A stretch of DNA of 64,000 bases from a virus. The notes under the pieces were generated by a model, which saw only the letters and a list, made by a program, of their open reading frames with translations, searched no databases and was not told where the DNA came from. Both the position numbers and the translations under genes were made by a program. Below, piece by piece: positions 1 to 64,000 of this stretch. Positions within the stretch are counted from its first letter, which is position 1. Each line of letters starts with the position of its first letter. The DNA is taken from IMG/VR virus record IMGVR_UViG_3300009159_000056, positions 19,992-83,991 of that record, one strand, 5' to 3'.

Positions 1-553
1 GAGTATCGCCTCCAAAACATGATGGTAGATTTGGCCCTGCTGTAGCAAAACTACCACCAGAAGCACCTTGATTGCCAGCAAATCCTAAAAAATATAAAGT
101 TTGTGCTCCTCCTGGACTAGTAGGTAAGGTGCCGGGATTGGCGCCTGTTGGGCCACCTGCAACTGTGTATGTTAATGCATTATATACGATAGATGATGCA
201 GTGCCGGCACTGCCCAAACCGCCGGCACCAACTCCACCAGATCCAACAGTATATGTTAAACTATAAACATTTTCAATTACTGATATAATAGCTATAGCAA
301 CTGAACCAGACGTGCCGCCATTACCTTTATATCCAGCAAGAGCTGGGCTTGACGCCCCGGATGACCCACCACCTACCATTGTTGCTTTAAATTTAGCGCC
401 AGGAACTTGCAATTCCGCTGGAAAATACCAAGTACCTGTCGCGGCAGCAACTTGCAGCGGCCATGCAGTAGTAGCAAACCCACCACCAAGAATAGGTAAC
501 AAAGTACCATAAACTGTCATACTGTCAAAAGTTGAAGCAACTAATTTTGCCAT
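1..553 (-). CDS. Gly-rich tail fibre/adhesin protein, partial (C-terminus outside window)
   Basis: The frame is open from an ATG at 551-553 to the window edge, about 184 residues, and is therefore 3'-truncated here. A good ribosome site (AAGGAG) sits upstream. The N-terminus starts MAKLVASTFDSM and is followed by Gly/Ala/Ser-rich sequence (VGSGGVGAGG, VAGGPTGAN, SPGGAQ) like the Gly-rich end of the next gene. Gly-rich repeats of this kind are common in receptor-binding tips of T4-like fibres. It is the last visible gene of the minus-strand fibre operon. Function is inferred from composition and position only. Confidence 0.75.
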   Translation of the reverse strand, partial: MAKLVASTFDSMTVYGTLLPILGGGFATTAWPLQVAAATGTWYFPAELQVPGAKFKATMVGGGSSGASSPALAGYKGNGGTSGSVAIAIISVIENVYSLTYTVGSGGVGAGGLGSAGTASSIVYNALTYTVAGGPTGANPGTLPTSPGGAQTLYFLGFAGNQGASGGSFATAGPNLPSCFGGDT

Positions 554-569
554 AATTTACTCCTTATAA

Positions 570-3500
570 TTAAAATGGTACTACAGTACTAGAAATAGCA
601 GATGGCGGGAAAGGATCTAAAATATCTAATAAGTTTGTAGAAGGATACGATCGAGCGCCTGCACCTGTTGCTGGCCAAACTAATCTCACCACTCCAAAAC
701 CACCATTTCCTGCACTCGAGGGGGTATTAACATAACCTGGATATCCTACTTGTACATTATATACCGTTGATGGTGTTACGTTATAAGTAATTTTATATCC
801 TAATCCACCACCACCACCACCACCATTGGTAACGCCCCCACCGCCTCCACCGCCATATCCACCACCTCGAGTAGAAGTATTAGATCCAAGAAGAATAGGA
901 GCGTCTAAACCACCACCAGCTCCCATATATGGATAACCAACGTTAGAGTATGAACCACCACCTCCTGGCGAGATAAGTGATCCGCTCGAACCAACAGTTA
1001 CTCGAGCGCCTGCAGTACCGTTAGATCCGGTTCCATAAATACCAACGCCTCCACCACCAGCAGAATTATAAGCTGGCGCGACGCTAGAGCCACCACCGCC
1101 TCCAGCTCCACCAGCTCCTGCAGTTGCTGCAGTTCCAAGATAACTTTGACCAGTACCACCATTAGCTGAATAACCACCAGCTCCTCCTCCACCAGGAGAT
1201 TGTGAAGCAGCTGCTACACCTCCACGACCTCCACCATCACCTACAAAAGTACCACCGCCTCCTGCAGCCAAATTTTGATCAGAATTACCACCACCGCCAT
1301 TAACGACTGTGTTATTATCAAACCAACTATCACCACCAGCTGGTCTACTTTGACCACCACAACCACCGCCGCCAATACAAAGGATGCTTACGTTACTAAC
1401 ATCGGCTGGACACGTCCAAGTGAACGTAGTATAACTATTGCCATATGGATAAACATTTGAACCAAGGTTAACAGTACCAGTGCCTGAAGCACCACGACCA
1501 TAAGATCTACCATCAGAAAAAAATATTGCAGCATTTTGACCACTAGGTGTAGTACTGAGCATTTGATATTCGTTTGGCGAACTATCGCAAATAGTAGCGG
1601 CATGACAAGTTAATAACACTGTAGTTGGCGAACTTGAAAGCGTTGATGTTGGAGGAGTAAATCCAGTAGTACTGTATATTAACCCTCCCGAAATACGAAG
1701 ATTTGAAATATATCCATCAAAATGATTAGTAGTTCCAAGACCATCACCAAGATCTGCTGCAGCGCCAATAAACACAGCTCCTGGATTTCTTACGCCATAG
1801 TAAGTACTGTCTGTAGCAGTAGCACCAGAAGCTAATACACCATTAATGAATAGATAAGAATTAGTATCAGCTGATGACGTAATATACCTTCTCATATAAC
1901 ACAAATGATACCATGTGTTAATTGATAATGCATTAGTAGAAGTAAGTGATAGAATATTCGAAGAATTCCATACAACTTTATTATCAGAACCGATATACAA
2001 TGATGGTGGAGAAAGTCTATCTAAAATACCTGACCAAGATAGACCATTCGCTGCTGGAGCCATTGGATTTTTAAAATCTAAAATATATTGAGTAATACCT
2101 GTTGTGTTTAATCTTACCCAACACTCAACAGTAAAATTATACAATATATCATTATTATCAGAAAACAATACCTGTTCAATTGTTGACTGGCCTGGATATT
2201 GGCCATAACCTTGGTCTAAACTAGTAGGAGCAGTATTACAAATACCATTAGCGGCGCGAAGACTTTTTGGATTATAGAATAAAAATCTACCTGTGCTTTT
2301 GGTAAACAATAAGCTATGCGCAGGGCCACCATAAGTTTTATCATTAAAACTTCCAGTAACACTTAAATTACCATTACTTGTTACTTTAACATAATTACCT
2401 GTATTGAAAGGTGGATGCGTAGTATTTGCTGTTGCTCTTGAGGTTAGAGCAGTTGCTGATTGATCTGGACCAGTAAAAGAAAGTTTAGAATTAATGGCAG
2501 AATCTTCAAAAGCCACCAATGTATTAGCGGCATTATAGTTAGTATTTAATAACATTATAGTACCATACACATTCTCAGGTGGAGCATTTGGAGTTGTATA
2601 TGATGCAGCTGAATAAAGCGTGCGACCCCTAACATATCTAAGATTTGAAATATTGCCAGTAAATGAATTCGTAATAGCGCTCGTAGCAGTTCTACCACCA
2701 ATCATAAAATATCGAGCATTGGAAGCTTCCAACGTGCCAGAACCAGTCAAAGTACCAGTAGTAATTTTAGCTCCATTAATGAAAAGATCAATGGTAGTTC
2801 CGTTTCTAGAAACTACCATATGATACCACGTATTGATACTAAATGCAAAGTTAGCAGCAAAAGTTTGTTCAACTGTACTAATAACTGCAGTAAATGCTAT
2901 TTGAAGAGTACCTGCCACATTTTGGATATACCAATAAAATGGTCCTCTAGTGGCACTTACTAACGTTTCAGCCGTATCATAAAACGCTGAAACGATACCA
3001 GCCGTAACGCCACCCGTTGGCAAAACTGTTGGATATATCCAACATTCTAATGAAAAATTATCATTTTTTGGTCGTAGTATAGGTATGTTGTTTAAACAAA
3101 CACGAAAAATAGTTGTACCACTAAAATATAAACTACCTTGATATGATGAATTAAGATCAACTTCATTTAATGATTCAACACGTAATTTACCATTAGCATA
3201 TCGTTTTTTAGCAGCGTATGGTGTAGGTTGTGGAGAAAATGGAACAACGGTATTGCTACTGACTACAGCGCCAACAGCTGTTAGTGTACCACCAACCTTA
3301 TCAAAACTAACGTTAGCAGAAGCTGCTACTAAATATTGTGTATTCGAACTAATTACACCTAATTCTCTTCTTGGAACAACAAAACATCTTTTAGAATTAG
3401 AATGGGTTACTGCTGTTGGTTGAGCGTTAGAAACATGCCTAGATGTATATAATGCCATACCATGAAGGTGTCTTAAATTAGAAAGATATCCAACAAATCC

Positions 3501-4028
3501 AGCACTGAACGCTGCAACTTGACCAACTATTGGTCTACTAGCTGTAGCTGTGTAAGTAAGGGCGTCCGCATTCGAATTTTCTAAATACCCATTTAAATAT
3601 AATTTTAAATTGTGTTGAGTTTCAGTCACATTGTTTGCCAGCTGATCTCTCACGAGAGCAAAATGATACCAATTATTTTGTTGAATGATAGAGGGACCTA
3701 TCATTACCTGTGTACCATTAAGAACAACTCTAAGTTGTGTATTACCTGCTACACCAACCGTATTTAACTGTATAGTTGGTGCTGCGCCAGTATAATCTAG
3801 TATAGTTTGACCAGCAATAGTGGTAGTATTTGTAGTATAAAACCAACCTTCAATAGTGTATGGTAAAGTGCCAATCGCAGTTAGTGAGCCGACGATTGTC
3901 GAATACACACCTGCTGCTCCTGTATACTGCAAACTATATGTGTTCGATATTCCAGTGTATTCGTCAAGCGAACCGAATTTGTTATCAACATAATAAGTAC
4001 CAGTATTACTAATCTTATATAAAGCCAT
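570..4028 (-). CDS. Large adhesin with three LamG-like domains and Gly-rich C-terminus
   Basis: This 1152-aa protein shows three concanavalin/LamG-like units, roughly residues 30-200, 290-500 and 610-840. Each has a 'W-F/I-Y' core strand (TIEGWFYTT, LECWIYPT, VECWVRLN), a 'NTWYHMVV'-type strand, an 'LFING' strand and an 'ISNLRYV.G..LY' strand. Residues about 880-1120 are extremely Gly-rich (GGGGAGG, GGGGGGG). LamG folds typically bind glycans, and Gly-rich tips bind receptors in T4-like phages. A role as a virion adhesin is therefore an inference. Its start codon overlaps the stop of the upstream gene (TAATG). Confidence 0.8.
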   Translation of the reverse strand: MALYKISNTGTYYVDNKFGSLDEYTGISNTYSLQYTGAAGVYSTIVGSLTAIGTLPYTIEGWFYTTNTTTIAGQTILDYTGAAPTIQLNTVGVAGNTQLRVVLNGTQVMIGPSIIQQNNWYHFALVRDQLANNVTETQHNLKLYLNGYLENSNADALTYTATASRPIVGQVAAFSAGFVGYLSNLRHLHGMALYTSRHVSNAQPTAVTHSNSKRCFVVPRRELGVISSNTQYLVAASANVSFDKVGGTLTAVGAVVSSNTVVPFSPQPTPYAAKKRYANGKLRVESLNEVDLNSSYQGSLYFSGTTIFRVCLNNIPILRPKNDNFSLECWIYPTVLPTGGVTAGIVSAFYDTAETLVSATRGPFYWYIQNVAGTLQIAFTAVISTVEQTFAANFAFSINTWYHMVVSRNGTTIDLFINGAKITTGTLTGSGTLEASNARYFMIGGRTATSAITNSFTGNISNLRYVRGRTLYSAASYTTPNAPPENVYGTIMLLNTNYNAANTLVAFEDSAINSKLSFTGPDQSATALTSRATANTTHPPFNTGNYVKVTSNGNLSVTGSFNDKTYGGPAHSLLFTKSTGRFLFYNPKSLRAANGICNTAPTSLDQGYGQYPGQSTIEQVLFSDNNDILYNFTVECWVRLNTTGITQYILDFKNPMAPAANGLSWSGILDRLSPPSLYIGSDNKVVWNSSNILSLTSTNALSINTWYHLCYMRRYITSSADTNSYLFINGVLASGATATDSTYYGVRNPGAVFIGAAADLGDGLGTTNHFDGYISNLRISGGLIYSTTGFTPPTSTLSSSPTTVLLTCHAATICDSSPNEYQMLSTTPSGQNAAIFFSDGRSYGRGASGTGTVNLGSNVYPYGNSYTTFTWTCPADVSNVSILCIGGGGCGGQSRPAGGDSWFDNNTVVNGGGGNSDQNLAAGGGGTFVGDGGGRGGVAAASQSPGGGGAGGYSANGGTGQSYLGTAATAGAGGAGGGGGSSVAPAYNSAGGGGVGIYGTGSNGTAGARVTVGSSGSLISPGGGGSYSNVGYPYMGAGGGLDAPILLGSNTSTRGGGYGGGGGGGVTNGGGGGGGLGYKITYNVTPSTVYNVQVGYPGYVNTPSSAGNGGFGVVRLVWPATGAGARSYPSTNLLDILDPFPPSAISSTVVPF

Positions 4029-5113
4029 TATATGAACACCAAATCTACACTGCTGGTTGAAGTATTATAATATGTATATGATGTGTTAGCACCGCTCGAA
4101 TTAGTAGTTACCAAATTACTATAAACTACAGCGTTAGCAACTACGTTACCTGTAAACGTGATAGTATTAGAAAACGATTGAGTATTAGTCCAAGCAATTT
4201 GATCAGTGGCAGCAATACCACCACCACCACCACCAGAAGCAGCTGCCCAGTAAACGTTAGCGCCAGCGCCGCCAGAAGTAAGAACATGAGTAGCAGTGCC
4301 AACAGAACCATTAGCAGAAATTGTATTCGTGCTGAGAATTGCACCGTTAAACGTGATAGTATTAGAAAACGATTGAGTATTAGTCCAAGCAATTTGGTTA
4401 GTTGCTGCAAGACCACCACCACCTGAAACTGTTGACCAATAAACGTTACCATTACCATCAGAAGTTAAATTTTGTCCTGCAGTTCCCCAAACACCGTTTG
4501 CTTGAATACCAGAGCCGTTGGTGAAAATTAAATCTCCAAGAGCATCAATAACTATCTGAGCTTTAGCATACATATTTGTCGTAAAATATGTGTTAGTTGC
4601 ATTAAAATTTAAATTACCGCCGATGGTAAAATTGCCACTAGTATTGACAGCGTAAGAAGGTAACGTAGACCAATAAGGAGCGCCAGTTACACCATTAGAA
4701 GTCAATATATATCCAGAAGTTCCTACGCTACCATTAGCTGATAGTGGTATGTTTGGTATTGTTATTTGTGTAGAATTTGCGATAAACGACGACCCAATAG
4801 TATAAGAAGCAGCGTTTATTGTACCTGTGTGATAAGCACCAGTCGTGTTAGCTATAAATGATGCACCGACTGTGTAAGAAGCAGCATTAACAGTGCCTGT
4901 GTATACACCCGTAGTATTTGCAGTAGTAACAGCATTAATGCTTAACGAAGATGAGTTCATATAAGCATTAATTGTGTTATTACCAATAAACAAAGTAGTT
5001 ACGTTCGCGAGAATACCACCAGTACCAGTAGTATTATTACTCGTACCTACATAAACAGAGGTATCGACATTCGCTGTACCATAAATTCTAGTTCCACTTT
5101 GAAGTTTTGCCAT
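4028..5113 (-). CDS. Modular tail fibre-like protein
   Basis: The 361-aa protein is Ala/Asn/Thr/Ser-rich. It contains several copies of a module of the type 'GS.GT.GYILTSNG....YWS' (around residues 125-150, 210-235, 265-295) and the block 'IAWTNTQSFSNTITF' twice. The same modules occur in the proteins at 6020-7081 and 7335-9143, so these fibres share building blocks. Its C-terminus (YYNTSTSSVDLVFI) resembles that of the 353-aa fibre (YYNETLGTLDTVFG). It is probably a virion fibre component. An AATAAATA late-type box lies just upstream (5134-5141). Confidence 0.7.
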   Translation of the reverse strand: MAKLQSGTRIYGTANVDTSVYVGTSNNTTGTGGILANVTTLFIGNNTINAYMNSSSLSINAVTTANTTGVYTGTVNAASYTVGASFIANTTGAYHTGTINAASYTIGSSFIANSTQITIPNIPLSANGSVGTSGYILTSNGVTGAPYWSTLPSYAVNTSGNFTIGGNLNFNATNTYFTTNMYAKAQIVIDALGDLIFTNGSGIQANGVWGTAGQNLTSDGNGNVYWSTVSGGGGLAATNQIAWTNTQSFSNTITFNGAILSTNTISANGSVGTATHVLTSGGAGANVYWAAASGGGGGGIAATDQIAWTNTQSFSNTITFTGNVVANAVVYSNLVTTNSSGANTSYTYYNTSTSSVDLVFI

Positions 5114-5133
5114 TTGTCTACCTATTTTTTAAC

Positions 5134-5141
5134 TATTTATT
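5134..5141 (-). promoter_or_regulatory. Putative T4-type late promoter box (AATAAATA)
   Basis: One mismatch to the T4 late consensus TATAAATA. It lies about 20-30 nt before the start of the 361-aa fibre gene, in the short gap between genes. Confidence 0.45.
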
Positions 5142-5144
5142 AGT

Positions 5145-6020
5145 TTAAACTATACCTGTCTGTTCATCAAATACGCCAGCAATAAGATAACTACCAGTTG
5201 AGTACTGTTGTCTTTTTATAGAAAATGAAGGTATAACAGAGTTAGTAGTCGTTGAAGAGCCATTATTTGTTATTGAAAAGCCAACGCCTCCGGCTGTTCC
5301 GTTATCTATAATTGTTGAATTTTGACAAGTAAGAAGAACAGTATTTGTAATATTCGATAACGGTCCTAATGGACTAAATGCTGAAGTATATACTGCTGTG
5401 CCCTTTACAATTCTAAAATTACTAAAATATCCAGCTTGGGCGTAGTTAAATCCAGTTTGTGGATTGTTTATAGCAAACGTTTGATTAAGAAAAGTAGCGC
5501 TGTTTGTTACAGTACCTACGCTAGCTCCATTCAAATACATAGTTATAGTAGTTCCGCTTCTAACTACTGCTAAATGATGCCATGAATTTAATGTAAGACC
5601 ACTGCTACCATTTATTGCTATAGATCCAGCGGTTATTGAAAATTGAGGAACTCCTGATGTTGATAAAAATAAACAGGGTGTATTAGAAACAACACCACCA
5701 TTAGTTCTGTAATCCCATATACAACTCGTAAGAGCATTCCATGCTGTTGGATATACCCAAGTTTCAATTGTAAAATTACCAGCACCAAGAGCTAAAGTGG
5801 TAGAAGTACCAGCAGACAAATATTTACCAAGACTACTACTAAACAAAACAGAATATGAATTATTTGGTATCGTAACCTCATCATATATACCAGCTATGGT
5901 ATGAGTACCGTCGCTATCTTGTTGAGTTGTTTTTCCTGTTAATCCTGTAACCTCATCAAATACACCAGTATTTTGTATTGAAAAATTACCAGACGAATTT
6001 AATCTAGAAACTAGAGCCAT
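5145..6020 (-). CDS. Single LamG-like domain adhesin
   Basis: In this 291-aa protein residues about 55-220 form one LamG-like unit: FTIETWVYPT, SLTLNSWHHLAVVRSG, MYLNGASVG and YFSNFRIVKGTAVYT. These strands match the order seen three times in the 1152-aa protein. Flanking short repeats of the form 'FSI...TG.F/YDEVTG' occur at both ends (IQNTGVFDEVTG, GTHTIAGIYDEV, YLIAGVFDEQTG). This may be a small decoration or fibre-tip protein. Function is inferred from fold and location. Confidence 0.7.
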   Translation of the reverse strand: MALVSRLNSSGNFSIQNTGVFDEVTGLTGKTTQQDSDGTHTIAGIYDEVTIPNNSYSVLFSSSLGKYLSAGTSTTLALGAGNFTIETWVYPTAWNALTSCIWDYRTNGGVVSNTPCLFLSTSGVPQFSITAGSIAINGSSGLTLNSWHHLAVVRSGTTITMYLNGASVGTVTNSATFLNQTFAINNPQTGFNYAQAGYFSNFRIVKGTAVYTSAFSPLGPLSNITNTVLLTCQNSTIIDNGTAGGVGFSITNNGSSTTTNSVIPSFSIKRQQYSTGSYLIAGVFDEQTGIV

Positions 6021-7081
6021 TATCCAAATACCGTATCAAGAGTCCCAAGAGTTTCATTATAATACATATACACTACGCTTATATTCGTTGAGTTAGCAAA
6101 GCCGACACGTCCATCGGTATATATGTTGTCGCTTACGCCCAAACCGCCAGTAATTTTAACTGCACCAGAAGTATTATTACCTGATGTTGTTGTGTTCGAA
6201 AATGTATGAACGTTAGTCCAAGTAAATGTGTTAGAAACAGAAACTGTTGCAGTAGCGGTGCCAGTGTATGATGTAGAATTAATTGTTGCAAATACTGTAC
6301 TATTACCAATAAGAATAGTTGTGACATTGGCGCTTACAGAATTACCAGCAGCTCCAGGAACAGAGCCTACCGTATACATAGTACCGAATACGTTGTTGGT
6401 ACCAGTAAAGTTTAAGTTGCCTGATAAAATTCTTGATTCTGTGTTTTGAACGTAGCTAGCAGCTGCAACAGCTCCTAATCTACTCGAATCATATGCTACG
6501 TTACCAGAGCCAGAAATAGAAGTTAGACCACCACCGCCAGTTACAGTAGACCAGTAAATATTAGAACTACCATTAGATGTTAATACTTGACCTGCAGTAC
6601 CTTGGGAACCAGTCGAATCAAGGATAGTAACACCAGTAGGAATATTTAACCCACCGCCGTGACTAGTTCTAACAGCAAAATTGAGATTACTTGTTATACT
6701 GTTAGCGTATATTGAAAATACAGGTCTGGGACCATAAGCTGTATTTGTTGTATAAAATACAAAGTTATCATCGTTTTGATTAATAAAAAAAGAATAAGCA
6801 GTTGTATTAATCGTTTGAAAACGTAAAGCTTTATCATTATTGTGTGTGACTGTATTTGCAAATGTTTGTGTATTCGTCCACGTATACTGAGCATCCTGGT
6901 TTACGCCACCAGTACTAGTAAGTGTAATTAAAGCTGAGCCATTTGATGAATAAAGAATACCGTCGGCCATATTCAGCGCTAGTTCGCCAGCTGCTATATA
7001 TGTGCTATTACTTGTACTGGTTACGTTTGGAGTGCGAGCACTTACAGAAGTTCTCTTTACTTGAAATACATTATTAGCCAT
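6020..7081 (-). CDS. Tail fibre-like protein
   Basis: The N-terminus of this 353-aa protein (NVFQVKRTSV...IAAGELALNMADG) is the typical 'GELALN..DG' opening of many phage fibre proteins and resembles the 602-aa fibre's opening (IQIKRS...LSNGEFAF). Downstream are the shared module 'GTAGQVLTSNGSSNIYWST' and the blocks WTNTQTFANTV and WTNVHTFSNT. It overlaps the next gene by TAATG, consistent with co-translation within the fibre operon. Confidence 0.7.
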   Translation of the reverse strand: MANNVFQVKRTSVSARTPNVTSTSNSTYIAAGELALNMADGILYSSNGSALITLTSTGGVNQDAQYTWTNTQTFANTVTHNNDKALRFQTINTTAYSFFINQNDDNFVFYTTNTAYGPRPVFSIYANSITSNLNFAVRTSHGGGLNIPTGVTILDSTGSQGTAGQVLTSNGSSNIYWSTVTGGGGLTSISGSGNVAYDSSRLGAVAAASYVQNTESRILSGNLNFTGTNNVFGTMYTVGSVPGAAGNSVSANVTTILIGNSTVFATINSTSYTGTATATVSVSNTFTWTNVHTFSNTTTSGNNTSGAVKITGGLGVSDNIYTDGRVGFANSTNISVVYMYYNETLGTLDTVFG

Positions 7082-7112
7082 ATGGCTCCCTCATAAACGG
7101 TATATACCGAGG

Positions 7113-7307
7113 TTAGAATACTTCTACTTCTTTTTTTGGAGCTTTCTTATCTAAGGAAGCTTTCATTTTTTGATTTTCTATTTGAAGACTAGCGATTAAC
7201 TTTTCAGCAATCGCTAGCCTTGTTTGCATCATTATTTCAGAACGAGTCAGTTCTTCAATTTTTTTACTCATCATTTCAATATAAACATTGACAAATTCTT
7301 CATTCAT
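7113..7307 (-). CDS. Small coiled-coil protein
   Basis: This 64-aa acidic/basic helical protein (IEMMSKKIEELTRSEIMMQTRLAIAEKL) has a heptad-like pattern over most of its length and a Lys-rich end. It sits between two fibre genes, as does the 71-aa coiled-coil protein at 12831-13046. It could be a fibre assembly or oligomerisation factor, but no family is recognised. Confidence 0.55.
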   Translation of the reverse strand: MNEEFVNVYIEMMSKKIEELTRSEIMMQTRLAIAEKLIASLQIENQKMKASLDKKAPKKEVEVF

Positions 7308-7334
7308 AGGTATAATAATCCTGTAACGAATATA

Positions 7335-9143
7335 TTAGAACGTACCACCATCAAGTGTACCATATGCAGGTAGGTTATTAGTAATCTGCAGTACTTGACC
7401 ATTTGCTACAGATGCAGGGACAGCCAGCTTACTTAGAGCGGTAGTAGTTGAAGCATAAAGTATATCACCAACCGTATACCCAGTTTGGCCAGTGCCACCA
7501 TAAGTAGCAGCAAGAGCAGTAGATAAGCTTAAAGTATTAGCAACAAGAGCAACTGATACAGTAGAGTTTGCAGTAATATTTGTTACAGTAGAATTTGCAA
7601 TTAATGCACTACTGTTTAAGTATGAATTAAGCGTACCTTTATTATAACCACCTGCAGTATCATCAACCACACCTGTTGGTTCTGTAGTTGATGAAAACAG
7701 AGTAAATATAGGATTAGTTAAGCTGGCACCCACGGCATCATGTTTTCTGACCATACCAGAATAGTATACAGTGCTACTATTACCAGAAACGCCATAAAAA
7801 CCAATATCAGTAGTATCTGCAGTGCTATTACCGTTAGCTAATCTAATGTTAGCATCTTTAACAATTAAAGTAGTAGTATCGATACTTGTTAGAGTACCGC
7901 TGACAGTCAAGTTACCAGCAACTACAACGTCTCTAACATTTAATTGACCAGAGTTAATTTGAACATTTGCCGCTGATATGGTTACATTCGAATTCATAGT
8001 AATAGTAGCGCCATCAGCAGCTGTAATAGTATTAGCTTTAACTGTATTAGCAATTATACTATTAGAGCCACCAAAAGTAAGGGTATTTGAACTGTCTACG
8101 CTTATTGAAGAGTTACCGATAAAGATAGTATTACCAGAAACGTAAAGAGAAGCCCATTTTAAGCTGGAATTACCTAGAGTATAGGTAGCATCAGCAGCTG
8201 GTATAAAGTTAGATATAATTTTTCCAGCAAATACAGCGTTACTGTTAAATACAGTATTCGTGCCACCGAATGTAGAATTACCTGTATAAGAACCATTTCT
8301 GGAAAGCGTATCAGCCATTGCATTAGAATAAGCATTTGCAGCTTTATCGCTAGCATATGTATTGAGATCTCCAGCAGTATTACCGCCGACAGCTGAAGCA
8401 TTAGATGCAAGCCCGCTGAAAGATGTAGAATTGATGGTAGAATTAACTGTACTATTACCGATACTTAAAGTGCCGAAATTTTGATCTGAGATAAAAGTAA
8501 GTCTACTATTAGATCCCATAGTTCCAGAATTATTAAACTGGATATATGTGTTAGACCCACTAACAGAAGAGCTAGCAGGAGCCGCCGCCCAATAAGCTAC
8601 AGAACCATTAGAATACAGTACATCACCTGCAGTACCAACAGTAGTATTAGCTTTCAAAGCGCCAGTAATAGTTAGCGAACCAGCGCTAACGTTATTTTGT
8701 ACTGATAAAGTATTTGACGATTTATCGAAAGTAAAGGCTGAATTGCCTTGTAGTGCTCCGGAATCGTTGAACTGAACTTGTGTATTAGAGCCACCAATTG
8801 TAAGACCTGCAGTTATATCTGTCCAGTAAACGTTATTAACACCACCGCCAGAAACAAGCGCCTGACCTACCGAACCAAAACCGCCATTAGCATATACTTT
8901 TTCCAGCGTTGCATTCGATACTTTAATAGCATCTAACCAGCTAGTATTATTGGCGACAAGAGCTTGATTAGCTGTTAATGTTCCAGGGGATTGCTGACCA
9001 GCAATTCTTATATTACTAGAACCATCAGGAGCGCCGATCCAAAGTGTATTGCTGTTACCACTGAATGCGAATTCGCCGTTTGATAATGCAGGTATTACTG
9101 CATTCGTAGCAGAGCGTTTAATTTGAATTTTGTTGTCAGCCAT
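7335..9143 (-). CDS. Tail fibre protein with repeated TSNG/YW modules
   Basis: The N-terminus of this 602-aa protein (NKIQIKRSATN...LSNGEFAFSG) matches the fibre-opening motif seen in the 353-aa protein. It carries 'GSVGQALVSGGGVNNVYW' and 'GTAGDVLYSNGSVAYW' modules, repeated 'IG(N)STVNSTINSTSFSG' and 'YTLGNSSLKWASLYVSGNTIFIG' segments. The last of these recurs in the 1019-aa protein. Low complexity (Ser/Asn/Thr/Ala) is typical of beta-structured fibres. It is assigned as a virion fibre by composition and position. Confidence 0.7.
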   Translation of the reverse strand: MADNKIQIKRSATNAVIPALSNGEFAFSGNSNTLWIGAPDGSSNIRIAGQQSPGTLTANQALVANNTSWLDAIKVSNATLEKVYANGGFGSVGQALVSGGGVNNVYWTDITAGLTIGGSNTQVQFNDSGALQGNSAFTFDKSSNTLSVQNNVSAGSLTITGALKANTTVGTAGDVLYSNGSVAYWAAAPASSSVSGSNTYIQFNNSGTMGSNSRLTFISDQNFGTLSIGNSTVNSTINSTSFSGLASNASAVGGNTAGDLNTYASDKAANAYSNAMADTLSRNGSYTGNSTFGGTNTVFNSNAVFAGKIISNFIPAADATYTLGNSSLKWASLYVSGNTIFIGNSSISVDSSNTLTFGGSNSIIANTVKANTITAADGATITMNSNVTISAANVQINSGQLNVRDVVVAGNLTVSGTLTSIDTTTLIVKDANIRLANGNSTADTTDIGFYGVSGNSSTVYYSGMVRKHDAVGASLTNPIFTLFSSTTEPTGVVDDTAGGYNKGTLNSYLNSSALIANSTVTNITANSTVSVALVANTLSLSTALAATYGGTGQTGYTVGDILYASTTTALSKLAVPASVANGQVLQITNNLPAYGTLDGGTF

Positions 9144-9173
9144 TATCTTTCTCCTTTATTAATTAATCATAAT

Positions 9174-9443
9174 TTAGAAAGATCCGCCATCTATCGATGA
9201 AACGATCACAGTAATTTGTTTTACTTCATATTTATCTGTTGTGGCGTTGTACACTAATGTATCTCCATCAGCAGGATTACCTTCAACAACGTCTAACAAA
9301 TTGTGGATATAATTTTGATTTACAGAAGCTAAATTATTTTTAAGTGTAACTGGAGAACCAGATACGCCTGAAAATGGAGTTTTAATATCGGCAGTTATAG
9401 AATTGATAGCTGGATTTTTGACAACAGCTTTAATAGTCGTCAT
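9174..9443 (-). CDS. Small virion-associated protein, unknown
   Basis: This 89-aa protein ends in GDTLVYNATTDKYEVKQ, a motif common at the ends of fibre modules ('LVYN..T.KWE'). It lies between fibre genes and overlaps the stop of the following gene. Probably a structural accessory protein. The specific function is not recognised. Confidence 0.55.
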   Translation of the reverse strand: MTTIKAVVKNPAINSITADIKTPFSGVSGSPVTLKNNLASVNQNYIHNLLDVVEGNPADGDTLVYNATTDKYEVKQITVIVSSIDGGSF

Positions 9444-9766
9444 TATACAGAAACCCTCGGTGTAACAGTAACGATACCTTCAATAATTCGATTTACATTA
9501 TTTAGTGAATCTGTTAAAAGGACATCATAAACATATCTGCCAGCAGTTAATGAAGAAGAATTGCTAGAATTCATAGATAACAAAACTATACCTTCACTTA
9601 AAGTAACTACGAAACTTTTATATGTTGATGATGTGTAACTCTTACGCATTTGAGCTAAACCAGTATAACCACTAAGGTCTAATGGATTATTTTCTTCATC
9701 CGTCAATACGATTTCAGTATTAAACGTAGTTCCCTGATCTATAGTTATGTTAGCTTTTGTTGCCAT
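9443..9766 (-). CDS. Small beta-rich structural protein
   Basis: The 107-aa sequence opens with ANITIDQGTTFNTEIVLTDEENNPLDLSGYTGLAQMRKSY. That pattern resembles the beta-sandwich (BppU-like N-terminal) domains attached to phage baseplates: 'QG.TF...I.L.D....P.DLSG', then an 'ARMQ/AQMR' strand. The end (AGRYVYDVLLTD...NRIIEGIVTVTP) fits the same fold. It sits directly after the 1019-aa fibre. A baseplate or fibre-anchor role is inferred. Confidence 0.6.
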   Translation of the reverse strand: MATKANITIDQGTTFNTEIVLTDEENNPLDLSGYTGLAQMRKSYTSSTYKSFVVTLSEGIVLLSMNSSNSSSLTAGRYVYDVLLTDSLNNVNRIIEGIVTVTPRVSV

Positions 9767-9767
9767 G

Positions 9768-12700
9768 TTACACTACCAAGCTCGTTCCAGTTAATGCGAC
9801 CGTAACGTCGCCTCTTAGATAATGGGTTTCGCCAGCGCCAGTTCTCGCTTCTGTTAAGTCGATATTCGCACCACCAGAAGTTAATGATAACGCTAAAGCA
9901 GTTGAATTAACGAAGCTAATGAAGTACGCTGAATTTCCAGTAAGACCACCTACAGCCGAATTACCTGTTGGAACAGTATAGTATATTCTATCATTAAGAG
10001 CAAAATATGTACTTGCTAAACCAAGAGAAATACTGTTTGCAGCACTACTAACACCAGTAGAGTTAGCAGTTATACTATATGGACTAGCGGGCGTCATACG
10101 TAGTCTTACGTTACCAGCATTAATATCAGTGCTGAATGTACCTAACGAATTCGCAGTAGCTAGTTGAGCATATTCAGTAACTAAAGCATTAATTCCGTCA
10201 TGAAGAACTAATAATTTACTTGATTGATAATATTGCCCGCTGGTCATCTGCAAGATATATTCAGCTGATCTGTATGTACCAGCAGCGAAAGCATCTGCTG
10301 TGTGCACTAAAGTAGTATTGGCTTGAACAAGATATTTCGTAGAATATAGTTGAGAAACACTATTAATAGTAACGTTTGACACAGCTATATTAGCAGAAAA
10401 AGTAGCATTACTGTTAAAAGTAGCGTTACCGGAGAAAGTAGAGTTAGCAGTAAATATATTATTGGCTGCTGTAGTATTAGAAGTAAACGAAGCTAGACCA
10501 GTAATATAAACATTACCAGAGAAAGTAGAGTTAGCTGCTACACCAAGAGTATTACTTACAGTAATGTTATTAGCTAAAATACTATTTGATGACAATTCCC
10601 AACGTAGTGTACTATTACCAAGTAGAACAGCGTTAGTTGATGGCATAGTATTACCAAACGAAACAGAATTTGTTACTGTAACAGGATTAGCGAAATTAGC
10701 GCCCATTGCCCACAAAGTAAATCTTTTAGTTGTACTACCAAGATTAATAGAATTAGCGGATGGTATAATGTCGCCAGTAGCACTACTACCTGATGAAGTA
10801 GTTCCAACAACGTTGAAGTTACCTTGAACTGTCAAATCGCCAGCGATGACAGAATTGGTAAAAGCTCCGGAAACTACCAAGTTGCCAGTAATTGAAGTAT
10901 TTCCAGTTACTGTTAAGTTGCCTGCTACTGATGAGTTACCCCCAACACTAACGTTACCAGTTGTAGTAATGTTATTTGTTGATATAGTAGCTACAGAAGT
11001 ACTGTTACCTACAGTAAGTGTGCTTAGAGTACCAACAGTAGTAATACCGGTATAAGAGCCAGACATTCTAGCTGATGGTAAAGTTCCAGTAGTAAGACCA
11101 GCTGCATCTCTACCTGCATTTGTTATGGCGTTCGAGTATGCGGCGTCAGCGTATGCTTTCAAATCGGCAGCAGTATTACCACCAAGATATACAGCGCTGT
11201 TTGCAGCAACTAATGGTTGAGATGCAGTAGTTATAAGACCTGCAATATTAGTTACACTTAGAGTAGATGTGTTAACAAAAGCAAAGGTAGAAGTAGAATT
11301 GCTAAGACTTATGTAAGAAGAGTTAACGAAAGCAAAATTAGTGCTGTTGCCAGTTCTGAAAGAAGAAGTATTCGCAGTAGTATTAATCGTAGAATTGCCA
11401 ACGTTAAACCCGATAGCACTATTAGTTGTAATACTGATATTACTGTTTACTACGCTAACGTCGCCGCTGATCGTTACGAGGTTACTAAAGGTAGCGTTAC
11501 CTGTTACTGCAATAGTATTTGATATTACGACGTTGCCTGTTACAGTCATTTGGTTGCTGAAAGCAGCATTGCCAGTTACTGCAATAGTATTGCTAAAAGT
11601 AGCATTGCCTGTAACGGCTATTAAGTTACTGAAGGTAGCATTACCTGTTACTGCAATAGAGTTGCTAAAAGTTGCATTACCTGTGGCTGCTATCGAATTA
11701 CTAAAGGTAGCATTGCCGGTAACGGATATAGTATTTGATAGGGTAGCATTTCCAGTAACAGCGATTGAGTTACTGAATACGGCGTTACCTGTAGTAGCAA
11801 TAGAGTTACTGAATACGGCGTTACCGGTAACAGCTATCGTATTACTGAAAGTAGCATTGCCAGTAATAGCTATACTATTTGAACCTGTGATAGAACTATT
11901 AACGGTAAGCGTACCATCAACGATACCGCCAGGCATTCTTAGATTGCCACCACTATCAGTAAGTGTTACTGTACCAAGATAAATTGTAGAACCTGAAACG
12001 TATAATGAAGCCCAGCGATTGGAAGAGTTACCGAGGTTGTAAAGGTTATTTGTTTTTGGAATAAGGTTAGAGTCAACCGTTACTACACTGATACTGTTTG
12101 CAATAGTAGTAACGCCACCGATTCTAACGTTAGCAGAAACGTTAGCTGTACCAGTAACAGTAAGTCTAGCATCAGGCGCTGTATTGTTAATACCAACATT
12201 ACCGCCAGAAGTAATTTTTACTCTTTGATTTTCAATAAATGTACCATTAGTGAAGAAACTGATATAGTTTTCTTCGGCGGTTCCGATAGAAAGGTCGCCA
12301 CCAGAAGCATATAGATATGAGTCACTAGGACCGTTGATAGTCCAATCATCATTCGCCCAATTGGTACTGTTAATACCCATGTCTAAAAACACGCCTTGAT
12401 CGTGCATATCGTTATACACTACAAAGTCAGCAGAAGCATTAGGACCAGTATTATCGTTAGTAGTAGTTGCTTCAATAAATGAATTTACAGAAGCATTAAA
12501 TGTGCCAATCGCCTGTGTTTCTGATACGTAACCAAAAGCAGCATTAACTGAAGTATTACCGATTGTGAGATAATTGTTAACATATGTGTTTGAAACGATA
12601 ACGAGGGCGCTGTTAGTAGAAATATTACCACCAGAAATTTGCGAAGCATATATTAAATTTGAACCTAGAATACCACTGATAAATGCATTACCGTAAGTAA

Positions 12701-12827
12701 CAGCACCACCAGACAATGCGCCAGTAGTTACAACATTACTTGATAATGTTTCAGCTACGTCGTTTACTCTTTGAACGAGAACGCCAAATGATTGCGAATT
12801 TGATACTTGGGAAATTTCTACAGACAT
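9768..12827 (-). CDS. Long tail fibre with 12-residue tandem repeats
   Basis: This 1019-aa protein, rich in Ser/Asn/Thr/Ala, has a central array of about 11 consecutive 12-residue repeats of the form 'VTGNATFSNSIA' (coding positions about 11474-11870). Such short beta repeats are expected to form elongated trimeric fibre shafts. The segment 'NLYNLGNSSNRWASLYVSGSTIYLG' matches one in the 602-aa fibre. The C-terminal part has non-repetitive sequence that may be the tip. It is the longest fibre candidate in the window. Confidence 0.75.
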   Translation of the reverse strand: MSVEISQVSNSQSFGVLVQRVNDVAETLSSNVVTTGALSGGAVTYGNAFISGILGSNLIYASQISGGNISTNSALVIVSNTYVNNYLTIGNTSVNAAFGYVSETQAIGTFNASVNSFIEATTTNDNTGPNASADFVVYNDMHDQGVFLDMGINSTNWANDDWTINGPSDSYLYASGGDLSIGTAEENYISFFTNGTFIENQRVKITSGGNVGINNTAPDARLTVTGTANVSANVRIGGVTTIANSISVVTVDSNLIPKTNNLYNLGNSSNRWASLYVSGSTIYLGTVTLTDSGGNLRMPGGIVDGTLTVNSSITGSNSIAITGNATFSNTIAVTGNAVFSNSIATTGNAVFSNSIAVTGNATLSNTISVTGNATFSNSIAATGNATFSNSIAVTGNATFSNLIAVTGNATFSNTIAVTGNAAFSNQMTVTGNVVISNTIAVTGNATFSNLVTISGDVSVVNSNISITTNSAIGFNVGNSTINTTANTSSFRTGNSTNFAFVNSSYISLSNSTSTFAFVNTSTLSVTNIAGLITTASQPLVAANSAVYLGGNTAADLKAYADAAYSNAITNAGRDAAGLTTGTLPSARMSGSYTGITTVGTLSTLTVGNSTSVATISTNNITTTGNVSVGGNSSVAGNLTVTGNTSITGNLVVSGAFTNSVIAGDLTVQGNFNVVGTTSSGSSATGDIIPSANSINLGSTTKRFTLWAMGANFANPVTVTNSVSFGNTMPSTNAVLLGNSTLRWELSSNSILANNITVSNTLGVAANSTFSGNVYITGLASFTSNTTAANNIFTANSTFSGNATFNSNATFSANIAVSNVTINSVSQLYSTKYLVQANTTLVHTADAFAAGTYRSAEYILQMTSGQYYQSSKLLVLHDGINALVTEYAQLATANSLGTFSTDINAGNVRLRMTPASPYSITANSTGVSSAANSISLGLASTYFALNDRIYYTVPTGNSAVGGLTGNSAYFISFVNSTALALSLTSGGANIDLTEARTGAGETHYLRGDVTVALTGTSLVV
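11474..11870 (-). repeat. Tandem 36-nt coding repeats (11 copies of a 12-aa unit)
   Basis: Imperfect in-frame copies of a 36-nt unit encode [VIAT]TGN[AV][TVA]FSN.[IV]. Copies differ mostly at synonymous or conservative positions. Boundaries are approximate (within about 10 nt). Confidence 0.75.
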
Positions 12828-12830
12828 TTA

Positions 12831-13046
12831 TTACATTTTTCCTAATAGAGTTCTTAGCATATCTTTAATTTCATTAATATCATTTTTCATGGTATCATGT
12901 TCCTTAACGACTGTAGCCATTTTTAACTTATACTCACGTTCTAACTTATATTTATTGAGTTCGTTATTATCGCAATTTACAATACCCTTGCTACCTTTTT
13001 GACGAAGTAGATTTTTGTGATCTTGTACTCTTAAATACTCAACCAT
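12831..13046 (-). CDS. Small coiled-coil protein
   Basis: This 71-aa highly charged protein has a helical C-terminal half (VVKEHDTMKNDINEIKDMLRTLLGKM). It lies between the 838-aa baseplate/structural gene and the long fibre gene with 1-3-nt gaps. It is similar in size, composition and placement to the 64-aa protein at 7113. Possible fibre trimerisation or attachment factor; no family recognised. Confidence 0.55.
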   Translation of the reverse strand: MVEYLRVQDHKNLLRQKGSKGIVNCDNNELNKYKLEREYKLKMATVVKEHDTMKNDINEIKDMLRTLLGKM

Positions 13047-13047
13047 A

Positions 13048-15564
13048 TTACACCTGCAATGCTATTGCTCTCATATCTTTCGCTCTTGGAAAGACCGCTG
13101 TTCCTTCAGAAACAGGAACAATCTTAATAGCGAAAGATTTATATGAATCGAATATAGCGTATTTATTATTCATGTATCTAACGATATTACTGTTATCGCT
13201 GAACACAAAAGCTTGGCGCTTGTCGATAAGATCTGGAATCACGCCAAACGCTGCATTAGCAATATCAAATGGAGGGGTTTCTTCCAAACGAACCTTAGTA
13301 GTATCAGCAGCATTAATTCTGATTATTTTACCAGTAAAAAATTTAGTCGATTCGATATCTTTTAAATATATAATATCATTTTGATTAATTTGTTCTGAAG
13401 AACTGATAGTAATCCAATTACTTGTAGAATTACATGTGCAAGAATTAGCAAATAGTTCTACGCTTCTTGGTAAACCATATTCTAGTTCGAGGAAATCATC
13501 AACGTTCGCAGTACTACTTAACATTGAAGGTGATGATATTTCTACAAGTTTAGTCCAGTATTTGCTATCAAATTTTTGTACATCTTCTCTGTTTTGAAAT
13601 CTTGCATATACTAAGAAATCTGTAGTTGCAGGACGGTAAGCAGTTAGGAAAACACGAATGTCTTCGGCGTCTTGACCTTCAGCAAGAACAACGTTCTTCG
13701 AAATATAACGAGAAGTTCCTGTATAGTTTGCATTGTAATTTTCGCTAAAATAACTATATTCTTGTGCAATAGTATTGACAGAATAATCATCTGTTTTTAA
13801 CAAATCATAACTTGAATTGGCTGTAAAAAATCCTGTAACGTCAGTAATAACGATTAAATTCGGTGTTACGTTATCAACATATCCTCTTCCAGATACGTGG
13901 CCAGTACTATCATTTTTCTGCATGATATAATCACCAATAGTAAATGGATTATCTTCCACTACCATTTTAAATCCATAAAGCTTTTCTTTTGGCACGATTT
14001 GATTAGAAGTAAACGTTGCCATTCTAGAAGCGCCGACGTCGATATATGGCGAAATTTTATTGTTTGACGTAGTCATTGCAGAATAAACTTGAATAGTAGT
14101 ATCACCTTTTCTGCCAGGAGGTAATGCATTATACTCATTACTTCTTGACATTAGTGATCTTGGATAATCATACAATTCTTTTTCAACATTATTAGTAAGT
14201 GGGATAGGTTCAGAATCCATTGTTTTATTTGGACCACTAGCACCAACAAACGACCAAGAAGTATTAGTTTGTGGAGGCGCTATGTCAGCAAATTGAGGAA
14301 CAATAGCGGTGTAAGAGCTATTATATACGCTAGTAACTTTAATAGATGCGCCGGAAACAAGACCAATAATATACTTTCCTCTAGAATTACTGAAATTTAC
14401 AGTAGTATTAGAAGTAACGTTGTCTACGATAAATTTAACGACGTTTGGATTTATCGGATCATCTTCAATTTTTATCCCACCATATAGTAATTCTGCTCCA
14501 CCCAGGCCACCAGCTCCGCCTCTGATAGCTCCAAATAAACAGTTGCCGTCAGAAAATCTAGCATTCGCACGAATTCTTAAAGTAGTGCCATCAATTATTT
14601 CAGTTACTGTACCAACCTGTATAGTTGAACGATCATTTGCTCCAACAAAAATTAATTGGTTTGTTGCAGAAGAAAATGTATTAGTAAAAGGAACAGTAAT
14701 AGTGTTCGAACCTGCTGTAGTAATTACGCTGTCATAAACCGAGGTGATGACAGCGTTCGCATTAGAAACAAACCCCTTTACTTGATATGAAGTAACAAAG
14801 GTACCAACACAATTTGTTAGTTTAAGATTAGTTTGATTAGCAGTCGCTATAACAGCTGTTGCAACATTACTACCAGTACTGTTAGCTTGAAATATTTTCT
14901 CACCAACAGTAAATGCTCCTGTATTAGAAGACATAATCAATCTAGCGAAACTGTAGTTGTTATTAGATACCACTACTCGTTCTCTAGGATAAAAACTACC
15001 GATTTTTTCTTTGCCCATTATATAATCTGATCTTTTTGATGTAAATGCTGCTACACCAGAAGTAGCTGTAAAATCAGCTCTGTATAATTTAAATTTTATA
15101 TCTTCTGTTTGAACTGCAGTAAATTGAAGATCATTAGATGATAAGAATAAAGTACCAGTATCATTATTAGTTTTGATTGGGCTACCAGTCGTTACGTCGA
15201 TAGCAGGTGCGTCTTTCGTGCCAATTATATCAGCTGTCCAAATAGTATAATCTGGGTTACCGCCGTCTGGTATAATTACAATTGCATATGAAGTACCAGA
15301 ATGTAAAAATAATGGAGCATTAAAAGGTACATATGTTGAAACAGAAGCGTCATCGCTAATTTTAACGTCGGCAGCAGCTAATTTAGTTCTACCAAGAGGA
15401 AGAACGTATTTTGTTGGATTGCCATTATCTGTATCGCGAATTTCTACTGTAATACCTAAACTATCGCTTTTAGATGCAAAAAATAATTCAAGGCTGGTTA
15501 AATAAATGCCAGCAACACCGTTATCAGGTTCGTTAACATAAAATGTTTGTGCAATTGGTTTCAT
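13048..15564 (-). CDS. Large virion structural protein of the baseplate periphery
   Basis: In this 838-aa protein the N-terminal 130 residues (IAQTFYV, ...GIYLTSLELFFASKS, ...SYAIVIIPDG) are beta-rich and resemble the jelly-roll N-terminal regions found in large cyanophage-type T4-like structural proteins. The middle has Ser/Thr/Asn-rich segments of the form 'VGEKIFQANSTGSNVATAVI', which also occur in the gp8-like protein upstream. It sits after the DUF4815-type gene, the region that holds gp9-gp12 in T4. Assignment to the baseplate periphery is inferred. A GATAAATA box lies upstream. Confidence 0.65.
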   Translation of the reverse strand: MKPIAQTFYVNEPDNGVAGIYLTSLELFFASKSDSLGITVEIRDTDNGNPTKYVLPLGRTKLAAADVKISDDASVSTYVPFNAPLFLHSGTSYAIVIIPDGGNPDYTIWTADIIGTKDAPAIDVTTGSPIKTNNDTGTLFLSSNDLQFTAVQTEDIKFKLYRADFTATSGVAAFTSKRSDYIMGKEKIGSFYPRERVVVSNNNYSFARLIMSSNTGAFTVGEKIFQANSTGSNVATAVIATANQTNLKLTNCVGTFVTSYQVKGFVSNANAVITSVYDSVITTAGSNTITVPFTNTFSSATNQLIFVGANDRSTIQVGTVTEIIDGTTLRIRANARFSDGNCLFGAIRGGAGGLGGAELLYGGIKIEDDPINPNVVKFIVDNVTSNTTVNFSNSRGKYIIGLVSGASIKVTSVYNSSYTAIVPQFADIAPPQTNTSWSFVGASGPNKTMDSEPIPLTNNVEKELYDYPRSLMSRSNEYNALPPGRKGDTTIQVYSAMTTSNNKISPYIDVGASRMATFTSNQIVPKEKLYGFKMVVEDNPFTIGDYIMQKNDSTGHVSGRGYVDNVTPNLIVITDVTGFFTANSSYDLLKTDDYSVNTIAQEYSYFSENYNANYTGTSRYISKNVVLAEGQDAEDIRVFLTAYRPATTDFLVYARFQNREDVQKFDSKYWTKLVEISSPSMLSSTANVDDFLELEYGLPRSVELFANSCTCNSTSNWITISSSEQINQNDIIYLKDIESTKFFTGKIIRINAADTTKVRLEETPPFDIANAAFGVIPDLIDKRQAFVFSDNSNIVRYMNNKYAIFDSYKSFAIKIVPVSEGTAVFPRAKDMRAIALQV

Positions 15565-15589
15565 TTTTTTACCTTCTATGAATACTTTA

Positions 15590-15597
15590 TATTTATC
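15590..15597 (-). promoter_or_regulatory. Putative late promoter box (GATAAATA)
   Basis: One mismatch to TATAAATA, about 26 nt before the ATG of the 838-aa structural gene, in the only gap in this part of the operon. Confidence 0.5.
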
Positions 15598-18500
15598 TTA
15601 TTCATCGCCATCATCGTCATCATCATCATCATCATCATCATCTTCGCCCTCGCATGAGCAATCATCATCGTCACCATCATCATCTTCATCCCCATATGCA
15701 CTTTCTATGCCGCCACCACTAGATTCCCATGCGCTTGCAGTATAGTCTGAAACATCTTTAGTTTCTGTTACTGTTGTAGGGGTTACTACTGTATTATTAT
15801 TAACGACACTAGTATTATTAACAACGTTAGTAACTGTAGTATGATTTTCTGTTATGTGATTAGTTATGTTATTAGTTATGTTATTGGTAACTCTGTTATC
15901 ATTGAATATGTTAATTACAGGTTCAATTTTTGGACCCTGCTCAACTTCTAATGTAACATTGTTATCTGTTGTAGTAGTTTTAATTTCTTTTTCATCATAT
16001 ACTTCATGGGAAGATAAAACAACATCTCTTGTACGTAGGGTTGCTTGTCCTTTACCAACAGAAAGTTTGCTAGCATAATATGTACCAATCGCTTGTGTAG
16101 TGATGTTATTAAATTTAGTAGTTAAATTATCAACATCACAAAGCATAAAGGTCAATTCTTCTGCTTGGAACTGGCTAGGAGGAATCAGAAAATAACCATA
16201 GATAGTACCATCATTACCAACCTTTAGAGGAGCGCCGCCACCAGCTATGTACTCTCTTGAACCGACAGTAAAATACAAATCTGTTAACATACACCAACCA
16301 GTAACGTCGATGTTATTGAAATATGCATAAAGTCTAGCTCCAGGCTTCAATCCAGTAGCGCTAAATTTTATTCTTGCACTTTGGATGTAAGGCATTATAC
16401 TTACATCTGTAACAAATTCTCCAAGTTTAATGTCAGTAGTTTTAGGAGCAGTAAGATCTAATATAGTGCCAGTTGTAGTTTGTTTAGTTGTAGTAGTGGT
16501 GGTAGTTTTTTGGTTAAACGTTTTATAAACATTACCTTGAGCGTCAGTTTGTCTACTAGTTTCTGTTTTATCGCCAACAGAAGGTGTAGATTTAGAAGAA
16601 TTAGGAACAGTTTCCCAATTACCCCATTGAGTACCCCAAGCCTTCTTTAGATTAATCCAGTTCGAAGCTAAATCTAACGTATCACTAACAGTTGGAGTAT
16701 CTTTTAATGATGGCGATGTTTGATAATTTGGTGTTAAAGTTACACTAGATTTATAAACGAATATATTTCCTTCAACACAATTACGGACCTTGCTAGCATA
16801 ATTTTGCGCAATCCATCCTACCTGTTTATAATTTAACATTACGTATGGTCCAACCTGGACAGTATTAACGCTTAATTCTGGATCGTAATCAAAAACTTCT
16901 TGTCTTTGTGCAAATCTTGGACGAAGCTCTCCTTTGGAAATACTAATATTATAATTTGGATCTAAAGTATCTCCAACATCATGTCCGTTAAATGGGTCAA
17001 CAAGCATACCGTTTTTAAAACGATTTAGACCTGTAGTATCATTTTTAACCAACATATTTGAAGTTGATTGTTCAAGAAGATTAAGCGATGTATAATATTC
17101 TAAGTTATCAATTCTCTGCGCCAACGTGCCAATTTCTTGCATCGTGTAGCGTTTATTTTGAGTAATCTTAGTAGTGATAGAATAATCATATCTATCAAGC
17201 AGTTTAGCTTGTCTTGGTGTCAAAGAAGGATATGGCGGTATAGTTATTATACCGAGAGCCATAGTTCCAGTAGGTTTAACTGGTGGAGAAGGTCTTGCAT
17301 TTGATACGCCTTCAACTATTTTAAACTGACCTTTAATATCAATTACTGCAAGATCTTTTCTTGGTAGATAATGCACAACGTCTGCTGACCAATTTGAATC
17401 AGGAGAAGGCAGATAAGAGCCAGCTGGAAGAATATCTAATCCAACGTTGACAGGGTTTACAGATGCGCTAGCTTCATTTTGAGTAACAGTAGAAACATTT
17501 TGAACGAAAGGACGGAAGTCTACGCAGTCTCTAAGATCATAAGTTATGTTTTTTCTAGATACTACTTTTGGAATTTCTGCAGTAGTAATAGCTGTAGTGT
17601 TTGCAAGATTAACATCATCAATAGGATATGAATTGGCAGTGAAGAATCCAACGCCTTGTGATCTATCATGAGTAAATAAGTTTAAATCAATTAACATAGT
17701 TGATTTAGCTGACAATACTCCTGTTGAGCCTGTCTTCAATCTTATGTAACTATAACCATATACATTTTCTGATTGATTGTCTTCAAAAATAAATCCGCTT
17801 GATGAATCAGGAGCATTAGTAGAATTAGCGTATGTGTCTTCGACATTAGAAATATAAATGCCATTAATTTTTTGTACGTCGCCAAGACCTAATGACCATG
17901 TTGGGAAAATAGCGCCATTACCATTAGGATGCGTTTTGCAATTAATCTTAACGAATGCATTTTTGACAATATTTTTCTTAATCGAAATAGCATTAGTTCT
18001 TTTAATATCGTGGTAAATTGCAGTTGATAAAGTAGTTAATAATGTGTCACCTAGAGTATAGGTAGCAGTGCTACCAGAAATACTAATTGATCTGTTAGGC
18101 TGAGTAAAATCAATTGGAATGCCAGATATAAATGCTTTGTAGTGAGCGTTCGCACTAACACTGGTTTCAAGACCAGTTTTTAATGTTATTTGGCTGGCGC
18201 TATCAACACTAGCAATTTCATAATATTCGCCATTAATACGGATCATATCACCAGATCTGTATTCAGTATCGAAATGAGGTGAGCTAGTTGCAGTTATTGT
18301 TGTAGCGCCACTACTAGCAGTAATATTACCTGATTTTACTGTAGAAACAGCATTTGCTGTTGGTATTACGACGAATGATTCTGCTTCTGCTCTAGAAATT
18401 GGATCGCCTGAAACATTAAATTGTTCTGCACCAGAGCCATCTACTGGACTTGGCAAATTAGAAGTCATAATGCCAGTAGTTTGAATAGAAGATGTTGCTT

Positions 18501-20088
18501 TATTTCTATAAACATAAGATGCAGCGGTAATACCGTCTGGTTTAACAGCCGACTGACCCATTGGGAAAATCAAAGTATTCAACATTGGTTCTTGGACACT
18601 AGAAATATCTGCATCAAGAGTAGCATTTTTAGTTGGGATAATGTCTGCAACAGCTCTTACTGCGCCATTATAACGTATGATGCTTTTAACATTAGCAAAA
18701 TTTTGACCATTATCCATAATGATACCAGTCAAGTATAATCTATATACAGCGTCTGCTGTACCAATTATACCAGATTCATATGCTACGCCTTTTACGATAG
18801 CTTCACCAATTTTAGCTGTACCGTGAGCTACACCGAGATATTCGCGCCCGCTAACAGCTGTCTTATAAGCATTACCATGAAGTTCAACTGTAGCGATATT
18901 TTCTGAATCGAAATCGCCACAAAATTCTTTAACGTAAACATAATTACCATAGTTTGCGCTAAGTGTTTGTTGTGAAATAAGCTCTGTATCAGTGCCTTTT
19001 CTTAGATTAATTCTATTATTGTTAACATACTCAACTCTATAACCTTCTACGTAACCAATACCTCTTGATGATAGAAGGTTTACGTAATCATGATAGTTAA
19101 CATCGTCTGCATTTTTTGCACTGGTAGAAAGCAAAAATGGTGAAACAATATAATTACCATTAGTTTCATATGTTCTTTTAGCTAACTGTTTACCAAGAGC
19201 GGCATATTCGGCTGTATCCTTGATACTTACAGGAACGCCATCTTTAAAATCTACAAGAGAGAAAAATGAAGTATTACTAGTAGCTTCAGTAGTAACAGCT
19301 GTATAAAGAGTTGGAATTAATTGCAAGCGGTGAGCGCCTGGTGCAGCATAGTTAGGTGCGCCAGCGGCATTATCTAACAATGAAGTATCAGCTTCTGGAG
19401 TAACAATATTTTCAATACTATTAAAACCAATTGAAATATTGTTTGGAGAATTGCTATATTTTGATACAATTAATGTTTGTGGTCTTACATTAACGAAGAA
19501 ACCTTTTTGGAAAATTACACCCTGTGTAGTTGTGAAGGCGTACCCCTTACCGGTAGACGCTATAACAGTTGCAACAGTAATGTTACCTACAATTGAAGTG
19601 GTATTTGCAGGATCTGTATTGCCCGATAGTACAAGTACTTCATTATTAGAAAATATATTTTGGATACTTCCGTTAGGGAAAGTACCAACGTTATTGTATT
19701 TGATGTAAATGGTATTAAGGTCTGGGTCTCTAGCAGAAAATCCTGATGCAGTATTAACGATGATAGCTGTTAGGCCATTAGTATTATAAACATATCTACT
19801 TTGAAAGTCAGATATGTTAGCGATAGCTGTACCATTAGAATATGCATCATTAATTTTTACATAATCATAGTTTTTATCGAAAGTAAAAGAACAACCTTCA
19901 ATTACCGAACCTTCTGTGAAAATATGACGACCAAATTTATCAATTTGGTCTTGCAAAATAGTTTGCATCTGATTAAGTTCACGAGTTTGTACGGCTGTTC
20001 CTGGTCTGTAAAGAACTCTATAAAAGTTCTTATCGACAGCAAAATCATCATAATAAGGACTACGTGATAAGTCTGTTTGTAATGCCAT
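15598..20088 (-). CDS. DUF4815-type tail/baseplate protein with acidic tail
   Basis: The N-terminus of this 1496-aa protein (DLSRSPYYDDFAVDKNFYRVLYRPGTAVQTRELNQ split over residues 6-40, then LQDQIDKFGRHIF) is the hallmark of DUF4815 phage tail proteins. Position after gp8 corresponds to gp9/gp10 in T4. Around residues 1390-1450 is an Asn/Thr-rich stretch (NNITNNITNHIT, VNNTSVVNNNT). The last about 35 residues are almost all Asp/Glu with two Cys (DDDCSCEGE). The acidic tail is encoded by a GAT/GAC repeat. It probably connects baseplate and fibres; this role is an inference. Confidence 0.8.
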   Translation of the reverse strand: MALQTDLSRSPYYDDFAVDKNFYRVLYRPGTAVQTRELNQMQTILQDQIDKFGRHIFTEGSVIEGCSFTFDKNYDYVKINDAYSNGTAIANISDFQSRYVYNTNGLTAIIVNTASGFSARDPDLNTIYIKYNNVGTFPNGSIQNIFSNNEVLVLSGNTDPANTTSIVGNITVATVIASTGKGYAFTTTQGVIFQKGFFVNVRPQTLIVSKYSNSPNNISIGFNSIENIVTPEADTSLLDNAAGAPNYAAPGAHRLQLIPTLYTAVTTEATSNTSFFSLVDFKDGVPVSIKDTAEYAALGKQLAKRTYETNGNYIVSPFLLSTSAKNADDVNYHDYVNLLSSRGIGYVEGYRVEYVNNNRINLRKGTDTELISQQTLSANYGNYVYVKEFCGDFDSENIATVELHGNAYKTAVSGREYLGVAHGTAKIGEAIVKGVAYESGIIGTADAVYRLYLTGIIMDNGQNFANVKSIIRYNGAVRAVADIIPTKNATLDADISSVQEPMLNTLIFPMGQSAVKPDGITAASYVYRNKATSSIQTTGIMTSNLPSPVDGSGAEQFNVSGDPISRAEAESFVVIPTANAVSTVKSGNITASSGATTITATSSPHFDTEYRSGDMIRINGEYYEIASVDSASQITLKTGLETSVSANAHYKAFISGIPIDFTQPNRSISISGSTATYTLGDTLLTTLSTAIYHDIKRTNAISIKKNIVKNAFVKINCKTHPNGNGAIFPTWSLGLGDVQKINGIYISNVEDTYANSTNAPDSSSGFIFEDNQSENVYGYSYIRLKTGSTGVLSAKSTMLIDLNLFTHDRSQGVGFFTANSYPIDDVNLANTTAITTAEIPKVVSRKNITYDLRDCVDFRPFVQNVSTVTQNEASASVNPVNVGLDILPAGSYLPSPDSNWSADVVHYLPRKDLAVIDIKGQFKIVEGVSNARPSPPVKPTGTMALGIITIPPYPSLTPRQAKLLDRYDYSITTKITQNKRYTMQEIGTLAQRIDNLEYYTSLNLLEQSTSNMLVKNDTTGLNRFKNGMLVDPFNGHDVGDTLDPNYNISISKGELRPRFAQRQEVFDYDPELSVNTVQVGPYVMLNYKQVGWIAQNYASKVRNCVEGNIFVYKSSVTLTPNYQTSPSLKDTPTVSDTLDLASNWINLKKAWGTQWGNWETVPNSSKSTPSVGDKTETSRQTDAQGNVYKTFNQKTTTTTTTKQTTTGTILDLTAPKTTDIKLGEFVTDVSIMPYIQSARIKFSATGLKPGARLYAYFNNIDVTGWCMLTDLYFTVGSREYIAGGGAPLKVGNDGTIYGYFLIPPSQFQAEELTFMLCDVDNLTTKFNNITTQAIGTYYASKLSVGKGQATLRTRDVVLSSHEVYDEKEIKTTTTDNNVTLEVEQGPKIEPVINIFNDNRVTNNITNNITNHITENHTTVTNVVNNTSVVNNNTVVTPTTVTETKDVSDYTASAWESSGGGIESAYGDEDDDGDDDDCSCEGEDDDDDDDDDDDGDE
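15608..15643. repeat. (CAT)n trinucleotide tract encoding poly-Asp
   Basis: A near-perfect run of CAT/CGT triplets on the plus strand codes for the poly-Asp tail of the DUF4815-type protein. Such tracts can slip during replication. Confidence 0.8.
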
Positions 20089-20096
20089 ATTTTCCT

Positions 20097-23000
20097 CTAA
20101 AACTTAATAATCAAATTAATTTTTTCTTTAGACGTGCTAGATTTAGTTATAGGAGCTATATTTTCGAAATAAACTATCGATCCACTATCTCTTACTAACT
20201 CAGGATAAATGATGGTAGAAGCTACTTGATTTCTACCAACTGCGCCACTTTGATCGCCAACAATTATATAAGTTCCTTGCTGGAATCTATTACCTTTAAC
20301 ATCGTTTAAAATTAGAACAGGATATACATTAGTAATAGTAGCAGCGATATCTACATTATTTAGTATTGTGTGACCAGCCACGAAACTACCATTTTTCGCT
20401 GTTACTCTTAAATATGTAGTATTAGCATATGTTACAAGACCTGTAGCGCCAGTAGTTTCATCAGTTATTTCATTACCGATATTAAATGAGCCGCCTTCAT
20501 CAATATTTTCATATACAATATCGATATCTTGGTCGGTATTAAATACGTAACCAGAAGCTTGAACGATATCCTGCGTAACTCTTTCGCCTACTACATAAGA
20601 ACCAGTATTAGATGTTAAAGTTAAACGTGCAACCTGAGAAAATTTTCTGCCGAAACTAGAACTAGATTCGATAGTGTTATTTACTGTGTAGATGGCTGTA
20701 ACATCTGCATAAGCATTGATAGCGGCGTCATACACCACATCATTGATGTCAAATCGACCAGAAACATCAGTAAGTTTCAGTACAGTGTTATTAGCTTCTA
20801 TTACATGACCATAAGCATTGGAAGTAATTTCAGAAACAATTTCTACGTCAGATGCAATAAAATTAGCTACATTGGCAACTATAACGTTAGCTGTAGTACC
20901 AGTAGATAAACCTATAATGTCATCAGCGCCAATATCTTCAACGAAATTACCTACAGTGTTTTTAAGATGAAGGAAAGTGCTGTTAGCAAATTCGATAATG
21001 CCAGCGGCGGAAGAATTTGATTGTACACAATATTCTCCAACTTCAAATCCAGGTCCATCAATATTTTCATATGTCAAATCAATGCGAGTGTAATTTTCGA
21101 TATGTACTGACACATCTTCAAACAATGGATTTTCGATAATACCGACTTTACGGTAGCTACCGAATACTGGGAATTTATAGCCTTCGTTTTCGCCCGTGTC
21201 AATAGTCATTGAAATACCAGCGTAACGAGCGCCTAATTCTTTATATGGATTATAACCATGACCAGATAACGGAGAAATAACAGGCTCAGCTAAAGCTCCA
21301 TAACCAAAAATATTATTAGAAGTTATGCTGATGTTAGCGTAAGTATAATTGTTACCAGGATTTAAAACAACAACGGATGTAACATCATTAGCCGAACCAA
21401 AGGTAGAGTTAACTACAGAATACGCAAGAGCACCTTCGCCATCACCAGTAATAGTAACAGCTGGTGAAATTATATATTCCGTTAGTTCGTTAGGGATACG
21501 ATAAGAAGCAATCAAATCTGCATTGGCAACTTCAACTAATTCTGGTAATGTTTTTACTGATATTCTTTGACCAGAAATAAATCTACCTTCAGGCGATTCT
21601 AATGTTATATTCGGGAAAGAAATTTGAGTATCGATATGAGCTTTTTGCAAGCTAGAAACGCCACGGATAAAATTATTTGGACCTGTTTCAAACGTACCAA
21701 TAACTGCTGATAAAATAATAGTGCTGGTATTACAGAAAGAAATAATACCATTTGCAGTTTGTTTAACATCGTTTTCGCCGACCATGTCAACTCTTTCACC
21801 TATAGTGAATAGCAAACTGTTTATCGAAGAATTGCTGTAAGTTAAAGTAACGCTAGTTAAGTTGGTATTAGAAATTATGCCATTAGCTAATGTATATGCT
21901 GCAGAAGTTGGCATGGCAGCATATGGCACAGAGTAAATACTGTTAGATGTAGCGTTTGTAGCTAATGGATAATTAACAGTAATTACACTGCTGTTAACTG
22001 CCAACACACGACGAATATTTTTAGTAGTGTCAACACCGACTCTTAGATAATCACCAACAGCAAATTCAGAAACGAATGATGGTGGAGTAGTACTGTTAGC
22101 TGTTATTACGTAAGTTAAAATAGATACATTTGCAGTAGCTGTTTCGCCAGTAAATGAATGTCCAGATTCTGTTAAACCTTTAGTAAGAGATATTGGAGTA
22201 CCACCACCGGAAGTAGATATTTTAAATCCTGAGCTATTGGCAGATACAACAAAATAATAGTTCCCGCTCGCGAGTCCCGCCAGAGCAGTATTACCAGAAG
22301 CTACAAGGTATTTTACTGTATCGTCGTTAGCGAAAAGAGAACTATTAGACCCAAGGCTAATGAAATTACTTACTGAGTTAACAGAACTGTTAGAGTTAAA
22401 ATATATTGGAGCTGGTGGATTGATAGCAATTACTGGATCTAATACATAACCACTACCGCTATTAGCGATGTTAATCGCACTGATTCTGCCTGTTGAATTA
22501 GATTGCGCATTTGCTACAGCGCCAGCGCCAACACCAGCAATTTCATCCGGATTGATAGTTATAGTTGCAATAGAATTAGCATTGTAACCAGATCCAGGAT
22601 TAATTACTACACCTGATCTTACAACATTAGTTTTAATATCTACTCTACCCGTTTTTAATACTGCACTTTGAACAGTATTGTAAAACGGTAGATTAGCTAC
22701 GAAATCAGAAGTACTTGATTTTACAGTTTTAAGTTGAGTAACATTGGCGCTAATAATTTTCCCAGTCGCAACAGTATCTGACTGTATTATGGTTTCGCCG
22801 ATATTGAAAAACCCTTTTTGATAAAGGTACGATAGTGTATCAATTCTTTGAGTTACTAGTAACCCAGTATTAAAACCAGCTTCTGTTCCGTCGAAATTAG
22901 TTAAATTTAATACTACTGAAGTTTCAAATGGTTCTGGTACAGTAACAAGTCTGTTTGGACCGTTATAGTTAATGATATTTCTTATTTGCCCGCTACCGAA

Positions 23001-23717
23001 TCCTGATTTTAAATAGATAGCAGAGTTTACATATCTACCGGTAATTGGCGATGCAGTATTAGCAATTTGAATGATATAATTACTTTGGAAATTTTGCAGA
23101 TAACCTGTATGCCATGCCTGATAGTTGTTGCCAGTATTTGAAACTTTAATAAAGTCAATTGAACCAGGAACAGCATTATCGATAACAGAACTATTTGGTG
23201 ATACAGGTATATAATATGTTGAAGTAAATTTAACATTATCGTCTGAATCTAAAGTATACATATACTTCCAAACATAACCATCAGAAGTAGAAAATACTCC
23301 ACTAGTAATATTCAGTGATGGTTTTACAGTAGATTCAGCGCCATTATTGTTGTCGATACATTTATATACTTCATTCGAATTGTTCATTACATAAAATTGT
23401 TTATCGTATAAAGCTTCGTCTGTTTGACTATACGAAGAATAAACTGTTCCAGATTCCCAATCATATCTTGGAATCATGTAAGTGATATCATTCGGAGTAA
23501 TTAGCTTACCGAATACTAAATCTTTATAGATACTTTGTTCATATGAAAAAATCGAAGGCGCAGCGGTAGGGACAGCTGTGTCATCAGGTGCACCATCAGC
23601 ATTTACCCAAGAATTAACCTTACCGAAAAAAAGATAATATGAATTACGCGAATTCTCTACGTTGTTAACGAAAGAATCGATAGTATCGATATACTGATTT
23701 ATTGTTAAAACTGCCAT
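20097..23717 (-). CDS. 8: Baseplate wedge protein gp8-like, greatly enlarged
   Basis: In this 1206-aa protein the first about 240 residues match T4 gp8 features: YLFFGKVNSWVN near residue 28 (gp8 'FITFGRSEPW'), 'IPRYDWESGTVY' (gp8 'IPRRDWGDTRY'), 'YKCIDN...' and 'DGYVWKYMYTL' (gp8 'DGYVWEYLFEI'). The last about 30 residues, DSGSIVYFENIAPI...KINLIIKF, match the gp8 end 'HSGEMIYMENRPPI...EINILFTF'. T4 gp8 has 334 residues, so about 850 residues are inserted between the conserved ends. The insert is Ser/Asn/Thr/Val-rich with repeated 'VGE.V.Q....A.G.V' units. It is preceded by the gp6 and gp7-position genes, as in T4. Confidence 0.8.
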   Translation of the reverse strand: MAVLTINQYIDTIDSFVNNVENSRNSYYLFFGKVNSWVNADGAPDDTAVPTAAPSIFSYEQSIYKDLVFGKLITPNDITYMIPRYDWESGTVYSSYSQTDEALYDKQFYVMNNSNEVYKCIDNNNGAESTVKPSLNITSGVFSTSDGYVWKYMYTLDSDDNVKFTSTYYIPVSPNSSVIDNAVPGSIDFIKVSNTGNNYQAWHTGYLQNFQSNYIIQIANTASPITGRYVNSAIYLKSGFGSGQIRNIINYNGPNRLVTVPEPFETSVVLNLTNFDGTEAGFNTGLLVTQRIDTLSYLYQKGFFNIGETIIQSDTVATGKIISANVTQLKTVKSSTSDFVANLPFYNTVQSAVLKTGRVDIKTNVVRSGVVINPGSGYNANSIATITINPDEIAGVGAGAVANAQSNSTGRISAINIANSGSGYVLDPVIAINPPAPIYFNSNSSVNSVSNFISLGSNSSLFANDDTVKYLVASGNTALAGLASGNYYFVVSANSSGFKISTSGGGTPISLTKGLTESGHSFTGETATANVSILTYVITANSTTPPSFVSEFAVGDYLRVGVDTTKNIRRVLAVNSSVITVNYPLATNATSNSIYSVPYAAMPTSAAYTLANGIISNTNLTSVTLTYSNSSINSLLFTIGERVDMVGENDVKQTANGIISFCNTSTIILSAVIGTFETGPNNFIRGVSSLQKAHIDTQISFPNITLESPEGRFISGQRISVKTLPELVEVANADLIASYRIPNELTEYIISPAVTITGDGEGALAYSVVNSTFGSANDVTSVVVLNPGNNYTYANISITSNNIFGYGALAEPVISPLSGHGYNPYKELGARYAGISMTIDTGENEGYKFPVFGSYRKVGIIENPLFEDVSVHIENYTRIDLTYENIDGPGFEVGEYCVQSNSSAAGIIEFANSTFLHLKNTVGNFVEDIGADDIIGLSTGTTANVIVANVANFIASDVEIVSEITSNAYGHVIEANNTVLKLTDVSGRFDINDVVYDAAINAYADVTAIYTVNNTIESSSSFGRKFSQVARLTLTSNTGSYVVGERVTQDIVQASGYVFNTDQDIDIVYENIDEGGSFNIGNEITDETTGATGLVTYANTTYLRVTAKNGSFVAGHTILNNVDIAATITNVYPVLILNDVKGNRFQQGTYIIVGDQSGAVGRNQVASTIIYPELVRDSGSIVYFENIAPITKSSTSKEKINLIIKF

Positions 23718-23740
23718 TCTTTAATCCAATGTATTTTATC

Positions 23741-23748
23741 TATTTATG
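23741..23748 (-). promoter_or_regulatory. Putative late promoter box (CATAAATA)
   Basis: One mismatch to the late consensus, about 24 nt upstream of the gp8-like start, overlapping the end of the previous gene. Confidence 0.45.
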
Positions 23749-25780
23749 ATTGCGTAATTGAAAATGGACCAGGTATAGTATAATCGTCTGTCAAATAACT
23801 ATTTAATGCATATTTACCAAACATTTTCATTCCGCTTGGATGAATTAAATCTCTAACATACTTTTCATAAGTTTCCATCATGCGAGGCGCTACGATTTCG
23901 TATGAAAAATTCTGATAGTAATTGCTATCTTGGATATTTATAATGTCAGACAAGAAGCTCTTGTTGTTTCTCCAGTAACCATAACCTTTACCGTTCGTAT
24001 CAACAACAGTTGTGCCGCTAACGACTGTAGCATTTGTTGGGCTGCTCAAGTAAATCGTCTGATCTAAATTGTAGCCATAACCAGAGTCAACAACTTCTAC
24101 TGCAGTAACAATGCCATTAGCAGAACCAGCCTTAGTAGTGATGATAGAATTAAATCCTTGATAACCACCACGTCCATCAGCCAATTTCAAATCGTAAATG
24201 TCCGGTTCAATAACCGATACTACTGGAGGTACAGAATAACCATCTCCTGGGTTAACGTTCTTCAAGTATGCAATAGTGCCAGTTTCGAATATTCGAATAG
24301 TCAATAGTTTGTTAATTGGAGTATCTAAATTTGATAGATAGCTAATATTTACAGCATAAGGAAATTCCCAATCTGTTGTTCTTTCAGAAGTAGATATTGT
24401 TGCTGTGTATGAAGCGCATGCGCCAGTTATTTTCGAAACAGGAACAAAATAACCACTAGTTTGATTTACGATAACTTCAGATGTATTAGCTGTTACAACA
24501 CTACCGGTAGCAGTAATAGTTTTTTTAGGATAAAGATTTTTAATTTTAACTATAGCTGAACTACTGTTACTTATGAGTACAGTTCCAACTTTCAAATTCG
24601 CATTGGTCAAACTAGCATCTGATGTACTATTAGTAGTCAAGTAAATACAGTTACCGTCAACTTTATATGCAATTAAATTACTAACACCTAAATCAGTATT
24701 AGAAAAAGATTCTCCATTAGCTGCCAATCCATCAATATTTTGAACGTCGAGCGTCACGCTGTTGGCTGATGATGATACTACTTCGCCATTTATAAATGTA
24801 CCTGTTGGTGAAGTGATACCAATTTTAAATCCTTGAGCAGGATCTTCTAATGTAGTTTCTTTGAATTGATCTATTTTATCTCTTACGATCAGGTATATTT
24901 TTTTATTGGTTATATCACCAACTTCGAAATTAGCGCCAGCTCCAAACCCACCAATTACAGTAACAATAGCGTCTAATGAAAACCCTTCGCCACCATTAAC
25001 GAGGGTAAATTCTACCTTACCGTTTTCTTCGCGCACAGATGCTACACGAGCGAGACCGCCAACGCCACCAGCATCAACGTTTAAAAATTGTCCTACTTCG
25101 AAATTCGTGCCACCATTGGTGATGCTGATAGAAGAAAGCGAACCGAAAACTATAGGTGCATTATCAGATGTTATTTCAGGAAAATCTTCACAAAATATTT
25201 GTTCATTAAATTTGAAGTTGCCTTCCAAACCAGAAAGCATCAACACATTGATAGTTTGATTATTGACGATTTTAACGAAGTAAGATTCTACTGTCGCAAA
25301 TCCATCATCCTTAGAATAAATTCTTCGGCCAATCAATTCTCCAAGCAATGGATGATTTGATATTTCGATATATCTTGGGACATGCCAATCTGCTTCAGAT
25401 GGTTTGAAGATAAAATCACCTGGTATAAAAAATGTTATTTCTTCATTAAACAAAATGCGAAAGAGTAGTTCATAAGATCTCTTCGTACCTTTTGTTCTAT
25501 ATAGCTCAAGAATGTGCTTTACTAATAGCTTCTTATCGGATATAATAGATTCTGGAAGCGATGAGATATACTTATTCTTAAAGTACTTAACGAACTTTTC
25601 TGGTGTTGAATCGATGTCTTTGATGTCATAAAATGAACGAGTCATGTTTATGAAATTGTCTTGCTGCTCAGCCCATTCATAGTACGCCTTAACGAAGGCA
25701 ATGAAATTCGGTCCTTCTTCTTGATAGAAGCTAGGAAATTGCGATTCGATAAGTGGTGAGATATTTTTTTCTATACTCAT
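23744..25780 (-). CDS. Baseplate wedge protein at the gp7 position
   Basis: This 678-aa protein begins with a helical domain (FPSFYQEEGPNFIAFVKAYYEW; SYELLFRILFNEE) widely seen in cyanophage-type T4-like baseplates. It is followed by beta-rich segments with 'GGTNFEVGQFL', 'GGEGFSLDAIVTV' and 'NPGDGYSVPPVVSV' units. These GDGY/V-type repeats also appear in the gp8-like insert. Gene order gp25-gp6-this-gp8 matches T4 gp25-6-7-8, so it probably plays the gp7 role. Sequence similarity to T4 gp7 itself was not recognised. The start overlaps the gp6 stop (ATGA). Confidence 0.65.
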   Translation of the reverse strand: MSIEKNISPLIESQFPSFYQEEGPNFIAFVKAYYEWAEQQDNFINMTRSFYDIKDIDSTPEKFVKYFKNKYISSLPESIISDKKLLVKHILELYRTKGTKRSYELLFRILFNEEITFFIPGDFIFKPSEADWHVPRYIEISNHPLLGELIGRRIYSKDDGFATVESYFVKIVNNQTINVLMLSGLEGNFKFNEQIFCEDFPEITSDNAPIVFGSLSSISITNGGTNFEVGQFLNVDAGGVGGLARVASVREENGKVEFTLVNGGEGFSLDAIVTVIGGFGAGANFEVGDITNKKIYLIVRDKIDQFKETTLEDPAQGFKIGITSPTGTFINGEVVSSSANSVTLDVQNIDGLAANGESFSNTDLGVSNLIAYKVDGNCIYLTTNSTSDASLTNANLKVGTVLISNSSSAIVKIKNLYPKKTITATGSVVTANTSEVIVNQTSGYFVPVSKITGACASYTATISTSERTTDWEFPYAVNISYLSNLDTPINKLLTIRIFETGTIAYLKNVNPGDGYSVPPVVSVIEPDIYDLKLADGRGGYQGFNSIITTKAGSANGIVTAVEVVDSGYGYNLDQTIYLSSPTNATVVSGTTVVDTNGKGYGYWRNNKSFLSDIINIQDSNYYQNFSYEIVAPRMMETYEKYVRDLIHPSGMKMFGKYALNSYLTDDYTIPGPFSITQS

Positions 25781-27603
25781 ACAGATACTACTGTGATGTT
25801 AACATTGTTTATATCTATTTCGATACTATCGTTTTTAATACCGTATACATCTTCAGATTTTGTACTCGAACGGAATTCGATTCCTGGATTACCTAAGAAA
25901 CTAAAGATAGTTAATGCATTAATACTTATTTTACCAGTATCATAATTTATCGTACCAATATCTAAGTAATTTTGCACATTCGTTGCTGTAATTTGTCTTA
26001 AGTAGACAGTGTTTTTAGTATTGGTAACATTATATGAAGTTTGTGAACCTGTTCTAACAAAGGTATCGTTTTCTGGATTATAATCAGTAAGCCTGTAGGT
26101 ATTGCCATCACTCAGCAAAAACTGACTGCTTAACAAAGTACCTGGCATTAATGCATTATTGAATGATAATGTGAAAGGCTGGCTTACATTAGTTGCAGGA
26201 GTAATTATTTTCTTGATAACGTTGTGTAACTGGATACTCTCGATGCTTTCATCAGTATTGTTTAATAGTGTAGCAAATTTCGAATATCGAAACGCTGTAT
26301 TGAAATTTAGAAGAGTAGTGTTATTGTATGATTTAATTGTCGTTAACAATAATCCTTTAATGTCAGCAGGATTTAAATTTGTACTGGCGAAATTAACAGT
26401 AGCAGTTATAGTTGGGATAATGTAAAGGAATTCTGGATCAACAATTACTGGTGTAATCGCGATTGAATTTTTATCTGATAGATATTTGACGATGTCAGCC
26501 TTAATCGATTCTGTTATAATGGTTCCAGAACGGCTTACTGGTGAAATAAACACTTTACCGTATTCGACAGAACCAACTATAGATTCGCCACCATATACAC
26601 TAACAGATTTTACTTCAGGGAAATTTTCATAAATCATATTAATATAATCGTTAATTGTAATCGCTCTGTCTTGTGTTTGATAATGTTTAGTTGCTCTAAA
26701 TCTAATTGATTCTAAAGATTCAATATCATCGCCGTCTGTAGATGGCGTAACTGTCGTGACTGTAGTTGTAGCAGCAACACTATTATACGCTCCTAGATCT
26801 TTATCGATATTGAAAGATTTAATTCCATTACCAAATGCGCCATTTGATACGCGATAAGTTACCAATATTGTTGATTGGTTTTGTGGAGCTTTGCCAAACA
26901 CACCATCACCGAATACTACTTCATAAGATCCTTCCAAAGTCGCCTGTATAAAAAACACCTTTGATGCACTAGTCAAACCATACAAATTTGTTTTTTGGGT
27001 ATACGGATAAACATCTAAACCGTCATTCTCAGACACTGTTACGTTAATGCTTGTTGTGTCAACAGTGTCATTTGATAAGATAAAACGTTGATTTTCTATT
27101 GAACTGTCAACAACAAATGCCTCGTTGATGTAAGAGCCTTCGTAGATAGCTACATTAGAAGCTCTGAATACGTTTGATACAGATGTGAGAATTTTGTTTT
27201 CATCTGTTACATATGTGAAACCGCCATTTGCATTAGTACCACTAAACTGTGTTCCCTTTGGTATTTCTAATGTATCAGCAGTTCCTTCTGTAACAGTAAT
27301 GGTAATATTTACCAGAGCTTTTGGAGATCTAGCAGATCTTGGAATGTAGTTTAGTTCTTTCGCATGCGAAACTACTGAGCTACGTAGTTGCGCAGAATCT
27401 AAGAAGGCTTCTGATATAGCCATGTTAAGATAAAATGAATTCATATACGTATTATATGAAAGAACATCTAATAGAACGTTGATGTTTGATCCTTCAAAAT
27501 CGTAATCTTTGAATACGCTTTGAGTTTTTAAGTATGTCTTTAAATTCGATTTTACTGTATCGAAATCTAATGATACGAGACTTAACGAGCTATTATTTGC
27601 CAT
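25777..27603 (-). CDS. 6: Baseplate wedge subunit gp6
   Basis: At 608 aa it is close to T4 gp6 (660). The N-terminus has the gp6/gpJ-like pattern: 'DFDTVKSNLKTYLKTQSVFKDYDFEGS' in two parts, then NVLLDVLSYNTYMNSFYLNMAISEAFLDSAQLR across residues 43-75, and 'LNYIPRSARSPKA'. The C-terminus contains the 'DIGTINYDTGKISI' strand. gp6 forms the wedge dimers that make the baseplate iris. It lies between gp25 and the gp7-position gene, as expected. Confidence 0.9.
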   Translation of the reverse strand: MANNSSLSLVSLDFDTVKSNLKTYLKTQSVFKDYDFEGSNINVLLDVLSYNTYMNSFYLNMAISEAFLDSAQLRSSVVSHAKELNYIPRSARSPKALVNITITVTEGTADTLEIPKGTQFSGTNANGGFTYVTDENKILTSVSNVFRASNVAIYEGSYINEAFVVDSSIENQRFILSNDTVDTTSINVTVSENDGLDVYPYTQKTNLYGLTSASKVFFIQATLEGSYEVVFGDGVFGKAPQNQSTILVTYRVSNGAFGNGIKSFNIDKDLGAYNSVAATTTVTTVTPSTDGDDIESLESIRFRATKHYQTQDRAITINDYINMIYENFPEVKSVSVYGGESIVGSVEYGKVFISPVSRSGTIITESIKADIVKYLSDKNSIAITPVIVDPEFLYIIPTITATVNFASTNLNPADIKGLLLTTIKSYNNTTLLNFNTAFRYSKFATLLNNTDESIESIQLHNVIKKIITPATNVSQPFTLSFNNALMPGTLLSSQFLLSDGNTYRLTDYNPENDTFVRTGSQTSYNVTNTKNTVYLRQITATNVQNYLDIGTINYDTGKISINALTIFSFLGNPGIEFRSSTKSEDVYGIKNDSIEIDINNVNITVVSV

Positions 27604-28022
27604 TATCTTACTCTTCTGAGAATTACGTTTAGCTGTATAGGAGCATTACTATTTATTAAAGAGAAAACGATGTTTACTTCAAATGCATTATTGTCGGGGC
27701 TTGGCCAAACGTTAACCTCAAGGAGTATTGCTCTTGGTTCATTTTGTGATATTGTGCTTTTGACGAAGAAATTAATGTTTTCTGCTGTGACAACATCATT
27801 AGGCTCGAACAAAGAATAACGGATATTTGAACCGATGGTTGGTTGGAATAATCTTTCGCCGAGATTAGTAAGTATCAAATTTCTGATAGACTGTTTAACA
27901 GCGTTTTCATTTGTCACTTTAGACAAGCTATGATTGAATGGATGCTGATCGAAATCGTTCAAGAAGTCTGAAAAGTAATCTTGCTTTTGGGTGGGGCTAT
28001 ATTTGTCTGCTCTTGTTGTCAT
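27603..28022 (-). CDS. 25: Baseplate wedge subunit gp25
   Basis: The 139-aa protein from the ATG at 28020-28022 (MTTRADKYSP) matches GPW/gp25 proteins: 'NENAVKQSIRNLILTNLGERLF', 'P.IGSNIRYSLFEP' and a C-terminal beta region. A longer open frame runs to 28184, but it overlaps the PAAR gene completely. The chosen start lies 1 nt past the PAAR stop. gp25 is the sheath-initiator-like wedge component that contacts gp6. Confidence 0.9.
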   Translation of the reverse strand: MTTRADKYSPTQKQDYFSDFLNDFDQHPFNHSLSKVTNENAVKQSIRNLILTNLGERLFQPTIGSNIRYSLFEPNDVVTAENINFFVKSTISQNEPRAILLEVNVWPSPDNNAFEVNIVFSLINSNAPIQLNVILRRVR

Positions 28023-28023
28023 T

Positions 28024-28314
28024 TTATCCGCCTGCAAATACGTTAGATGAGCCAGCCGATACTGAAGTGCATCCTGTGATACCATCACCAACTCTACCAG
28101 CGCCCTTTCCATTAATGAATACTGTCGTTGAACCTGTGGTAATAGGAGCAGCGTGAGATGGACATGGATCTCCTGGAAGATCATGCGAAGTGTTATTATC
28201 GCCTTGTCTTGACCATTTTATTTTATTAACATATACATTAGGCGATCCAGCAGCTCTAGTCATTCCTGAGCAGTGAGATACGTCTGCATCACCTATTCTT
28301 GTTGCTGCCGCCAT
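28024..28314 (-). CDS. PAAR-motif tail spike tip protein
   Basis: This 96-aa protein has the PAAR-family layout: 'RIGDADVSHCSG', 'GSPNVYVN', 'GDPCPSHAAPITTGS..VFINGKGAGRVGD', 'GSSNVFAGG'. PAAR proteins form the conical, metal-binding tip that sharpens the central spike (T4 gp5.4, T6SS). The His/Cys residues near 14 and 51-54 are candidate metal ligands. It is located beside the spike gene and gp25. Its ATG overlaps the preceding stop. Confidence 0.9.
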   Translation of the reverse strand: MAAATRIGDADVSHCSGMTRAAGSPNVYVNKIKWSRQGDNNTSHDLPGDPCPSHAAPITTGSTTVFINGKGAGRVGDGITGCTSVSAGSSNVFAGG

Positions 28315-28511
28315 TAACGTGTTTCCCTTTTCATAAGTTCTTTCAACTTATCGTTCCATTTTTCGATCTCTTCATGCTGCTCGTGCGTATGCGGACCTTC
28401 AGGAATCTTGGGTAAAAACTGTATCACATTATCAAAAGATTCAGGTATATCCTCATATTTATCATAATCGATAAGAACACCATTTTTTAATATAGTAAAC
28501 TTGTGCGTCAT
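28314..28511 (-). CDS. Small conserved baseplate-region protein
   Basis: This 65-aa charged protein (IPEGPHTHEQHEEIEKWNDKLKELMKRE) is mostly helical after residue 35. It sits between the spike and PAAR genes with ATGA/TAATG overlaps, so it is surely co-translated with them. A hub assembly role is possible. No function recognised. Confidence 0.65.
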   Translation of the reverse strand: MTHKFTILKNGVLIDYDKYEDIPESFDNVIQFLPKIPEGPHTHEQHEEIEKWNDKLKELMKRETR

Positions 28512-29221
28512 TTGTTGATATCGATTCGACCAGAACCACCCTTAGCCATAATTTCAATAGTAGATGCTGTTATAACAATTGTTGAAGTGCCAACCTTAAG
28601 AGTAATTTTCGTGCCGCTTTCAATTAATATATCGCTAGAAGCAAAAATTCGAGCCTTACCATCATCTATCTGTATGTCTAAATTGCCTTCTGATATATTG
28701 ATACCATACTCACCTTTGATCATATTCATTTTGTTGCCATTAACTTGGTCAACAAAATCACCAGTATAATTATGGTTTACGGATCCTGTGTGATCAGTAA
28801 TTATGTTTCCCTCGCTCGTGTGGAACATATCACCGTCAGAGTGAGTTATTTGTGAACCTTTTGTACCTGATACACTGACGCCACCACCACCTTCATATTT
28901 GTTACCAGCTATTTCAGTATGGTCGCCGCCTTGAACAGCGCTACGATTAGATCCACTTATTTTACTGTCTTGGTGACCATCAGTAGTAGATGAATGACCA
29001 TCAGCATTATATTTGTGCTGTTTACCTACAGTAACATTTACTTCAGCACCGTCAGGTCCATGACCTGTATAATTACCAGTAGGTAGCACATGAAATAATG
29101 ATTCTTTACCTGGCTCTAAACTTTTTAGTATTTGTAAAGCATGGTCCTGTACAACGTGTAAGTTAGGATACTTACCAAGAAATTGAATTTTAGGATGAGC
29201 GTTATTTGGATCATATGACAT
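28508..29221 (-). CDS. Central spike beta-helix (gp5 C-terminal-like)
   Basis: In this 237-aa protein residues about 60-230 are a run of short beta repeats ('GGDHTEIAGNKYEG', 'GSVNHNYTGDFVDQVNGNK', 'ILIESGTKITLKVG.STIVI') typical of the VgrG/gp5 triple-stranded beta-helix. The N-terminal 60 residues (FLGKYPNLHVVQDHALQIL) form a separate small domain. In T4 this needle is the C-terminal part of gp5; here it is a separate gene downstream of the OB-fold protein. The PAAR tip follows two genes later. Confidence 0.8.
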   Translation of the reverse strand: MSYDPNNAHPKIQFLGKYPNLHVVQDHALQILKSLEPGKESLFHVLPTGNYTGHGPDGAEVNVTVGKQHKYNADGHSSTTDGHQDSKISGSNRSAVQGGDHTEIAGNKYEGGGGVSVSGTKGSQITHSDGDMFHTSEGNIITDHTGSVNHNYTGDFVDQVNGNKMNMIKGEYGINISEGNLDIQIDDGKARIFASSDILIESGTKITLKVGTSTIVITASTIEIMAKGGSGRIDINK

Positions 29222-29231
29222 ATCTTATTCC

Positions 29232-30968
29232 TTATCCAAACGGAGAACCGACGTCTGTTGCAGCATTACCTGTTCCTCCAGGATTATCTTGTATTAGTGT
29301 TTGAGCAAGATCTGGTGTTGCTGCTGTAACAGCATCTGCAGAAGGTAAACCACTAAAATCACCATCTAAACCACTAGCACTAGTAGCTAAGTCTTTAGCA
29401 GCATTCCCAGCATCTGAAACTTTAGAAAGATCAGCTTTGTCTGCTAGATACGCTTTAATTTGAGCATCTTGCTGGGCTGGCGGTTCTGGGTCAACTGACT
29501 TCTTCATTTCTTTTTTCTTTAATGCAAGCAATGATTGGTTTTTAGTATAGTCGTTCATAGCAGCGCCAACTTTACCAACATCTAATACTGATTTAGGTAA
29601 ATGGCTTCCTATAACGTTACCGATACCACCAGCAAGTCCTGGTATAAGTTTGCTAGCTAACTTGGTAATAGATTTTAAATCTACTCCACCACCCAACACT
29701 TTCTTAAGACCATCAGCTGCTACACCTTCTAATCCTTTTGATAATGTACCTGCTATTTTATTAATGTCTCCAGGAGATAAAGTACCGCCTTGGGCTAACT
29801 TCGACATTACAGGAGCTAATCCTGATACTAGTTGTGCAGCCGACGTTGCATGAATATGATCTTGAGCAGATGCGTAATGAGGTTCGCTACCACGAAGAGT
29901 ATATGTTATTGTATTAGTTATAGGATCTTTCCACTGGATATAACCAGGATATGGTTCTCTGCCGAGAGCATGATATTGCTGAACATGAGTCGAAGGAGCT
30001 GCTATAGAAATTAATGTTTTTAAAGGTATACCGATCGCAGGATCGATCCTTGGAACAACTTGACTTATAACGTTGTTAAGTAAAGAACCATTTAATCCTT
30101 TTGGAGCCATCGCTACACCTGCGAGGGCAGAACGTAATGGACCTTGAAGGTTTGCTGGTAGAAGACCACTATTTAAAACGCCAGCTAAAGGTCCCATGAT
30201 ATTTTTCAACCCAAGATTTTTAGCAAGCTCGCCAATAGCTCCTTGAATACCACCACTTAATAGTTTAGCAATACCACCAGGACTAGTCATACTCATTATT
30301 TTTTGAACTTGGGAAAATCCATCAACAGCGTCTGGGAGTACGCGACTTAACTTGTCCGGATCTACCTGTTTAACGATATCTAACACATCGCTCTTGTCTT
30401 CTTTCTTAGCAGATGCGGTAGTAGGTTTCTTAGGCTCTTTTAATTTATCATCGACTGCTATCTTATTATCAACGCCAGTCGCTGGCGTGTATGTAGCAAT
30501 TGTTTTATATCCATCCTCATTGTTAATTTTATTAATATCGATTTTACTACCATACAAATTACTGAAAGGATAATTAGGTGTAGGATCGCTGAAGTTTTGA
30601 GCAGCTCCAGGTATGCTACCTTTTTTGATATCGATTTCTGGTATACCGTCAGTAGTTGTTCCTTCTTTTGGATCACCAGCTTTACCAAGGCTTCCAGTAA
30701 TGATTGGTAGCTGACAATCTCTGTCAAACCACTCTCCGTATACCTTTGATCCTTTAACTAACCCAAGAGGCGTCGTACCGATTTTACCGTAAGCAGCAGA
30801 AGTAATTGGTTGCATTGGGATAGCCCAATGAAGATCGGTATCTTTGATATTTTCTTTATCATCTTGTCTACCGATAATACGGATTTGCACACGTCCTGAT
30901 TGATCAGGATCATTTATGTTAACTACTTCAGCTATCCATTTATCCCAGCCAAAATCTCTTTCTGTCAT
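29232..30968 (-). CDS. gp5-like baseplate hub OB-fold protein lacking lysozyme
   Basis: In this 578-aa protein residues 1-110 fit the gp5 N-terminal OB-fold: 'WDKWIAEVVNINDPDQSGRVQIRIIG', 'LHWAIPMQPITSAA', 'VKGSKVYGEWFD...PIITGSLG'. No T4-type lysozyme signature was found in the remainder. That part is Gly/Ala/Leu-rich with a conserved-looking 'HVQQYHALGREPYPGYIQW' segment near residue 330. It overlaps the gp27 stop. It is probably the hub protein that carries the spike, with the needle encoded separately. Confidence 0.75.
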   Translation of the reverse strand: MTERDFGWDKWIAEVVNINDPDQSGRVQIRIIGRQDDKENIKDTDLHWAIPMQPITSAAYGKIGTTPLGLVKGSKVYGEWFDRDCQLPIITGSLGKAGDPKEGTTTDGIPEIDIKKGSIPGAAQNFSDPTPNYPFSNLYGSKIDINKINNEDGYKTIATYTPATGVDNKIAVDDKLKEPKKPTTASAKKEDKSDVLDIVKQVDPDKLSRVLPDAVDGFSQVQKIMSMTSPGGIAKLLSGGIQGAIGELAKNLGLKNIMGPLAGVLNSGLLPANLQGPLRSALAGVAMAPKGLNGSLLNNVISQVVPRIDPAIGIPLKTLISIAAPSTHVQQYHALGREPYPGYIQWKDPITNTITYTLRGSEPHYASAQDHIHATSAAQLVSGLAPVMSKLAQGGTLSPGDINKIAGTLSKGLEGVAADGLKKVLGGGVDLKSITKLASKLIPGLAGGIGNVIGSHLPKSVLDVGKVGAAMNDYTKNQSLLALKKKEMKKSVDPEPPAQQDAQIKAYLADKADLSKVSDAGNAAKDLATSASGLDGDFSGLPSADAVTAATPDLAQTLIQDNPGGTGNAATDVGSPFG

Positions 30969-32200
30969 GATACACCCTTTTCAAGATTACCCTTCAACAG
31001 CTCCATTACGCATGTATATCTTGGTCGTTCTCCAGCACCACCAATTTGATGGTGTATTCTAGAAACGAGGAACTTACCTGACAGTAAAGGATCCGTATCT
31101 TTATTACTCGTTGTGCTTACTTTGTTAGGGATGGCGGCGTCAACCATATCACCAGCTTTTAGATTAGCGTCACCATATACTTTAATCTTCATAGCGTTCT
31201 GCATTAATGCTGCAAGGAAAGCTTGCTGATCAGCTGTTTGTTCTGGGATAGTTGTCACTGGTCTTTGTGAAGTATCAACAGGTATTACTGCTTGTGGTGG
31301 GATCTTAGGATTAAAATATTTCGATTTAAATTCAGAAGAATCATAAGATCCAGTTCCACCAGTTTTATATTTGGTTGCATCCGTATCGATGTCTTTAGTT
31401 TTATAAGTATGTGTTCTCACATCAAATGAAGATACTCTTCTCTTACCGCCAGTTGCGATACGATCAGTTGCGGAAAACTGCTTGGGTACTTCATATGCTA
31501 GAATGTTATTATCTGTCTTGTTCATCATGCTACTGTTAACAGCGTCTGACTGTTGGAATTTTTTTACGACTTCACCATTGAATAATTTCTCGATAGTAGT
31601 GAACTTAAACTTCTGATTACCACCTGATCTGGTTTCGAAAAATACGAAGCTAGAAGATTTATTCTCATTAGAAATACCACGGCGTCTCACTACATCAGTA
31701 GCCTTATATGGGTTTTGATGACTGATGATTATCTTCTGTTTACCCTTAGTTTCCTCTACTTCGATTTCTTTCTCACTCTTCATAAAGTTTTTATGGATAT
31801 CTTTTACCATATCAGAAATGGTAGAGTTAAAGCTTTTCTGGATGTAATTAGTTTTAGAATGAAGAGCTTCCTCTGACACTACCTTAAGAGTGTACATCTT
31901 AGATTTCTGTGAGCCAGAAGATTTAAGATCGTCGAGCGCATGTAGGGCGAACTTGTATTTCGCTGACTCTCCACCAGGAGCTTTAAATGATAACTCAACA
32001 GTTTCGTCGCCAGTCATTTTTAATTGGCCAAGCTGATCGTCCGTATCAAGAACAACAATATCGCCTATGATACCAGGAGTGAAGATACTCTCGAATATAG
32101 AAGCTGAAACAAATGATGATGCAAGATTCAGTTTACCTCGTGATGAGGTGACTGAGAATGAGTCAATGATAATATCACCTGGATTATAACCTTCAGCCAT
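30965..32200 (-). CDS. 27: Baseplate hub protein gp27-like
   Basis: This 411-aa protein is close to T4 gp27 (391 aa). The opening GDIIIDSFSVTSSRGKLNL...SASIFESIFTPGIIG is typical of gp27/gpD-type hub proteins. It is followed by 'YTLKVVSEEALHSKTNYIQKSF' and a C-terminal 'FLVSRIHHQIG...RYTCVMELLKGN'. It is expected to form the trimeric ring between tail tube and gp5 complex. Gene order gp53-gp27-gp5-like supports this. Confidence 0.85.
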   Translation of the reverse strand: MAEGYNPGDIIIDSFSVTSSRGKLNLASSFVSASIFESIFTPGIIGDIVVLDTDDQLGQLKMTGDETVELSFKAPGGESAKYKFALHALDDLKSSGSQKSKMYTLKVVSEEALHSKTNYIQKSFNSTISDMVKDIHKNFMKSEKEIEVEETKGKQKIIISHQNPYKATDVVRRRGISNENKSSSFVFFETRSGGNQKFKFTTIEKLFNGEVVKKFQQSDAVNSSMMNKTDNNILAYEVPKQFSATDRIATGGKRRVSSFDVRTHTYKTKDIDTDATKYKTGGTGSYDSSEFKSKYFNPKIPPQAVIPVDTSQRPVTTIPEQTADQQAFLAALMQNAMKIKVYGDANLKAGDMVDAAIPNKVSTTSNKDTDPLLSGKFLVSRIHHQIGGAGERPRYTCVMELLKGNLEKGVS

Positions 32201-32203
32201 TTA

Positions 32204-33112
32204 TTACTTCAACAACCTTGTTAATTCGTTGGAAACTCTCATAGAATATGAACTGTCAAGAACGTTTATAGATCTCTTTTGTTCGTTCTTTTCTTTCTCA
32301 TAATCATAAATCGATACTGCACTCCAGTAGATATTCTCATCAAGAGATATGTTATTCGCCACTACTTCAGTGGTAGCAAATCCTAATTGAGCGCCGCTTT
32401 CTCTACCCTTCATAATACTGTACACTTCAGAAATTTCTATTGTGCTATTAGCTAATGATATGCCAGAAATATGCTGTAGTGTCAAATATGTAGAGTTAGC
32501 TAAAAGGACCTGACCTTTGCCAGTATATTCTTCATTCTCATCAAAAATTATATCTACAATTTCGTTTGGTTTAAAATCTACGAACCCAGTACCGAACTCC
32601 GTAGCGACTGCATGATATTTTCTAACAGTATTAGTATTAATAACCCAATCCTGCTGTACTCTCTGATAACCTGCAGGGCTGCTGCTCATATGATAATATG
32701 GTTGCCAATATCTATGAACGTTGTTGGCTAGAACACCATATTCAGAAACCGATATTTTCTCTTCGTTCTCGTACCAGTTATTTCTGTAAAACATAGTTTT
32801 AGATTGAAGATCATAGATATTTGTGTTGTACTTTTTGATTATGACGTTATGGAAATCTCTTTCGCTAAGATACCAATCAGTATATGGATCTGTTACCTTG
32901 TTGCCAAGATATAAAACCCAATCCATATACTGGTCGTTGTAATATCTATCAGCTAGCTGATCTGGGCGCTCGTCCTCTGACAAATCATACTTATAAAACA
33001 GGTATGGGTTTTTAAATGCATCCTGTGTTACAATTGCTCTTTCTGTTATGTTAAGAACCAGAGCATCATTGTAAGTAATGAGGGGGAATTTAGCGAAATA
33101 TTTCTCAGCCAA
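32204..33112 (-). CDS. 53: Baseplate wedge subunit gp53-like
   Basis: In this 302-aa protein the N-terminal about 130 residues carry the gp53 pattern: 'FPLITYNDALVLNITERA', 'YKYDLSEDERPDQLADRYYNDQYMDWVLYLGN' split over two strands, then 'PYTDWYLSERDF'. This LysM-like region holds wedges together in T4. T4 gp53 is about 196 aa, so the C-terminal about 100 residues are extra. Overlaps the preceding gene by 8 nt. Confidence 0.85.
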   Translation of the reverse strand: MAEKYFAKFPLITYNDALVLNITERAIVTQDAFKNPYLFYKYDLSEDERPDQLADRYYNDQYMDWVLYLGNKVTDPYTDWYLSERDFHNVIIKKYNTNIYDLQSKTMFYRNNWYENEEKISVSEYGVLANNVHRYWQPYYHMSSSPAGYQRVQQDWVINTNTVRKYHAVATEFGTGFVDFKPNEIVDIIFDENEEYTGKGQVLLANSTYLTLQHISGISLANSTIEISEVYSIMKGRESGAQLGFATTEVVANNISLDENIYWSAVSIYDYEKEKNEQKRSINVLDSSYSMRVSNELTRLLK

Positions 33113-34061
33113 ACAAAGCTCCTTTCGAACGTAAAGAATTATTTTCCATATCTTCTTTTAACCAGTATTCAATTTCAAGGAAGTTAATGTTAATTTGAAC
33201 TAGCGTAGGAGCATTAGTATTTTTAAAGAAAGATGGTTGTCCACCAACAGCAAAATTCACATCAAGTGATTCTATAACGCATGGTTTAAATCGATATAGA
33301 AACGTCTCATCTGGATATAAATTAATGATTGCCATGTTTGGATATGTTAATAGAGTACCGCCAGCGTTTCCAGACATAGCAGGTAACATATTAGATCTCA
33401 GTGTGTCTATAATTTCTTTTACAGTATTAGATTCTTCTTCATTATTTGGTGCCAGTTTCCAAGAAAAACTGTGTTTCTTAAATGCAGGAGCTTGAAATAA
33501 TACTGTAAGGAATGGATTTTGAGCAAGACCACCAAGCTGGAGCGCCTGTGCAGGATCTATACCTGCAGCTGCCGTTAATCCTCTAGTAGCTTGAGCTACA
33601 ATTCCTGCAGCGGCTCCACCAGCTGCTCCCATCGCTGCAGCGCCTATAGAACCACTACTACCCACACCGTTTCTACCTGCTAATCCGCCTTCAATAGCAG
33701 CGCCTACTGCTGCGTCAGAACCTACAGGTGCGTATTGCACCTGTGTATTGTCACGTAATTCTGTTGGTACAGGCAAACGAATACCACCAACTGCTGAAAG
33801 AAATGGCTGATTGAAAATAGAACGACGTTGATATTCGACAAACTGAATCGCTATATATGCATTACGATTAGCAGATGGGTCAACAAGATCCGCCGGAAAC
33901 ATCAAGTTACCTAGATACTTAGATTTTGATGTAGCTTCTGGTGTTTTTAAGAAGGCTAGTTTTGCAGCTCCTACGGCTGCTAAACCACCAACAATAACAG
34001 CTTGACCGAGGTCAGATTTTACAAATCTTCCACCTTTAACTAATGCAGAGGCGATTGTCAT
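33105..34061 (-). CDS. Baseplate tail-tube cap protein, gp48/gp54-like
   Basis: In this 318-aa protein the C-terminal half has the tube-cap features: 'FKKHSFSWKLAPNNEEESNTVKEIIDTLRSNMLP', 'NLYPDETFLYRFKPCVIESLDVNF' and 'QININFLEIEYWLKED', which resemble gp48 of T4-like phages. The middle (residues about 120-180) is Gly/Ala-rich. These proteins nucleate the tail tube on the hub. It is the first gene of the minus-strand baseplate operon, with a CATAAATA box upstream. Confidence 0.75.
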   Translation of the reverse strand: MTIASALVKGGRFVKSDLGQAVIVGGLAAVGAAKLAFLKTPEATSKSKYLGNLMFPADLVDPSANRNAYIAIQFVEYQRRSIFNQPFLSAVGGIRLPVPTELRDNTQVQYAPVGSDAAVGAAIEGGLAGRNGVGSSGSIGAAAMGAAGGAAAGIVAQATRGLTAAAGIDPAQALQLGGLAQNPFLTVLFQAPAFKKHSFSWKLAPNNEEESNTVKEIIDTLRSNMLPAMSGNAGGTLLTYPNMAIINLYPDETFLYRFKPCVIESLDVNFAVGGQPSFFKNTNAPTLVQININFLEIEYWLKEDMENNSLRSKGALFG

Positions 34062-34071
34062 ATGTTTATCC

Positions 34072-34079
34072 TATAAATA
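34072..34079 (+). promoter_or_regulatory. T4-type late promoter (TATAAATA) for the plus-strand head/tail operon
   Basis: Exact consensus on the plus strand, 28 nt before gp4. It lies in a 46-nt divergent gap with a second late box on the other strand. Confidence 0.75.
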
Positions 34080-34088
34080 TCTTTTTAC

Positions 34089-34096
34089 TATTTATG
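34089..34096 (-). promoter_or_regulatory. Putative late promoter box (CATAAATA) for the baseplate operon
   Basis: One mismatch to consensus on the minus strand, 27 nt before the gp48-like start. It nearly overlaps the plus-strand box at 34072. Confidence 0.6.
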
Positions 34097-34107
34097 ATTG
34101 GTGTAGG

Positions 34108-34566
34108 ATGGCATACAAAACATATCATGGTTATTTCAAACCAAAACATCCAGAAAAATACAAAGGCGACGCCAACAATATTATTTATCGTTCACGTTGG
34201 GAAAGTTTAGTTATGAGTAAGCTAGATGAGCATCCGGATGTTATTTGGTGGCAAAGCGAAGAAACTATTATCCCGTATAGATCTCCCGTAGATGGTAGGG
34301 TACATAGATATTTCCCTGATTTTCTTGTCAGGATGAAAGATGCTAATGGTAAATTTAAAACGATATTAATTGAAGTTAAACCATACGCTCAAACACAGCC
34401 GCCAATCATCAAAGAAGGTGCATCTAAACGAACCAAAAAATACATAACGGAAGTGTGTACGTATGGTATAAATAGTGCTAAGTGGAATGCAGCTCGAGAA
34501 TACTGCAAAGATAGGCAGTATGAGTTTATGATCATGACCGAAAGAGAATTAGGAATCAAATTTTAA
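34108..34566 (+). CDS. 4: Head completion protein gp4 (PD-(D/E)XK-like)
   Basis: This 152-aa protein aligns by eye with T4 gp4 along most of its length: 'GYFKPKHPEKYKGDANNIIYRSRWE', 'DVIWWQSEETIIPYRSPVDGRVHRYFPDF', 'ILIEVKPYAQTQPP', then 'YGINSAKWNAAREYCKDR'. The E..., D (FPDF) and E-V-K residues match a TnsA/PD-(D/E)XK nuclease core. gp4 is needed to complete filled heads before tail joining. It is first in the plus-strand operon. Confidence 0.9.
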   Translation: MAYKTYHGYFKPKHPEKYKGDANNIIYRSRWESLVMSKLDEHPDVIWWQSEETIIPYRSPVDGRVHRYFPDFLVRMKDANGKFKTILIEVKPYAQTQPPIIKEGASKRTKKYITEVCTYGINSAKWNAAREYCKDRQYEFMIMTERELGIKF

Positions 34567-35174
34567 TGGCAGCTTACATATTTCAATCGTTAGCTAAGAA
34601 GGGTAAAGCCGAAGGCGTTACTCCTAACACGACAGCTGCAGCCAGAGCTTGGTACAGAAACGAAGCTTCCAAATTAGTTTCCAGAAACGTAAACAAGAAC
34701 CGTATGATGAACGATAAACAGAACATCGTTAATCAAATTACAGGTAATGATGTCGGTAAGATGTTTATGTTCTTCTATGATCCTAAGCATAAGGCGACGC
34801 TACCATACTACGATATCTTCCCAATGATATTTCCTATTGGGTTTCAAGAAGGCGGCTTCCTTGGTATCAATCTCCATTATCTTCCTCACTATCTAAGAGC
34901 TAGATTAATGGATGCTCTATACACTACAGCTAACAACAATAAATATGATGAAACGACAAAATTAAAACTATCATATGATATGCTTAATGGTGCTGCTCAG
35001 TTTGGACCATTTTCCGCTTGCCTCAAGAAGTATCTTTGGGATCATGTGCAGGGTAAATTCCTATACGTAGAGCCAACAAACTGGGACACAGCGTTGATGA
35101 TGCCACTTGAAAGATTCCAGAAAGCGCCAAACTACAAAGTGTTCGGCGATTCAATAGCAAAAATTAGAGGTTAG
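34566..35174 (+). CDS. Conserved T4-superfamily virion assembly protein, unknown
   Basis: This 202-aa protein has a distinctive core, 'DVGKMFMFFYDPKHKATLPYYDIFPMIFPI' followed by 'GGFLGINLHYLPHYLRARLMDAL', that I associate with conserved cyanophage-type T4-like proteins of unsettled function. It starts 1 nt before the gp4 stop (TAATG) and precedes the tail-tube-like gene. A head or tail assembly role is inferred from neighbours only. Confidence 0.65.
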   Translation: MAAYIFQSLAKKGKAEGVTPNTTAAARAWYRNEASKLVSRNVNKNRMMNDKQNIVNQITGNDVGKMFMFFYDPKHKATLPYYDIFPMIFPIGFQEGGFLGINLHYLPHYLRARLMDALYTTANNNKYDETTKLKLSYDMLNGAAQFGPFSACLKKYLWDHVQGKFLYVEPTNWDTALMMPLERFQKAPNYKVFGDSIAKIRG

Positions 35175-35177
35175 TAA

Positions 35178-35894
35178 ATGCCTGGATTTAACATCAACGC
35201 TTTCCAAACAGATATATCGAATCATGGTTATCTGCAAACTAATAAATTTATAGCTGCATTTAGTTCTCCCACATGCATGCAAGGTGAGACTATTGATGGT
35301 AGAAGCGCTATTGATACAGAAAGATTAATTCAAGTTAGAGCTGAATCAGTTAAGATTCCAGGAATCGCATTGTTACAAGCTGATATTAATAGATATGGTC
35401 AGGGTCCTACCCAAAAAATGCCATTCAATGCTCGTTTCACAGAAAATGCTATTACGTTTATTTCTGATCGAAACGGTCAGCTCTACAAATATTTCTATGT
35501 ATGGCTGAATAAGATATTCGATACTTCTGGTACTACAGGACAATCAAACCAAGGTGCATCATACGCAACAGAGTATAAAGACAACTACGCAACAGATTTG
35601 CATGTGTACATTTATGATAACGCTGGTAATCAGGTTAAAGAAATCGTTATGTACAAAGCTTACCCTGAATCTATGAACGATATTAACCTTAGCTGGAACG
35701 ATAACAGTCAGCTGTTGAAGGTAACAGTAAGTTTTACCTTTAGAGATTGGGCGATGATTGGTGTTTCGAATGCTAGAATCGGTACAGACACACAACCAGC
35801 TAGAACTAACAAAGTTACTACATTTGCTGGTCGTCAGGGCGGAGCAGTTACTCCTTCTTTAACATCATTAAACTCAAGAGTGAGACAACCTTAA
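35178..35894 (+). CDS. Tail-tube-fold protein (gp19/gp54 family)
   Basis: In this 238-aa protein the segment 'VKEIVMYKAYPESMNDINLSWNDNSQLLKVTVSFTFRDW' resembles the T4 gp19 end 'TKEIEIKGLWPTNVGELQLDWDSNNEIQTFEVTLALDYW'. The N-terminus 'GYLQTNKFIAAFSSP' resembles gp54/gp19 'RNNMFSCVF'/'RPNLFQVEI' openings. It is larger than gp19 (163 aa). A baseplate tube initiator (gp54) or a tube protein are both possible. Located between gp4 and gp26 genes. Confidence 0.7.
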   Translation: MPGFNINAFQTDISNHGYLQTNKFIAAFSSPTCMQGETIDGRSAIDTERLIQVRAESVKIPGIALLQADINRYGQGPTQKMPFNARFTENAITFISDRNGQLYKYFYVWLNKIFDTSGTTGQSNQGASYATEYKDNYATDLHVYIYDNAGNQVKEIVMYKAYPESMNDINLSWNDNSQLLKVTVSFTFRDWAMIGVSNARIGTDTQPARTNKVTTFAGRQGGAVTPSLTSLNSRVRQP

Positions 35895-35912
35895 TTATAA
35901 CTGGAGAATATT

Positions 35913-36620
35913 ATGTCTTTACCTAAAATTGAACATCCTATTTTTAAAATCAAAGTTCCATCTACTAAGAAAGAAATTAGATTTCGACCATTCCTCGTTA
36001 AGGAAGAGAAGATCCTTCTTATTGCTAAGACGAGCGAACAAGAAAACGATATTCTTTTAGCGATTAAGCAGGTCGTCAATAATTGCGCAATAGATGATAT
36101 TGACGTTGATAAGCTAGCCCTGTTTGATGTTGAATATTTGTTCTTGAAGATCAGAGCACAATCAATCAACAATATAATTAATGTTACATACAGAGATAAC
36201 GAAGACGGAACCGATTATGATTTTGATATTGATCTAAATGATGTTATTGTTAAATTTCCATTAGAACAAGAGAAAACTATAAAGTTGTCAGGAAAAGCTG
36301 GCTTGATAATGAAGTATCCTGAAGCTAGTTTGTATGAAGACAAAGAGTTTTTAAATTCTGGTGAAGAAGTGTTCTACCAATTGGTATTACGCTGCATCGA
36401 AAAGTTCTATGATGAAGAAACAGTTTACGATGTGAAAAACTATACGTTGCAAGAAGTATCAGAATTCGTTGATAATTTAGATGTGAAGAGTTTTGATAAG
36501 GTACGAGACTTCATTGTCAATCAACCAAAACTAAACTACATTATCGAATACACCAACAAGATGAAAAACAAGAGAAAGATCGAGCTTACTACGTTAACAG
36601 ATTTTTTTACATTGCGCTGA
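35913..36620 (+). CDS. 26: Baseplate hub assembly protein gp26-like
   Basis: This 235-aa protein (T4 gp26, 208 aa) shows the T4 baseplate-protein pattern: 'RFRPFLVKEEKILLIAK..EQENDILLAIKQVVNNC', 'LALFDVEYLFLKIRAQSI' and 'VYDVKNYTLQEVSEFVDNL'. The gene ends in a run of seven T's read as TTT TTT, followed four codons later by TGA. This is a canonical -1 slippery site (see separate entry). gp26 acts in hub assembly with gp51 in T4. Confidence 0.85.
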   Translation: MSLPKIEHPIFKIKVPSTKKEIRFRPFLVKEEKILLIAKTSEQENDILLAIKQVVNNCAIDDIDVDKLALFDVEYLFLKIRAQSINNIINVTYRDNEDGTDYDFDIDLNDVIVKFPLEQEKTIKLSGKAGLIMKYPEASLYEDKEFLNSGEEVFYQLVLRCIEKFYDEETVYDVKNYTLQEVSEFVDNLDVKSFDKVRDFIVNQPKLNYIIEYTNKMKNKRKIELTTLTDFFTLR

Positions 36621-36793
36621 GTCACAATACTCTAGAGAATTATTATACAACTAATTTTTCTTTGATTCAGCACCATAAATATTCTATAAGTGATATTGAA
36701 AATCTTTTGCCATTCGAGCGTGACATTTATGTTGAAATGTTAATGAATCATCTCAAAGAACTAGAAGAACAAAAGAGAAATCAAAATGGCTAA
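36602..36793 (+). other. Predicted -1 frameshift extension of gp26 (gp51-like tail)
   Basis: T TTT TTT at 36602-36608 is in the 0 frame as gaT TTT TTT ACA. Slipping back one base reads on as YIALSHNTLENYYTTNF..., ...DIENLLPFERDIYVEMLMNHLKELEEQK, with no stop until TAA at 36791-36793. The segment of about 61 codons has no ATG with a ribosome site at its start. It overlaps the holin start by 8 nt. The 'LPFERDIYVEML' block looks like a conserved helical motif. The gp26-gp51 fusion and the analogy to tail-assembly chaperone frameshifts (lambda G/GT) are inferences. Confidence 0.65.
36674..36681 (+). promoter_or_regulatory. Possible late promoter box (CATAAATA) upstream of holin
   Basis: One mismatch to TATAAATA, about 105 nt before the holin start, inside the frameshift-extension region. 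It may be chance. Confidence 0.3.
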
Positions 36794-37256
36794 ATTCGGC
36801 AAATCGATAATGAGCGATGATATGGTGGAGATTTCGGTTTCTCCACCATTTAACTCACAACCTCAACCAACACCAGTAGCAGCTGCCCCTACAACAGCTG
36901 TTCCTCCGCCACCGCCTCCTCCTCCACCACAACAAACAGCAAGTTATAGTAGTTCTTCCTCTGTAGAATTTACTCCTATGAGTCCGGAGAAGGCAGAAGA
37001 AAGCTGGGTTAAATCTATGTGGAGACCAGCAATGGGTTGGCTCTACATGCTTATCTGTTTGATGGATTTCGTTATCTTTCCTGCAATCGCGATGTTCTTA
37101 CCAGTTATGCTTAAAGGTATTGGTATCACGATGCAATATGCAGCTTGGCAAAGCTTAACATTATCTAATGGTGGATTAATTCACATGGCGTTTGGTGCCA
37201 TCCTTGGTGTTGCTGCTTACGGTAGAACCCAAGAGAAAGTAGCGAGCAAACAATAA
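36786..37256 (+). CDS. Putative holin (3-TM type) with Pro-rich N-terminus
   Basis: This 156-aa protein has about 70 Pro/Ser/Gln-rich residues first, including a nine-Pro run. These are followed by three hydrophobic stretches: 'WLYMLICLMDFVIFPAIAMFLPVML', 'MQYAAWQSLTL' as a weak one, and 'GGLIHMAFGAILGVAAYG'. 'WRP..GW.YM' and 'FGAILGVAAYGRTQEK' fit the 3-TM holin family seen in T4-like phages. It probably forms inner-membrane pores at lysis. It precedes a large peptidase-containing gene. Confidence 0.75.
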   Translation: MAKFGKSIMSDDMVEISVSPPFNSQPQPTPVAAAPTTAVPPPPPPPPPQQTASYSSSSSVEFTPMSPEKAEESWVKSMWRPAMGWLYMLICLMDFVIFPAIAMFLPVMLKGIGITMQYAAWQSLTLSNGGLIHMAFGAILGVAAYGRTQEKVASKQ

Positions 37257-40075
37257 TGGCTAAAAAAGGCGAACGTGTTGGTGCTATGGGGGATACTGTA
37301 TATTACAGAACCCCCGACGGTCAAATAATTGACGATGCAGGTAATGTCCTTAAAGGACCAATGGCCAAGATGCTTGCCGATGAATACGAATCAAAACAAC
37401 AAGAGAAAGCTAAAGCACAAGCGGAAGCTAAAGCTGCAGCTGAAGAAGATAAAAGAAAGAAAGCTGCTGAGAAATCAGCTGAGATAGCACGTAAGTCCGC
37501 AGAAAGACAAGCGGCTTCTGATGCGAAACGACAGCAAGCTGATGAAGAAAGAGCACAGAAGGCTGCTGAGAGAGAAGCTACACAAAAAACACAACAGCCA
37601 AAACAACCTGCTGCAGCACCAAGACAACCTTCTGCTCCTAGACAAGCAGCGCCAAAACAACCTGCAGCTGCTGCTCCGGAGCCTACTGATGGTCAAACAA
37701 TTAAAAATGCATTTAAAAATGCAGCTATTTCTGTAGGTAAATCTGCATTTAAATCTGCATTTCCAACATTATCAGGCGCTATTAATCGACCAGATCCAGT
37801 TCAAGGCAACAGTAGTGCAGAAGACATTAATGCAGGTGGCGCTAGACAAGCAATCAACAGAGTTGCTGATAGTGTAAACACAACTAATATGATGATGCAA
37901 ACTTCTATCGCACGTCAGGAAATGACTAATCAAATTCTTCAAGAGATATTGAAAGAAGTTCAGGTAATACGTCAATCTACCGCTAGTAGTGGTATTCTAG
38001 ATGCTCTTAGCAATTTAATACCAGGAGTTGGTGGAGGTGGTGTTAAAGGTAAACCTGCTCCTGGTAAAGTAACACCGAAAACTAGCATGCTTGGTAAAGC
38101 TGGTAATGTTATGCGTGGCGTTGCTGGTCGTGCAGGAGGAGCATTACTTGGTGGTGCATTCCAAGCATATGATGAGTATCAAGAATCTGGCGATGCTACA
38201 CGAGCAGCTTCCGCTGGCGCTGGTGGAGCCGTAGGTGGTGGATTGGGAGCATGGGGAGGAGCTGCAGCGGGTGGTGCTATCGGCGCTCTTGGTGGTCCTC
38301 TAGCGCCTGTTACTGTACCTCTTGGTATGTTAATTGGTGGTATTGCTGGTGGTATAGGTGGCAGTATGCTTGGTGGTAAAGCTGGTAAGGCTACATATGA
38401 TGCTGTAACTAAACCATCAGTACCTCCACCTCCAGCTGTAGGAGAACCAAAGGCTAGTATTTCTATTAAAGAAGCTCAAAATGCAGCAAAGCAAGAACCA
38501 GAACCAGAAGAAGAAAATCCATTAGATGCTATTGTTAATGTAAAAACATTAACATTTAATGCGGATAGTATTATTTTTAATGCTAAAAATCAACAAGCTG
38601 CTTCGCCTACAGCTGCACCAACATCGACGGCTACACCAGAAGTTAAAGCAGCTGGGGCAATTATAGCAGCTGGTTCTGGTAGCAGACCATCGCCTAGTTC
38701 GCAAGGAATTTCTGGTCCTACTCAGTCAGGATCTATTAGAGAAGCGTTAGCATCAGCACAAACACCAAGCCTATCTGGCTTCGGTACAAGTCAAATTAAT
38801 GCTGCTCGAGCCAATGCTGCAACATCGCCGTTTAGTGTTACTCCAGGAGCTATGAGTGCTGGCCCTCAATCTGCATCGTTAGGTGGCGCTGGAGGCGCTG
38901 GTGTTGGTGGTGCATCTGATGCATCAGCTGTTCAATTAGCTTCTACGATGGTTGGTAAAAATAGAGTACAATCATTAGATTATTTAAAAGCTGGTGGATT
39001 CAATAACACAGGAGAAGCATGGTGTGCTGAGTTTGTTAATTCTACATTGAAACAAACTGGTGGTACCGGTACTGGTGATAAAATTGCAAATAGTTTTCAA
39101 AAGTGGGGAACTTCTATAGATCCTACAAAGGTTCAAGCTGGTGATGTTGTCCTTCAAACAAAAGGTAATGGACCTGGTCAAGTTGGTGGACATGTCGGTA
39201 TAGCAACTGGTGTGTATCAGCATGGACAAATTGAAATGATTGCTGGTAACAGTGGTAAAGCTGGATCTGTTCGAAAATATTTCGTGCCTATTAATGGACA
39301 ATTGCAGGTGCGAAGAGGTTCTGGTGGTTCTGGTAATAATCCAAAGGTAGCAGATGCAACAAAAAATCCTTCTGCAGGAAATGCTGCTGGCGCTGCTACA
39401 GCAGGAGCTTCTGATCCTAAGAAAGCAGAAGCTGCAGCAACTCCTGGTGCAAAACAAACAGCAGCTGCTGGTGGATGGAGCGACGCTGCTAAAACATCTG
39501 CAGAAAAAACACCATCTGCTGCTGGTGATCCTACTTCAAGAAGATTTGACGCAGAAGGTAATAAACTCGATCCCGCTCCTGGTGGAGGAATAAAAAGATT
39601 CGATCCAACAACAGGTAAATTTGAAGAGCCTTCTAAACCAGATAACAGCGATCCTTATCTTAGAAAAATAAAGCCGAAGGGTATGGCGGAAGGTTTAACA
39701 GACGCTGCAATTAAAAGAGCTAAAGAATCAGCAGCACAAGCAGCTGAAATTGTTGGCCCTAAAACATTTAATGTAGGAACTGGTAGATGGGAAGCTTATG
39801 AATTAGCTAAACAGCCAAGCTATGAACCTGCAAAAATATCTGAACCAAAACCAATCACAAAAGGTGCAGAGTTAAATAGGGCTTCTACTCAAGATATAGT
39901 CGACGATAGATCAGCTAAGACAGGCATCACTGTCAATCAACAAAGTAGCGCTACGCCTCCAATTAATAACAGTAGTAAAGGAAATAGCGACAGTACTAGC
40001 GTTGGAATGGTAGAACCTGTTGATGCTAGAACAAGATTAAAAGATTTGTTTGGTATCAGCACTATGGCTGCATAA
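37256..40075 (+). CDS. Large tape-measure-like virion protein with CHAP/NlpC-type peptidase domain
   Basis: This 939-aa protein starts with an Ala/Lys/Glu helix (residues 50-115, coiled-coil-like). A very Gly/Ala-rich hydrophobic region follows (about 280-380). Residues about 560-685 hold an amidase-like domain: 'GEAWCAEFVNSTLK' with the candidate catalytic Cys, 'VQAGDVVLQT' and 'VGGHVGIATG' with the candidate His. Position after gp26 and the holin fits the tail hub/tape measure (gp29) slot. The peptidase may replace the missing gp5 lysozyme during injection. Both are inferences. Confidence 0.65.
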   Translation: MAKKGERVGAMGDTVYYRTPDGQIIDDAGNVLKGPMAKMLADEYESKQQEKAKAQAEAKAAAEEDKRKKAAEKSAEIARKSAERQAASDAKRQQADEERAQKAAEREATQKTQQPKQPAAAPRQPSAPRQAAPKQPAAAAPEPTDGQTIKNAFKNAAISVGKSAFKSAFPTLSGAINRPDPVQGNSSAEDINAGGARQAINRVADSVNTTNMMMQTSIARQEMTNQILQEILKEVQVIRQSTASSGILDALSNLIPGVGGGGVKGKPAPGKVTPKTSMLGKAGNVMRGVAGRAGGALLGGAFQAYDEYQESGDATRAASAGAGGAVGGGLGAWGGAAAGGAIGALGGPLAPVTVPLGMLIGGIAGGIGGSMLGGKAGKATYDAVTKPSVPPPPAVGEPKASISIKEAQNAAKQEPEPEEENPLDAIVNVKTLTFNADSIIFNAKNQQAASPTAAPTSTATPEVKAAGAIIAAGSGSRPSPSSQGISGPTQSGSIREALASAQTPSLSGFGTSQINAARANAATSPFSVTPGAMSAGPQSASLGGAGGAGVGGASDASAVQLASTMVGKNRVQSLDYLKAGGFNNTGEAWCAEFVNSTLKQTGGTGTGDKIANSFQKWGTSIDPTKVQAGDVVLQTKGNGPGQVGGHVGIATGVYQHGQIEMIAGNSGKAGSVRKYFVPINGQLQVRRGSGGSGNNPKVADATKNPSAGNAAGAATAGASDPKKAEAAATPGAKQTAAAGGWSDAAKTSAEKTPSAAGDPTSRRFDAEGNKLDPAPGGGIKRFDPTTGKFEEPSKPDNSDPYLRKIKPKGMAEGLTDAAIKRAKESAAQAAEIVGPKTFNVGTGRWEAYELAKQPSYEPAKISEPKPITKGAELNRASTQDIVDDRSAKTGITVNQQSSATPPINNSSKGNSDSTSVGMVEPVDARTRLKDLFGISTMAA

Positions 40076-40080
40076 TGAAA

Positions 40081-40100
40081 AGGGGAGCCGAAGCTCCCCT
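40081..40100 (-). terminator. Bidirectional terminator with UUCG loop (after gp32)
   Basis: A perfect 8-bp stem AGGGGAGC/GCTCCCCT lies between convergent genes. On the minus strand the loop is TTCG and is followed by TTTTC, a classic T4-style terminator. On the plus strand it may also end the tail operon. Confidence 0.85.
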
Positions 40101-40104
40101 AATC

Positions 40105-41007
40105 TTATTCAGCAAGCTTCTTGAAGAATTCCAACGACTCATCGTCATCGTCTTCAGCAATATGCTTAGGTGCTTCCATCGCCTTCTGCTTGAAAACAGG
40201 CGTTTCCTCCCAAGGAATGTTTTCTGCAGTAGAGGCGCTCGAGCGAGCAGCTGCTGCTGACCCAGTAGCAAGAACCTTAACCAACTTACCCTTCAAGTCA
40301 TCGTAAGACTTATAGTTAGAAGGAGCAATAAACTCCTGAAGAGAATGAGCCTTCTTCCAAATTGCTTCCATCTCAGAGTCATCATCAAGCATAGGACCAG
40401 GCTTCGCGAACTCTGACTTATCATAATTGCGATAGCCTTCGACATTACGAATCTTAAGCTTGAAGTTAGCACCAGCCCAAAGATCGAATGGGTTCATAGC
40501 GTCTTCATCAACAAACTGAGGATTCATAGCCTCGTTGAGCTTATCGAAGATCTTCTTGCCATACTTGAACAAGAACACCTTGCCTTCGTTCTCAGGATTC
40601 TGCTGGTCGGTGACCACAAGAACATTAGAGATGAATGAAAGCTTACGCTTACGCTCAGAAGCGATCTTCTTATCTGACTCGATACCACTGTTCCAAAGTT
40701 CAGTGTTCTGCTCGCAAACAGGGCACTTATGACCAATGGTTGTGGGGCAGTTCTCAATCAACCAAGAGCCAGTCGGACCCTTGAAACCGTGATTGAATGA
40801 ACGGATGAACGGAACATCTTCATCACCAGGAGCAGGAAGGAAACGGATAACAGCGTAACCATTACCAGCCTTGTCGACATTAGGATACCAAAGACGGTCG
40901 TCCTTAGAATTGTCGAACTGATTGCCTGTGAGTTTCGAAAGTTCAGCGGTAAGCGATTCGAGGGACTTCTTACCTGAGTTAGCCTTAAGCTTTGCAAAAT
41001 CTACCAT
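40105..41007 (-). CDS. 32: Single-stranded DNA-binding protein gp32
   Basis: This 300-aa protein runs from the ATG at 41005-41007, which has GGAG upstream; a longer frame to 41079 lacks support. Recognisable are the N-terminal basic 'LKANSGKKSLESLTAEL', the core 'DRLWYPNVDKAGNGYAVIRFLP' and 'GPTGSWLIENCPTTIGHKCPVCEQN'. The last contains the zinc-binding His/Cys set. The C-terminus is acidic (ESLEFFKKLAE after DDDDE). gp32 coats ssDNA in replication and recombination. A perfect sigma70-type promoter lies just upstream. The gene group gp33-gp59-gp32 is typical of T4. Confidence 0.92.
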   Translation of the reverse strand: MVDFAKLKANSGKKSLESLTAELSKLTGNQFDNSKDDRLWYPNVDKAGNGYAVIRFLPAPGDEDVPFIRSFNHGFKGPTGSWLIENCPTTIGHKCPVCEQNTELWNSGIESDKKIASERKRKLSFISNVLVVTDQQNPENEGKVFLFKYGKKIFDKLNEAMNPQFVDEDAMNPFDLWAGANFKLKIRNVEGYRNYDKSEFAKPGPMLDDDSEMEAIWKKAHSLQEFIAPSNYKSYDDLKGKLVKVLATGSAAAARSSASTAENIPWEETPVFKQKAMEAPKHIAEDDDDESLEFFKKLAE

Positions 41008-41079
41008 TTGTATTCTCCATATTTGATGTATTGTTAATATTGATCGTATGTTTTGTTGGACTGTATAAGCGCCCAACAT

Positions 41080-41087
41080 TATTTATT
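41080..41087 (-). promoter_or_regulatory. Possible late promoter box (AATAAATA) upstream of gp32
   Basis: It overlaps the sigma70 -10 region of the same promoter. It could allow late expression of gp32, or be incidental. Confidence 0.35.
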
Positions 41088-41113
41088 ATAGCCCTATTGA
41101 CCGAATTTGTCAA
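41085..41113 (-). promoter_or_regulatory. Strong sigma70 promoter for gp32
   Basis: -35 TTGACA (41108-41113), 17-nt spacer, -10 TATAAT (41085-41090): a perfect match on the minus strand. The -35 lies inside the 3' end of the gp59 gene. Confidence 0.85.
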
Positions 41114-41675
41114 GAACAATCTTCTTCGCCTTCTCTTTATCGTACTCAAGAAATGGACGATACTTCATAATTTTGTTCAGGATTTCTTCGACAGTAGGGT
41201 CGTACACGAACTTCTTCGACCAGTAAGATGCACACCTAACTAGATCGACGAGGATCACCAATGTTTCGAGGCTGATTTCTTTTCGAATGAACAGCTTCAA
41301 TACATATGGATGGGTTTGGTTTTCAGCTTTGAAGTTAGAATCGAAATTCTCATTCAGCTTAGACAATTCTTCTTTGAACATATACATCAGCGACTGTTGA
41401 CGCTTGTTCCAATCCTTATATACCTCCTCTGCAGAAAGAGAAAAGGCAATTTCTTTTATCCAAATTTTCGGGTTTTCGACGAGATTAGATAAAATATAGT
41501 TTCGTGGGTCGGGGTGTTTTGCGACCTTCATAAAGTATAGCTTATCTTTTCTGACATCGAATGAGTCGAACGATAGGCGACTTTTGCCATTGTATTTGTG
41601 ATAATTGTATGATGGTTTGGTGAAGTGGTTCTTAAGAGCCACATACTCTTTGTAGCATTCGAAGGCTGACATCAT
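41094..41675 (-). CDS. 59: DNA helicase loader gp59
   Basis: This 193-aa all-helical protein (T4 gp59, 217 aa) has 'RRKD'-type early basic residues (FDVRKDKLYFMK), 'NYILSNLVENPKIWIKEI', 'YVLKLFIRKEISLETLVILVDLV' and 'KIMKYRPFLEYDKEKAKKIV'. These parallel T4 gp59 'LIFISNLVANQDAWIGDI', 'YIFKLLQSNIISFETFILLD' and 'AYRKILNIDSQKAKNV'. It loads gp41 helicase onto gp32-coated forks. Immediately upstream of gp32, as in T4. Confidence 0.85.
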   Translation of the reverse strand: MMSAFECYKEYVALKNHFTKPSYNYHKYNGKSRLSFDSFDVRKDKLYFMKVAKHPDPRNYILSNLVENPKIWIKEIAFSLSAEEVYKDWNKRQQSLMYMFKEELSKLNENFDSNFKAENQTHPYVLKLFIRKEISLETLVILVDLVRCASYWSKKFVYDPTVEEILNKIMKYRPFLEYDKEKAKKIVLDKFGQ

Positions 41676-41950
41676 ACACTTACTTTGTTGTAGTACTCTG
41701 CGAAGAAATTACCAAGCTCTTTATCCATCAAATGACCAGCACCGTTTTCAGAAACGTAAGTTAGATACAGCTGCCAAATTTTCTTATCAAGAGCTTCGAA
41801 GGTTTCGAACTTTGATTCGTTCTTACCTTCCATAACAGTATACCCCTTTTCTTCGAGATAATCTACTAAATCTTGTTCGTCAAAATCATCGAGGTCAAAA
41901 TCTACATCCACCTCTACGCACGCTGTTCTTCTTGTGCTACGATAGCCCAT
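41672..41950 (-). CDS. Small conserved acidic protein of the gp59-gp32 group
   Basis: This 92-aa protein starts at the ATG that overlaps the stop of the metallopeptidase gene (TGATG). A Cys/Arg-rich start (RSTRRTACVEVDVDFDLDDF) leads into an acidic helix (EQDLVDYLEEKGY), then 'ALDKKIWQLYLTYVSEN'. It looks like a conserved T4-superfamily protein of unknown role, co-translated with gp59. Confidence 0.65.
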   Translation of the reverse strand: MGYRSTRRTACVEVDVDFDLDDFDEQDLVDYLEEKGYTVMEGKNESKFETFEALDKKIWQLYLTYVSENGAGHLMDKELGNFFAEYYNKVSV

Positions 41951-42402
41951 CACTTCTTCCTTTCATGATTTAGATAGCGAATGTATAACCCTTTCTCGCG
42001 CCCATGAGCCTCTATCTCCCATGGGAAATCCCAGTAGTCAACTACTTCAGGATCGATTATTTCAGACTTCCATTTGCTCTTATTGCTTCGCACATAGTCT
42101 CTTAACTCGCCCTTAGCATATTGCTTCACATGAACCATCTCATGCGCGAGGGCGAGAAGCATATTACGTTTACCCAAAGATGCATCTACTGTTATCGTAA
42201 ATTCTTTACCTCTGTGATTGCTGTCTTCCCATTCACAAAAAGCATATTCATTTTTCTTGGTTAACTCTTTATCAAAGAGAAGAGTTACATCAACTCTATG
42301 ATAAAGAATTTCTCCCAGAAGATGTCTACCGTAAAATTTCAACGCTTCTTTGCAGGTCTTCAGTTGGACTTTATTTGGTTTACCGATGGTCTTGAGGTAC
42401 AT
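41950..42402 (-). CDS. HEXXH zinc metallopeptidase (SprT-like)
   Basis: In this 150-aa protein the motif 'LLALAHEMVHVKQYAKGE' (residues about 84-101) carries HEXXH, and 'PWEIEAHGREKGLY' downstream supplies a possible third ligand Glu/His. Size and motif fit SprT/Wss1-like phage peptidases. The substrate is unknown; processing of DNA-bound or virion proteins is possible. It sits between the sugar/methyltransferase gene and gp59. Confidence 0.75.
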   Translation of the reverse strand: MYLKTIGKPNKVQLKTCKEALKFYGRHLLGEILYHRVDVTLLFDKELTKKNEYAFCEWEDSNHRGKEFTITVDASLGKRNMLLALAHEMVHVKQYAKGELRDYVRSNKSKWKSEIIDPEVVDYWDFPWEIEAHGREKGLYIRYLNHERKK

Positions 42403-42433
42403 GCTAGTCTCCTCATTTTGGTGATTCCCATAA

Positions 42434-42441
42434 TATTTATG
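42434..42441 (-). promoter_or_regulatory. Putative late promoter box (CATAAATA)
   Basis: One mismatch to consensus, about 32 nt upstream of the metallopeptidase gene and within the last codons of the preceding gene. Confidence 0.4.
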
Positions 42442-43708
42442 GAGCCAAATTTTTCATGTATGACCGTTGATAATCAGTCAGGATAGGCTTGATTGGTAGA
42501 AGCTTATCGATAATGTTGAGTGCATTCTTAACAGGCTTTTGACCTGTGTGGTCGAACCATTCATAATCATCGAAAATTATAACACCATTATCCTTTAGCA
42601 AATGGAAAGCTGCCAACGCATCTGAAATAACAACATCAGTCGAATGATTACCATCGATGTAGATAAAATCGAACTTCTTCTCTAACTTTAAAAAAGAAGG
42701 GAGAGCAACACGACTATCGCTTTGATATGTGCCGATCTTTTCACCATTTTTAGACAGAGCAATATTTTTAGAATAACACTGAAGCAACCTATCTTTTGGA
42801 GATCCTGGATGCTCTATCCAGTCTTCGAATGTATCGATAACAGTGATTCTCGAATCAAGATCGAGGAGTATATTGTCAGACATCCAACAGGTAGACCTAC
42901 CTTCGTACGCCCCAACTTCCAAAATTTGGATTGGTCCATCAGTATCGATATTAGCCAGCTTGAATGTTTCAAGCCAATGAGGAATATGTTGTGTAAACAT
43001 ATCTAACGTAAATTCATATTCAGTAGTAGGCGTCAAGAGATCTTGATCAGCAACACCTTCTAGGAACTTAGGATAGTAGCGATAATTGGTAGTGTCGGGA
43101 GTATTAAAATTAAACGATCTACGATGATTACCAATTTCTGAAATAACGAAAGCAGGATCAACAACCTTTAGCTTCATATGGAACTTGTTCTTAAGACCAA
43201 GCAATCCATCGATAGGCATTTCGATAAGCTTGATCTTATCAAGGTAATCAAGCATCATTCGTGCAGTCGCTGGCGTAATGGCATACGCATGAGCGCCCTT
43301 GAAGAACTCAGTATCGATGTAATCGATATCATTCGCATATTGAGTTGGAAATACGTATGATGACCGATCGAGAAGACGTGGGCCAAGGCAAAGGATTTCG
43401 CCATCACCAACAGTCAGGTTACTATAATCAGCTACCGCTACACAGTCATGCTCGAGGACAACACCAACCTCATCAGAGGCAGCAATCTTCTCCCAGATCT
43501 TGAAGTGACCAACAGTGCCACAATACTCTGATGCATAGTCAGTTGTTCGAATATGCAATCCTGTTTGGCGGCTTAGTTCGCGATTCTGTTTACCAGAAAT
43601 ACCCTCGAACAACTCAGCATCACAATTAAATTGTTTGCAGCTATCCAAACAATCAGCAGCGTAGGTAGGCGATTCGCCTCGTTCAATGTATAGAATATAA
43701 GTTTTCAT
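42437..43708 (-). CDS. Glycosyltransferase (GT25-like) fused to a SAM methyltransferase
   Basis: This is a 423-aa, two-domain protein. Residues 1-about 215 resemble GT25 LPS-type transferases: 'YILYIERGESPTYAADCLDSC', 'VGHFKIWEKI', 'VVLEHDCVAV' with an acidic/His metal site, 'GAHAYAITPATARMMLDYL'. Residues about 255-400 resemble class-I methyltransferases of the Methyltransf_24 type: 'QILEVGAYEGRSTCWM' (SAM loop), 'RITVIDTFEDW', 'FDFIYIDGNHS', 'LLKDNGVIIFDDYEW'. Such fusions can modify surface or virion glycans; the target is unknown. Its start overlaps the gp33 stop. Confidence 0.75.
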   Translation of the reverse strand: MKTYILYIERGESPTYAADCLDSCKQFNCDAELFEGISGKQNRELSRQTGLHIRTTDYASEYCGTVGHFKIWEKIAASDEVGVVLEHDCVAVADYSNLTVGDGEILCLGPRLLDRSSYVFPTQYANDIDYIDTEFFKGAHAYAITPATARMMLDYLDKIKLIEMPIDGLLGLKNKFHMKLKVVDPAFVISEIGNHRRSFNFNTPDTTNYRYYPKFLEGVADQDLLTPTTEYEFTLDMFTQHIPHWLETFKLANIDTDGPIQILEVGAYEGRSTCWMSDNILLDLDSRITVIDTFEDWIEHPGSPKDRLLQCYSKNIALSKNGEKIGTYQSDSRVALPSFLKLEKKFDFIYIDGNHSTDVVISDALAAFHLLKDNGVIIFDDYEWFDHTGQKPVKNALNIIDKLLPIKPILTDYQRSYMKNLAP

Positions 43709-43929
43709 ATCGGCAATCTAGCTCCACGTTTCAAAATATTAAGGTTTTCTGCTTCAACTTGAATTTTTTCTCTGATGGCTGGATCTTTCTTTATCAAAGA
43801 AGCAGCATACTCAACCTCGAGCTTATTTGTTTCGCACCAGTGGACTACTGCATCGATGTAGTCCATATTCTTGGTTCGGCAGAGCTTTTCAACATCATCA
43901 ATAAAATTAGTGTTCACCTGAATCATCAT
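43705..43929 (-). CDS. 33: Late transcription co-activator gp33-like
   Basis: This 74-aa protein ('FIDDVEKLCRTKNMDYIDAVVHWCETNKLEVEYAASLIKKDPAIREKIQVEAENLN', then 'LKRGARLPI') matches the layout of gp33 homologues in cyanophage-type T4-like phages: helical, with 'YIDA..H.CE.N...E.....L' and a 'LP[LI]' end that binds the sliding clamp. gp33 links RNA polymerase to gp45 for late transcription. Consistent with the many TATAAATA-type boxes seen here. Confidence 0.75.
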   Translation of the reverse strand: MMIQVNTNFIDDVEKLCRTKNMDYIDAVVHWCETNKLEVEYAASLIKKDPAIREKIQVEAENLNILKRGARLPI

Positions 43930-44119
43930 TATACCCTTTGATCAATTTTATTCCAAATGTAATCATATCACTGGTCATCAGTGTACAAAAAACGATTCCT
44001 GCTAGCTCAAGGTAACTGGGATATTTAGCAAGGTAAATTACCCCATAAAACATAAATTGCGCCAGAACGACCAATAGGACGCCCACAGGGACATCCTTCA
44101 CAAACTTAGATTTTTCCAT
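43907..44119 (-). CDS. Small two-TM membrane protein
   Basis: This 70-aa protein has two hydrophobic stretches, 'VPVGVLLVVLAQFMFYGVIYLA' and 'LELAGIVFCTLMTSDMITFGIKLI', predicted to span the membrane. It overlaps the gp33 start by 23 nt, so the two are probably coupled. Function unknown. Confidence 0.65.
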   Translation of the reverse strand: MEKSKFVKDVPVGVLLVVLAQFMFYGVIYLAKYPSYLELAGIVFCTLMTSDMITFGIKLIKGYNDDSGEH

Positions 44120-44130
44120 AAAATTATCCG

Positions 44131-44310
44131 TCAGTTTTTGTATCTGGACTCAATTTCTTTGAGACGCTTTGCCAAATACTCCATAACAACTACAACGTTT
44201 TCGTCGATTTGATCAGGCGTTTCGAACTCAAGAACTTTCAATACATTTTGAAGCTCATCATGAAAGGCTGCTTTTTTTAAAGTGTCAACCGAATACTGAT
44301 ACGTGTTCAT
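44131..44310 (-). CDS. Small helical protein, 59 aa
   Basis: ATG at 44308-44310 preceded by AGGAG, ending in TGA at 44131-44133. The sequence (MNTYQYSVDTLKKAAFHDE..., ...VMEYLAKRLKEIESRYKN) is helical and charged. It sits in line with the gp33 group. No family recognised. Confidence 0.65.
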   Translation of the reverse strand: MNTYQYSVDTLKKAAFHDELQNVLKVLEFETPDQIDENVVVVMEYLAKRLKEIESRYKN

Positions 44311-44333
44311 TGAAGTACTCCTTGCTTAAATGA

Positions 44334-44363
44334 AAAATGGCTGGTGTTTTATCCAGCCATTTT
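44334..44363 (-). terminator. Bidirectional hairpin terminator
   Basis: An 11-bp stem AAAATGGCTGG/CCAGCCATTTT has an 8-nt loop. T-rich tracts follow on both strands, so it can end the outer-membrane gene (minus) and insulate the next operon. Confidence 0.85.
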
Positions 44364-44377
44364 GTTTTTTGCGGAGA

Positions 44378-44914
44378 TCAGAACTTGTAGTTCGCACCAA
44401 GAGTAAAGCGGTTATCCTCGCCCTTCATCTTTTGATCGATGGCGTCAGAATAACGGTAGCGAGCGTCAAGCTCGATATTCTTGGCAAAGTCATACTTAAC
44501 GCCGCCACCTACGTTGTAGATTGCACGATTCTTAAGAATGTTATTCCATGTGTACCCTGCACCAGCGAGACCATAGGCAGTGAAATCAGTGCCAGGAACC
44601 TTAAACTGTGGGAGAGCATTGACAGAAAATTCGTTAAGCTTTTCGTGCTTGGTGCCGACCTTATCCTTCTTGTATCCGAAATCATATGCAGCTTCTACTG
44701 CGAGATATGGAAGGACATTTGTACCAGCTGAAATACCGCCTGAATAGACCTGATGGTCAGCGCTATTTACGCCAACGTTAACACCAGCAAAATAATTTGT
44801 CTGAGTGAATGTTGGAGCGGGTGCAGCTGGAGTAGTCTTGCTAGGTAGATCTGAAGCGACAGCTGAAGTAGCTGCAACAACGAGAATAGCAAGAGTAGTG
44901 AATGTACGCTTCAT
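44378..44914 (-). CDS. Outer-membrane beta-barrel protein with signal peptide
   Basis: This 178-aa protein has a signal peptide of residues 1-20 (MKRTFTTLAILVVAATSAVAS). A Pro/Ala linker follows, then amphipathic strands of an 8-stranded barrel ('YFAGVNVGVNSA', 'AVEAAYDFGYKK', 'FTAYGLAGAGYTW', 'IYNVGGGVKYDF', 'IELDARYRYSDAID') ending in a terminal Phe (LGANYKF), the BAM signal. It closely resembles alphaproteobacterial Omp25/31-type proteins. Rare in phages; superinfection exclusion or surface change of the host is possible (inference). It is followed by a strong terminator. Confidence 0.85.
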   Translation of the reverse strand: MKRTFTTLAILVVAATSAVASDLPSKTTPAAPAPTFTQTNYFAGVNVGVNSADHQVYSGGISAGTNVLPYLAVEAAYDFGYKKDKVGTKHEKLNEFSVNALPQFKVPGTDFTAYGLAGAGYTWNNILKNRAIYNVGGGVKYDFAKNIELDARYRYSDAIDQKMKGEDNRFTLGANYKF

Positions 44915-44951
44915 ATTTTATTTCCTTTTCGTTTGTTAAACACACATAATA

Positions 44952-45028
44952 TGGCGGTTCCTGAAGGATTCGAACCCTCGACCCACGGAGTAGAAATCCG
45001 TTGCTCTATCCAGCTGAGCTAAGGAACC
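44952..45028 (-). tRNA. tRNA-Arg (anticodon TCT)
   Basis: A full cloverleaf on the minus strand: acceptor GGTTCCT/AGGAACC, T-arm with TTCGAAT loop, anticodon loop TTTCTAC between ACGGA and TCCGT, discriminator G and an encoded CCA. It reads AGA. It lies 11 nt after the tmRNA and is probably co-transcribed with it. Confidence 0.93.
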
Positions 45029-45038
45029 TTGATAAATT

Positions 45039-45066
45039 GAGGGGATTCTGTTTCCAAGCTCCCCTC
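45039..45066 (-). terminator. Hairpin at the tmRNA 3' end
   Basis: GAGGGGA (45066-45060) pairs with TCCCCTC (45045-45039) across a 14-nt loop, followed by AATTT. It may be the 3' hairpin of the coding piece or a weak terminator; tRNA-Arg follows. Confidence 0.4.
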
Positions 45067-45320
45067 CGGCTCATGTTAGGCAGCTAGTGCCAAACGAGAT
45101 GCATTGTTATCGTTTGCATTTACGAGTTTACTTAGTCTAATCGTAACTTTACTACAACCCATCGAGCCTATTTCGCCCCCATCAAAAGCACTACCCGACT
45201 TATATTCCCCTGCATACGTCATTTCTGGTGCAGCTAATGCGTTAGTGCTTGTGGTGGAGGCGTGGGGTACTGCCCCCCAGTCTGGATCGTCTATTTCGAA
45301 CGCCTCAACAACCAAGCAAT
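45039..45320 (-). ncRNA. ssrA: Circularly permuted two-piece tmRNA (ssrA), alphaproteobacterial type
   Basis: On the minus strand the acceptor piece comes first. It has a T-arm TGGGG/CCCCA (45279-45263), acceptor strand CGCCTCC (45262-45256) and A-CCA (45255-45252). A 71-nt intervening segment (45251-45181) has a perfect 7-bp hairpin AGCACTA/TAGTGCT. The coding piece starts GGGGGCG (45180-45174), pairing with CGCCTCC and giving the G3-U70 pair that alanyl-tRNA synthetase needs. A joining P2 helix TGGGTTGT/ACGATCCA (45161-45154 with 45290-45283) precedes the T-arm. The resume codon GCA (45117-45115) opens a tag ANDNNASRLALAA ending with TAA at 45076. tmRNA rescues stalled ribosomes; the permuted form is known from alphaproteobacteria. 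The T-loop (GGCAGTA) is atypical. Ends are estimated. Confidence 0.9.
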
Positions 45321-45321
45321 G

Positions 45322-45329
45322 TATTTATA
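45322..45329 (-). promoter_or_regulatory. T4-type late promoter (TATAAATA) at the tmRNA
   Basis: Exact consensus on the minus strand, overlapping the sigma70 -10 box of the tmRNA promoter. Early and late expression from one site is suggested. Confidence 0.55.
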
Positions 45330-45355
45330 ATAGCTGAAACCGTGGGAAAAGTCAA
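45327..45355 (-). promoter_or_regulatory. Sigma70 promoter for the tmRNA-tRNA-Arg unit
   Basis: -35 TTGACT (45350-45355), 17-nt spacer, -10 TATTAT (45327-45332). Predicted start near 45320, just before the acceptor piece. Confidence 0.75.
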
Positions 45356-45561
45356 GTGATTTTTGAAATATTATTTCTACCCATCGTAGTATTTACTCTT
45401 GCTCGAATTAATGCATTCTCCCAAGTCCAACATTCACCTGAATCATCCTGGAAGCATACCCACATCAGGTCGTGTTCAGGTCCATAATCAATAAGGAAGT
45501 GGGCTAACCCACGACCTTTCGGAGTCATTAATGGAATTGGTGGATCCAACCGAGTAATCAT
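45352..45561 (-). CDS. Small conserved phage protein, 69 aa
   Basis: Starts at the ATG that overlaps the stop of the upstream gene (ATGA); an upstream in-frame ATG at 45582 lacks a ribosome site. Sequence features 'TPKGRGLAHFLIDYGPEHDLMWVCFQDDSGECW' in two blocks and 'ENALIRARVNTTMGR' fit a recurrent small phage family ('TP.G.A..L.DYG.E....W'). Function unknown. Confidence 0.7.
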   Translation of the reverse strand: MITRLDPPIPLMTPKGRGLAHFLIDYGPEHDLMWVCFQDDSGECWTWENALIRARVNTTMGRNNISKIT

Positions 45562-45953
45562 TCGGTAACGATCCGCTTCCATTCTTGGTTAATCTTCAAC
45601 CAGAGGTGACCATCTTTACCAACAGACATAGCAACTCTGGTTTCTTCGTCAAAATTTTGATCGGCTTCTACTTCCATGCCCTTACCAATAGTCAGTTTAT
45701 TATTGGTAGGCCAATTGCCAATGGTGACATAGTTATCAACATATTCTTTGGGAATGCTCATAGAGAACTCATTCCACTGAGGATACTTTACTCGTGGACG
45801 AGGCGGTGGAGGCGGTGGCTTATGTGCAGCCAGAGTCATCAATGCTTTATCAGGAGCCATTGACACTGGTGGTGCCTTTGCCATTGCCTCCGCTGCCATC
45901 ACCATACCAATAGGAGCAGCGGGAAGAAAACTAAAAAATGCTCTACGATTCAT
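45558..45953 (-). CDS. Exported protein with Tat-like signal
   Basis: In this 131-aa protein residues 1-25 (MNRRAFFSFLPAAPIGMVMAAEAMA) have the twin-Arg and hydrophobic core of a Tat or Sec signal. A Pro-rich linker with six consecutive Pro follows, then a C-terminal domain (about 60-131) containing 'PTNNKLTIGKGMEVEADQNFDEETRVAMSVGKDGHLWLKI' in pieces. Periplasmic location is inferred. The first 16 residues are duplicated in the 26-aa frame at 46146-46226. Confidence 0.7.
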   Translation of the reverse strand: MNRRAFFSFLPAAPIGMVMAAEAMAKAPPVSMAPDKALMTLAAHKPPPPPPRPRVKYPQWNEFSMSIPKEYVDNYVTIGNWPTNNKLTIGKGMEVEADQNFDEETRVAMSVGKDGHLWLKINQEWKRIVTE

Positions 45954-45965
45954 ATCAACTCCTCT

Positions 45966-46142
45966 CTATTTTATCACACAACGAGTCTGGACGTTGGTGC
46001 TGGTCATCCAGCCCTTAACATCCTTAGCCATCTCTTGGACGACGATGGCCGCGACCTCACAAGCCTGCTGCCCTTTGTATTCCTGTTGGGAAACTGAAAC
46101 ACCATTATAGGCATTGATCACTACGATCAGGACATATAGCAT
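45966..46142 (-). CDS. Small secreted/membrane protein, 58 aa
   Basis: ATG at 46140-46142 has a strong AGGAGG upstream, provided by the end of the 26-aa frame. N-terminus MLYVLIVVINAYNGVSVS is hydrophobic, followed by a helical part with two Cys (ACEVAAIVVQEM..., VQTRCVIK). Possibly a periplasmic disulfide-containing peptide. Family unknown. Confidence 0.65.
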   Translation of the reverse strand: MLYVLIVVINAYNGVSVSQQEYKGQQACEVAAIVVQEMAKDVKGWMTSTNVQTRCVIK

Positions 46143-46145
46143 CAC

Positions 46146-46226
46146 TTAACCTCCTATAATCATCCCAAGCAGCATTATACCAATTGGTGCAGCTGGGAGG
46201 AAAGAGAAAAACGCTCTACGGTTCAT
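46146..46226 (-). CDS. 26-aa peptide repeating a Tat-like signal (duplicate remnant or mini-membrane protein)
   Basis: Translates MNRRAFFSFLPAAPIG then IMLLGMIIGG. The first 16 residues equal those of the exported protein at 45558-45953, while third-codon positions differ. It could be a truncated paralogue or a functional one-TM peptide. It is embedded in a tightly packed operon: its start overlaps the upstream stop, and its 3' end carries the ribosome site of the next gene. Confidence 0.5.
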   Translation of the reverse strand: MNRRAFFSFLPAAPIGIMLLGMIIGG

Positions 46227-46465
46227 GGATACGAATGCTCCTTGATGAAGGCATCAGCATCAGGACGGTACATATAGTACCGGAGAACGATTGCGATACC
46301 TTCAGCAGTTTCCCTATGCATCCAAAGATCCTCAACCTCAAAGTCGCGAAGGGGATCTTCCTTACACAACAGTCGAGCGATATCGTTTTGCTGCGAGATA
46401 TAATCTTGCTTCAACGTGTCGACAATGATCTTATCAACCATTGCAGTGTCAATTTCAAACTTCAT
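46223..46465 (-). CDS. Small conserved protein, 80 aa
   Basis: Start set at the third of three consecutive ATGs after GAGGAG. The frame to 46639 is open but lies inside the upstream gene. MKFEIDTAMVDKIIVDTLKQDY, then 'FEVEDLWMHRETAEGIAIVLRYYM', is helical and acidic and resembles small T4-like conserved proteins. Function unknown. Confidence 0.65.
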   Translation of the reverse strand: MKFEIDTAMVDKIIVDTLKQDYISQQNDIARLLCKEDPLRDFEVEDLWMHRETAEGIAIVLRYYMYRPDADAFIKEHSYP

Positions 46466-46664
46466 CATCATTCTCCTCGATTTCAGTTTCCCAATAGCGA
46501 CTATAGAAGTGGTCACCACATGCATCAATCTCAGCCTGAGGATACCCCTGCTCAACCAACCATTCAAGCACTCGACCCTTCGAAGCCTGAAGATCAATTG
46601 GCATAGGGAATCCATACTTCCACCCAGAAGGTGGATCAATCATCATTACTGTTTTCTTAGCCAT
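46455..46664 (-). CDS. Small conserved protein, 69 aa
   Basis: 'VMMIDPPSGWKYGFPMPID' is a striking Pro/Gly/aromatic block. It is followed by 'VLEWLVEQGYPQAEIDACGDHFYSRYWE' and an acidic end. The PPSGW.YGFP block appears in small phage proteins of unknown role. It overlaps its neighbours on both sides by a few nt. Confidence 0.65.
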   Translation of the reverse strand: MAKKTVMMIDPPSGWKYGFPMPIDLQASKGRVLEWLVEQGYPQAEIDACGDHFYSRYWETEIEENDDEV

Positions 46665-46872
46665 CAGTTAACCCCTTCACGATGTTTATTATCGTAACTT
46701 CGTCTTCGTATGAATCATTAAATCCAACTTCCCAAGCTTCCCAGAGCAAGTAGTCAGCTCTATCATTATATGGATTCTCAGGAAATATATCCAGCCTGAC
46801 ATCGCCAAATTTGATAGCGCTGTAACCATTGATATACGCTTCTCGTTCTGCCTGACTAGCATTGTATGTCAT
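46657..46872 (-). CDS. Small conserved protein, 71 aa
   Basis: Starts at ATG 46870-46872, overlapping the stop of the 376-aa gene (ATG-TGATG). Pattern 'EREAYINGYSAIKFG' and 'NPYNDRADYLLWEAWEVGFNDSY' is typical of short phage 'A..NGY.A...G..NPY......W..GF' proteins, with related host and phage copies. Function unknown. Confidence 0.7.
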   Translation of the reverse strand: MTYNASQAEREAYINGYSAIKFGDVRLDIFPENPYNDRADYLLWEAWEVGFNDSYEDEVTIINIVKGLTDG

Positions 46873-48002
46873 CACATCACCTTCAACAGCACAGTATTTT
46901 CGTTGATTCGAAGCTGAAGTGGTTTATCGGTCTTCAACTCTTCCATCAACTTTCTAAGGACTATTTTACCTGATTTTTGCAGTTTGTCAAGAACTATTTC
47001 AGCCTGACGACCTGTTCCCTTACTCAGGCTAGTCGATTCATCATAATTGATGATGCTTGTTCCCTTGACTTGAAGTCCACCACGATCGATAGCACGAAAC
47101 ACCGTGACGATCTTGTACTTGGTGTTGAACGTCCATAGCTCCTGTGCACCGATAATCTTCTCCGGATTGATCGAGGCAATCTTGTATTCGTTGTTCTCCT
47201 TCTGGTACTTGAGGTTCTTCAGCTTCTTGTCCATCGAAATAGTGCGAGGCTTCCGAGGTGCGCGAGTCTTCTTCGTCACATTACCGTAGCGAGAGGCGTC
47301 ATCGATCAGCTTGTTGAAGAACAAGATACGTTCCTTCAACTCCTTTCGGTTCATATAGCTGTATGCCTCCTTGAGTTGATCGTCCTTGCCTTCGTACGCC
47401 TGAATGAGCTCATCAAGCCAAGGAGCGTAATAATCGACTATAGCTTGACAGTAGGCAGCAGGAATCGCCTTCGCCTTCAGCCAATCGTAAAGGTTAAGCT
47501 CATTATTGTCAAGATCGAGTAGTTCTTCGATATCGCCGATAATTTCGCTCTGACGGTCCCTCATACGGTCCTGAATTGACCGTTTGGAGGCGGCTAGGGA
47601 GCCTTCTGACGTCTCTTCCTCGGCTCGGGCTACCCTGGCCAGAGCTTCTGCCAGTTTCTCCTCTAGGAAGCCTCCCTCGGACGGGACTTCAAAGCCACGG
47701 TCAAGCAGTCGGCAACGCCAAGCTACAGTCGTAGGAACCCAGCAATTGTCAAGCTTGGCAAGAAGCTTGACCTCAGCTTTACGGTTACGCTTGGTGAGGT
47801 AGTCAGTGATGTACTGACGTGCATCACCATTGTCGCACATTGCATTGTACCAATTCAGCGCCAGCCCATATTCGCCTGATGTCATAGCGCCAAGGAACTC
47901 TGGCTCGTCGCCCATATACTTACGGTTGACCAAGTACGATTCGCTACGTGAGATGCGATTCGTCTTAGGCTTCTTAGCTATCATTGCTGCGCGACGTGCC
48001 AT
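46872..48002 (-). CDS. Conserved 376-aa phage protein, unknown
   Basis: A charged, helical protein. It opens with a basic stretch (RRAAMIAKKPKTNRISRSESYL); a central acidic helix region (residues 120-170) and a Lys/Arg-rich linker (about 245-265: TKKTRAPRKPRTISMDKKLK) follow. The C-terminal beta-rich part ('YKIASINPEKI', 'KYKIVTVFRAIDRGGLQVKGTSI') may be a separate domain. GGAG precedes the ATG. Nucleic-acid binding is possible from charge alone. Conserved in relatives, as far as I recall, without known function. Confidence 0.65.
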   Translation of the reverse strand: MARRAAMIAKKPKTNRISRSESYLVNRKYMGDEPEFLGAMTSGEYGLALNWYNAMCDNGDARQYITDYLTKRNRKAEVKLLAKLDNCWVPTTVAWRCRLLDRGFEVPSEGGFLEEKLAEALARVARAEEETSEGSLAASKRSIQDRMRDRQSEIIGDIEELLDLDNNELNLYDWLKAKAIPAAYCQAIVDYYAPWLDELIQAYEGKDDQLKEAYSYMNRKELKERILFFNKLIDDASRYGNVTKKTRAPRKPRTISMDKKLKNLKYQKENNEYKIASINPEKIIGAQELWTFNTKYKIVTVFRAIDRGGLQVKGTSIINYDESTSLSKGTGRQAEIVLDKLQKSGKIVLRKLMEELKTDKPLQLRINENTVLLKVM

Positions 48003-48011
48003 TTGTTTCTC

Positions 48012-48236
48012 CTATCGGTCGAAGGTAAAATATGCATCTACCATTGCTTGGATCTCTGGATCCGTATCTTTGTAGTAATCTTCATCCATGATGGAAAGCA
48101 GGACTTCCTCATAATCAAGAACGTCCAAGATATCCTTACACATTAGAAGATACTGATAGCCATACTTAGGTTTCTGTACTGGCTTACCATCGATATTAAC
48201 AACGCCCTCGAGAGTGGGAAACTGGATTATCTGCAT
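48012..48236 (-). CDS. Small conserved protein, 74 aa
   Basis: 'GKPVQKPKYGYQYLLMCKDILDVLDYEEVLLSIMDEDYYKDTD' in parts suggests a helical protein. Its start overlaps the stop of the DUF932 gene. Function unknown. Confidence 0.6.
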   Translation of the reverse strand: MQIIQFPTLEGVVNIDGKPVQKPKYGYQYLLMCKDILDVLDYEEVLLSIMDEDYYKDTDPEIQAMVDAYFTFDR

Positions 48237-49195
48237 CAGACAGCCTCCGCCATTTCAACTGCAGTCTCAAGAGCCTTGGTCTTGACACCCTTATGATAAC
48301 CGTACCAAGCAGACTGGAGACGATTATCGGCGTTACGACCATGGAGGTGGTCGGTCACATAGGTAACAGCATTGAAAGCCTGCCACCAAGTACCAGGAGC
48401 GAACTCTGCACCAGGCTGCTTCTCGAGCACGTCAAGAGCCAACTCAGCGTTCTTCGAAACTTCCTTCTTCTTCTTATCATTCGCACCAGACACAGGGAAG
48501 ATGCGAGTGAAGTACTCAACGATGTTCTCGTCATTGTAACGCTTCGAACCAAGGAAAGAAGCCATCTCCTTGTACTGAGCAAGCTTATCGTGAGCGATAC
48601 CCAGCATACCCTTCACGTCCTCAGGATTGAAGACCTTGCGATGGCTGATCTTTGCCATCTGCTCAACCTTGCTGTTCAGCGACAGCGTCAGGGTGTTATT
48701 ACAAACGACACGGATAGGAGTGAAGCGAACGTCAGTCGAATGACCATACTTATGGAAGTTGGAGAACAGCAGGTAGGAGTCGATCTGGTCGCCCTTAAAC
48801 AGCGAGAACGACTCCTTCACCTTGGCGAGACCCCAAACGATCTGACCATCGCGAAGCGAACCAGCGGTATGCATTTCCATATCACCAGCAGCCACGAAGT
48901 CGTTGAAGAACTCGAACGCTTCCTGGTTCTGCACGGGATTCCAGTCATCAGAAACCACATCGAGGATCTTGTGATCCCTCGAGCGAACGAGAGCCGACTG
49001 ACCGATAGGCACGTTCACATCATTCACCTTGGCGTAGGCAGGAACCTTATCAACGGTCCAGTTGAGACCAGCCGCATCGAGCATTTGCTCAGGCGTCAGA
49101 TCATTCGGAACCTTAACACCAAGCCCATGCCACGGCACATCGCCAGCATAAGCCATTTGAGCCACACCATTCACTTCTTCAATCATATGAGCCAT
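48236..49195 (-). CDS. DUF932 phage/plasmid-like protein
   Basis: 319 aa from ATG 49193-49195 with AAGGA 8 nt upstream. Motifs typical of the DUF932/TIGR03299 family: 'MAYAGDVPWHGLG', 'GLNWTVDKVPAY', 'VVSDDWNPVQNQEAFEFF', 'VKESFSLFKGDQIDSYLLFSNFHKYG', 'FTPIRVVCNNTL', then 'PGTWWQAFNAVTYVTDH'. It is found on phages and plasmids, with no settled function. A perfect early promoter lies just upstream. Confidence 0.9.
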   Translation of the reverse strand: MAHMIEEVNGVAQMAYAGDVPWHGLGVKVPNDLTPEQMLDAAGLNWTVDKVPAYAKVNDVNVPIGQSALVRSRDHKILDVVSDDWNPVQNQEAFEFFNDFVAAGDMEMHTAGSLRDGQIVWGLAKVKESFSLFKGDQIDSYLLFSNFHKYGHSTDVRFTPIRVVCNNTLTLSLNSKVEQMAKISHRKVFNPEDVKGMLGIAHDKLAQYKEMASFLGSKRYNDENIVEYFTRIFPVSGANDKKKKEVSKNAELALDVLEKQPGAEFAPGTWWQAFNAVTYVTDHLHGRNADNRLQSAWYGYHKGVKTKALETAVEMAEAV

Positions 49196-49227
49196 TGGAG
49201 TTTTCCTTCTCATCAACCAATATCATC

Positions 49228-49256
49228 ATTATAGCACAGGCTTCTAAAAAAGTCAA
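49228..49256 (-). promoter_or_regulatory. Sigma70 promoter for the DUF932 operon
   Basis: -35 TTGACT (49251-49256), 17-nt spacer, -10 TATAAT (49228-49233). Confidence 0.85.
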
Positions 49257-49477
49257 GCACTATTTTCATCGTCGTCTAGGTAGATATCTTCGTCAAGATC
49301 TGTGCTCCATTCAGGATACAGGTAGTTCTCGAGGAACAAAATTGCATTAGCAACAGCGTCCAAAGCCTCAGCCTGTTCAGTTCCAGCTTCGGCGTCAATC
49401 AGTTCATTGCAAAGATCAAGCAGCTGCTTGTTGATTGCTTCGATCGAGCGGGCGATGTTGAGTGGATCAATCGCCAT
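49253..49477 (-). CDS. Small acidic helical protein, 74 aa
   Basis: Starts at ATG 49475-49477 with GGAG upstream; the longer frame to 49582 lies within the next gene. 'MAIDPLNIARSIEAINKQLLDLCNEL' and an acidic end (DLDEDIYLDDDENS). Likely early. No family recognised. Confidence 0.6.
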   Translation of the reverse strand: MAIDPLNIARSIEAINKQLLDLCNELIDAEAGTEQAEALDAVANAILFLENYLYPEWSTDLDEDIYLDDDENSA

Positions 49478-49700
49478 CGGTGTTCTCCATATTACGGGCA
49501 AATTCGTACTCTTCTTCCTGCTGAAGCTCGTCAAAACGCTCGAGGTACAGGCGAGCATAAGAAGCCAACCGATACATGGCACGAGTTTCGTCTTCGCTCA
49601 GTTTCATCTCAGCGAAGCATCGCACTTCTTCCATCTCAGCGAAGCACTCTTTGAAAGAGAGTAGGGTATTGTGAAAACGGCAGTAAGACATATTAGCCAT
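49467..49700 (-). CDS. Small conserved protein (MANMSYCRF type), 77 aa
   Basis: The opening MANMSYCRFHNTLLSFKECF is a recurrent start in phage and plasmid small proteins. It is followed by a charged helical region (ELQQEEEYEFARNMEN). GGAG lies 7 nt upstream. Function unknown. Confidence 0.75.
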   Translation of the reverse strand: MANMSYCRFHNTLLSFKECFAEMEEVRCFAEMKLSEDETRAMYRLASYARLYLERFDELQQEEEYEFARNMENTDGD

Positions 49701-49710
49701 TGTGGATCTC

Positions 49711-50085
49711 CTATCGACCAGCCATCATTATCATCTGCAAGTAGCAGATTTTACGTTTGAAAGTACGTTCCTTGTTCCACTCATAGATAATAATACGTGG
49801 ACGCTCTTTGGTTGTTTTTTCAAAGAAAATTTCTAATTCATCAGGCAGCAAGATACCTAGATGACGTAGAGTCCTATGGGCATTAGCTTCTAACCCACGA
49901 AGCAATTGCTTGTCATACCAACAACGAGCGAGAACTGCACCAAGGTACTCCATAACCCTTTCTTTGATCTGCTCAGAATCAATTACGGTTTCGACAGGCG
50001 GCTCCTGATCGAAGCTACCATCAGCTTCTGGACGATGACCATAAAGCTGCGAGCGATCATAAACTAGGACAGGTAAATTGCTCAT
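49711..50085 (-). CDS. Small protein, 124 aa
   Basis: Start at ATG 50083-50085 overlaps the preceding stop (ATGA) with GAGGAG upstream. The longer frame to 50148 is rejected. 'LPVLVYDRSQLYGHRPEADG' then helical 'KERVMEYLGAVLARCWYDKQLLRGLEANAHRTLRHLGI' in parts. Its basic C-terminus suggests possible nucleic-acid contact. Function unknown. Confidence 0.6.
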   Translation of the reverse strand: MSNLPVLVYDRSQLYGHRPEADGSFDQEPPVETVIDSEQIKERVMEYLGAVLARCWYDKQLLRGLEANAHRTLRHLGILLPDELEIFFEKTTKERPRIIIYEWNKERTFKRKICYLQMIMMAGR

Positions 50086-50201
50086 TTGCTGAACTCCTCT
50101 GTGATCCGCTGTACCGCATGATGAGCGCCCTTGTACACACCGAAACAAAAGCAGATGAACCCGAAGGCGAGCATCGAGAAGATATAAGGTAGCATGTCCA
50201 T
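50082..50201 (-). CDS. 39-aa single-TM peptide
   Basis: ATG at 50199-50201 preceded by GAGGAG; stop overlaps the next ATG. 'MLPYIFSMLAFGFICFCFGVYKGAHH' is one clear membrane helix. Small membrane peptides of this kind are frequent in T4-like early regions; target unknown. Confidence 0.6.
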   Translation of the reverse strand: MDMLPYIFSMLAFGFICFCFGVYKGAHHAVQRITEEFSK

Positions 50202-50211
50202 GAGCAACTCC

Positions 50212-50394
50212 TCAGTCGTTCGCCCAGAGGCATTTAAGAACACCACCATCGCGACTCAAAAGCGTAACCGACTTGTAGCCACCAAGATCACGTAGAGTGT
50301 ATCGGTAAAACCAATCACGTGCAGAGTCGACGAAATTGAATTCCTCGAGCAAAGTTTCAGTAGGCAAATTGTGGTCACCGTAGATCTTGTACAT
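50212..50394 (-). CDS. Small protein, 60 aa
   Basis: Start at the last of three ATGs after GAGGAG. 'MYKIYGDHNLPTETLLEEFNF' then 'RYTLRDLGGYKSVTLL' suggests a beta-alpha fold. Ends in WAND, as does the upstream gene's end. Function unknown. Confidence 0.55.
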   Translation of the reverse strand: MYKIYGDHNLPTETLLEEFNFVDSARDWFYRYTLRDLGGYKSVTLLSRDGGVLKCLWAND

Positions 50395-50404
50395 CATCAT
50401 CTCC

Positions 50405-50587
50405 TCAGTCGTTAGCCCAATCGGTGAGCTTGTAGTCCCAGTATTCGGCGTAGTTCTTGGCTCGCTCACCAACCTCAGCCACGGTCAAAGCCTTTATGGC
50501 GTATCCGCCTTGCTTGGCTTTGATCTCCTCGAGAGTAGCGATCAGGCGGTCAATACCCTCGTTCATGCGTTCATCAAGAGCGGTCAT
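50405..50587 (-). CDS. Small helical protein, 60 aa
   Basis: Start at ATG 50585-50587 with TAGGAG upstream. 'MTALDERMNEGIDRLIATLEEIKAKQGGYAIKAL' is a helix-rich sequence ending TDWAND. The gene end and the following GAGGAG are nearly identical to those of the next gene, hinting at duplicated gene junctions. Function unknown. Confidence 0.55.
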   Translation of the reverse strand: MTALDERMNEGIDRLIATLEEIKAKQGGYAIKALTVAEVGERAKNYAEYWDYKLTDWAND

Positions 50588-50643
50588 CGTCATCTCCTAG
50601 AAACCATTCCACTGAAGCCGACCGTAATCAGCTTGAGAGGAAT

Positions 50644-50657
50644 GGACCCGTAGGTCC
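50644..50657 (-). terminator. Possible weak hairpin after the Lys-rich protein gene
   Basis: GGACC/GGTCC 5-bp stem with a 4-nt loop and no strong T-run. It lies in the 83-nt gap between genes. Confidence 0.3.
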
Positions 50658-50670
50658 AAACCAACCTTAA

Positions 50671-51258
50671 TCAAACGTCTTCACGGACGAACTTAGGGCA
50701 AACACCAATCAAACGCTCGTCGCGGAGAATGGCGTCAACTTCCTCACGGGCGAGGCGGGGATCAAAATCCTGCACACCAGGACCTTCCTCAGCCGCTACA
50801 CGCTCGCCAAAGTCACGAACCTTCTTGGTCTTGAGCTTGGAAGAAACTTCGCGAAGGCGAGCGAGGTTGGCTTCCTTGACCATGGCAATAGCCTCAGACG
50901 AGTCAGCGACAGAAGTCTTAGCAGCCGCCTTGGCATTGATCGCACGGACCGACTTTTCAAAGGTAGCCTTGGGCGACTTAACCTTGGGAGCCTTCGCAAC
51001 CTTGGGAGCCTTCGGCGTAGCCGTACGAGTACCCTTCACCTCCCACGGGCGAACGTCAGGGCTATAGCCCTTAGCGAGACCATTGATCACCTTATGGCGG
51101 TAGTACACACGGGCACGACCGATATCAACGCCGATGGCGTCGGCAATCAGCTGGGAAACCTCGTCGTAGGTACGACCTACGTTGGCCTCCATAATTTCAA
51201 TCGCGATGCGAGTCTTATCACCATGCTTTTCAACCGTAGCAGACTTGACCTTAGCCAT
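50671..51258 (-). CDS. 195-aa protein with Lys/Pro/Ala histone-H1-like linker
   Basis: Start at ATG 51256-51258 after GGTGAGG. Residues 1-65 ('IEIMEANVGRTYDEVSQLIADAIGVDIGRARVYYRHKV') look like a helix-turn-helix-type domain. Residues about 75-100 are KAPK/KSPK repeats as in histone H1. The rest is charged helix ending 'FVREDV'. DNA binding is inferred. The frame continues upstream without a stop into another apparent protein (51259-51603). A sigma70-type promoter sits 56 nt upstream inside that extension. Confidence 0.7.
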   Translation of the reverse strand: MAKVKSATVEKHGDKTRIAIEIMEANVGRTYDEVSQLIADAIGVDIGRARVYYRHKVINGLAKGYSPDVRPWEVKGTRTATPKAPKVAKAPKVKSPKATFEKSVRAINAKAAAKTSVADSSEAIAMVKEANLARLREVSSKLKTKKVRDFGERVAAEEGPGVQDFDPRLAREEVDAILRDERLIGVCPKFVREDV

Positions 51259-51297
51259 AACAACCTCACCAGATTTAGGTAGGGGACCATTCCCCGT

Positions 51298-51336
51298 CAT
51301 CAACCTATTATTCATTCTACCGTACTTTTTGATATT
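51298..51336. repeat. 39-bp direct repeat, copy 1 (promoter cassette)
   Basis: Identical to 51794-51832. Each copy holds the -10 box (TAGAAT on the minus strand) and the spacer; the adjoining -35 differs. Confidence 0.9.
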
Positions 51337-51342
51337 TGTAAA
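51314..51342 (-). promoter_or_regulatory. Sigma70-type promoter for the Lys-rich protein gene
   Basis: -35 TTTACA (51337-51342), 17-nt spacer, -10 TAGAAT (51314-51319), within repeat copy 1. Confidence 0.65.
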
Positions 51343-51599
51343 GCGAATTGTTTTGTTAACATTCGTTACAATTTTCGAAACGGTTGGGGTAGCTTTAGCT
51401 TCGCTATAGTCTACGATCCTCGCCTTTTCGATCACTCGAAACGGGAAACGTTTATTACCAGTTCCGATACAAATTGAGTCCTGACCGACCCAGCTAGGGC
51501 TAGGCAATACTGGTCCGGTGTAGGACTCAAACTGAGCTATGGGGTAGGCGTATGCCGCCCGATTTGCCCAAAGAGGGCTGAGAACTTTCAAGGTTACGT

Positions 51600-51776
51600 T
51601 CAAGCTACGATCTCAACCTTGACCTTAGCAATACGCTTGACGTACCGAGTTTTCCTCAAACCAGCGGCGACGGCTACGGGCTGAGGGGCAACCACACCAC
51701 CACGAGCGAGGAAAGCAGCGACCAAGTCGGCGGTATTGGCGGAGGCAGCGAGTTTGGTAGCGGATGGCTTAAGCAT
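51600..51776 (-). CDS. 58-aa basic protein
   Basis: ATG at 51774-51776 with GGGAG upstream. Sequence MLKPSATKLAASANTADLVAAFLARGG then 'RKTRYVKRIAKVKVEIVA' is Ala-rich with a basic end. Its stop overlaps the TTG of the next frame. It is first gene after the promoter at 51810-51838. Function unknown. Confidence 0.6.
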   Translation of the reverse strand: MLKPSATKLAASANTADLVAAFLARGGVVAPQPVAVAAGLRKTRYVKRIAKVKVEIVA

Positions 51777-51793
51777 TCAGAGAACTCCCGTTT

Positions 51794-51832
51794 CATCAAC
51801 CTATTATTCATTCTACCGTACTTTTTGATATT
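51794..51832. repeat. 39-bp direct repeat, copy 2 (promoter cassette)
   Basis: Identical to 51298-51336; starts with CATCAACC and ends GATATT on the plus strand. Confidence 0.9.
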
Positions 51833-51838
51833 AGTCAA
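51810..51838 (-). promoter_or_regulatory. Sigma70-type promoter for the 58-aa gene
   Basis: -35 TTGACT (51833-51838), 17-nt spacer, -10 TAGAAT (51810-51815), overlapping repeat copy 2. Confidence 0.75.
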
Positions 51839-51879
51839 GGAATTTGTTTCGAAAAGATCGTTTCAAAAATGTAACGAAA

Positions 51880-51904
51880 AAGGGGGAACCGAAATTCCCC
51901 CCTT
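51880..51904 (-). terminator. Rho-independent terminator
   Basis: On the minus strand a G-rich arm and TTCCCCCTT arm enclose TTTCGG and are followed by a T-run. It ends transcription of the 96-aa gene. Confidence 0.8.
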
Positions 51905-51907
51905 AAG

Positions 51908-52198
51908 CTAAGCAATTAGCCGTTTCAATTTTTTATACATTAAGGTAGCTTCAGAAAGGTCAAAATTATCGTGTTTATACATATAGTCAATTTTACGTTT
52001 CACCACAATCAAAGCTTTTTCAGCCTCAAAACGGTCAATAAAATCAACACCTTTCATCATTTTACGAATTTCAACTTCATCAATACTATATTCAGCCCAT
52101 TTTTTAGAAGCAGGTATTTCACTTATTTTTAGAAAACCTTTAGACTTAGAAGTAGAATTATAACGGTTCACAAGGTTAGCAAGTTTAGAATAAGCCAT
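51908..52198 (-). CDS. Small basic protein, 96 aa
   Basis: Start at ATG 52196-52198 (GGAG 8 nt upstream), three codons inside the longest frame. Sequence 'MAYSKLANLVNRYNSTSKSKGFLKISEIP', 'DEVEIRKMMKGVDFIDRF', 'ALIVVKRKIDYMYKHD', rich in Lys and helix-forming residues. It is a single-gene early unit with its own promoter and terminator. Function unknown. Confidence 0.7.
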   Translation of the reverse strand: MAYSKLANLVNRYNSTSKSKGFLKISEIPASKKWAEYSIDEVEIRKMMKGVDFIDRFEAEKALIVVKRKIDYMYKHDNFDLSEATLMYKKLKRLIA

Positions 52199-52228
52199 AT
52201 TCACCACTCCTTCATTAGCCCAATTTTT

Positions 52229-52257
52229 ATTCTAGCCTAGAAGCGGATATTTGTCAA
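52229..52257 (-). promoter_or_regulatory. Sigma70-type promoter for the 96-aa gene
   Basis: -35 TTGACA (52252-52257), 17-nt spacer, -10 TAGAAT (52229-52234). The -35 is inside the end of the nuclease gene. Confidence 0.8.
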
Positions 52258-52904
52258 GCGAAAAGTTCACGAACCTCGTCTTCATAAAGGTACTTGGGCT
52301 TGACAAATACCTGAGGCTCCTCGTGGTCAACGGCGATCAGGATAGCAATTTGAGGAATCACCATCCCCAGCCGCTCCTCGGCCATCATAGCGTAGCAGGT
52401 TGCCTGAAGGAAATAGCTCTGAATCCATTCTTCCTTCTTCGGCTTCCTTGATGTCTTGAAATCAATGATAGAGTTGATACCATCGAACTCAGCAATGCAA
52501 TCGGTAGCACCAGCAGTCTTGAGTACGTCAGAATAGAGAAAATACTCAAGACCGTAGATTTTGCCGATACGCTCATCGAGGATAGGACGAAGCTGCCTGA
52601 AGGTGTCTACGTTTGCCGGCATAGAACCCTTTGGGAAGCTTTCGTTGTTGAGTAGGTAGTGTTCTGCAATGTCATGGATTGCAGTACCACGATTCGCTGC
52701 CTGTGTTGAAATTCGGTTGGCTTCAGCATCGCCGACTTTCTTTCTCCATTCAAGGAGTGCAGTTTTATCCAGCTTCTCGTCAAGGATAGTTGTGACTGAC
52801 TTGTACTTCCCCCCTTCGGGAGTCACATAGTGACGTTTTCCATCAATCACAACTCGTTCTAGCTTGAAAGGCGTAAAGAACTCATGCTCAAATATTTTTC
52901 TCAC
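52254..52904 (-). CDS. RecB/Cas4-like PD-(D/E)XK nuclease
   Basis: In this 216-aa protein the candidate catalytic core runs 'RGTAIHDIAEHYL' (His77), 'YGLEYFLYSD' (Glu120), 'AGATDCIAEFDG' (Asp135), 'SIIDFKTSRKPKKEEW' (Asp148, Lys150) and 'YFLQATCYAMMAEE' (Gln167). This is the order of RecB-family exonucleases. Probably an exonuclease in phage recombination or host DNA degradation. Overlaps the PhoH gene by 4 nt. Confidence 0.85.
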   Translation of the reverse strand: MRKIFEHEFFTPFKLERVVIDGKRHYVTPEGGKYKSVTTILDEKLDKTALLEWRKKVGDAEANRISTQAANRGTAIHDIAEHYLLNNESFPKGSMPANVDTFRQLRPILDERIGKIYGLEYFLYSDVLKTAGATDCIAEFDGINSIIDFKTSRKPKKEEWIQSYFLQATCYAMMAEERLGMVIPQIAILIAVDHEEPQVFVKPKYLYEDEVRELFA

Positions 52905-53638
52905 GCAGCGATACCCAATCTGTGTTTCGAAATGATATACTCCTTGACCATCGCAGATCTCACAATATCATTTTCATTAAATTCAATAAATTCGAAGGAC
53001 TTCATCCTGTCAATAATTTTCATGAAGTCCTTGAGTCCGTTCCTATCCTGCTCGCGAGTGAAGTCAGACTGGCTGAAATCTCCTGAGAAGATAATCTTGC
53101 AGTTCTTACCTACACGAGTGATTATCGAATCAAGCTCATGCAGTGTCAGATTGGCAATCTCGTCAACCACAATGATGCTATCATTAAGAGTAATGCCTCG
53201 TATGAAAGAAGTAGATATGAAGTCCACAATCCCTCGGGACTTAAGTACCTCATAAGCATCTCCTCTTCCAAAGAGCTCTGAGCAGATAGCGTAGTAGGGT
53301 GCTTCATATACCTTCGCCTTTTCCTTATTGTTTCCTGGTAGGAATCCCATATCTCTGGTAGGCACTACACTTCTAACAATGACGACTTTCTTATATATGC
53401 TGTCAGTTTTGATGACTTCTTTCAAAGAAAGATACAACGAGATGAAACTTTTACCAGTACCAGCCATGCCATGTAGCATCAAATTTTTGTGATTGAAATT
53501 TTGATACGTTAGCTTTTGATTGGCTGTTAATGGTTCGAAATGTTTTAGGCTCAAATTGTTTCTTTGAACGCTTTCTTCCTTTCCACCTTGTTGACGCTGT
53601 ATTCTTTTTTCTTTTCTAGTCAATCTTTCTGTTGTCAT
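52901..53638 (-). CDS. phoH: PhoH-like P-loop ATPase
   Basis: In this 245-aa protein Walker A is GMAGTGKS at residues 57-64 and Walker B is 'SIIVVDEIANLTLHELDSIITRVG'. 'IVRSVVPTRDMGFLPGNNKEK' and 'CKIIFSGDFSQSDF' are signature PhoH segments. phoH is widespread in marine and other T4-like phages; the function is unsettled (an RNA helicase-like role has been proposed). A basic N-terminus precedes the ATPase. Confidence 0.92.
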   Translation of the reverse strand: MTTERLTRKEKRIQRQQGGKEESVQRNNLSLKHFEPLTANQKLTYQNFNHKNLMLHGMAGTGKSFISLYLSLKEVIKTDSIYKKVVIVRSVVPTRDMGFLPGNNKEKAKVYEAPYYAICSELFGRGDAYEVLKSRGIVDFISTSFIRGITLNDSIIVVDEIANLTLHELDSIITRVGKNCKIIFSGDFSQSDFTREQDRNGLKDFMKIIDRMKSFEFIEFNENDIVRSAMVKEYIISKHRLGIAA

Positions 53639-53650
53639 TGTTACTCTTTT

Positions 53651-53893
53651 TTAAAATGTGTTAATCGTACTCCTAGAGATACCCTTTGAGTTGCCTTTTT
53701 TGATAGTCTTGAGCAAATCTCTGAAACCCGAATCAGGCTTCTTCAATCCTCTACCAGACGACAGGGCTGGTGCACCATTAACTAGTTGCGTTATGTGTGG
53801 GTTAGTCTTCAAATACTCATCTAGAGCCGAAATACCCATAAAGTCGGTATGCTCCTCACCAGTTTCATTATTAAGAAATTTGTACGTTGGCAT
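53651..53893 (-). CDS. FmdB-like small conserved protein lacking Cys
   Basis: This 80-aa protein has 'MPTYKFLNNETGEEHTDFMGISALDEYLKTNPHI', the layout of FmdB-type proteins in cyanophage-type T4-like phages, followed by a 'SGFRDLLKTIKKGN' end. The zinc-ribbon Cys pairs of classic FmdB are absent. It sits upstream of phoH. Role unknown. Confidence 0.7.
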   Translation of the reverse strand: MPTYKFLNNETGEEHTDFMGISALDEYLKTNPHITQLVNGAPALSSGRGLKKPDSGFRDLLKTIKKGNSKGISRSTINTF

Positions 53894-54111
53894 TACAGAT
53901 TATCTTCCTCAAACTTTGAATAGTTTGTTTCGAAACCAGTTTCGTCTTCTTCGTCTTCAATTAGAGCGGTGATATCCCTGGTGCGAAGGGCACGTTCAAC
54001 TCTCTTTTGATTCTTCTTTTCAAGGTAGTTACTACGGTTATCAGAATATTCTTCTTCATCATCGTAGGACCAGTCATTCTTACGAAATTTCTTGAAGGTA
54101 GCCTTGCTCAT
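53893..54111 (-). CDS. Small charged conserved protein, 72 aa
   Basis: Start at ATG 54109-54111, overlapping the preceding stop. 'FKKFRKNDWSYDDEEEYSDNRSNYLEKKNQKRVERALRTRDI' in parts. The pattern '(K)FRKN.W..DDE' recurs in T4-like phages. Function unknown. Confidence 0.65.
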   Translation of the reverse strand: MSKATFKKFRKNDWSYDDEEEYSDNRSNYLEKKNQKRVERALRTRDITALIEDEEDETGFETNYSKFEEDNL

Positions 54112-54530
54112 TATGCGATCAATCCCGGATATGCTTCGCTGACGATTTCTGCTGTAATGCCTTTCCATGGCAGCTTCTTGTCTTTGACAGCACAAAGAAG
54201 CTTGGCATCGGCAGGTGTGACTGTTTCCAACATTTCTACGAACATGAACTCTCTCTTGTTCTGCTTCAATTTAGGATTGCCGCCTTCGATAAAATGAACA
54301 AGCTTGCGAGCATCATGAATCAAAACATTTTCTTGGTCTACAAGATCATTTGGCTTGTAGGGAGGAGTACCTTCTGGCAATAGCCACTTGACACGAGAGT
54401 CGAATGCTCCTTGAAGGATTGTCTTGATAACGAAATGATCGTTCTCTCTCAATACTCGTACTTTTTCTTCTTTGGTTTTAAATTTCGACACATTCTCTAA
54501 AAATTCAGCAACACCAATTCTCGTAGCCAT
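54111..54530 (-). CDS. Conserved T4-like protein (DUF6433-like), 139 aa
   Basis: 'TKEEKVRVLRENDHFVIKTILQGAFDSRVKWLLPEGTPPYKPN' in parts, and 'KREFMFVEMLETVTPADAKLLCAVKDKKLPWKGITAEIVSEAYPGL' at the C-terminus. This layout matches a protein family conserved next to rnh or phoH in cyanophage-type T4-like genomes. Family name from memory; function unknown. Confidence 0.7.
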   Translation of the reverse strand: MATRIGVAEFLENVSKFKTKEEKVRVLRENDHFVIKTILQGAFDSRVKWLLPEGTPPYKPNDLVDQENVLIHDARKLVHFIEGGNPKLKQNKREFMFVEMLETVTPADAKLLCAVKDKKLPWKGITAEIVSEAYPGLIA

Positions 54531-55378
54531 TAAAATTCCCCTATGTTTTCCATTAAGTTTTTAAGTTTGTTAGCAATGAAATAATTAAACATCTTCTCAC
54601 GACCCTTGTCGGTTTGTGCATTATATGATTCTAGAATCTTCTCTTGTACAGTGCCAGGCACCATACTTAGATTAATCAAGTGTTTGTTCCGTGCATAATT
54701 CCGAGCCAAAGAGTGATCAAATTTACCATCAAGACCAAGCTCGATCAGTGCCTCCATCTTCTTCTGAGTCAGCGGCTTCTGGCGCTCCCCAATAACAAGG
54801 CAATTATCAGAAGAGAGTACGTTAGGTACGCCATCGCCACTATCTCCCTTGAGTACATGCTCGATCAAATAACGATCCGGATCGGGATGAGAAATTTTCT
54901 TCTTGCGAACAGGATCATACTGCTGAACCCCATCATACTTATGGAGCTGGATAAAGTCCTTATCACCAGAAAGGATCAGGATGTTCTGTTCCTCATGCTT
55001 CTCCTTAACGAGAGTCGCAATGATGTCATCCGCCTCAGCAGATTCAATATCAATAACACGGTATGGGAAATATTCTTTGAGCTCAGCACGAATCTTGTTC
55101 ATGCATTCGAAGATAGACTTCCAGTCCATTTCGGACTTCTCTTGAGCCTTCTTACGGTTCGCCTTGTAATAAGGGAACAGCTGCTTACGCCAGTAGTTGG
55201 TGTTATCACAAGCGATAATCATTTCACCAAACTCTTGACCGAATTTAGACTTGTACGAGCGAAGAGAATTGAGAACCATATGGCGAACCATATTCTCTTC
55301 TATTTTAGCATTTGTATGGTTGCCAATTTGAACCATCAGGTTCGACAACATCACTTGGTTGAGATCAACGATAATCAT
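54530..55378 (-). CDS. rnh: RNase H / 5'-3' exonuclease (T4 Rnh-like)
   Basis: 282 aa from ATG 55376-55378; a 16-residue longer frame exists. Conserved FEN-type metal ligands: 'IIVDLNQV' (first Asp), 'MIIACDNTNYWRKQLFPYYKANRKK', 'DIESAEADDIIATLVKE', 'ILILSGDKDFIQLHKY', 'LKGDSGDGVPN'. The end 'MENIGEF' matches the T4 Rnh end 'NSINEF'. It removes lagging-strand RNA primers. Confidence 0.9.
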   Translation of the reverse strand: MIIVDLNQVMLSNLMVQIGNHTNAKIEENMVRHMVLNSLRSYKSKFGQEFGEMIIACDNTNYWRKQLFPYYKANRKKAQEKSEMDWKSIFECMNKIRAELKEYFPYRVIDIESAEADDIIATLVKEKHEEQNILILSGDKDFIQLHKYDGVQQYDPVRKKKISHPDPDRYLIEHVLKGDSGDGVPNVLSSDNCLVIGERQKPLTQKKMEALIELGLDGKFDHSLARNYARNKHLINLSMVPGTVQEKILESYNAQTDKGREKMFNYFIANKLKNLMENIGEF

Positions 55379-55391
55379 TACGATACAGCTT

Positions 55392-55793
55392 TCAGCTGTT
55401 TCCTTTCTCGAGGTTTTTAAATTCAATATGGAGTTTTTTAGCTAAACTGAAAACTCCCTTATTGGATAGATCAGGTTCGAAGATGTTTTCTGATATTTGT
55501 TGGAACGGGTGGTCCATATTGTAATGCTTACACAATAAAGACCTGATTGCTTCTACCATAAAGGCGCCATCCTTAACGTTAGGATCATCAATCAACTCAT
55601 CATCTTCGTCCATGTCAGCAAAATCAAACCCTGCTGATTCTAGATACGTGAAAAGCATAGGAATAACAGTAGCCAGCGTTTCATTAATATGATGTTGTTT
55701 CAATTGATAAATTTTAGAGTCAACTTCCTCTAAATTTACAGGGGCGGCGTATGGGTTATTATTATTCTTAGGAAACGGTATAACGTTATCCAT
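55392..55793 (-). CDS. Conserved acidic protein, 133 aa
   Basis: Opens MDNVIPFPKNNNNP then a helical region ('DSKIYQLKQHHINETLATVIPMLFTYLESAGFDF' in parts) and an acidic turn (DEDDELIDDP). It resembles conserved unknown proteins of cyanophage-type T4-like phages. An exact TATAAATA box upstream suggests late expression. Overlaps the longer Rnh frame. Confidence 0.65.
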   Translation of the reverse strand: MDNVIPFPKNNNNPYAAPVNLEEVDSKIYQLKQHHINETLATVIPMLFTYLESAGFDFADMDEDDELIDDPNVKDGAFMVEAIRSLLCKHYNMDHPFQQISENIFEPDLSNKGVFSLAKKLHIEFKNLEKGNS

Positions 55794-55823
55794 TAAATTA
55801 CCTTTTTCAACGGGAACTGCATA

Positions 55824-55831
55824 TATTTATA
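55824..55831 (-). promoter_or_regulatory. T4-type late promoter (TATAAATA)
   Basis: Exact consensus, 31 nt upstream of the 133-aa gene. Confidence 0.7.
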
Positions 55832-55833
55832 CA

Positions 55834-56835
55834 TTATGTTCTGTAGATAAATCTATCTTCGTTTTCGTTCCGATTCTTAAGGTTGCCATCAGCCTTCTTG
55901 AGAACCAAAGAGTTCATCAAAGATGTCCATTCTACTTCTCTACGTTTCCAGTTGAAACGAATGTCAGCGTAAGACTTTACAAATCCTAGCTCTGTATCAA
56001 GATTATCTGTACGAACAGAATCAATAGCATCCGCTAGAACAGAGTAGAAACGACTAGCATGCATGCTAGGATCTTCATCAAAATTGTACATGCGAGTAAG
56101 ACCACCACTAGTGTCCCAGAGAGCGCCGAGATTACTATGCACACACAGAGTACGAGATGACATAGCTTCCATCAAACTGATGCAAGAAGATTCGGTCCAA
56201 ATTGACGGGTATGCATAAATATGAGCCTTGTCAAGAGCTTCGCGAATAACTTCGTTCTTCTGGTAACCATGATAGTTGATTTGCGGATGATTGATACAAC
56301 GATCAAACAGTGCCTTGTATTGGGCGTCACGATCTCCCCAACCATACATATTGAAGCTCGAATATACATCAAGAACGATATTCTTGTCTTCCTCTGCTAG
56401 TCTTTCGAATACAGGAACAAGAATTTCTAACCCACGATGAGGAGTAGTGTGATAGATAAGATTGACTTTCTCAAAAGGATCTGGCTTATCTTTAACTTCA
56501 AAAGGCTCGATAGCATTACACAAGGTAACACACTTCCAATAAGGAATGTTAAAAGCTTTTTGGAAACCAGTTTGCTGCCAATGAGAATTGAACACCAACA
56601 TGTCGAAATTCTTCCAGCCATTGTTCTTCAATGGTCCAATAGAATTAGGATCTTCGGGTAGGTCCTGATGCCAATAAATTTTAATAAGATCAGGATTCAA
56701 AGGCTCTTGAATGCGAGAAACGAAAATTTGAAACTGATCAGTCAGCTCCTTCGGGAGACGCTCGATCAGCTTGTATTTCATCAATTCACTACCACCCATC
56801 GCCTTGGCGCTGAGTTCATCTTTAGCTAACGGCAT
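55834..56835 (-). CDS. Glycosyltransferase, GT4-like
   Basis: This 333-aa protein has 'MPLAKDELSAKAMGGSELMKYKL' (GGSE typical of GT-B acceptor side), 'LIYHTTPHRGLEILVPVFERL', 'INYHGYQKNEVIREALDKAHIYAYPSIWTESSCISLMEAMSS' in parts. The last is the E-x7-E nucleotide-sugar region. Probably modifies DNA, virion or host surface glycans. It overlaps the epimerase gene by 14 nt, so they are co-expressed. Confidence 0.85.
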   Translation of the reverse strand: MPLAKDELSAKAMGGSELMKYKLIERLPKELTDQFQIFVSRIQEPLNPDLIKIYWHQDLPEDPNSIGPLKNNGWKNFDMLVFNSHWQQTGFQKAFNIPYWKCVTLCNAIEPFEVKDKPDPFEKVNLIYHTTPHRGLEILVPVFERLAEEDKNIVLDVYSSFNMYGWGDRDAQYKALFDRCINHPQINYHGYQKNEVIREALDKAHIYAYPSIWTESSCISLMEAMSSRTLCVHSNLGALWDTSGGLTRMYNFDEDPSMHASRFYSVLADAIDSVRTDNLDTELGFVKSYADIRFNWKRREVEWTSLMNSLVLKKADGNLKNRNENEDRFIYRT

Positions 56836-57676
56836 AGTTCTCTTTCCATTCTTTAATGTGATTAATTACGTCCTTGGTTGCTTTCCAACCAGGAACGTTA
56901 GGCAAACTCAATGTTGTGTGCAGTTCATATGGTCTTTTGTCAAGCTGATACTCGATAGAGTGGTCGAATGCATCGGCAATTTCCTGGATTGAATAGTTTT
57001 GACCAGTACCAATATGGAAAACTCTGTTCATATCATTCTTCTTCAGGATAAGTTCAAGAGCATCTATTGTATCATCGATATGAGTGAAATCACGGCGGCG
57101 ATTTGGTCCATACACGGGTAGAGGCACGTCTTCCTCAACCTTCTGCTTGAATTTACGAATGACTGTGGTGTACTCACCCAAATCCTTCTCTCTCATCGAA
57201 CCATAGACATTATAAAACTTTACAATAGAAAAGTCAATGCCAAAGTGCATGTTATACAAATATAAAATGTCATCACATACCTTCTTGGAAAAAGTGTATG
57301 GATTATTAAACTTGTCGGTAAATTCAGTCGTCGATGATGATGCATAATATAGCTTACCAGAGGGATTGGTCTCGCGCATGTACTCGAGAATAGCAATCGT
57401 ACTCTGGTAGTTGTTGAGCAATGTTTCTTGTGGGTAGTCGAACGACATAGAAATTCTAGCGTTGTTAGCTAGATGATAAATTACGTCATATATTTTGACT
57501 GATTCTTTACAAAAACTAACAACATCGGTGAGGTAGTAATTTACATCACCCTTTACCATCCATCTAACGTCGCCCGTGGAAAGATCATCAACAACATCAA
57601 CTGAATGATCCTGCATCAATCTTTCCACAAGAAAACTACCAATGAAACCTAGTCCACCTGTTACAAGGATACGCAT
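56822..57676 (-). CDS. NAD-dependent nucleotide-sugar epimerase/dehydratase (SDR)
   Basis: This 284-aa protein has a Rossmann motif 'MRILVTGGLGFIGSFLVERL', 'YASSSTTEF', and catalytic YxxxK in 'NPYTFSKKVCDD'. 'FYNVYGSMREK' and 'YGPNRRRDFTHIDDTIDALELIL' follow, as in UDP-glucose 4-epimerase-like enzymes. It makes or converts a nucleotide sugar, probably for the adjacent glycosyltransferase. Its substrate cannot be told from sequence alone. Confidence 0.88.
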   Translation of the reverse strand: MRILVTGGLGFIGSFLVERLMQDHSVDVVDDLSTGDVRWMVKGDVNYYLTDVVSFCKESVKIYDVIYHLANNARISMSFDYPQETLLNNYQSTIAILEYMRETNPSGKLYYASSSTTEFTDKFNNPYTFSKKVCDDILYLYNMHFGIDFSIVKFYNVYGSMREKDLGEYTTVIRKFKQKVEEDVPLPVYGPNRRRDFTHIDDTIDALELILKKNDMNRVFHIGTGQNYSIQEIADAFDHSIEYQLDKRPYELHTTLSLPNVPGWKATKDVINHIKEWKENYAVS

Positions 57677-58254
57677 CAGCTACGTTCTGCTTCCGTAGCC
57701 TGAGAATTAAGGTAAGCCATAATGCTTTCTGGACTAGAAATACCATAAGGATCATCGTTAGCTTCATCGCGATAACCTGGCTCTTCAAACCAAGCTTCGA
57801 TCAAACCATCATCGATGATAGCGGCATAACGCCAAGAACGCTTACCGAAGCCAAGGTTGTACTTGTTAACAAGCATCCCAAGACCCTGAGTAAATGATGC
57901 ATTACCGTCAGGGATAACTTTAACATTGAAGATGCTTTGACTGTTCGACCAAGCAGTCATAACAAAAGAATCGTTCACCGACATACAATAAATTTCATCA
58001 ATATCGTGAAGCTCTTGAAATTCATTGTACATCTGTTCGAACCCAGGAAGCTGAAAAATCGAACAGGTAGGAGTGAAAGCGCCAGGAACCGAGAAAAGGA
58101 TAACTCGCTTCCCAGCAAAATAATCAGCAGTGCTCATGTCCTGCCAACGATAAGGATTTGGCCCACCAACAGATTCATCACGAACACGTGTTCGAAAAGT
58201 TACATTAGGAACACGTCGACCGACATAACTAGCCATACCAATATAATTTACCAT
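57676..58254 (-). CDS. Peroxiredoxin (Prx5-like)
   Basis: In this 192-aa protein the active-site PGAFTPTCS holds the peroxidatic Cys64 in a P-x3-T-x2-C motif. 'LPGFEQMYNEFQELHDIDEIYCMSVNDSFVMTAW', 'VIPDGNASFTQGLGML' and 'GFGKRSWRYAAIIDDG' are Prx5 hallmarks. It reduces peroxides with thiols; a glutaredoxin is encoded nearby. Very unusual in phages; perhaps guards against host oxidative bursts (inference). Confidence 0.92.
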   Translation of the reverse strand: MVNYIGMASYVGRRVPNVTFRTRVRDESVGGPNPYRWQDMSTADYFAGKRVILFSVPGAFTPTCSIFQLPGFEQMYNEFQELHDIDEIYCMSVNDSFVMTAWSNSQSIFNVKVIPDGNASFTQGLGMLVNKYNLGFGKRSWRYAAIIDDGLIEAWFEEPGYRDEANDDPYGISSPESIMAYLNSQATEAERS

Positions 58255-58268
58255 AACAAATCTCCAAA

Positions 58269-58673
58269 TTATTCAGTAGTCGTTACTTCTGTAATCGTTT
58301 CTTCTGTGAATTCCATAGGAGGAGCTTGACGCTCGATAAATGCAGTATTATACTTTTGAAACTTAAATGCGCCAGTAGCAATTTCGATCACCTTCGAAGG
58401 ATCGAAAGGCTTGCAAGAGAAAATATCAAGATACATAGTGTCGTTCTCATCAACAAAATGAGCACAAATATTTGAGGTTTCAATAAGCTGAACGAGCGTA
58501 TACCCAGCCTTATCGCCCGAACCAAACTTAACAACCTGTGGTTCGCCATAGGCAACCATGTCAATTCCTTCTACCAATCTCTTGGCGAAGTCGGTAATAA
58601 CATTTGGATCGGTGATATCCGAGTGGCTGCACCCAGAACAATCCAAAATAAGATGATAACCCCAATGCGTCAT
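58269..58673 (-). CDS. speD: S-adenosylmethionine decarboxylase (phage SpeD type)
   Basis: In this 134-aa protein 'MTHWGYHLILDCSGC' is the typical start. 'VQLIETSNICAHF' holds the pyruvoyl-forming Ser67 and His72, and 'MYLDIFSCKPFD' holds Cys87. Spacing agrees with bacterial AdoMetDC (Ser63, His68, Cys83 in Thermotoga), and the ETSN form resembles cyanophage SpeD. It makes decarboxylated AdoMet for spermidine, which can neutralise packaged DNA. Confidence 0.88.
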   Translation of the reverse strand: MTHWGYHLILDCSGCSHSDITDPNVITDFAKRLVEGIDMVAYGEPQVVKFGSGDKAGYTLVQLIETSNICAHFVDENDTMYLDIFSCKPFDPSKVIEIATGAFKFQKYNTAFIERQAPPMEFTEETITEVTTTE

Positions 58674-58684
58674 GTTAGTCTCCT

Positions 58685-58993
58685 TTAGCCGCCGATAGGC
58701 TCTGGCTTGTCATAGTTAATTTTGTTGATGAATTTGAGCTTTTGCTCTTCGGTCCAGCTCTTTAGGTAGTCATTGTCTTCGTCGAACATCCTTAGATATT
58801 CGTCTTTATTTATTTCTCTGTAAGAGAGGATGACGGGGCTTGGAGTAAGATGCTCTTGCGAAAACTCGTTAAATTCTGTATTACCATATTCACAAATTAC
58901 TTCATCAAGAGCATGTTCAGTATCATCTTCTACCTCAACGCAATAGCGAATGCGAAACTGTGAAAGGCAGTCAACCATAACAAGTTTTTTCAT
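58685..58993 (-). CDS. Conserved unknown protein, 102 aa
   Basis: 'MVDCLSQFRIRYCVEVEDDTEHALDEVICEYGNTEFNEFSQEHL' in parts, then 'ISYREINKDEYLRMFDEDNDYLKSWTEEQKLKFIN'. It resembles a small family found near speD or glutaredoxin in T4-like phages of marine and rhizobial hosts. Overlaps its neighbour by 1 nt. Function unknown. Confidence 0.65.
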   Translation of the reverse strand: MKKLVMVDCLSQFRIRYCVEVEDDTEHALDEVICEYGNTEFNEFSQEHLTPSPVILSYREINKDEYLRMFDEDNDYLKSWTEEQKLKFINKINYDKPEPIGG

Positions 58994-59265
58994 TATTGAT
59001 AGCTCTGGTGCATAGTTTCTACATATTCTACTGAATCGATACGGAATGATCGCCAGCCGCCATTATCCATATCCCAAACAGCGAGCGTGTTTAGGTTTTC
59101 TGGCTTCTTGTGTTCAGCTAGAAGATATCCCTTATCTGTTCCAGGAGGCAGATGCTTAGACATTAATGTGCAACGCATCTCACGACGATCGCCGTTGACC
59201 TTAGTAAACGTCACCTTAATGACTTGTTCCTGAAGATCCTTCAGTAGTACATCACGTTCATACAT
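58993..59265 (-). CDS. WYL_2 / SH3-like small protein
   Basis: This 90-aa protein has 'DLQEQVIKVTFTKVNGDRREMRCTLMSKHLP' (in parts) and 'LAVWDMDNGGWRSFRIDSVEYVE', matching a beta-barrel family frequent in cyanophage-type T4-like genomes ('VWD..N.GWRSFR'). Probably regulatory or nucleic-acid associated. Family identification is from memory. Confidence 0.75.
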   Translation of the reverse strand: MYERDVLLKDLQEQVIKVTFTKVNGDRREMRCTLMSKHLPPGTDKGYLLAEHKKPENLNTLAVWDMDNGGWRSFRIDSVEYVETMHQSYQ

Positions 59266-59275
59266 AATTTATTCC

Positions 59276-59533
59276 TCACTCATTAAGAAGTTTAGCTGTG
59301 GAAGTTGTCTGTTCATTAATGATGGTTTGGAGCTGTGAGAACCCACCAATGTTAAAACCATCTACAACAACGACGGGGAATGTGGCAGCGCTCGGGAACA
59401 TCTCTAAGAGAGTTTCTCGAGTAAAATCGCTATCGAGCTTGAGCTCTGTGTATGAAATATTTTTCGAAGCCAAAAGAACCTTGGCTTGACTGCAGTAAGA
59501 GCAGTTTTGCTTTGTGTAAAGAGTAACCTTCAT
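59276..59533 (-). CDS. nrdC: Glutaredoxin
   Basis: 85 aa from ATG 59531-59533, overlapping the stop of the preceding 35-aa gene (ATGA). Active site CSYC (residues 11-14) in 'VTLYTKQNCSYCSQAKVLL'. 'AATFPVVVVDGFNIGGFSQLQ' holds the conserved cis-Pro and the GG motif. It reduces ribonucleotide reductase or the phage peroxiredoxin. A longer in-frame start at 59551 has no ribosome site. Confidence 0.9.
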   Translation of the reverse strand: MKVTLYTKQNCSYCSQAKVLLASKNISYTELKLDSDFTRETLLEMFPSAATFPVVVVDGFNIGGFSQLQTIINEQTTSTAKLLNE

Positions 59534-59637
59534 CCTAGTACCATCTCCCAATAAAGAGTAACATCTGCTTCGTTGAGAGGATCGAAATCAAGTTTCATCA
59601 TATCCTGCATAACGAGTAGTTCGAGTTCACTGTACAT
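59530..59637 (-). CDS. 35-aa peptide, first gene of the glutaredoxin operon
   Basis: ATG at 59635-59637 with GAGGTG upstream. MYSELELLVMQDMMKLDFDP then 'TLYWEMVLG' is acidic. Located just downstream of a perfect promoter; its stop overlaps the glutaredoxin ATG. Function unknown; may act as a leader. Confidence 0.6.
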   Translation of the reverse strand: MYSELELLVMQDMMKLDFDPLNEADVTLYWEMVLG

Positions 59638-59658
59638 TTTCACCTCAATCATGTTATA

Positions 59659-59687
59659 ATTATACCTTACATTTGCTCGTTTGTCAA
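59659..59687 (-). promoter_or_regulatory. Sigma70 promoter for the glutaredoxin operon
   Basis: -35 TTGACA (59682-59687), 17-nt spacer, -10 TATAAT (59659-59664): a perfect match. Confidence 0.85.
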
Positions 59688-59696
59688 TATTTATCT

Positions 59697-59846
59697 TTAC
59701 CAGTGACGTATCACGCCAGCCACGATAAAGATATTTGTTATGATGTAGCATAGTATGATTAATGTTCTAATTACAGCAATTTTATCCGCTTCTCTATCGT
59801 CTCTACCGTATTTATCACCAAGCGCCTTAGCCCATAATCTCCACAT
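59697..59846 (-). CDS. 49-aa membrane peptide (MWRLWAKALG family)
   Basis: ATG at 59844-59846, TAA at 59697-59699. 'MWRLWAKALGDKYGRDDREADKIAVIRTLIILCYIITNIFIVAG' in parts. It is a charged N-terminus followed by one TM helix. This layout recurs in T4-like cyanophage genomes. Function unknown. Immediately downstream of the endolysin-like gene. Confidence 0.7.
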   Translation of the reverse strand: MWRLWAKALGDKYGRDDREADKIAVIRTLIILCYIITNIFIVAGVIRHW

Positions 59847-59856
59847 CAATCACCCA

Positions 59857-60645
59857 TTATGCAATTTTACGATATCCGAGAACGGCTGTGACAGGGAACC
59901 ATCCAGTAGTAACTGCTTTAGCTGTGTTACCACCGAATACCTTAACATATTTAACACCATCTACTTCTTCAAAACCTTCAAAGAAACCAACATGACCAGT
60001 AGCTGAAGAACGACCACGTTTTGTAATTACAATATCGCCTACTTCTGGGTCTTTAGTTTTATGAACCAGGGTGAGGAAACTTCGAGCAGTCAAACTACCA
60101 GTGGTACTGTAACCTTCTCTGTTAAGAATAGCATTCGCAAATGCTGCACACCAAGGAATTCTGTTAGGATCGATAGGAACGTTATGATTCCCTTCTGCCA
60201 ATAAGGCTTTCAATTCTTGACGATTACCCGTAGCAGTTTTGCCTTCCCAACGTTTAGCTTGCTCGTACACCGTTAGGCTTTTATTGCAGCTATCGAAAAT
60301 ACCACAAGTTTTCTCTTCTTTCTTAGGAGCAGGGCGTGGAGTCTTAGCAGCAATTTTCTTTCTGTATTCGTCTCGTTGATATTCTCTTGCCCAATATTCA
60401 CCTGCAGACATATCATCAATTGGGGCAGAAAAAGAAGAGTAAGTTGTAGATCCACAACCAAATATGCCACAGTCTCTCAAGAATGCATTAAGCTTGTCTT
60501 CAACTTTAACAGCTTTCTTAGCAGGTTTGGTTTGCTTCTTCTTGACTGTCTGTTGAGTAGTCTCTTTATCTTTTGGTGCTGCATAAGCTACACCAGTAAA
60601 AATAAATGGTACAGCCAACAAAGCAGCTAGAATAATCTTTCGCAT
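59857..60645 (-). CDS. Exported TIGR02594/CHAP-type peptidase, endolysin candidate
   Basis: 262 aa from ATG 60643-60645, with AAGGA 7-9 nt upstream. Residues 1-22 (MRKIILAALLAVPFIFTGVAYAA) are a Sec signal peptide. Then a Lys-rich linker and two short 'CGIF..C' repeats, then a peptidase domain (about 155-262): 'PWCAAFANAILNREGY' (Cys), 'VGDIVITKRG', 'GHVGFFEGF' (His), 'VFGGNT', 'VLGYRKI'. It probably cleaves peptidoglycan from the periplasm. An exact late promoter lies upstream. Confidence 0.85.
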   Translation of the reverse strand: MRKIILAALLAVPFIFTGVAYAAPKDKETTQQTVKKKQTKPAKKAVKVEDKLNAFLRDCGIFGCGSTTYSSFSAPIDDMSAGEYWAREYQRDEYRKKIAAKTPRPAPKKEEKTCGIFDSCNKSLTVYEQAKRWEGKTATGNRQELKALLAEGNHNVPIDPNRIPWCAAFANAILNREGYSTTGSLTARSFLTLVHKTKDPEVGDIVITKRGRSSATGHVGFFEGFEEVDGVKYVKVFGGNTAKAVTTGWFPVTAVLGYRKIA

Positions 60646-60673
60646 TTGTTTTCCTTTAGTTATTTCCATTTTC

Positions 60674-60681
60674 TATTTATA
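60674..60681 (-). promoter_or_regulatory. T4-type late promoter (TATAAATA) for the endolysin-like gene
   Basis: Exact consensus, 29 nt upstream of the signal-peptide start codon and 7 nt after the tRNA-Met gene. Confidence 0.75.
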
Positions 60682-60687
60682 GAAGAA

Positions 60688-60763
60688 TGGTGTGCCGGGA
60701 GGGACTCGAACCCCCAACCAGACCGTTATGAGCGGTCGGCTCTAACCATTGAGCTACCAGCAC
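60688..60763 (-). tRNA. tRNA with anticodon CAT (Met, or Ile2 if lysidine-modified)
   Basis: Acceptor GTGCTGG/CCGGCAC, anticodon loop CTCATAA between GACCG and CGGTC, T-loop TTCGAGT, encoded A-CCA. Confidence 0.9.
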
Positions 60764-60769
60764 TTATTA

Positions 60770-60860
60770 TGGTAGGGATGCCAGGTTTCGATCCTGGTCT
60801 AGAACAGTCATCTACTGCTAAAGAGTTTATAAGTCTCTCTCGTGTCCAACACCCACCCCC
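60770..60860 (-). tRNA. Degenerate tRNA-like gene with long variable arm
   Basis: Acceptor GGGGGTG/CATCCCT (two G-U pairs), encoded A-CCA, T-stem CCAGG/CCTGG with loop ATCGAAA, variable stem CAGT/ACTG. The anticodon arm has loop CTTATAA closed by an A-A mismatch (anticodon would be TAT). The D-arm is odd (GTGT-TGG-ACAC) and position 8 is G instead of U. It may be a decayed class II tRNA or a decoy. Confidence 0.55.
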
Positions 60861-60865
60861 ATTAA

Positions 60866-61339
60866 TTAAGCAAGGATCTCCTTGAGTCTATCAGCAGCAT
60901 AGGAAGCTGCAAAAGCTTCTGGCTTTACCTTTGGTGCGAAACCACACATACCACGGATATAGCCAGTCGCTTGCTGAATGACGCATGAAGATCCATGCAT
61001 TTCATCAGGGTTAATGTCAAGATGAACTTCACAGTGACGGTCGCCGATAGATTCAAACAAGTCGATGTACATAGCCGAAGCCTTGTACACTTCCTGCATC
61101 AAGCGGTACGCTGGGCGGTCATGCTTTTTATCATAATCTCGCTCAGTAGTGACTTGCCCGAATACCTTACATCCACGTGACCCATCAAGATGAATAACGA
61201 TAGCAACTGTGTAATCAGCATACCACTGGTTATCGCGACCACGATACCGCTCAGAATCGGCTCCAATGTAAATATTGGATGTATCTGAAGCGCGACTGAT
61301 AAATTCTTTAACTTCATCGAGGTTAAACTCTCTTGACAT
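60866..61339 (-). CDS. RNase H-like (DUF458-type) protein
   Basis: This 157-aa protein has 'SNIYIGADSERYRG' (first Asp), 'ADYTVAIVIHLDGSRGCKVFGQVTTERD', 'MQEVYKASAMYIDLF' and 'CEVHLDINPDEMHGSSCVIQQATGYIRGMCGFAPKVKPEAFAAS'. This is the layout of DUF458 RNase H-like proteins, also found in cyanophages. Nuclease activity is inferred. Located between two tRNA genes. Confidence 0.75.
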   Translation of the reverse strand: MSREFNLDEVKEFISRASDTSNIYIGADSERYRGRDNQWYADYTVAIVIHLDGSRGCKVFGQVTTERDYDKKHDRPAYRLMQEVYKASAMYIDLFESIGDRHCEVHLDINPDEMHGSSCVIQQATGYIRGMCGFAPKVKPEAFAASYAADRLKEILA

Positions 61340-61355
61340 ATTTCACCTGTTTTAT

Positions 61356-61429
61356 TGGAGCGGGATACGAGACTCGAACTCGTTTCTCTAGCTTGGAAGG
61401 CTAGGGCACAACCTATATACCAACCCCGC
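61356..61429 (-). tRNA. tRNA-Gly (anticodon TCC)
   Basis: Acceptor GCGGGGT/ATCCCGC, anticodon loop CTTCCAA between CTAGC and GCTAG, T-loop TTCGAGT, discriminator T and encoded CCA. Reads GGA. Confidence 0.93.
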
Positions 61430-61437
61430 AATCTATA

Positions 61438-61533
61438 TTACTTCTTCTTACCCTTGGTGCGACGCATTTTACGCTTTGCCGAACCAACCTTACGGCGACC
61501 CTTACGTGGGCGATTCTTATGAGGATGAGGCAT
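61438..61533 (-). CDS. 31-aa very basic peptide
   Basis: ATG at 61531-61533 overlaps the stop of the upstream gene (TGATG), with GGAGAAG upstream. MPHPHKNRPRKGRRKVGSAKRK then MRRTKGKKK: nearly half the residues are Lys/Arg. Probably binds RNA or DNA; no family recognised. It lies just upstream of tRNA-Gly. Confidence 0.65.
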   Translation of the reverse strand: MPHPHKNRPRKGRRKVGSAKRKMRRTKGKKK

Positions 61534-61751
61534 CAATCTTCTCCAAAGTTCATTGTTAAAATCATTCTCTTCGCTTTTTCTGATCCAAGTCTCTGGACCA
61601 AAATATCTTTACCTGTAGTAATCATCAACGTCGATAACAGAATAAGATCTTCTGCATCGTCAGTCATCAATATTTGTCGTTCAATTGGCCGAAACAATTC
61701 TCTCATACGTTTACGTCTATAAGCAGGACTATCTCGATCTATCTCAGACAT
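61533..61751 (-). CDS. Small conserved protein, 72 aa
   Basis: 'DSPAYRRKRMRELFRPIERQILMTDDAEDLILLSTLMITTGKDIL' in parts. It resembles a conserved T4-like small protein with an Arg-rich start and helical centre ('ILMTDDAEDLI...'). Its ATG overlaps the stop of the dehydrogenase gene. Function unknown. Confidence 0.65.
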   Translation of the reverse strand: MSEIDRDSPAYRRKRMRELFRPIERQILMTDDAEDLILLSTLMITTGKDILVQRLGSEKAKRMILTMNFGED

Positions 61752-62548
61752 TATTCGATCCTTACTTTGTTGTTTTTATCAACAGCAGCCTGCAACACAC
61801 TCATTTCAACACCAAGGCTCTTGGCATAACTGAGGAGAGCAGAGGTATCCTTCGGGAAACATGCACCACCAAATCCAAACAAACCATCAGGTCCAGGTAC
61901 CTGCATATGACTCCAACCAATTCTGTCGTCGTTAACAATCATCTTAGTTATAACATAATAGTCTATGTTAGAAGCTTCCGCTACCTTTTTTATCTCATTC
62001 ATAAAAATAACTTTGGTCGCCAAATATGTATTTATCGCATATTTAACCAAAGAAGCTTCAGCAGGAGTACAAAAAAGATGGCTAGTCAAACCAACCAGAG
62101 GAAGAGTAATGATACGAGCGGCTTCGCGAGCGAAGATGTTAAATGAAGCACCAATGACGACAAACCGACTATTCAAGTAGTCTGCAGTTGCATTAGCAGC
62201 AGTAAGAAACTCTGGCGCATGAATGAGGTTGGGATATTCCTTACTCAAACGTTCATACACATCAGGAGGAGCTGTGGTCTTGCTGATAATCACACCAACA
62301 TAATTCTTAAATGCAGGCAAAATTTCTTCCAAGATAGAGGTGTCGCAAGAACCATCTTCTTTCTGAGGGCTTGGTACGCAAATGAATACTGCATCACACT
62401 TACGCAAGTCTTCATACGAATCACAAAATCCCTTAGATGTATCGCTATCTCTTAGGAAGAATTCTACATTCGCTACACAAGATTCATACGCCGCCTTAAC
62501 AGCCGAACCGACGAATCCAAGACCGATAATTCCAATTTTCAATTCCAT
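61751..62548 (-). CDS. UDP-glucose/GDP-mannose dehydrogenase-like protein lacking the C-terminal domain
   Basis: 265 aa (family usual length about 390-450). NAD site 'KIGIIGLGFVGSAV', 'AVFICVPSP', 'SKTTAPPDVYERL', 'HAPEFLTAANA', then the central helix 'AEASLVKYAINTYLATKVIFMNEI' and the catalytic loop 'GFGGACFPKDTSAL' with the active Cys. The chain stops shortly after, so the UDP-sugar-binding C-terminal domain is missing. Either a minimal variant or a domain working with a partner. Downstream of tRNA-Leu. Confidence 0.85.
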   Translation of the reverse strand: MELKIGIIGLGFVGSAVKAAYESCVANVEFFLRDSDTSKGFCDSYEDLRKCDAVFICVPSPQKEDGSCDTSILEEILPAFKNYVGVIISKTTAPPDVYERLSKEYPNLIHAPEFLTAANATADYLNSRFVVIGASFNIFAREAARIITLPLVGLTSHLFCTPAEASLVKYAINTYLATKVIFMNEIKKVAEASNIDYYVITKMIVNDDRIGWSHMQVPGPDGLFGFGGACFPKDTSALLSYAKSLGVEMSVLQAAVDKNNKVRIE

Positions 62549-62568
62549 CATTATCACCTATAAAATTT

Positions 62569-62646
62569 TGGTGCCCCAGGTCGGATTCGAACCGACACTG
62601 TACGGATTTTAAGTCCGTTGACTCTAACCTGTTGGCCTACTGGGGC
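62569..62646 (-). tRNA. tRNA-Leu (anticodon TAA)
   Basis: Acceptor GCCCCAG/CTGGGGC, anticodon loop CTTAAAA, T-arm GTCGG/CCGAC with TTCGAAT, encoded A-CCA. The variable region is only about 5 nt, short for a leucine tRNA. Confidence 0.85.
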
Positions 62647-62655
62647 AATGTTTAT

Positions 62656-62684
62656 ATAATAGCCTATTTATTGAGAAATGTCAA
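62656..62684 (-). promoter_or_regulatory. Sigma70 promoter for tRNA-Leu and the dehydrogenase
   Basis: -35 TTGACA (62679-62684), 17-nt spacer, -10 TATTAT (62656-62661). The -35 lies in the end of the endonuclease gene. Confidence 0.8.
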
Positions 62685-63062
62685 GTGCGATTTTCTAATT
62701 CGGCAGGAAATCCACGAATTATAATATTCGGCTGATTCTAAAACGTTCTTCAAGAACTGTTCTTTAGCTTCGAAGTACGAAGCTTCTCCCTTTGACTTGC
62801 ATAGCCTTATGATTTCTCTGCGAAACGCTTTCTCACCGAACTTCTCAACATCTGCCTTGAGCTCTTCTGAAGATCCATAGTAATCTTTCCAATCAGACTC
62901 AACTTTAAAACGTTTCTTTTTACCCTTCACCTGTTTCGTTTTCGAAAAGGTAAATCCTTTTTTGCCGATATACTTTCTATCGTTAACAAGATTAGTAATT
63001 AGATAAACGAACGAAACCCAATTTTCTCGATCTTCAAACACTATTCCATTGTAAGTCCACAT
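62664..63062 (-). CDS. GIY-YIG-like putative endonuclease
   Basis: This 132-aa protein has 'FVYLITNLVNDRKYIGKKGFTFSKTKQVKGKKKRFKVESDWKDYYGSS' in parts and 'FRREIIRLCKSKGEASYFEAKEQFLKNVL', the layout of a common phage putative endonuclease with a GIY-YIG-like core ('VYLIT...KYIGKK'). It could be a homing or host-DNA nuclease. Its start region forms a hairpin with the ribosome site in the loop (see separate entry). Confidence 0.8.
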   Translation of the reverse strand: MWTYNGIVFEDRENWVSFVYLITNLVNDRKYIGKKGFTFSKTKQVKGKKKRFKVESDWKDYYGSSEELKADVEKFGEKAFRREIIRLCKSKGEASYFEAKEQFLKNVLESAEYYNSWISCRIRKSHLTFLNK

Positions 63063-63086
63063 GAGGGAATCTCCTTATTCCCTCAT
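63061..63086 (-). promoter_or_regulatory. RBS-sequestering hairpin at the endonuclease start
   Basis: On the minus strand a perfect 10-bp stem ATGAGGGAAT/ATTCCCTCAT has loop AAGGAG, the ribosome site itself. The last two stem bases are the AT of the start codon (63062-63060). Long transcripts should fold this and block translation. Confidence 0.8.
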
Positions 63087-63093
63087 ATTTATT
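63086..63093 (-). promoter_or_regulatory. Putative late promoter (AATAAATA) overlapping the hairpin
   Basis: One mismatch to the late consensus. A start about 6 nt downstream (near 63080) would remove most of the 5' arm of the hairpin and free the ribosome site, as known for T4 I-TevI. Confidence 0.55.
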
Positions 63094-63247
63094 ACTCGTC
63101 AAAAGCTTCTTCTTCATCCCAGCCATCTGGCTCGAGCGGGAGAAATTCGCCACAGAATGGACAGTAATCAGCTCTATTATCATTATCAGACATAACGTCA
63201 AAGCTTGCTTCACACTCTTCGCATGTGATATCGTATTTTACGCTCAT
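63092..63247 (-). CDS. 51-aa zinc-ribbon-like protein
   Basis: Start at ATG 63245-63247, overlapping the upstream stop (ATGA). 'YDITCEECEASFDV' and 'ADYCPFCGEFLPL' give two CxxC pairs, so a small zinc ribbon. Acidic C-terminus. Function unknown. Confidence 0.75.
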   Translation of the reverse strand: MSVKYDITCEECEASFDVMSDNDNRADYCPFCGEFLPLEPDGWDEEEAFDE

Positions 63248-63615
63248 GTTGTCGAACCTTTCGTTATTAATGCTGCTGAACTCCATCTAATTTGCGAAGT
63301 ACATTTTGGATGGTTACATACATAATGTGTCGCCTTATTTAGATCTATTCTACATGTTGTACAAATGTTATTGAATGGCCATGGATTAGTTGTATTAGGA
63401 TGATCTCTTGGCCACTGAATATCCATTGTCTGTGCAGGTTGGTGTTGTTTAGTCGTATCAGGAACATACGTCTTGTCTTTATTAAACTCTTGCTTTGCCG
63501 CTTCCCATCCAGCCTTGAACCCAAGCTCGTAAGGCGATGGGGGAGCAAACTCCTGCATAAACTCAGCACAACGCTTCATAAGATCATCGTACTTATTCTT
63601 ATAATTGTCAGTCAT
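63244..63615 (-). CDS. Cys/His-containing small protein, 123 aa
   Basis: 'YELGFKAGWEAAKQEFNKDK' then 'NICTTCRIDLNKATHYVCNHPKC' forms a C-x2-C ... H-x2-C-x4-C metal-binding pattern near the C-terminus. Overlaps the zinc-ribbon gene by 4 nt and the next gene by 8. Function unknown. Confidence 0.65.
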   Translation of the reverse strand: MTDNYKNKYDDLMKRCAEFMQEFAPPSPYELGFKAGWEAAKQEFNKDKTYVPDTTKQHQPAQTMDIQWPRDHPNTTNPWPFNNICTTCRIDLNKATHYVCNHPKCTSQIRWSSAALITKGSTT

Positions 63616-63877
63616 TTTTTTTCTCTAAGTTTGCATTCATCATCTTTTCTGGATTAATGGTACCAACATACCAGTCCTCAGGCTTGTACTTCCTAATCTC
63701 TTCTCCATGCTCATCGAGATAATCAACATACGCTTTCATGGCACGTTGTTCCCAACGCTTTTTATAATAAAGTTCAACTAAATTTTTATGTTCTTCTTCA
63801 GTATGTGAGAATTTCCAATAATTGAAAAGTACCCAAGCCTTAAAACTACACCATCCATAATATAACCACTGTTTCAT
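63608..63877 (-). CDS. Small aromatic-rich protein, 89 aa
   Basis: Start at ATG 63875-63877 (overlaps an upstream TAA) with GGAG upstream. 'MKQWLYYGWCSFKAWVLFNYWKFSHTEEEHKNL' is rich in Trp/Tyr, followed by a charged helix. Function unknown. Confidence 0.6.
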   Translation of the reverse strand: MKQWLYYGWCSFKAWVLFNYWKFSHTEEEHKNLVELYYKKRWEQRAMKAYVDYLDEHGEEIRKYKPEDWYVGTINPEKMMNANLEKKND

Positions 63878-64000
63878 TATTTTCTCTCCACCCAAAATTC
63901 AGGACTAGGATGTCCCATTGCTTCTTCTACTGCACGATAACCTTCCTTATAAACTGGTCTATCGCTTTTTAAATTATCAGCACACCATTTTACTGCCTCA
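63877..64000 (-). CDS. Partial CDS at the window edge (C-terminus only)
   Basis: Frame from the right edge to TAA at 63877-63879: '...EAVKWCADNLKSDRPVYKEGYRAVEEAMGHPSPEFWVERK'. The start lies beyond 64000. The fragment is too short for identification. Confidence 0.6.
   Translation of the reverse strand, partial: EAVKWCADNLKSDRPVYKEGYRAVEEAMGHPSPEFWVERK

Follow-up and report, generated by a model that had tools for sequence, protein, structure and literature searches.

The tmRNA genes of mycobacteriophages and of Bacillus phage G are one-piece genes and are not known to be permuted. Like the gene described here, they are encoded by the phages themselves (PMC4131195). Two-piece tmRNAs of phages have also been published: a 2022 report describes one from Melnitz, a T4-like phage, and puts the number of two-piece phage tmRNAs in a phage database at 53, of which 50 are aquatic (PMC9004378), and another study lists 79 phage tmRNAs (PMC11915505). 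Phage tmRNAs have been described before, but they are little studied. We analyzed a stretch of 64,000 nucleotides, bases 19992-83991 of an 83,991-bp virus record (hereafter the window), which carries a gene of this already published kind. The view of a preliminary description of the locus, that no well-described case is known in this phage group, does not hold given Melnitz and the 53 published two-piece genes.

The Melnitz ssrA gene (MZ577097; PMC9004378, accessible part) and the window gene are both alpha-type two-piece tmRNA genes of T4-like phages, and the Melnitz order SsrA-gp33-gp59-...-gp32 is also the order in the window. The Melnitz gene is followed by a glutamine riboswitch, an arrangement that the same source calls common rather than defining, whereas the region 44100-46900 of the window gave no glutamine riboswitch match at E <= 1. 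Melnitz, unlike the window, has no tRNA-Arg directly behind its tmRNA; its tag, ANDNYVPVDYALAA, differs from the window tag, and only ~25% of the window gene aligns with the Melnitz gene in blastn, at 82% identity. With the alphaproteobacterial tmRNAs of Rfam family RF01849, the window gene shares the permuted order, the G3-U70 pair, the GGCRGUA T-loop, and a tag of the form ANDN...LAA. The phage gene differs from them in lacking the 5' hairpin, in its late promoter box, in a longer and exchangeable intervening segment (IVS), and in the tRNA-Arg directly behind it. We note that an alpha-type tmRNA is no proof of an alphaproteobacterial host, because Melnitz infects OM43 (PMC9004378, accessible part).

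Permuted tmRNAs above the Rfam cut-off were also seen, unannotated in the deposits, in the phages Mesorhizobium Cp1R7A-A1 (L333), Rhodobacter RcXuper (L335), Ruegeria V10 (L336), Sinorhizobium Phosso (L337), and Rhodobacter RcSimone-Hastad (L338). In Ruegeria phage vB_RpoS-V10, a GOLLD RNA (RF02032, 151.4 bits; L336:2209-2642) precedes the unannotated tmRNA at a short distance.

Identity and layout of the gene

The window gene is arranged in permuted order, with the acceptor piece first, then the intervening segment, and then the coding piece (Table 1). A search with the Rfam alpha_tmRNA model (RF01849), one of the checks proposed in the preliminary description, matches window positions 45359-45036 on the minus strand with 113.1 bits (E 4.4e-30), above the gathering cut-off of 50 and far above chance. 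The permuted tmRNA model RF04321 gives 104.9 bits (E 2.1e-19, cut-off 47), and ARAGORN independently calls the gene permuted (tmRNA*), with an agreeing tag, ANDNNASRLALAA, and an adjoining tRNA-Arg(UCU). The earlier identification as a permuted two-piece tmRNA is thereby confirmed, and the acceptor stem, G3-U70, A-CCA end, T-arm, P2, hairpin in the 71-nt segment, and tag with its TAA stop that it listed are all found on the minus strand at the positions it gave. Its claim of an own ClpXP-type tag beside a tRNA-Arg also holds. The tag frame has a GCN resume codon, a stop, and a hydrophobic AA end. Chance similarity is excluded as the source of the match by the covariance model and by covariation, and no second tmRNA was found in the record.

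In the RF01849 alignment, the 5' hairpin and the outer P2 extension are deleted or mispaired, so that both are reduced or absent in the phage gene, and the mature RNA is therefore predicted to differ from the bacterial consensus. Both elements are lineage-specific details of the alpha consensus, and RF04321 does not require them. The transcript probably runs on into the tRNA-Arg, whose 5' processing probably sets the 3' end of the tmRNA.

Table 1. Features of the tmRNA locus in window coordinates.
Feature	Position	Strand	Basis or remark
sigma70-type -35 hexamer TTGACT	45350-45355	-	pattern scan, 10/12 matches; 17 nt from -10
sigma70-type -10 hexamer TATTAT	45327-45332	-	sequence, pattern scan
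T4-type late promoter box TATAAATA	45322-45329	-	sequence; overlaps -10
tmRNA acceptor piece, ~65 nt, A-CCA end	45252-45316	-	RF01849/RF04321 alignments, sequence; 5' end inferred from promoter
P2-like helix, acceptor-piece strand ACGATCCA	45283-45290	-	sequence; 7/8 pairs with double changes
T-arm TGGGG-GGCAGTA-CCCCA (5-bp stem, 7-nt loop GGCAGTA)	45263-45279	-	covariance models, sequence; 100% of cells paired
Acceptor stem 3' strand CGCCTCC, carries U70	45256-45262	-	sequence, covariation
Discriminator A and encoded CCA	45252-45255	-	sequence
Intervening segment (IVS), 71 nt	45181-45251	-	removal by tRNA processing expected; exchangeable cassette
IVS-closing 8-bp helix AAGCACTA/TAGTGCTT	45250-45243/45193-45186	-	within the 71-nt IVS
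tmRNA coding piece (GGGGGCG strand, D-loop region, P2 strand, tag frame, 3' pseudoknot)	45036-45180	-	Rfam models, sequence
Acceptor stem 5' strand GGGGGCG	45180-45174	-	7 bp with CGCCTCC, including G3-U70
P2-like helix, coding-piece strand TGGGTTGT	45154-45161	-	sequence, covariation; 8 bp with ACGATCCA
Tag frame GCAAACGATAACAATGCATCTCGTTTGGCACTAGCTGCCTAA, ANDNNASRLALAA and stop TAA	45076-45117	-	ARAGORN, sequence
H-type pseudoknot 3' of tag, GAGC/GCTT and GAGGGG/CCCCTC, loop with GGAAACAGAA	45039-45072	-	covariation, helices 5 and 6
tRNA-Arg(UCU)	44952-45028	-	ARAGORN, covariance models; starts 46-47 nt past tag stop
Outer-membrane beta-barrel protein, 178 aa, PF13505	44378-44914	-	E 2.5e-18; between tRNA-Arg and gp33
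gp33-like late-transcription coactivator, PF16805	43705-43929	-	domain match
gp59-like helicase loader	41094-41675	-	protein comparison
gp32-like single-strand DNA binding protein	40105-41079	-	protein comparison

Conservation and selection in the T4-like clade

T4-like proteins surround the tmRNA, in agreement with the earlier claim that it is phage-borne. The neighbors in the window include a gp32-like single-strand DNA binding protein, whose closest counterparts are in T4-like marine phages (~50% identity), a gp59-like helicase loader, proteins of the baseplate wedge and hub, of the tail tube, and of head closure, recombination exonucleases, and PhoH. Phage genes on both sides exclude that the contig is contaminated with bacterial DNA. 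Several other features of the window were observed: the beta-barrel protein has a signal-peptide-like start; positions 55834-62557 (minus strand) hold a cluster resembling glycosyltransferase, nucleotide-sugar epimerase, peroxiredoxin, and UDP-glucose dehydrogenase genes amid phage genes; and a tail-lysozyme family domain (phrog_1259) occurs on two separate proteins, at 37256-40075 (plus strand) and 59857-60669 (minus strand).

Among the 80 loci with the closest gp32 proteins, 54 contain the tRNA-Arg, and ARAGORN finds a tmRNA in 32 of these 54; covariance models find one in 12 of 15 further tRNA-Arg loci tested. By either method, 44 of the 47 checked tRNA-Arg loci of gp32 relatives carry a tmRNA, and each of the 12 large records tested has one. 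Throughout this T4-like clade the tmRNA adjoins tRNA-Arg(UCU) near gp33-gp59-gp32, and the gap between tag stop and tRNA-Arg is 46 nt here, ~45-60 nt in many relatives, and 87-880 nt in others. In a tree of core sequences, which are short, the window tmRNA nests among phage relatives and away from the sampled host genes, which is moderate evidence. The tree disfavors a recent capture from a host, with the reservation that the sequences are short and host sampling is incomplete. The tmRNA is probably a long-term resident of this clade of T4-like phages.

On an alignment of 29 phage tmRNA genes, taken from the IMG/VR gp32 relatives and a motif scan, one named structure was tested (acceptor stem, T-arm, P2, IVS-closing helix, and 3' pseudoknot). 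This structure pairs in 95.4% of cells, compared with 78.8% in column shuffles and 40-54% when slid; the sliding control is biased in its favor, as the window sequence itself served to define the structure, but the double changes are independent of this. Covariation is strong, with changes on both sides in 26 of 38 pairs and G3-U70 invariant in all 29 sequences. G3-U70 is retained where the acceptor stem is swapped, as in L159 (GGGCCAG/CTGGTCC) and L166 (GGGCCGG/CCGGTCC). The pairing and the double changes show that the structure of the phage tmRNA is under selection. A weaker point is the single-sequence fold energy, which is just moderately better than that of shuffles (z -2.0).

An AA end is present on 68 of 70 distinct viral tags. 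The window tag was earlier termed host-type, which is right for its ANDN...LAA form, an alphaproteobacterial one; the exact tag, however, was found only in phages among the sequences compared. Modules of tag and 3' pseudoknot also seem to be exchanged (L149 and L001, the window; L064 and L125; L484 and L001), with the same or similar tags on divergent cores and differing tags on one core.

Promoter and proposed role in infection

The preliminary description placed the feature at 45039-45320. The gene does lie there, and the functional unit is slightly wider, with a promoter reaching 45355. This composite promoter and the exchange of the IVS (see below) are additions to that description.

The late box motif NATAAATA precedes 73 of 96 distinct viral tmRNA genes, as against 0 of 157 alphaproteobacterial ssrA genes, which rejects it as a general host ssrA feature; low-GC bacterial ssrA genes also lack it (0/11). 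The chance expectation at that place is 2.7 of the 96 genes, with a maximum of 8 in 200 order-1 Markov samples. A TTGAC-like -35 hexamer accompanies the box in 62 of the 73 genes. Across the window the total number of NATAAATA motifs is as expected (28 versus 29), but 10 lie 5-60 nt upstream of genes, where 1.1 are expected; plain AT-richness is rejected on this ground, as the total is unremarkable and the placement is not. The late box is absent from the permuted tmRNAs of RcXuper, V10, Cp1R7A-A1, and RcSimone-Hastad, phages not recognized as T4-like. It is a property of phage two-piece tmRNAs for which we found no description.

T4-like cyanophages have NATAAATA as their late-promoter motif, and for RB49-type and cyanophage T4-likes an overlap of early and late promoters has been proposed as a 'middle' mode of expression (PMC2984593). 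The likeness to the window lies in a sigma70 promoter that overlaps NATAAATA; the difference is that those promoters stand before protein genes, whereas that of the window drives a tmRNA. The Melnitz tmRNA is preceded by an exact TTGACA-N17-TATAAATA, and its authors placed it behind an early promoter, with early expression (PMC9004378, accessible part). A gp55 gene was found in 6 of 8 relatives tested, including a genome with the same tag as the window (L058). The window promoter seems capable of remaining active once RNA polymerase is under phage control, and it is from these sequence elements that we infer the timing of tmRNA expression.

We consider it very probable that the gene encodes a functional, phage-owned two-piece tmRNA of alphaproteobacterial type, which would act with host SmpB, AlaRS, and proteases in ribosome rescue during infection. 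None of 13 records (the 12 large ones and the window's own) yielded an SmpB gene, and gp55 was not found in the window's own; as this record is an 84-kb fragment, both absences from it are weak. In the proposed mechanism, the host sigma70 promoter and the overlapping phage late box would drive a single transcript with the acceptor piece, intervening segment, coding piece, and tRNA-Arg(UCU) in this order. Host RNase P and 3'-end enzymes would excise the IVS and split off the tRNA, and the two pieces would pair through P2 and the acceptor stem. The G3-U70 acceptor would be charged with alanine by host AlaRS, and host SmpB would deliver the RNA to ribosomes that have stalled on broken mRNAs, where the nascent chain would gain ANDNNASRLALAA and be directed to ClpXP or a comparable protease. 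The phage would probably benefit in that ribosomes keep recycling through the middle and late phases, as host ssrA transcription and intact host mRNA fail. The roles put forward in the preliminary description, ribosome recycling or diversion of host degradation, are likewise hypothetical.

The same rescue could have a defensive reason, with a replacement tmRNA countering RNase-type defenses (toxins, anticodon nucleases) that destroy host ssrA or mRNA. The tandem with tRNA-Arg(UCU), often also with tRNA-Ile or tRNA-Met, fits this reason, as does a gene annotated as a tRNA splicing ligase ~1.3 kb from the unannotated tmRNA of a Mesorhizobium phage. However, no RNA ligase or kinase was recognized among the subset of window proteins scanned, and we regard a defensive reason as unlikely. 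Far less probable still is that the phage RNA acts as a decoy, titrating SmpB or AlaRS away from host trans-translation and thereby blocking it, a role proposed for the tag-less tmRNA of mycobacteriophage DS6A. The phage RNA would indeed compete for host SmpB, and an inhibitory tmRNA-like phage RNA is on record (PMC11915505, PMC4131195). The tRNA-like part alone would suffice for a decoy, whereas divergent phages also conserve the tag reading frame with its resume codon, its stop, and its AA end, together with P2 and the 3' pseudoknot, and it is this retention of tag and pseudoknot that makes a decoy improbable. That a host ssrA was acquired by chance and is now decaying is barely credible: tmRNA genes are integration sites, with fragments seen in prophages (PMC9004378, accessible part), and some viral tags are odd, such as AKDHITLPSGSKF in L079, but the covariation strongly disfavors decay, the conservation of the tag end and of synteny and the promoter specific to phages also stand against it, and no integrase was found among the window proteins scanned. 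For ribosome rescue by a phage-owned tmRNA, the position that this T4-like clade keeps for it, beside late-transcription and replication genes, together with its promoter, predicts that rescue would be under phage control late in infection.

The intervening segment and its cargo in related phages

Segments and cores of phage tmRNAs do not follow each other. The segment of L067 is 96% identical to that of L144, with cores 80% identical, and L011 and L014 share a segment at 99% identity with cores at only 69%. Cores below 80% identity combined with segments above 80% occur in 33 phage pairs, whereas none occurs among 1251 comparable bacterial pairs. Another 14 viral contigs carry the window's own segment, which lies inside a tmRNA in every one inspected, and the genes that host it have several different cores, tags, and acceptor stems (e.g., GGGGACG/CGTCTCC and GGGGTCG/CGACTCC). 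The cores of the window (L001) and L067 scored 100% identical around unrelated segments; fast segment divergence was rejected as proof of exchange, because loops in host genes are free to diverge as well (508 of 2655 close pairs), and the only evidence retained is one loop common to divergent cores. On this evidence, phages exchange the intervening segment as a cassette separately from the tmRNA core, a pattern that bacteria did not show.

Among 46 distinct viral segments of at least 90 nt, 19 contain a Shine-Dalgarno (SD)-like motif followed by a frame of at least 28 codons, compared with 1.5 SD-led frames in shuffled segments (maximum 6 of 200). The family of MKNPLVKKISVAMFKLYILWSICADVILISGIIALLLGYGKISF and its relatives is a conserved, SD-led, probable membrane microprotein of 38-44 aa (MKNPLV..WSICAD..), present in L010, L021, L034, L048, L053, L081, L090, L100, and L117. 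Most pairs of this family have a dN far smaller than dS (e.g., 0.07 vs 0.99), and the frame terminates at the last bases of the segment. A simple pattern places a permuted tmRNA around 62 of 76 loci of this family, and several others lie just upstream of a tmRNA. The L093 segment holds a DUF2061-like frame slightly below the Pfam cut-off. The L407 segment is ~570 nt long (L407:1742-2314), lies between CACCTCC-ACCA and the matching GGGGGTG, and encodes an HNH endonuclease or endonuclease VII-like protein (phrog_3322, E 7e-20), which also occurs in two further contigs (L494 and L495); its gene has its own TATAAATA box and could drive homing of the segment. In the isolate Melnitz an SD-led ATG frame, MFKWLSKTRLVVITRDYFRERN..., also begins within the segment (L334:2934-3386, MZ577097), which argues against IVS frames being an assembly artifact; the accessible part of PMC9004378 names neither this frame nor the TATAAATA box. 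The window's own cassette has no separate gene, and its sole frame runs on into the tag frame, apparently by chance. A 79-aa frame through the window tmRNA (45315-45076) is probably due to chance, as stops break it in L125, which has nearly the same IVS.

The cargo slot is a property of phage two-piece tmRNAs for which we found no description: no prior report of IVS cargo genes was found in the literature searched, which took in few subscription papers. The nearest precedent is provided by two permuted tmRNAs whose intervening sequences contain a tRNA-Ala gene or a repeat element (PMC11915505, accessible part). Cargo in the IVS is common to both; those cases are single, and microproteins, cassette exchange, and an endonuclease gene are not reported in the accessible part of that source. 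Usually ignored as a spacer, the IVS resembles an interchangeable slot in which microgenes are hidden; annotation pipelines miss them because they are located inside an RNA gene. We tentatively suggest, as a possibility just short of even, that the IVS of T4-like permuted tmRNAs is a mobile cargo site, whose excised inserts include exchanged small RNAs, membrane microproteins, and homing-type HNH genes, with turnover by endonucleases or recombination between the conserved flanks. The slot could tolerate, express, and exchange cargo because any insert would be cut out by tRNA processing. The 71-nt segment of the window would then belong to these cassettes, as a small RNA set free with each tmRNA.

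Other frames were also observed in segments. A family of 35-36 aa has its stop codon within the tmRNA coding piece (L015, L017, L072, and L073), and another family comprises 32-33 aa (L046 and L143). Single longer frames occur in L150 (97 aa) and in L019 (73 aa, with hydrophobic stretches).
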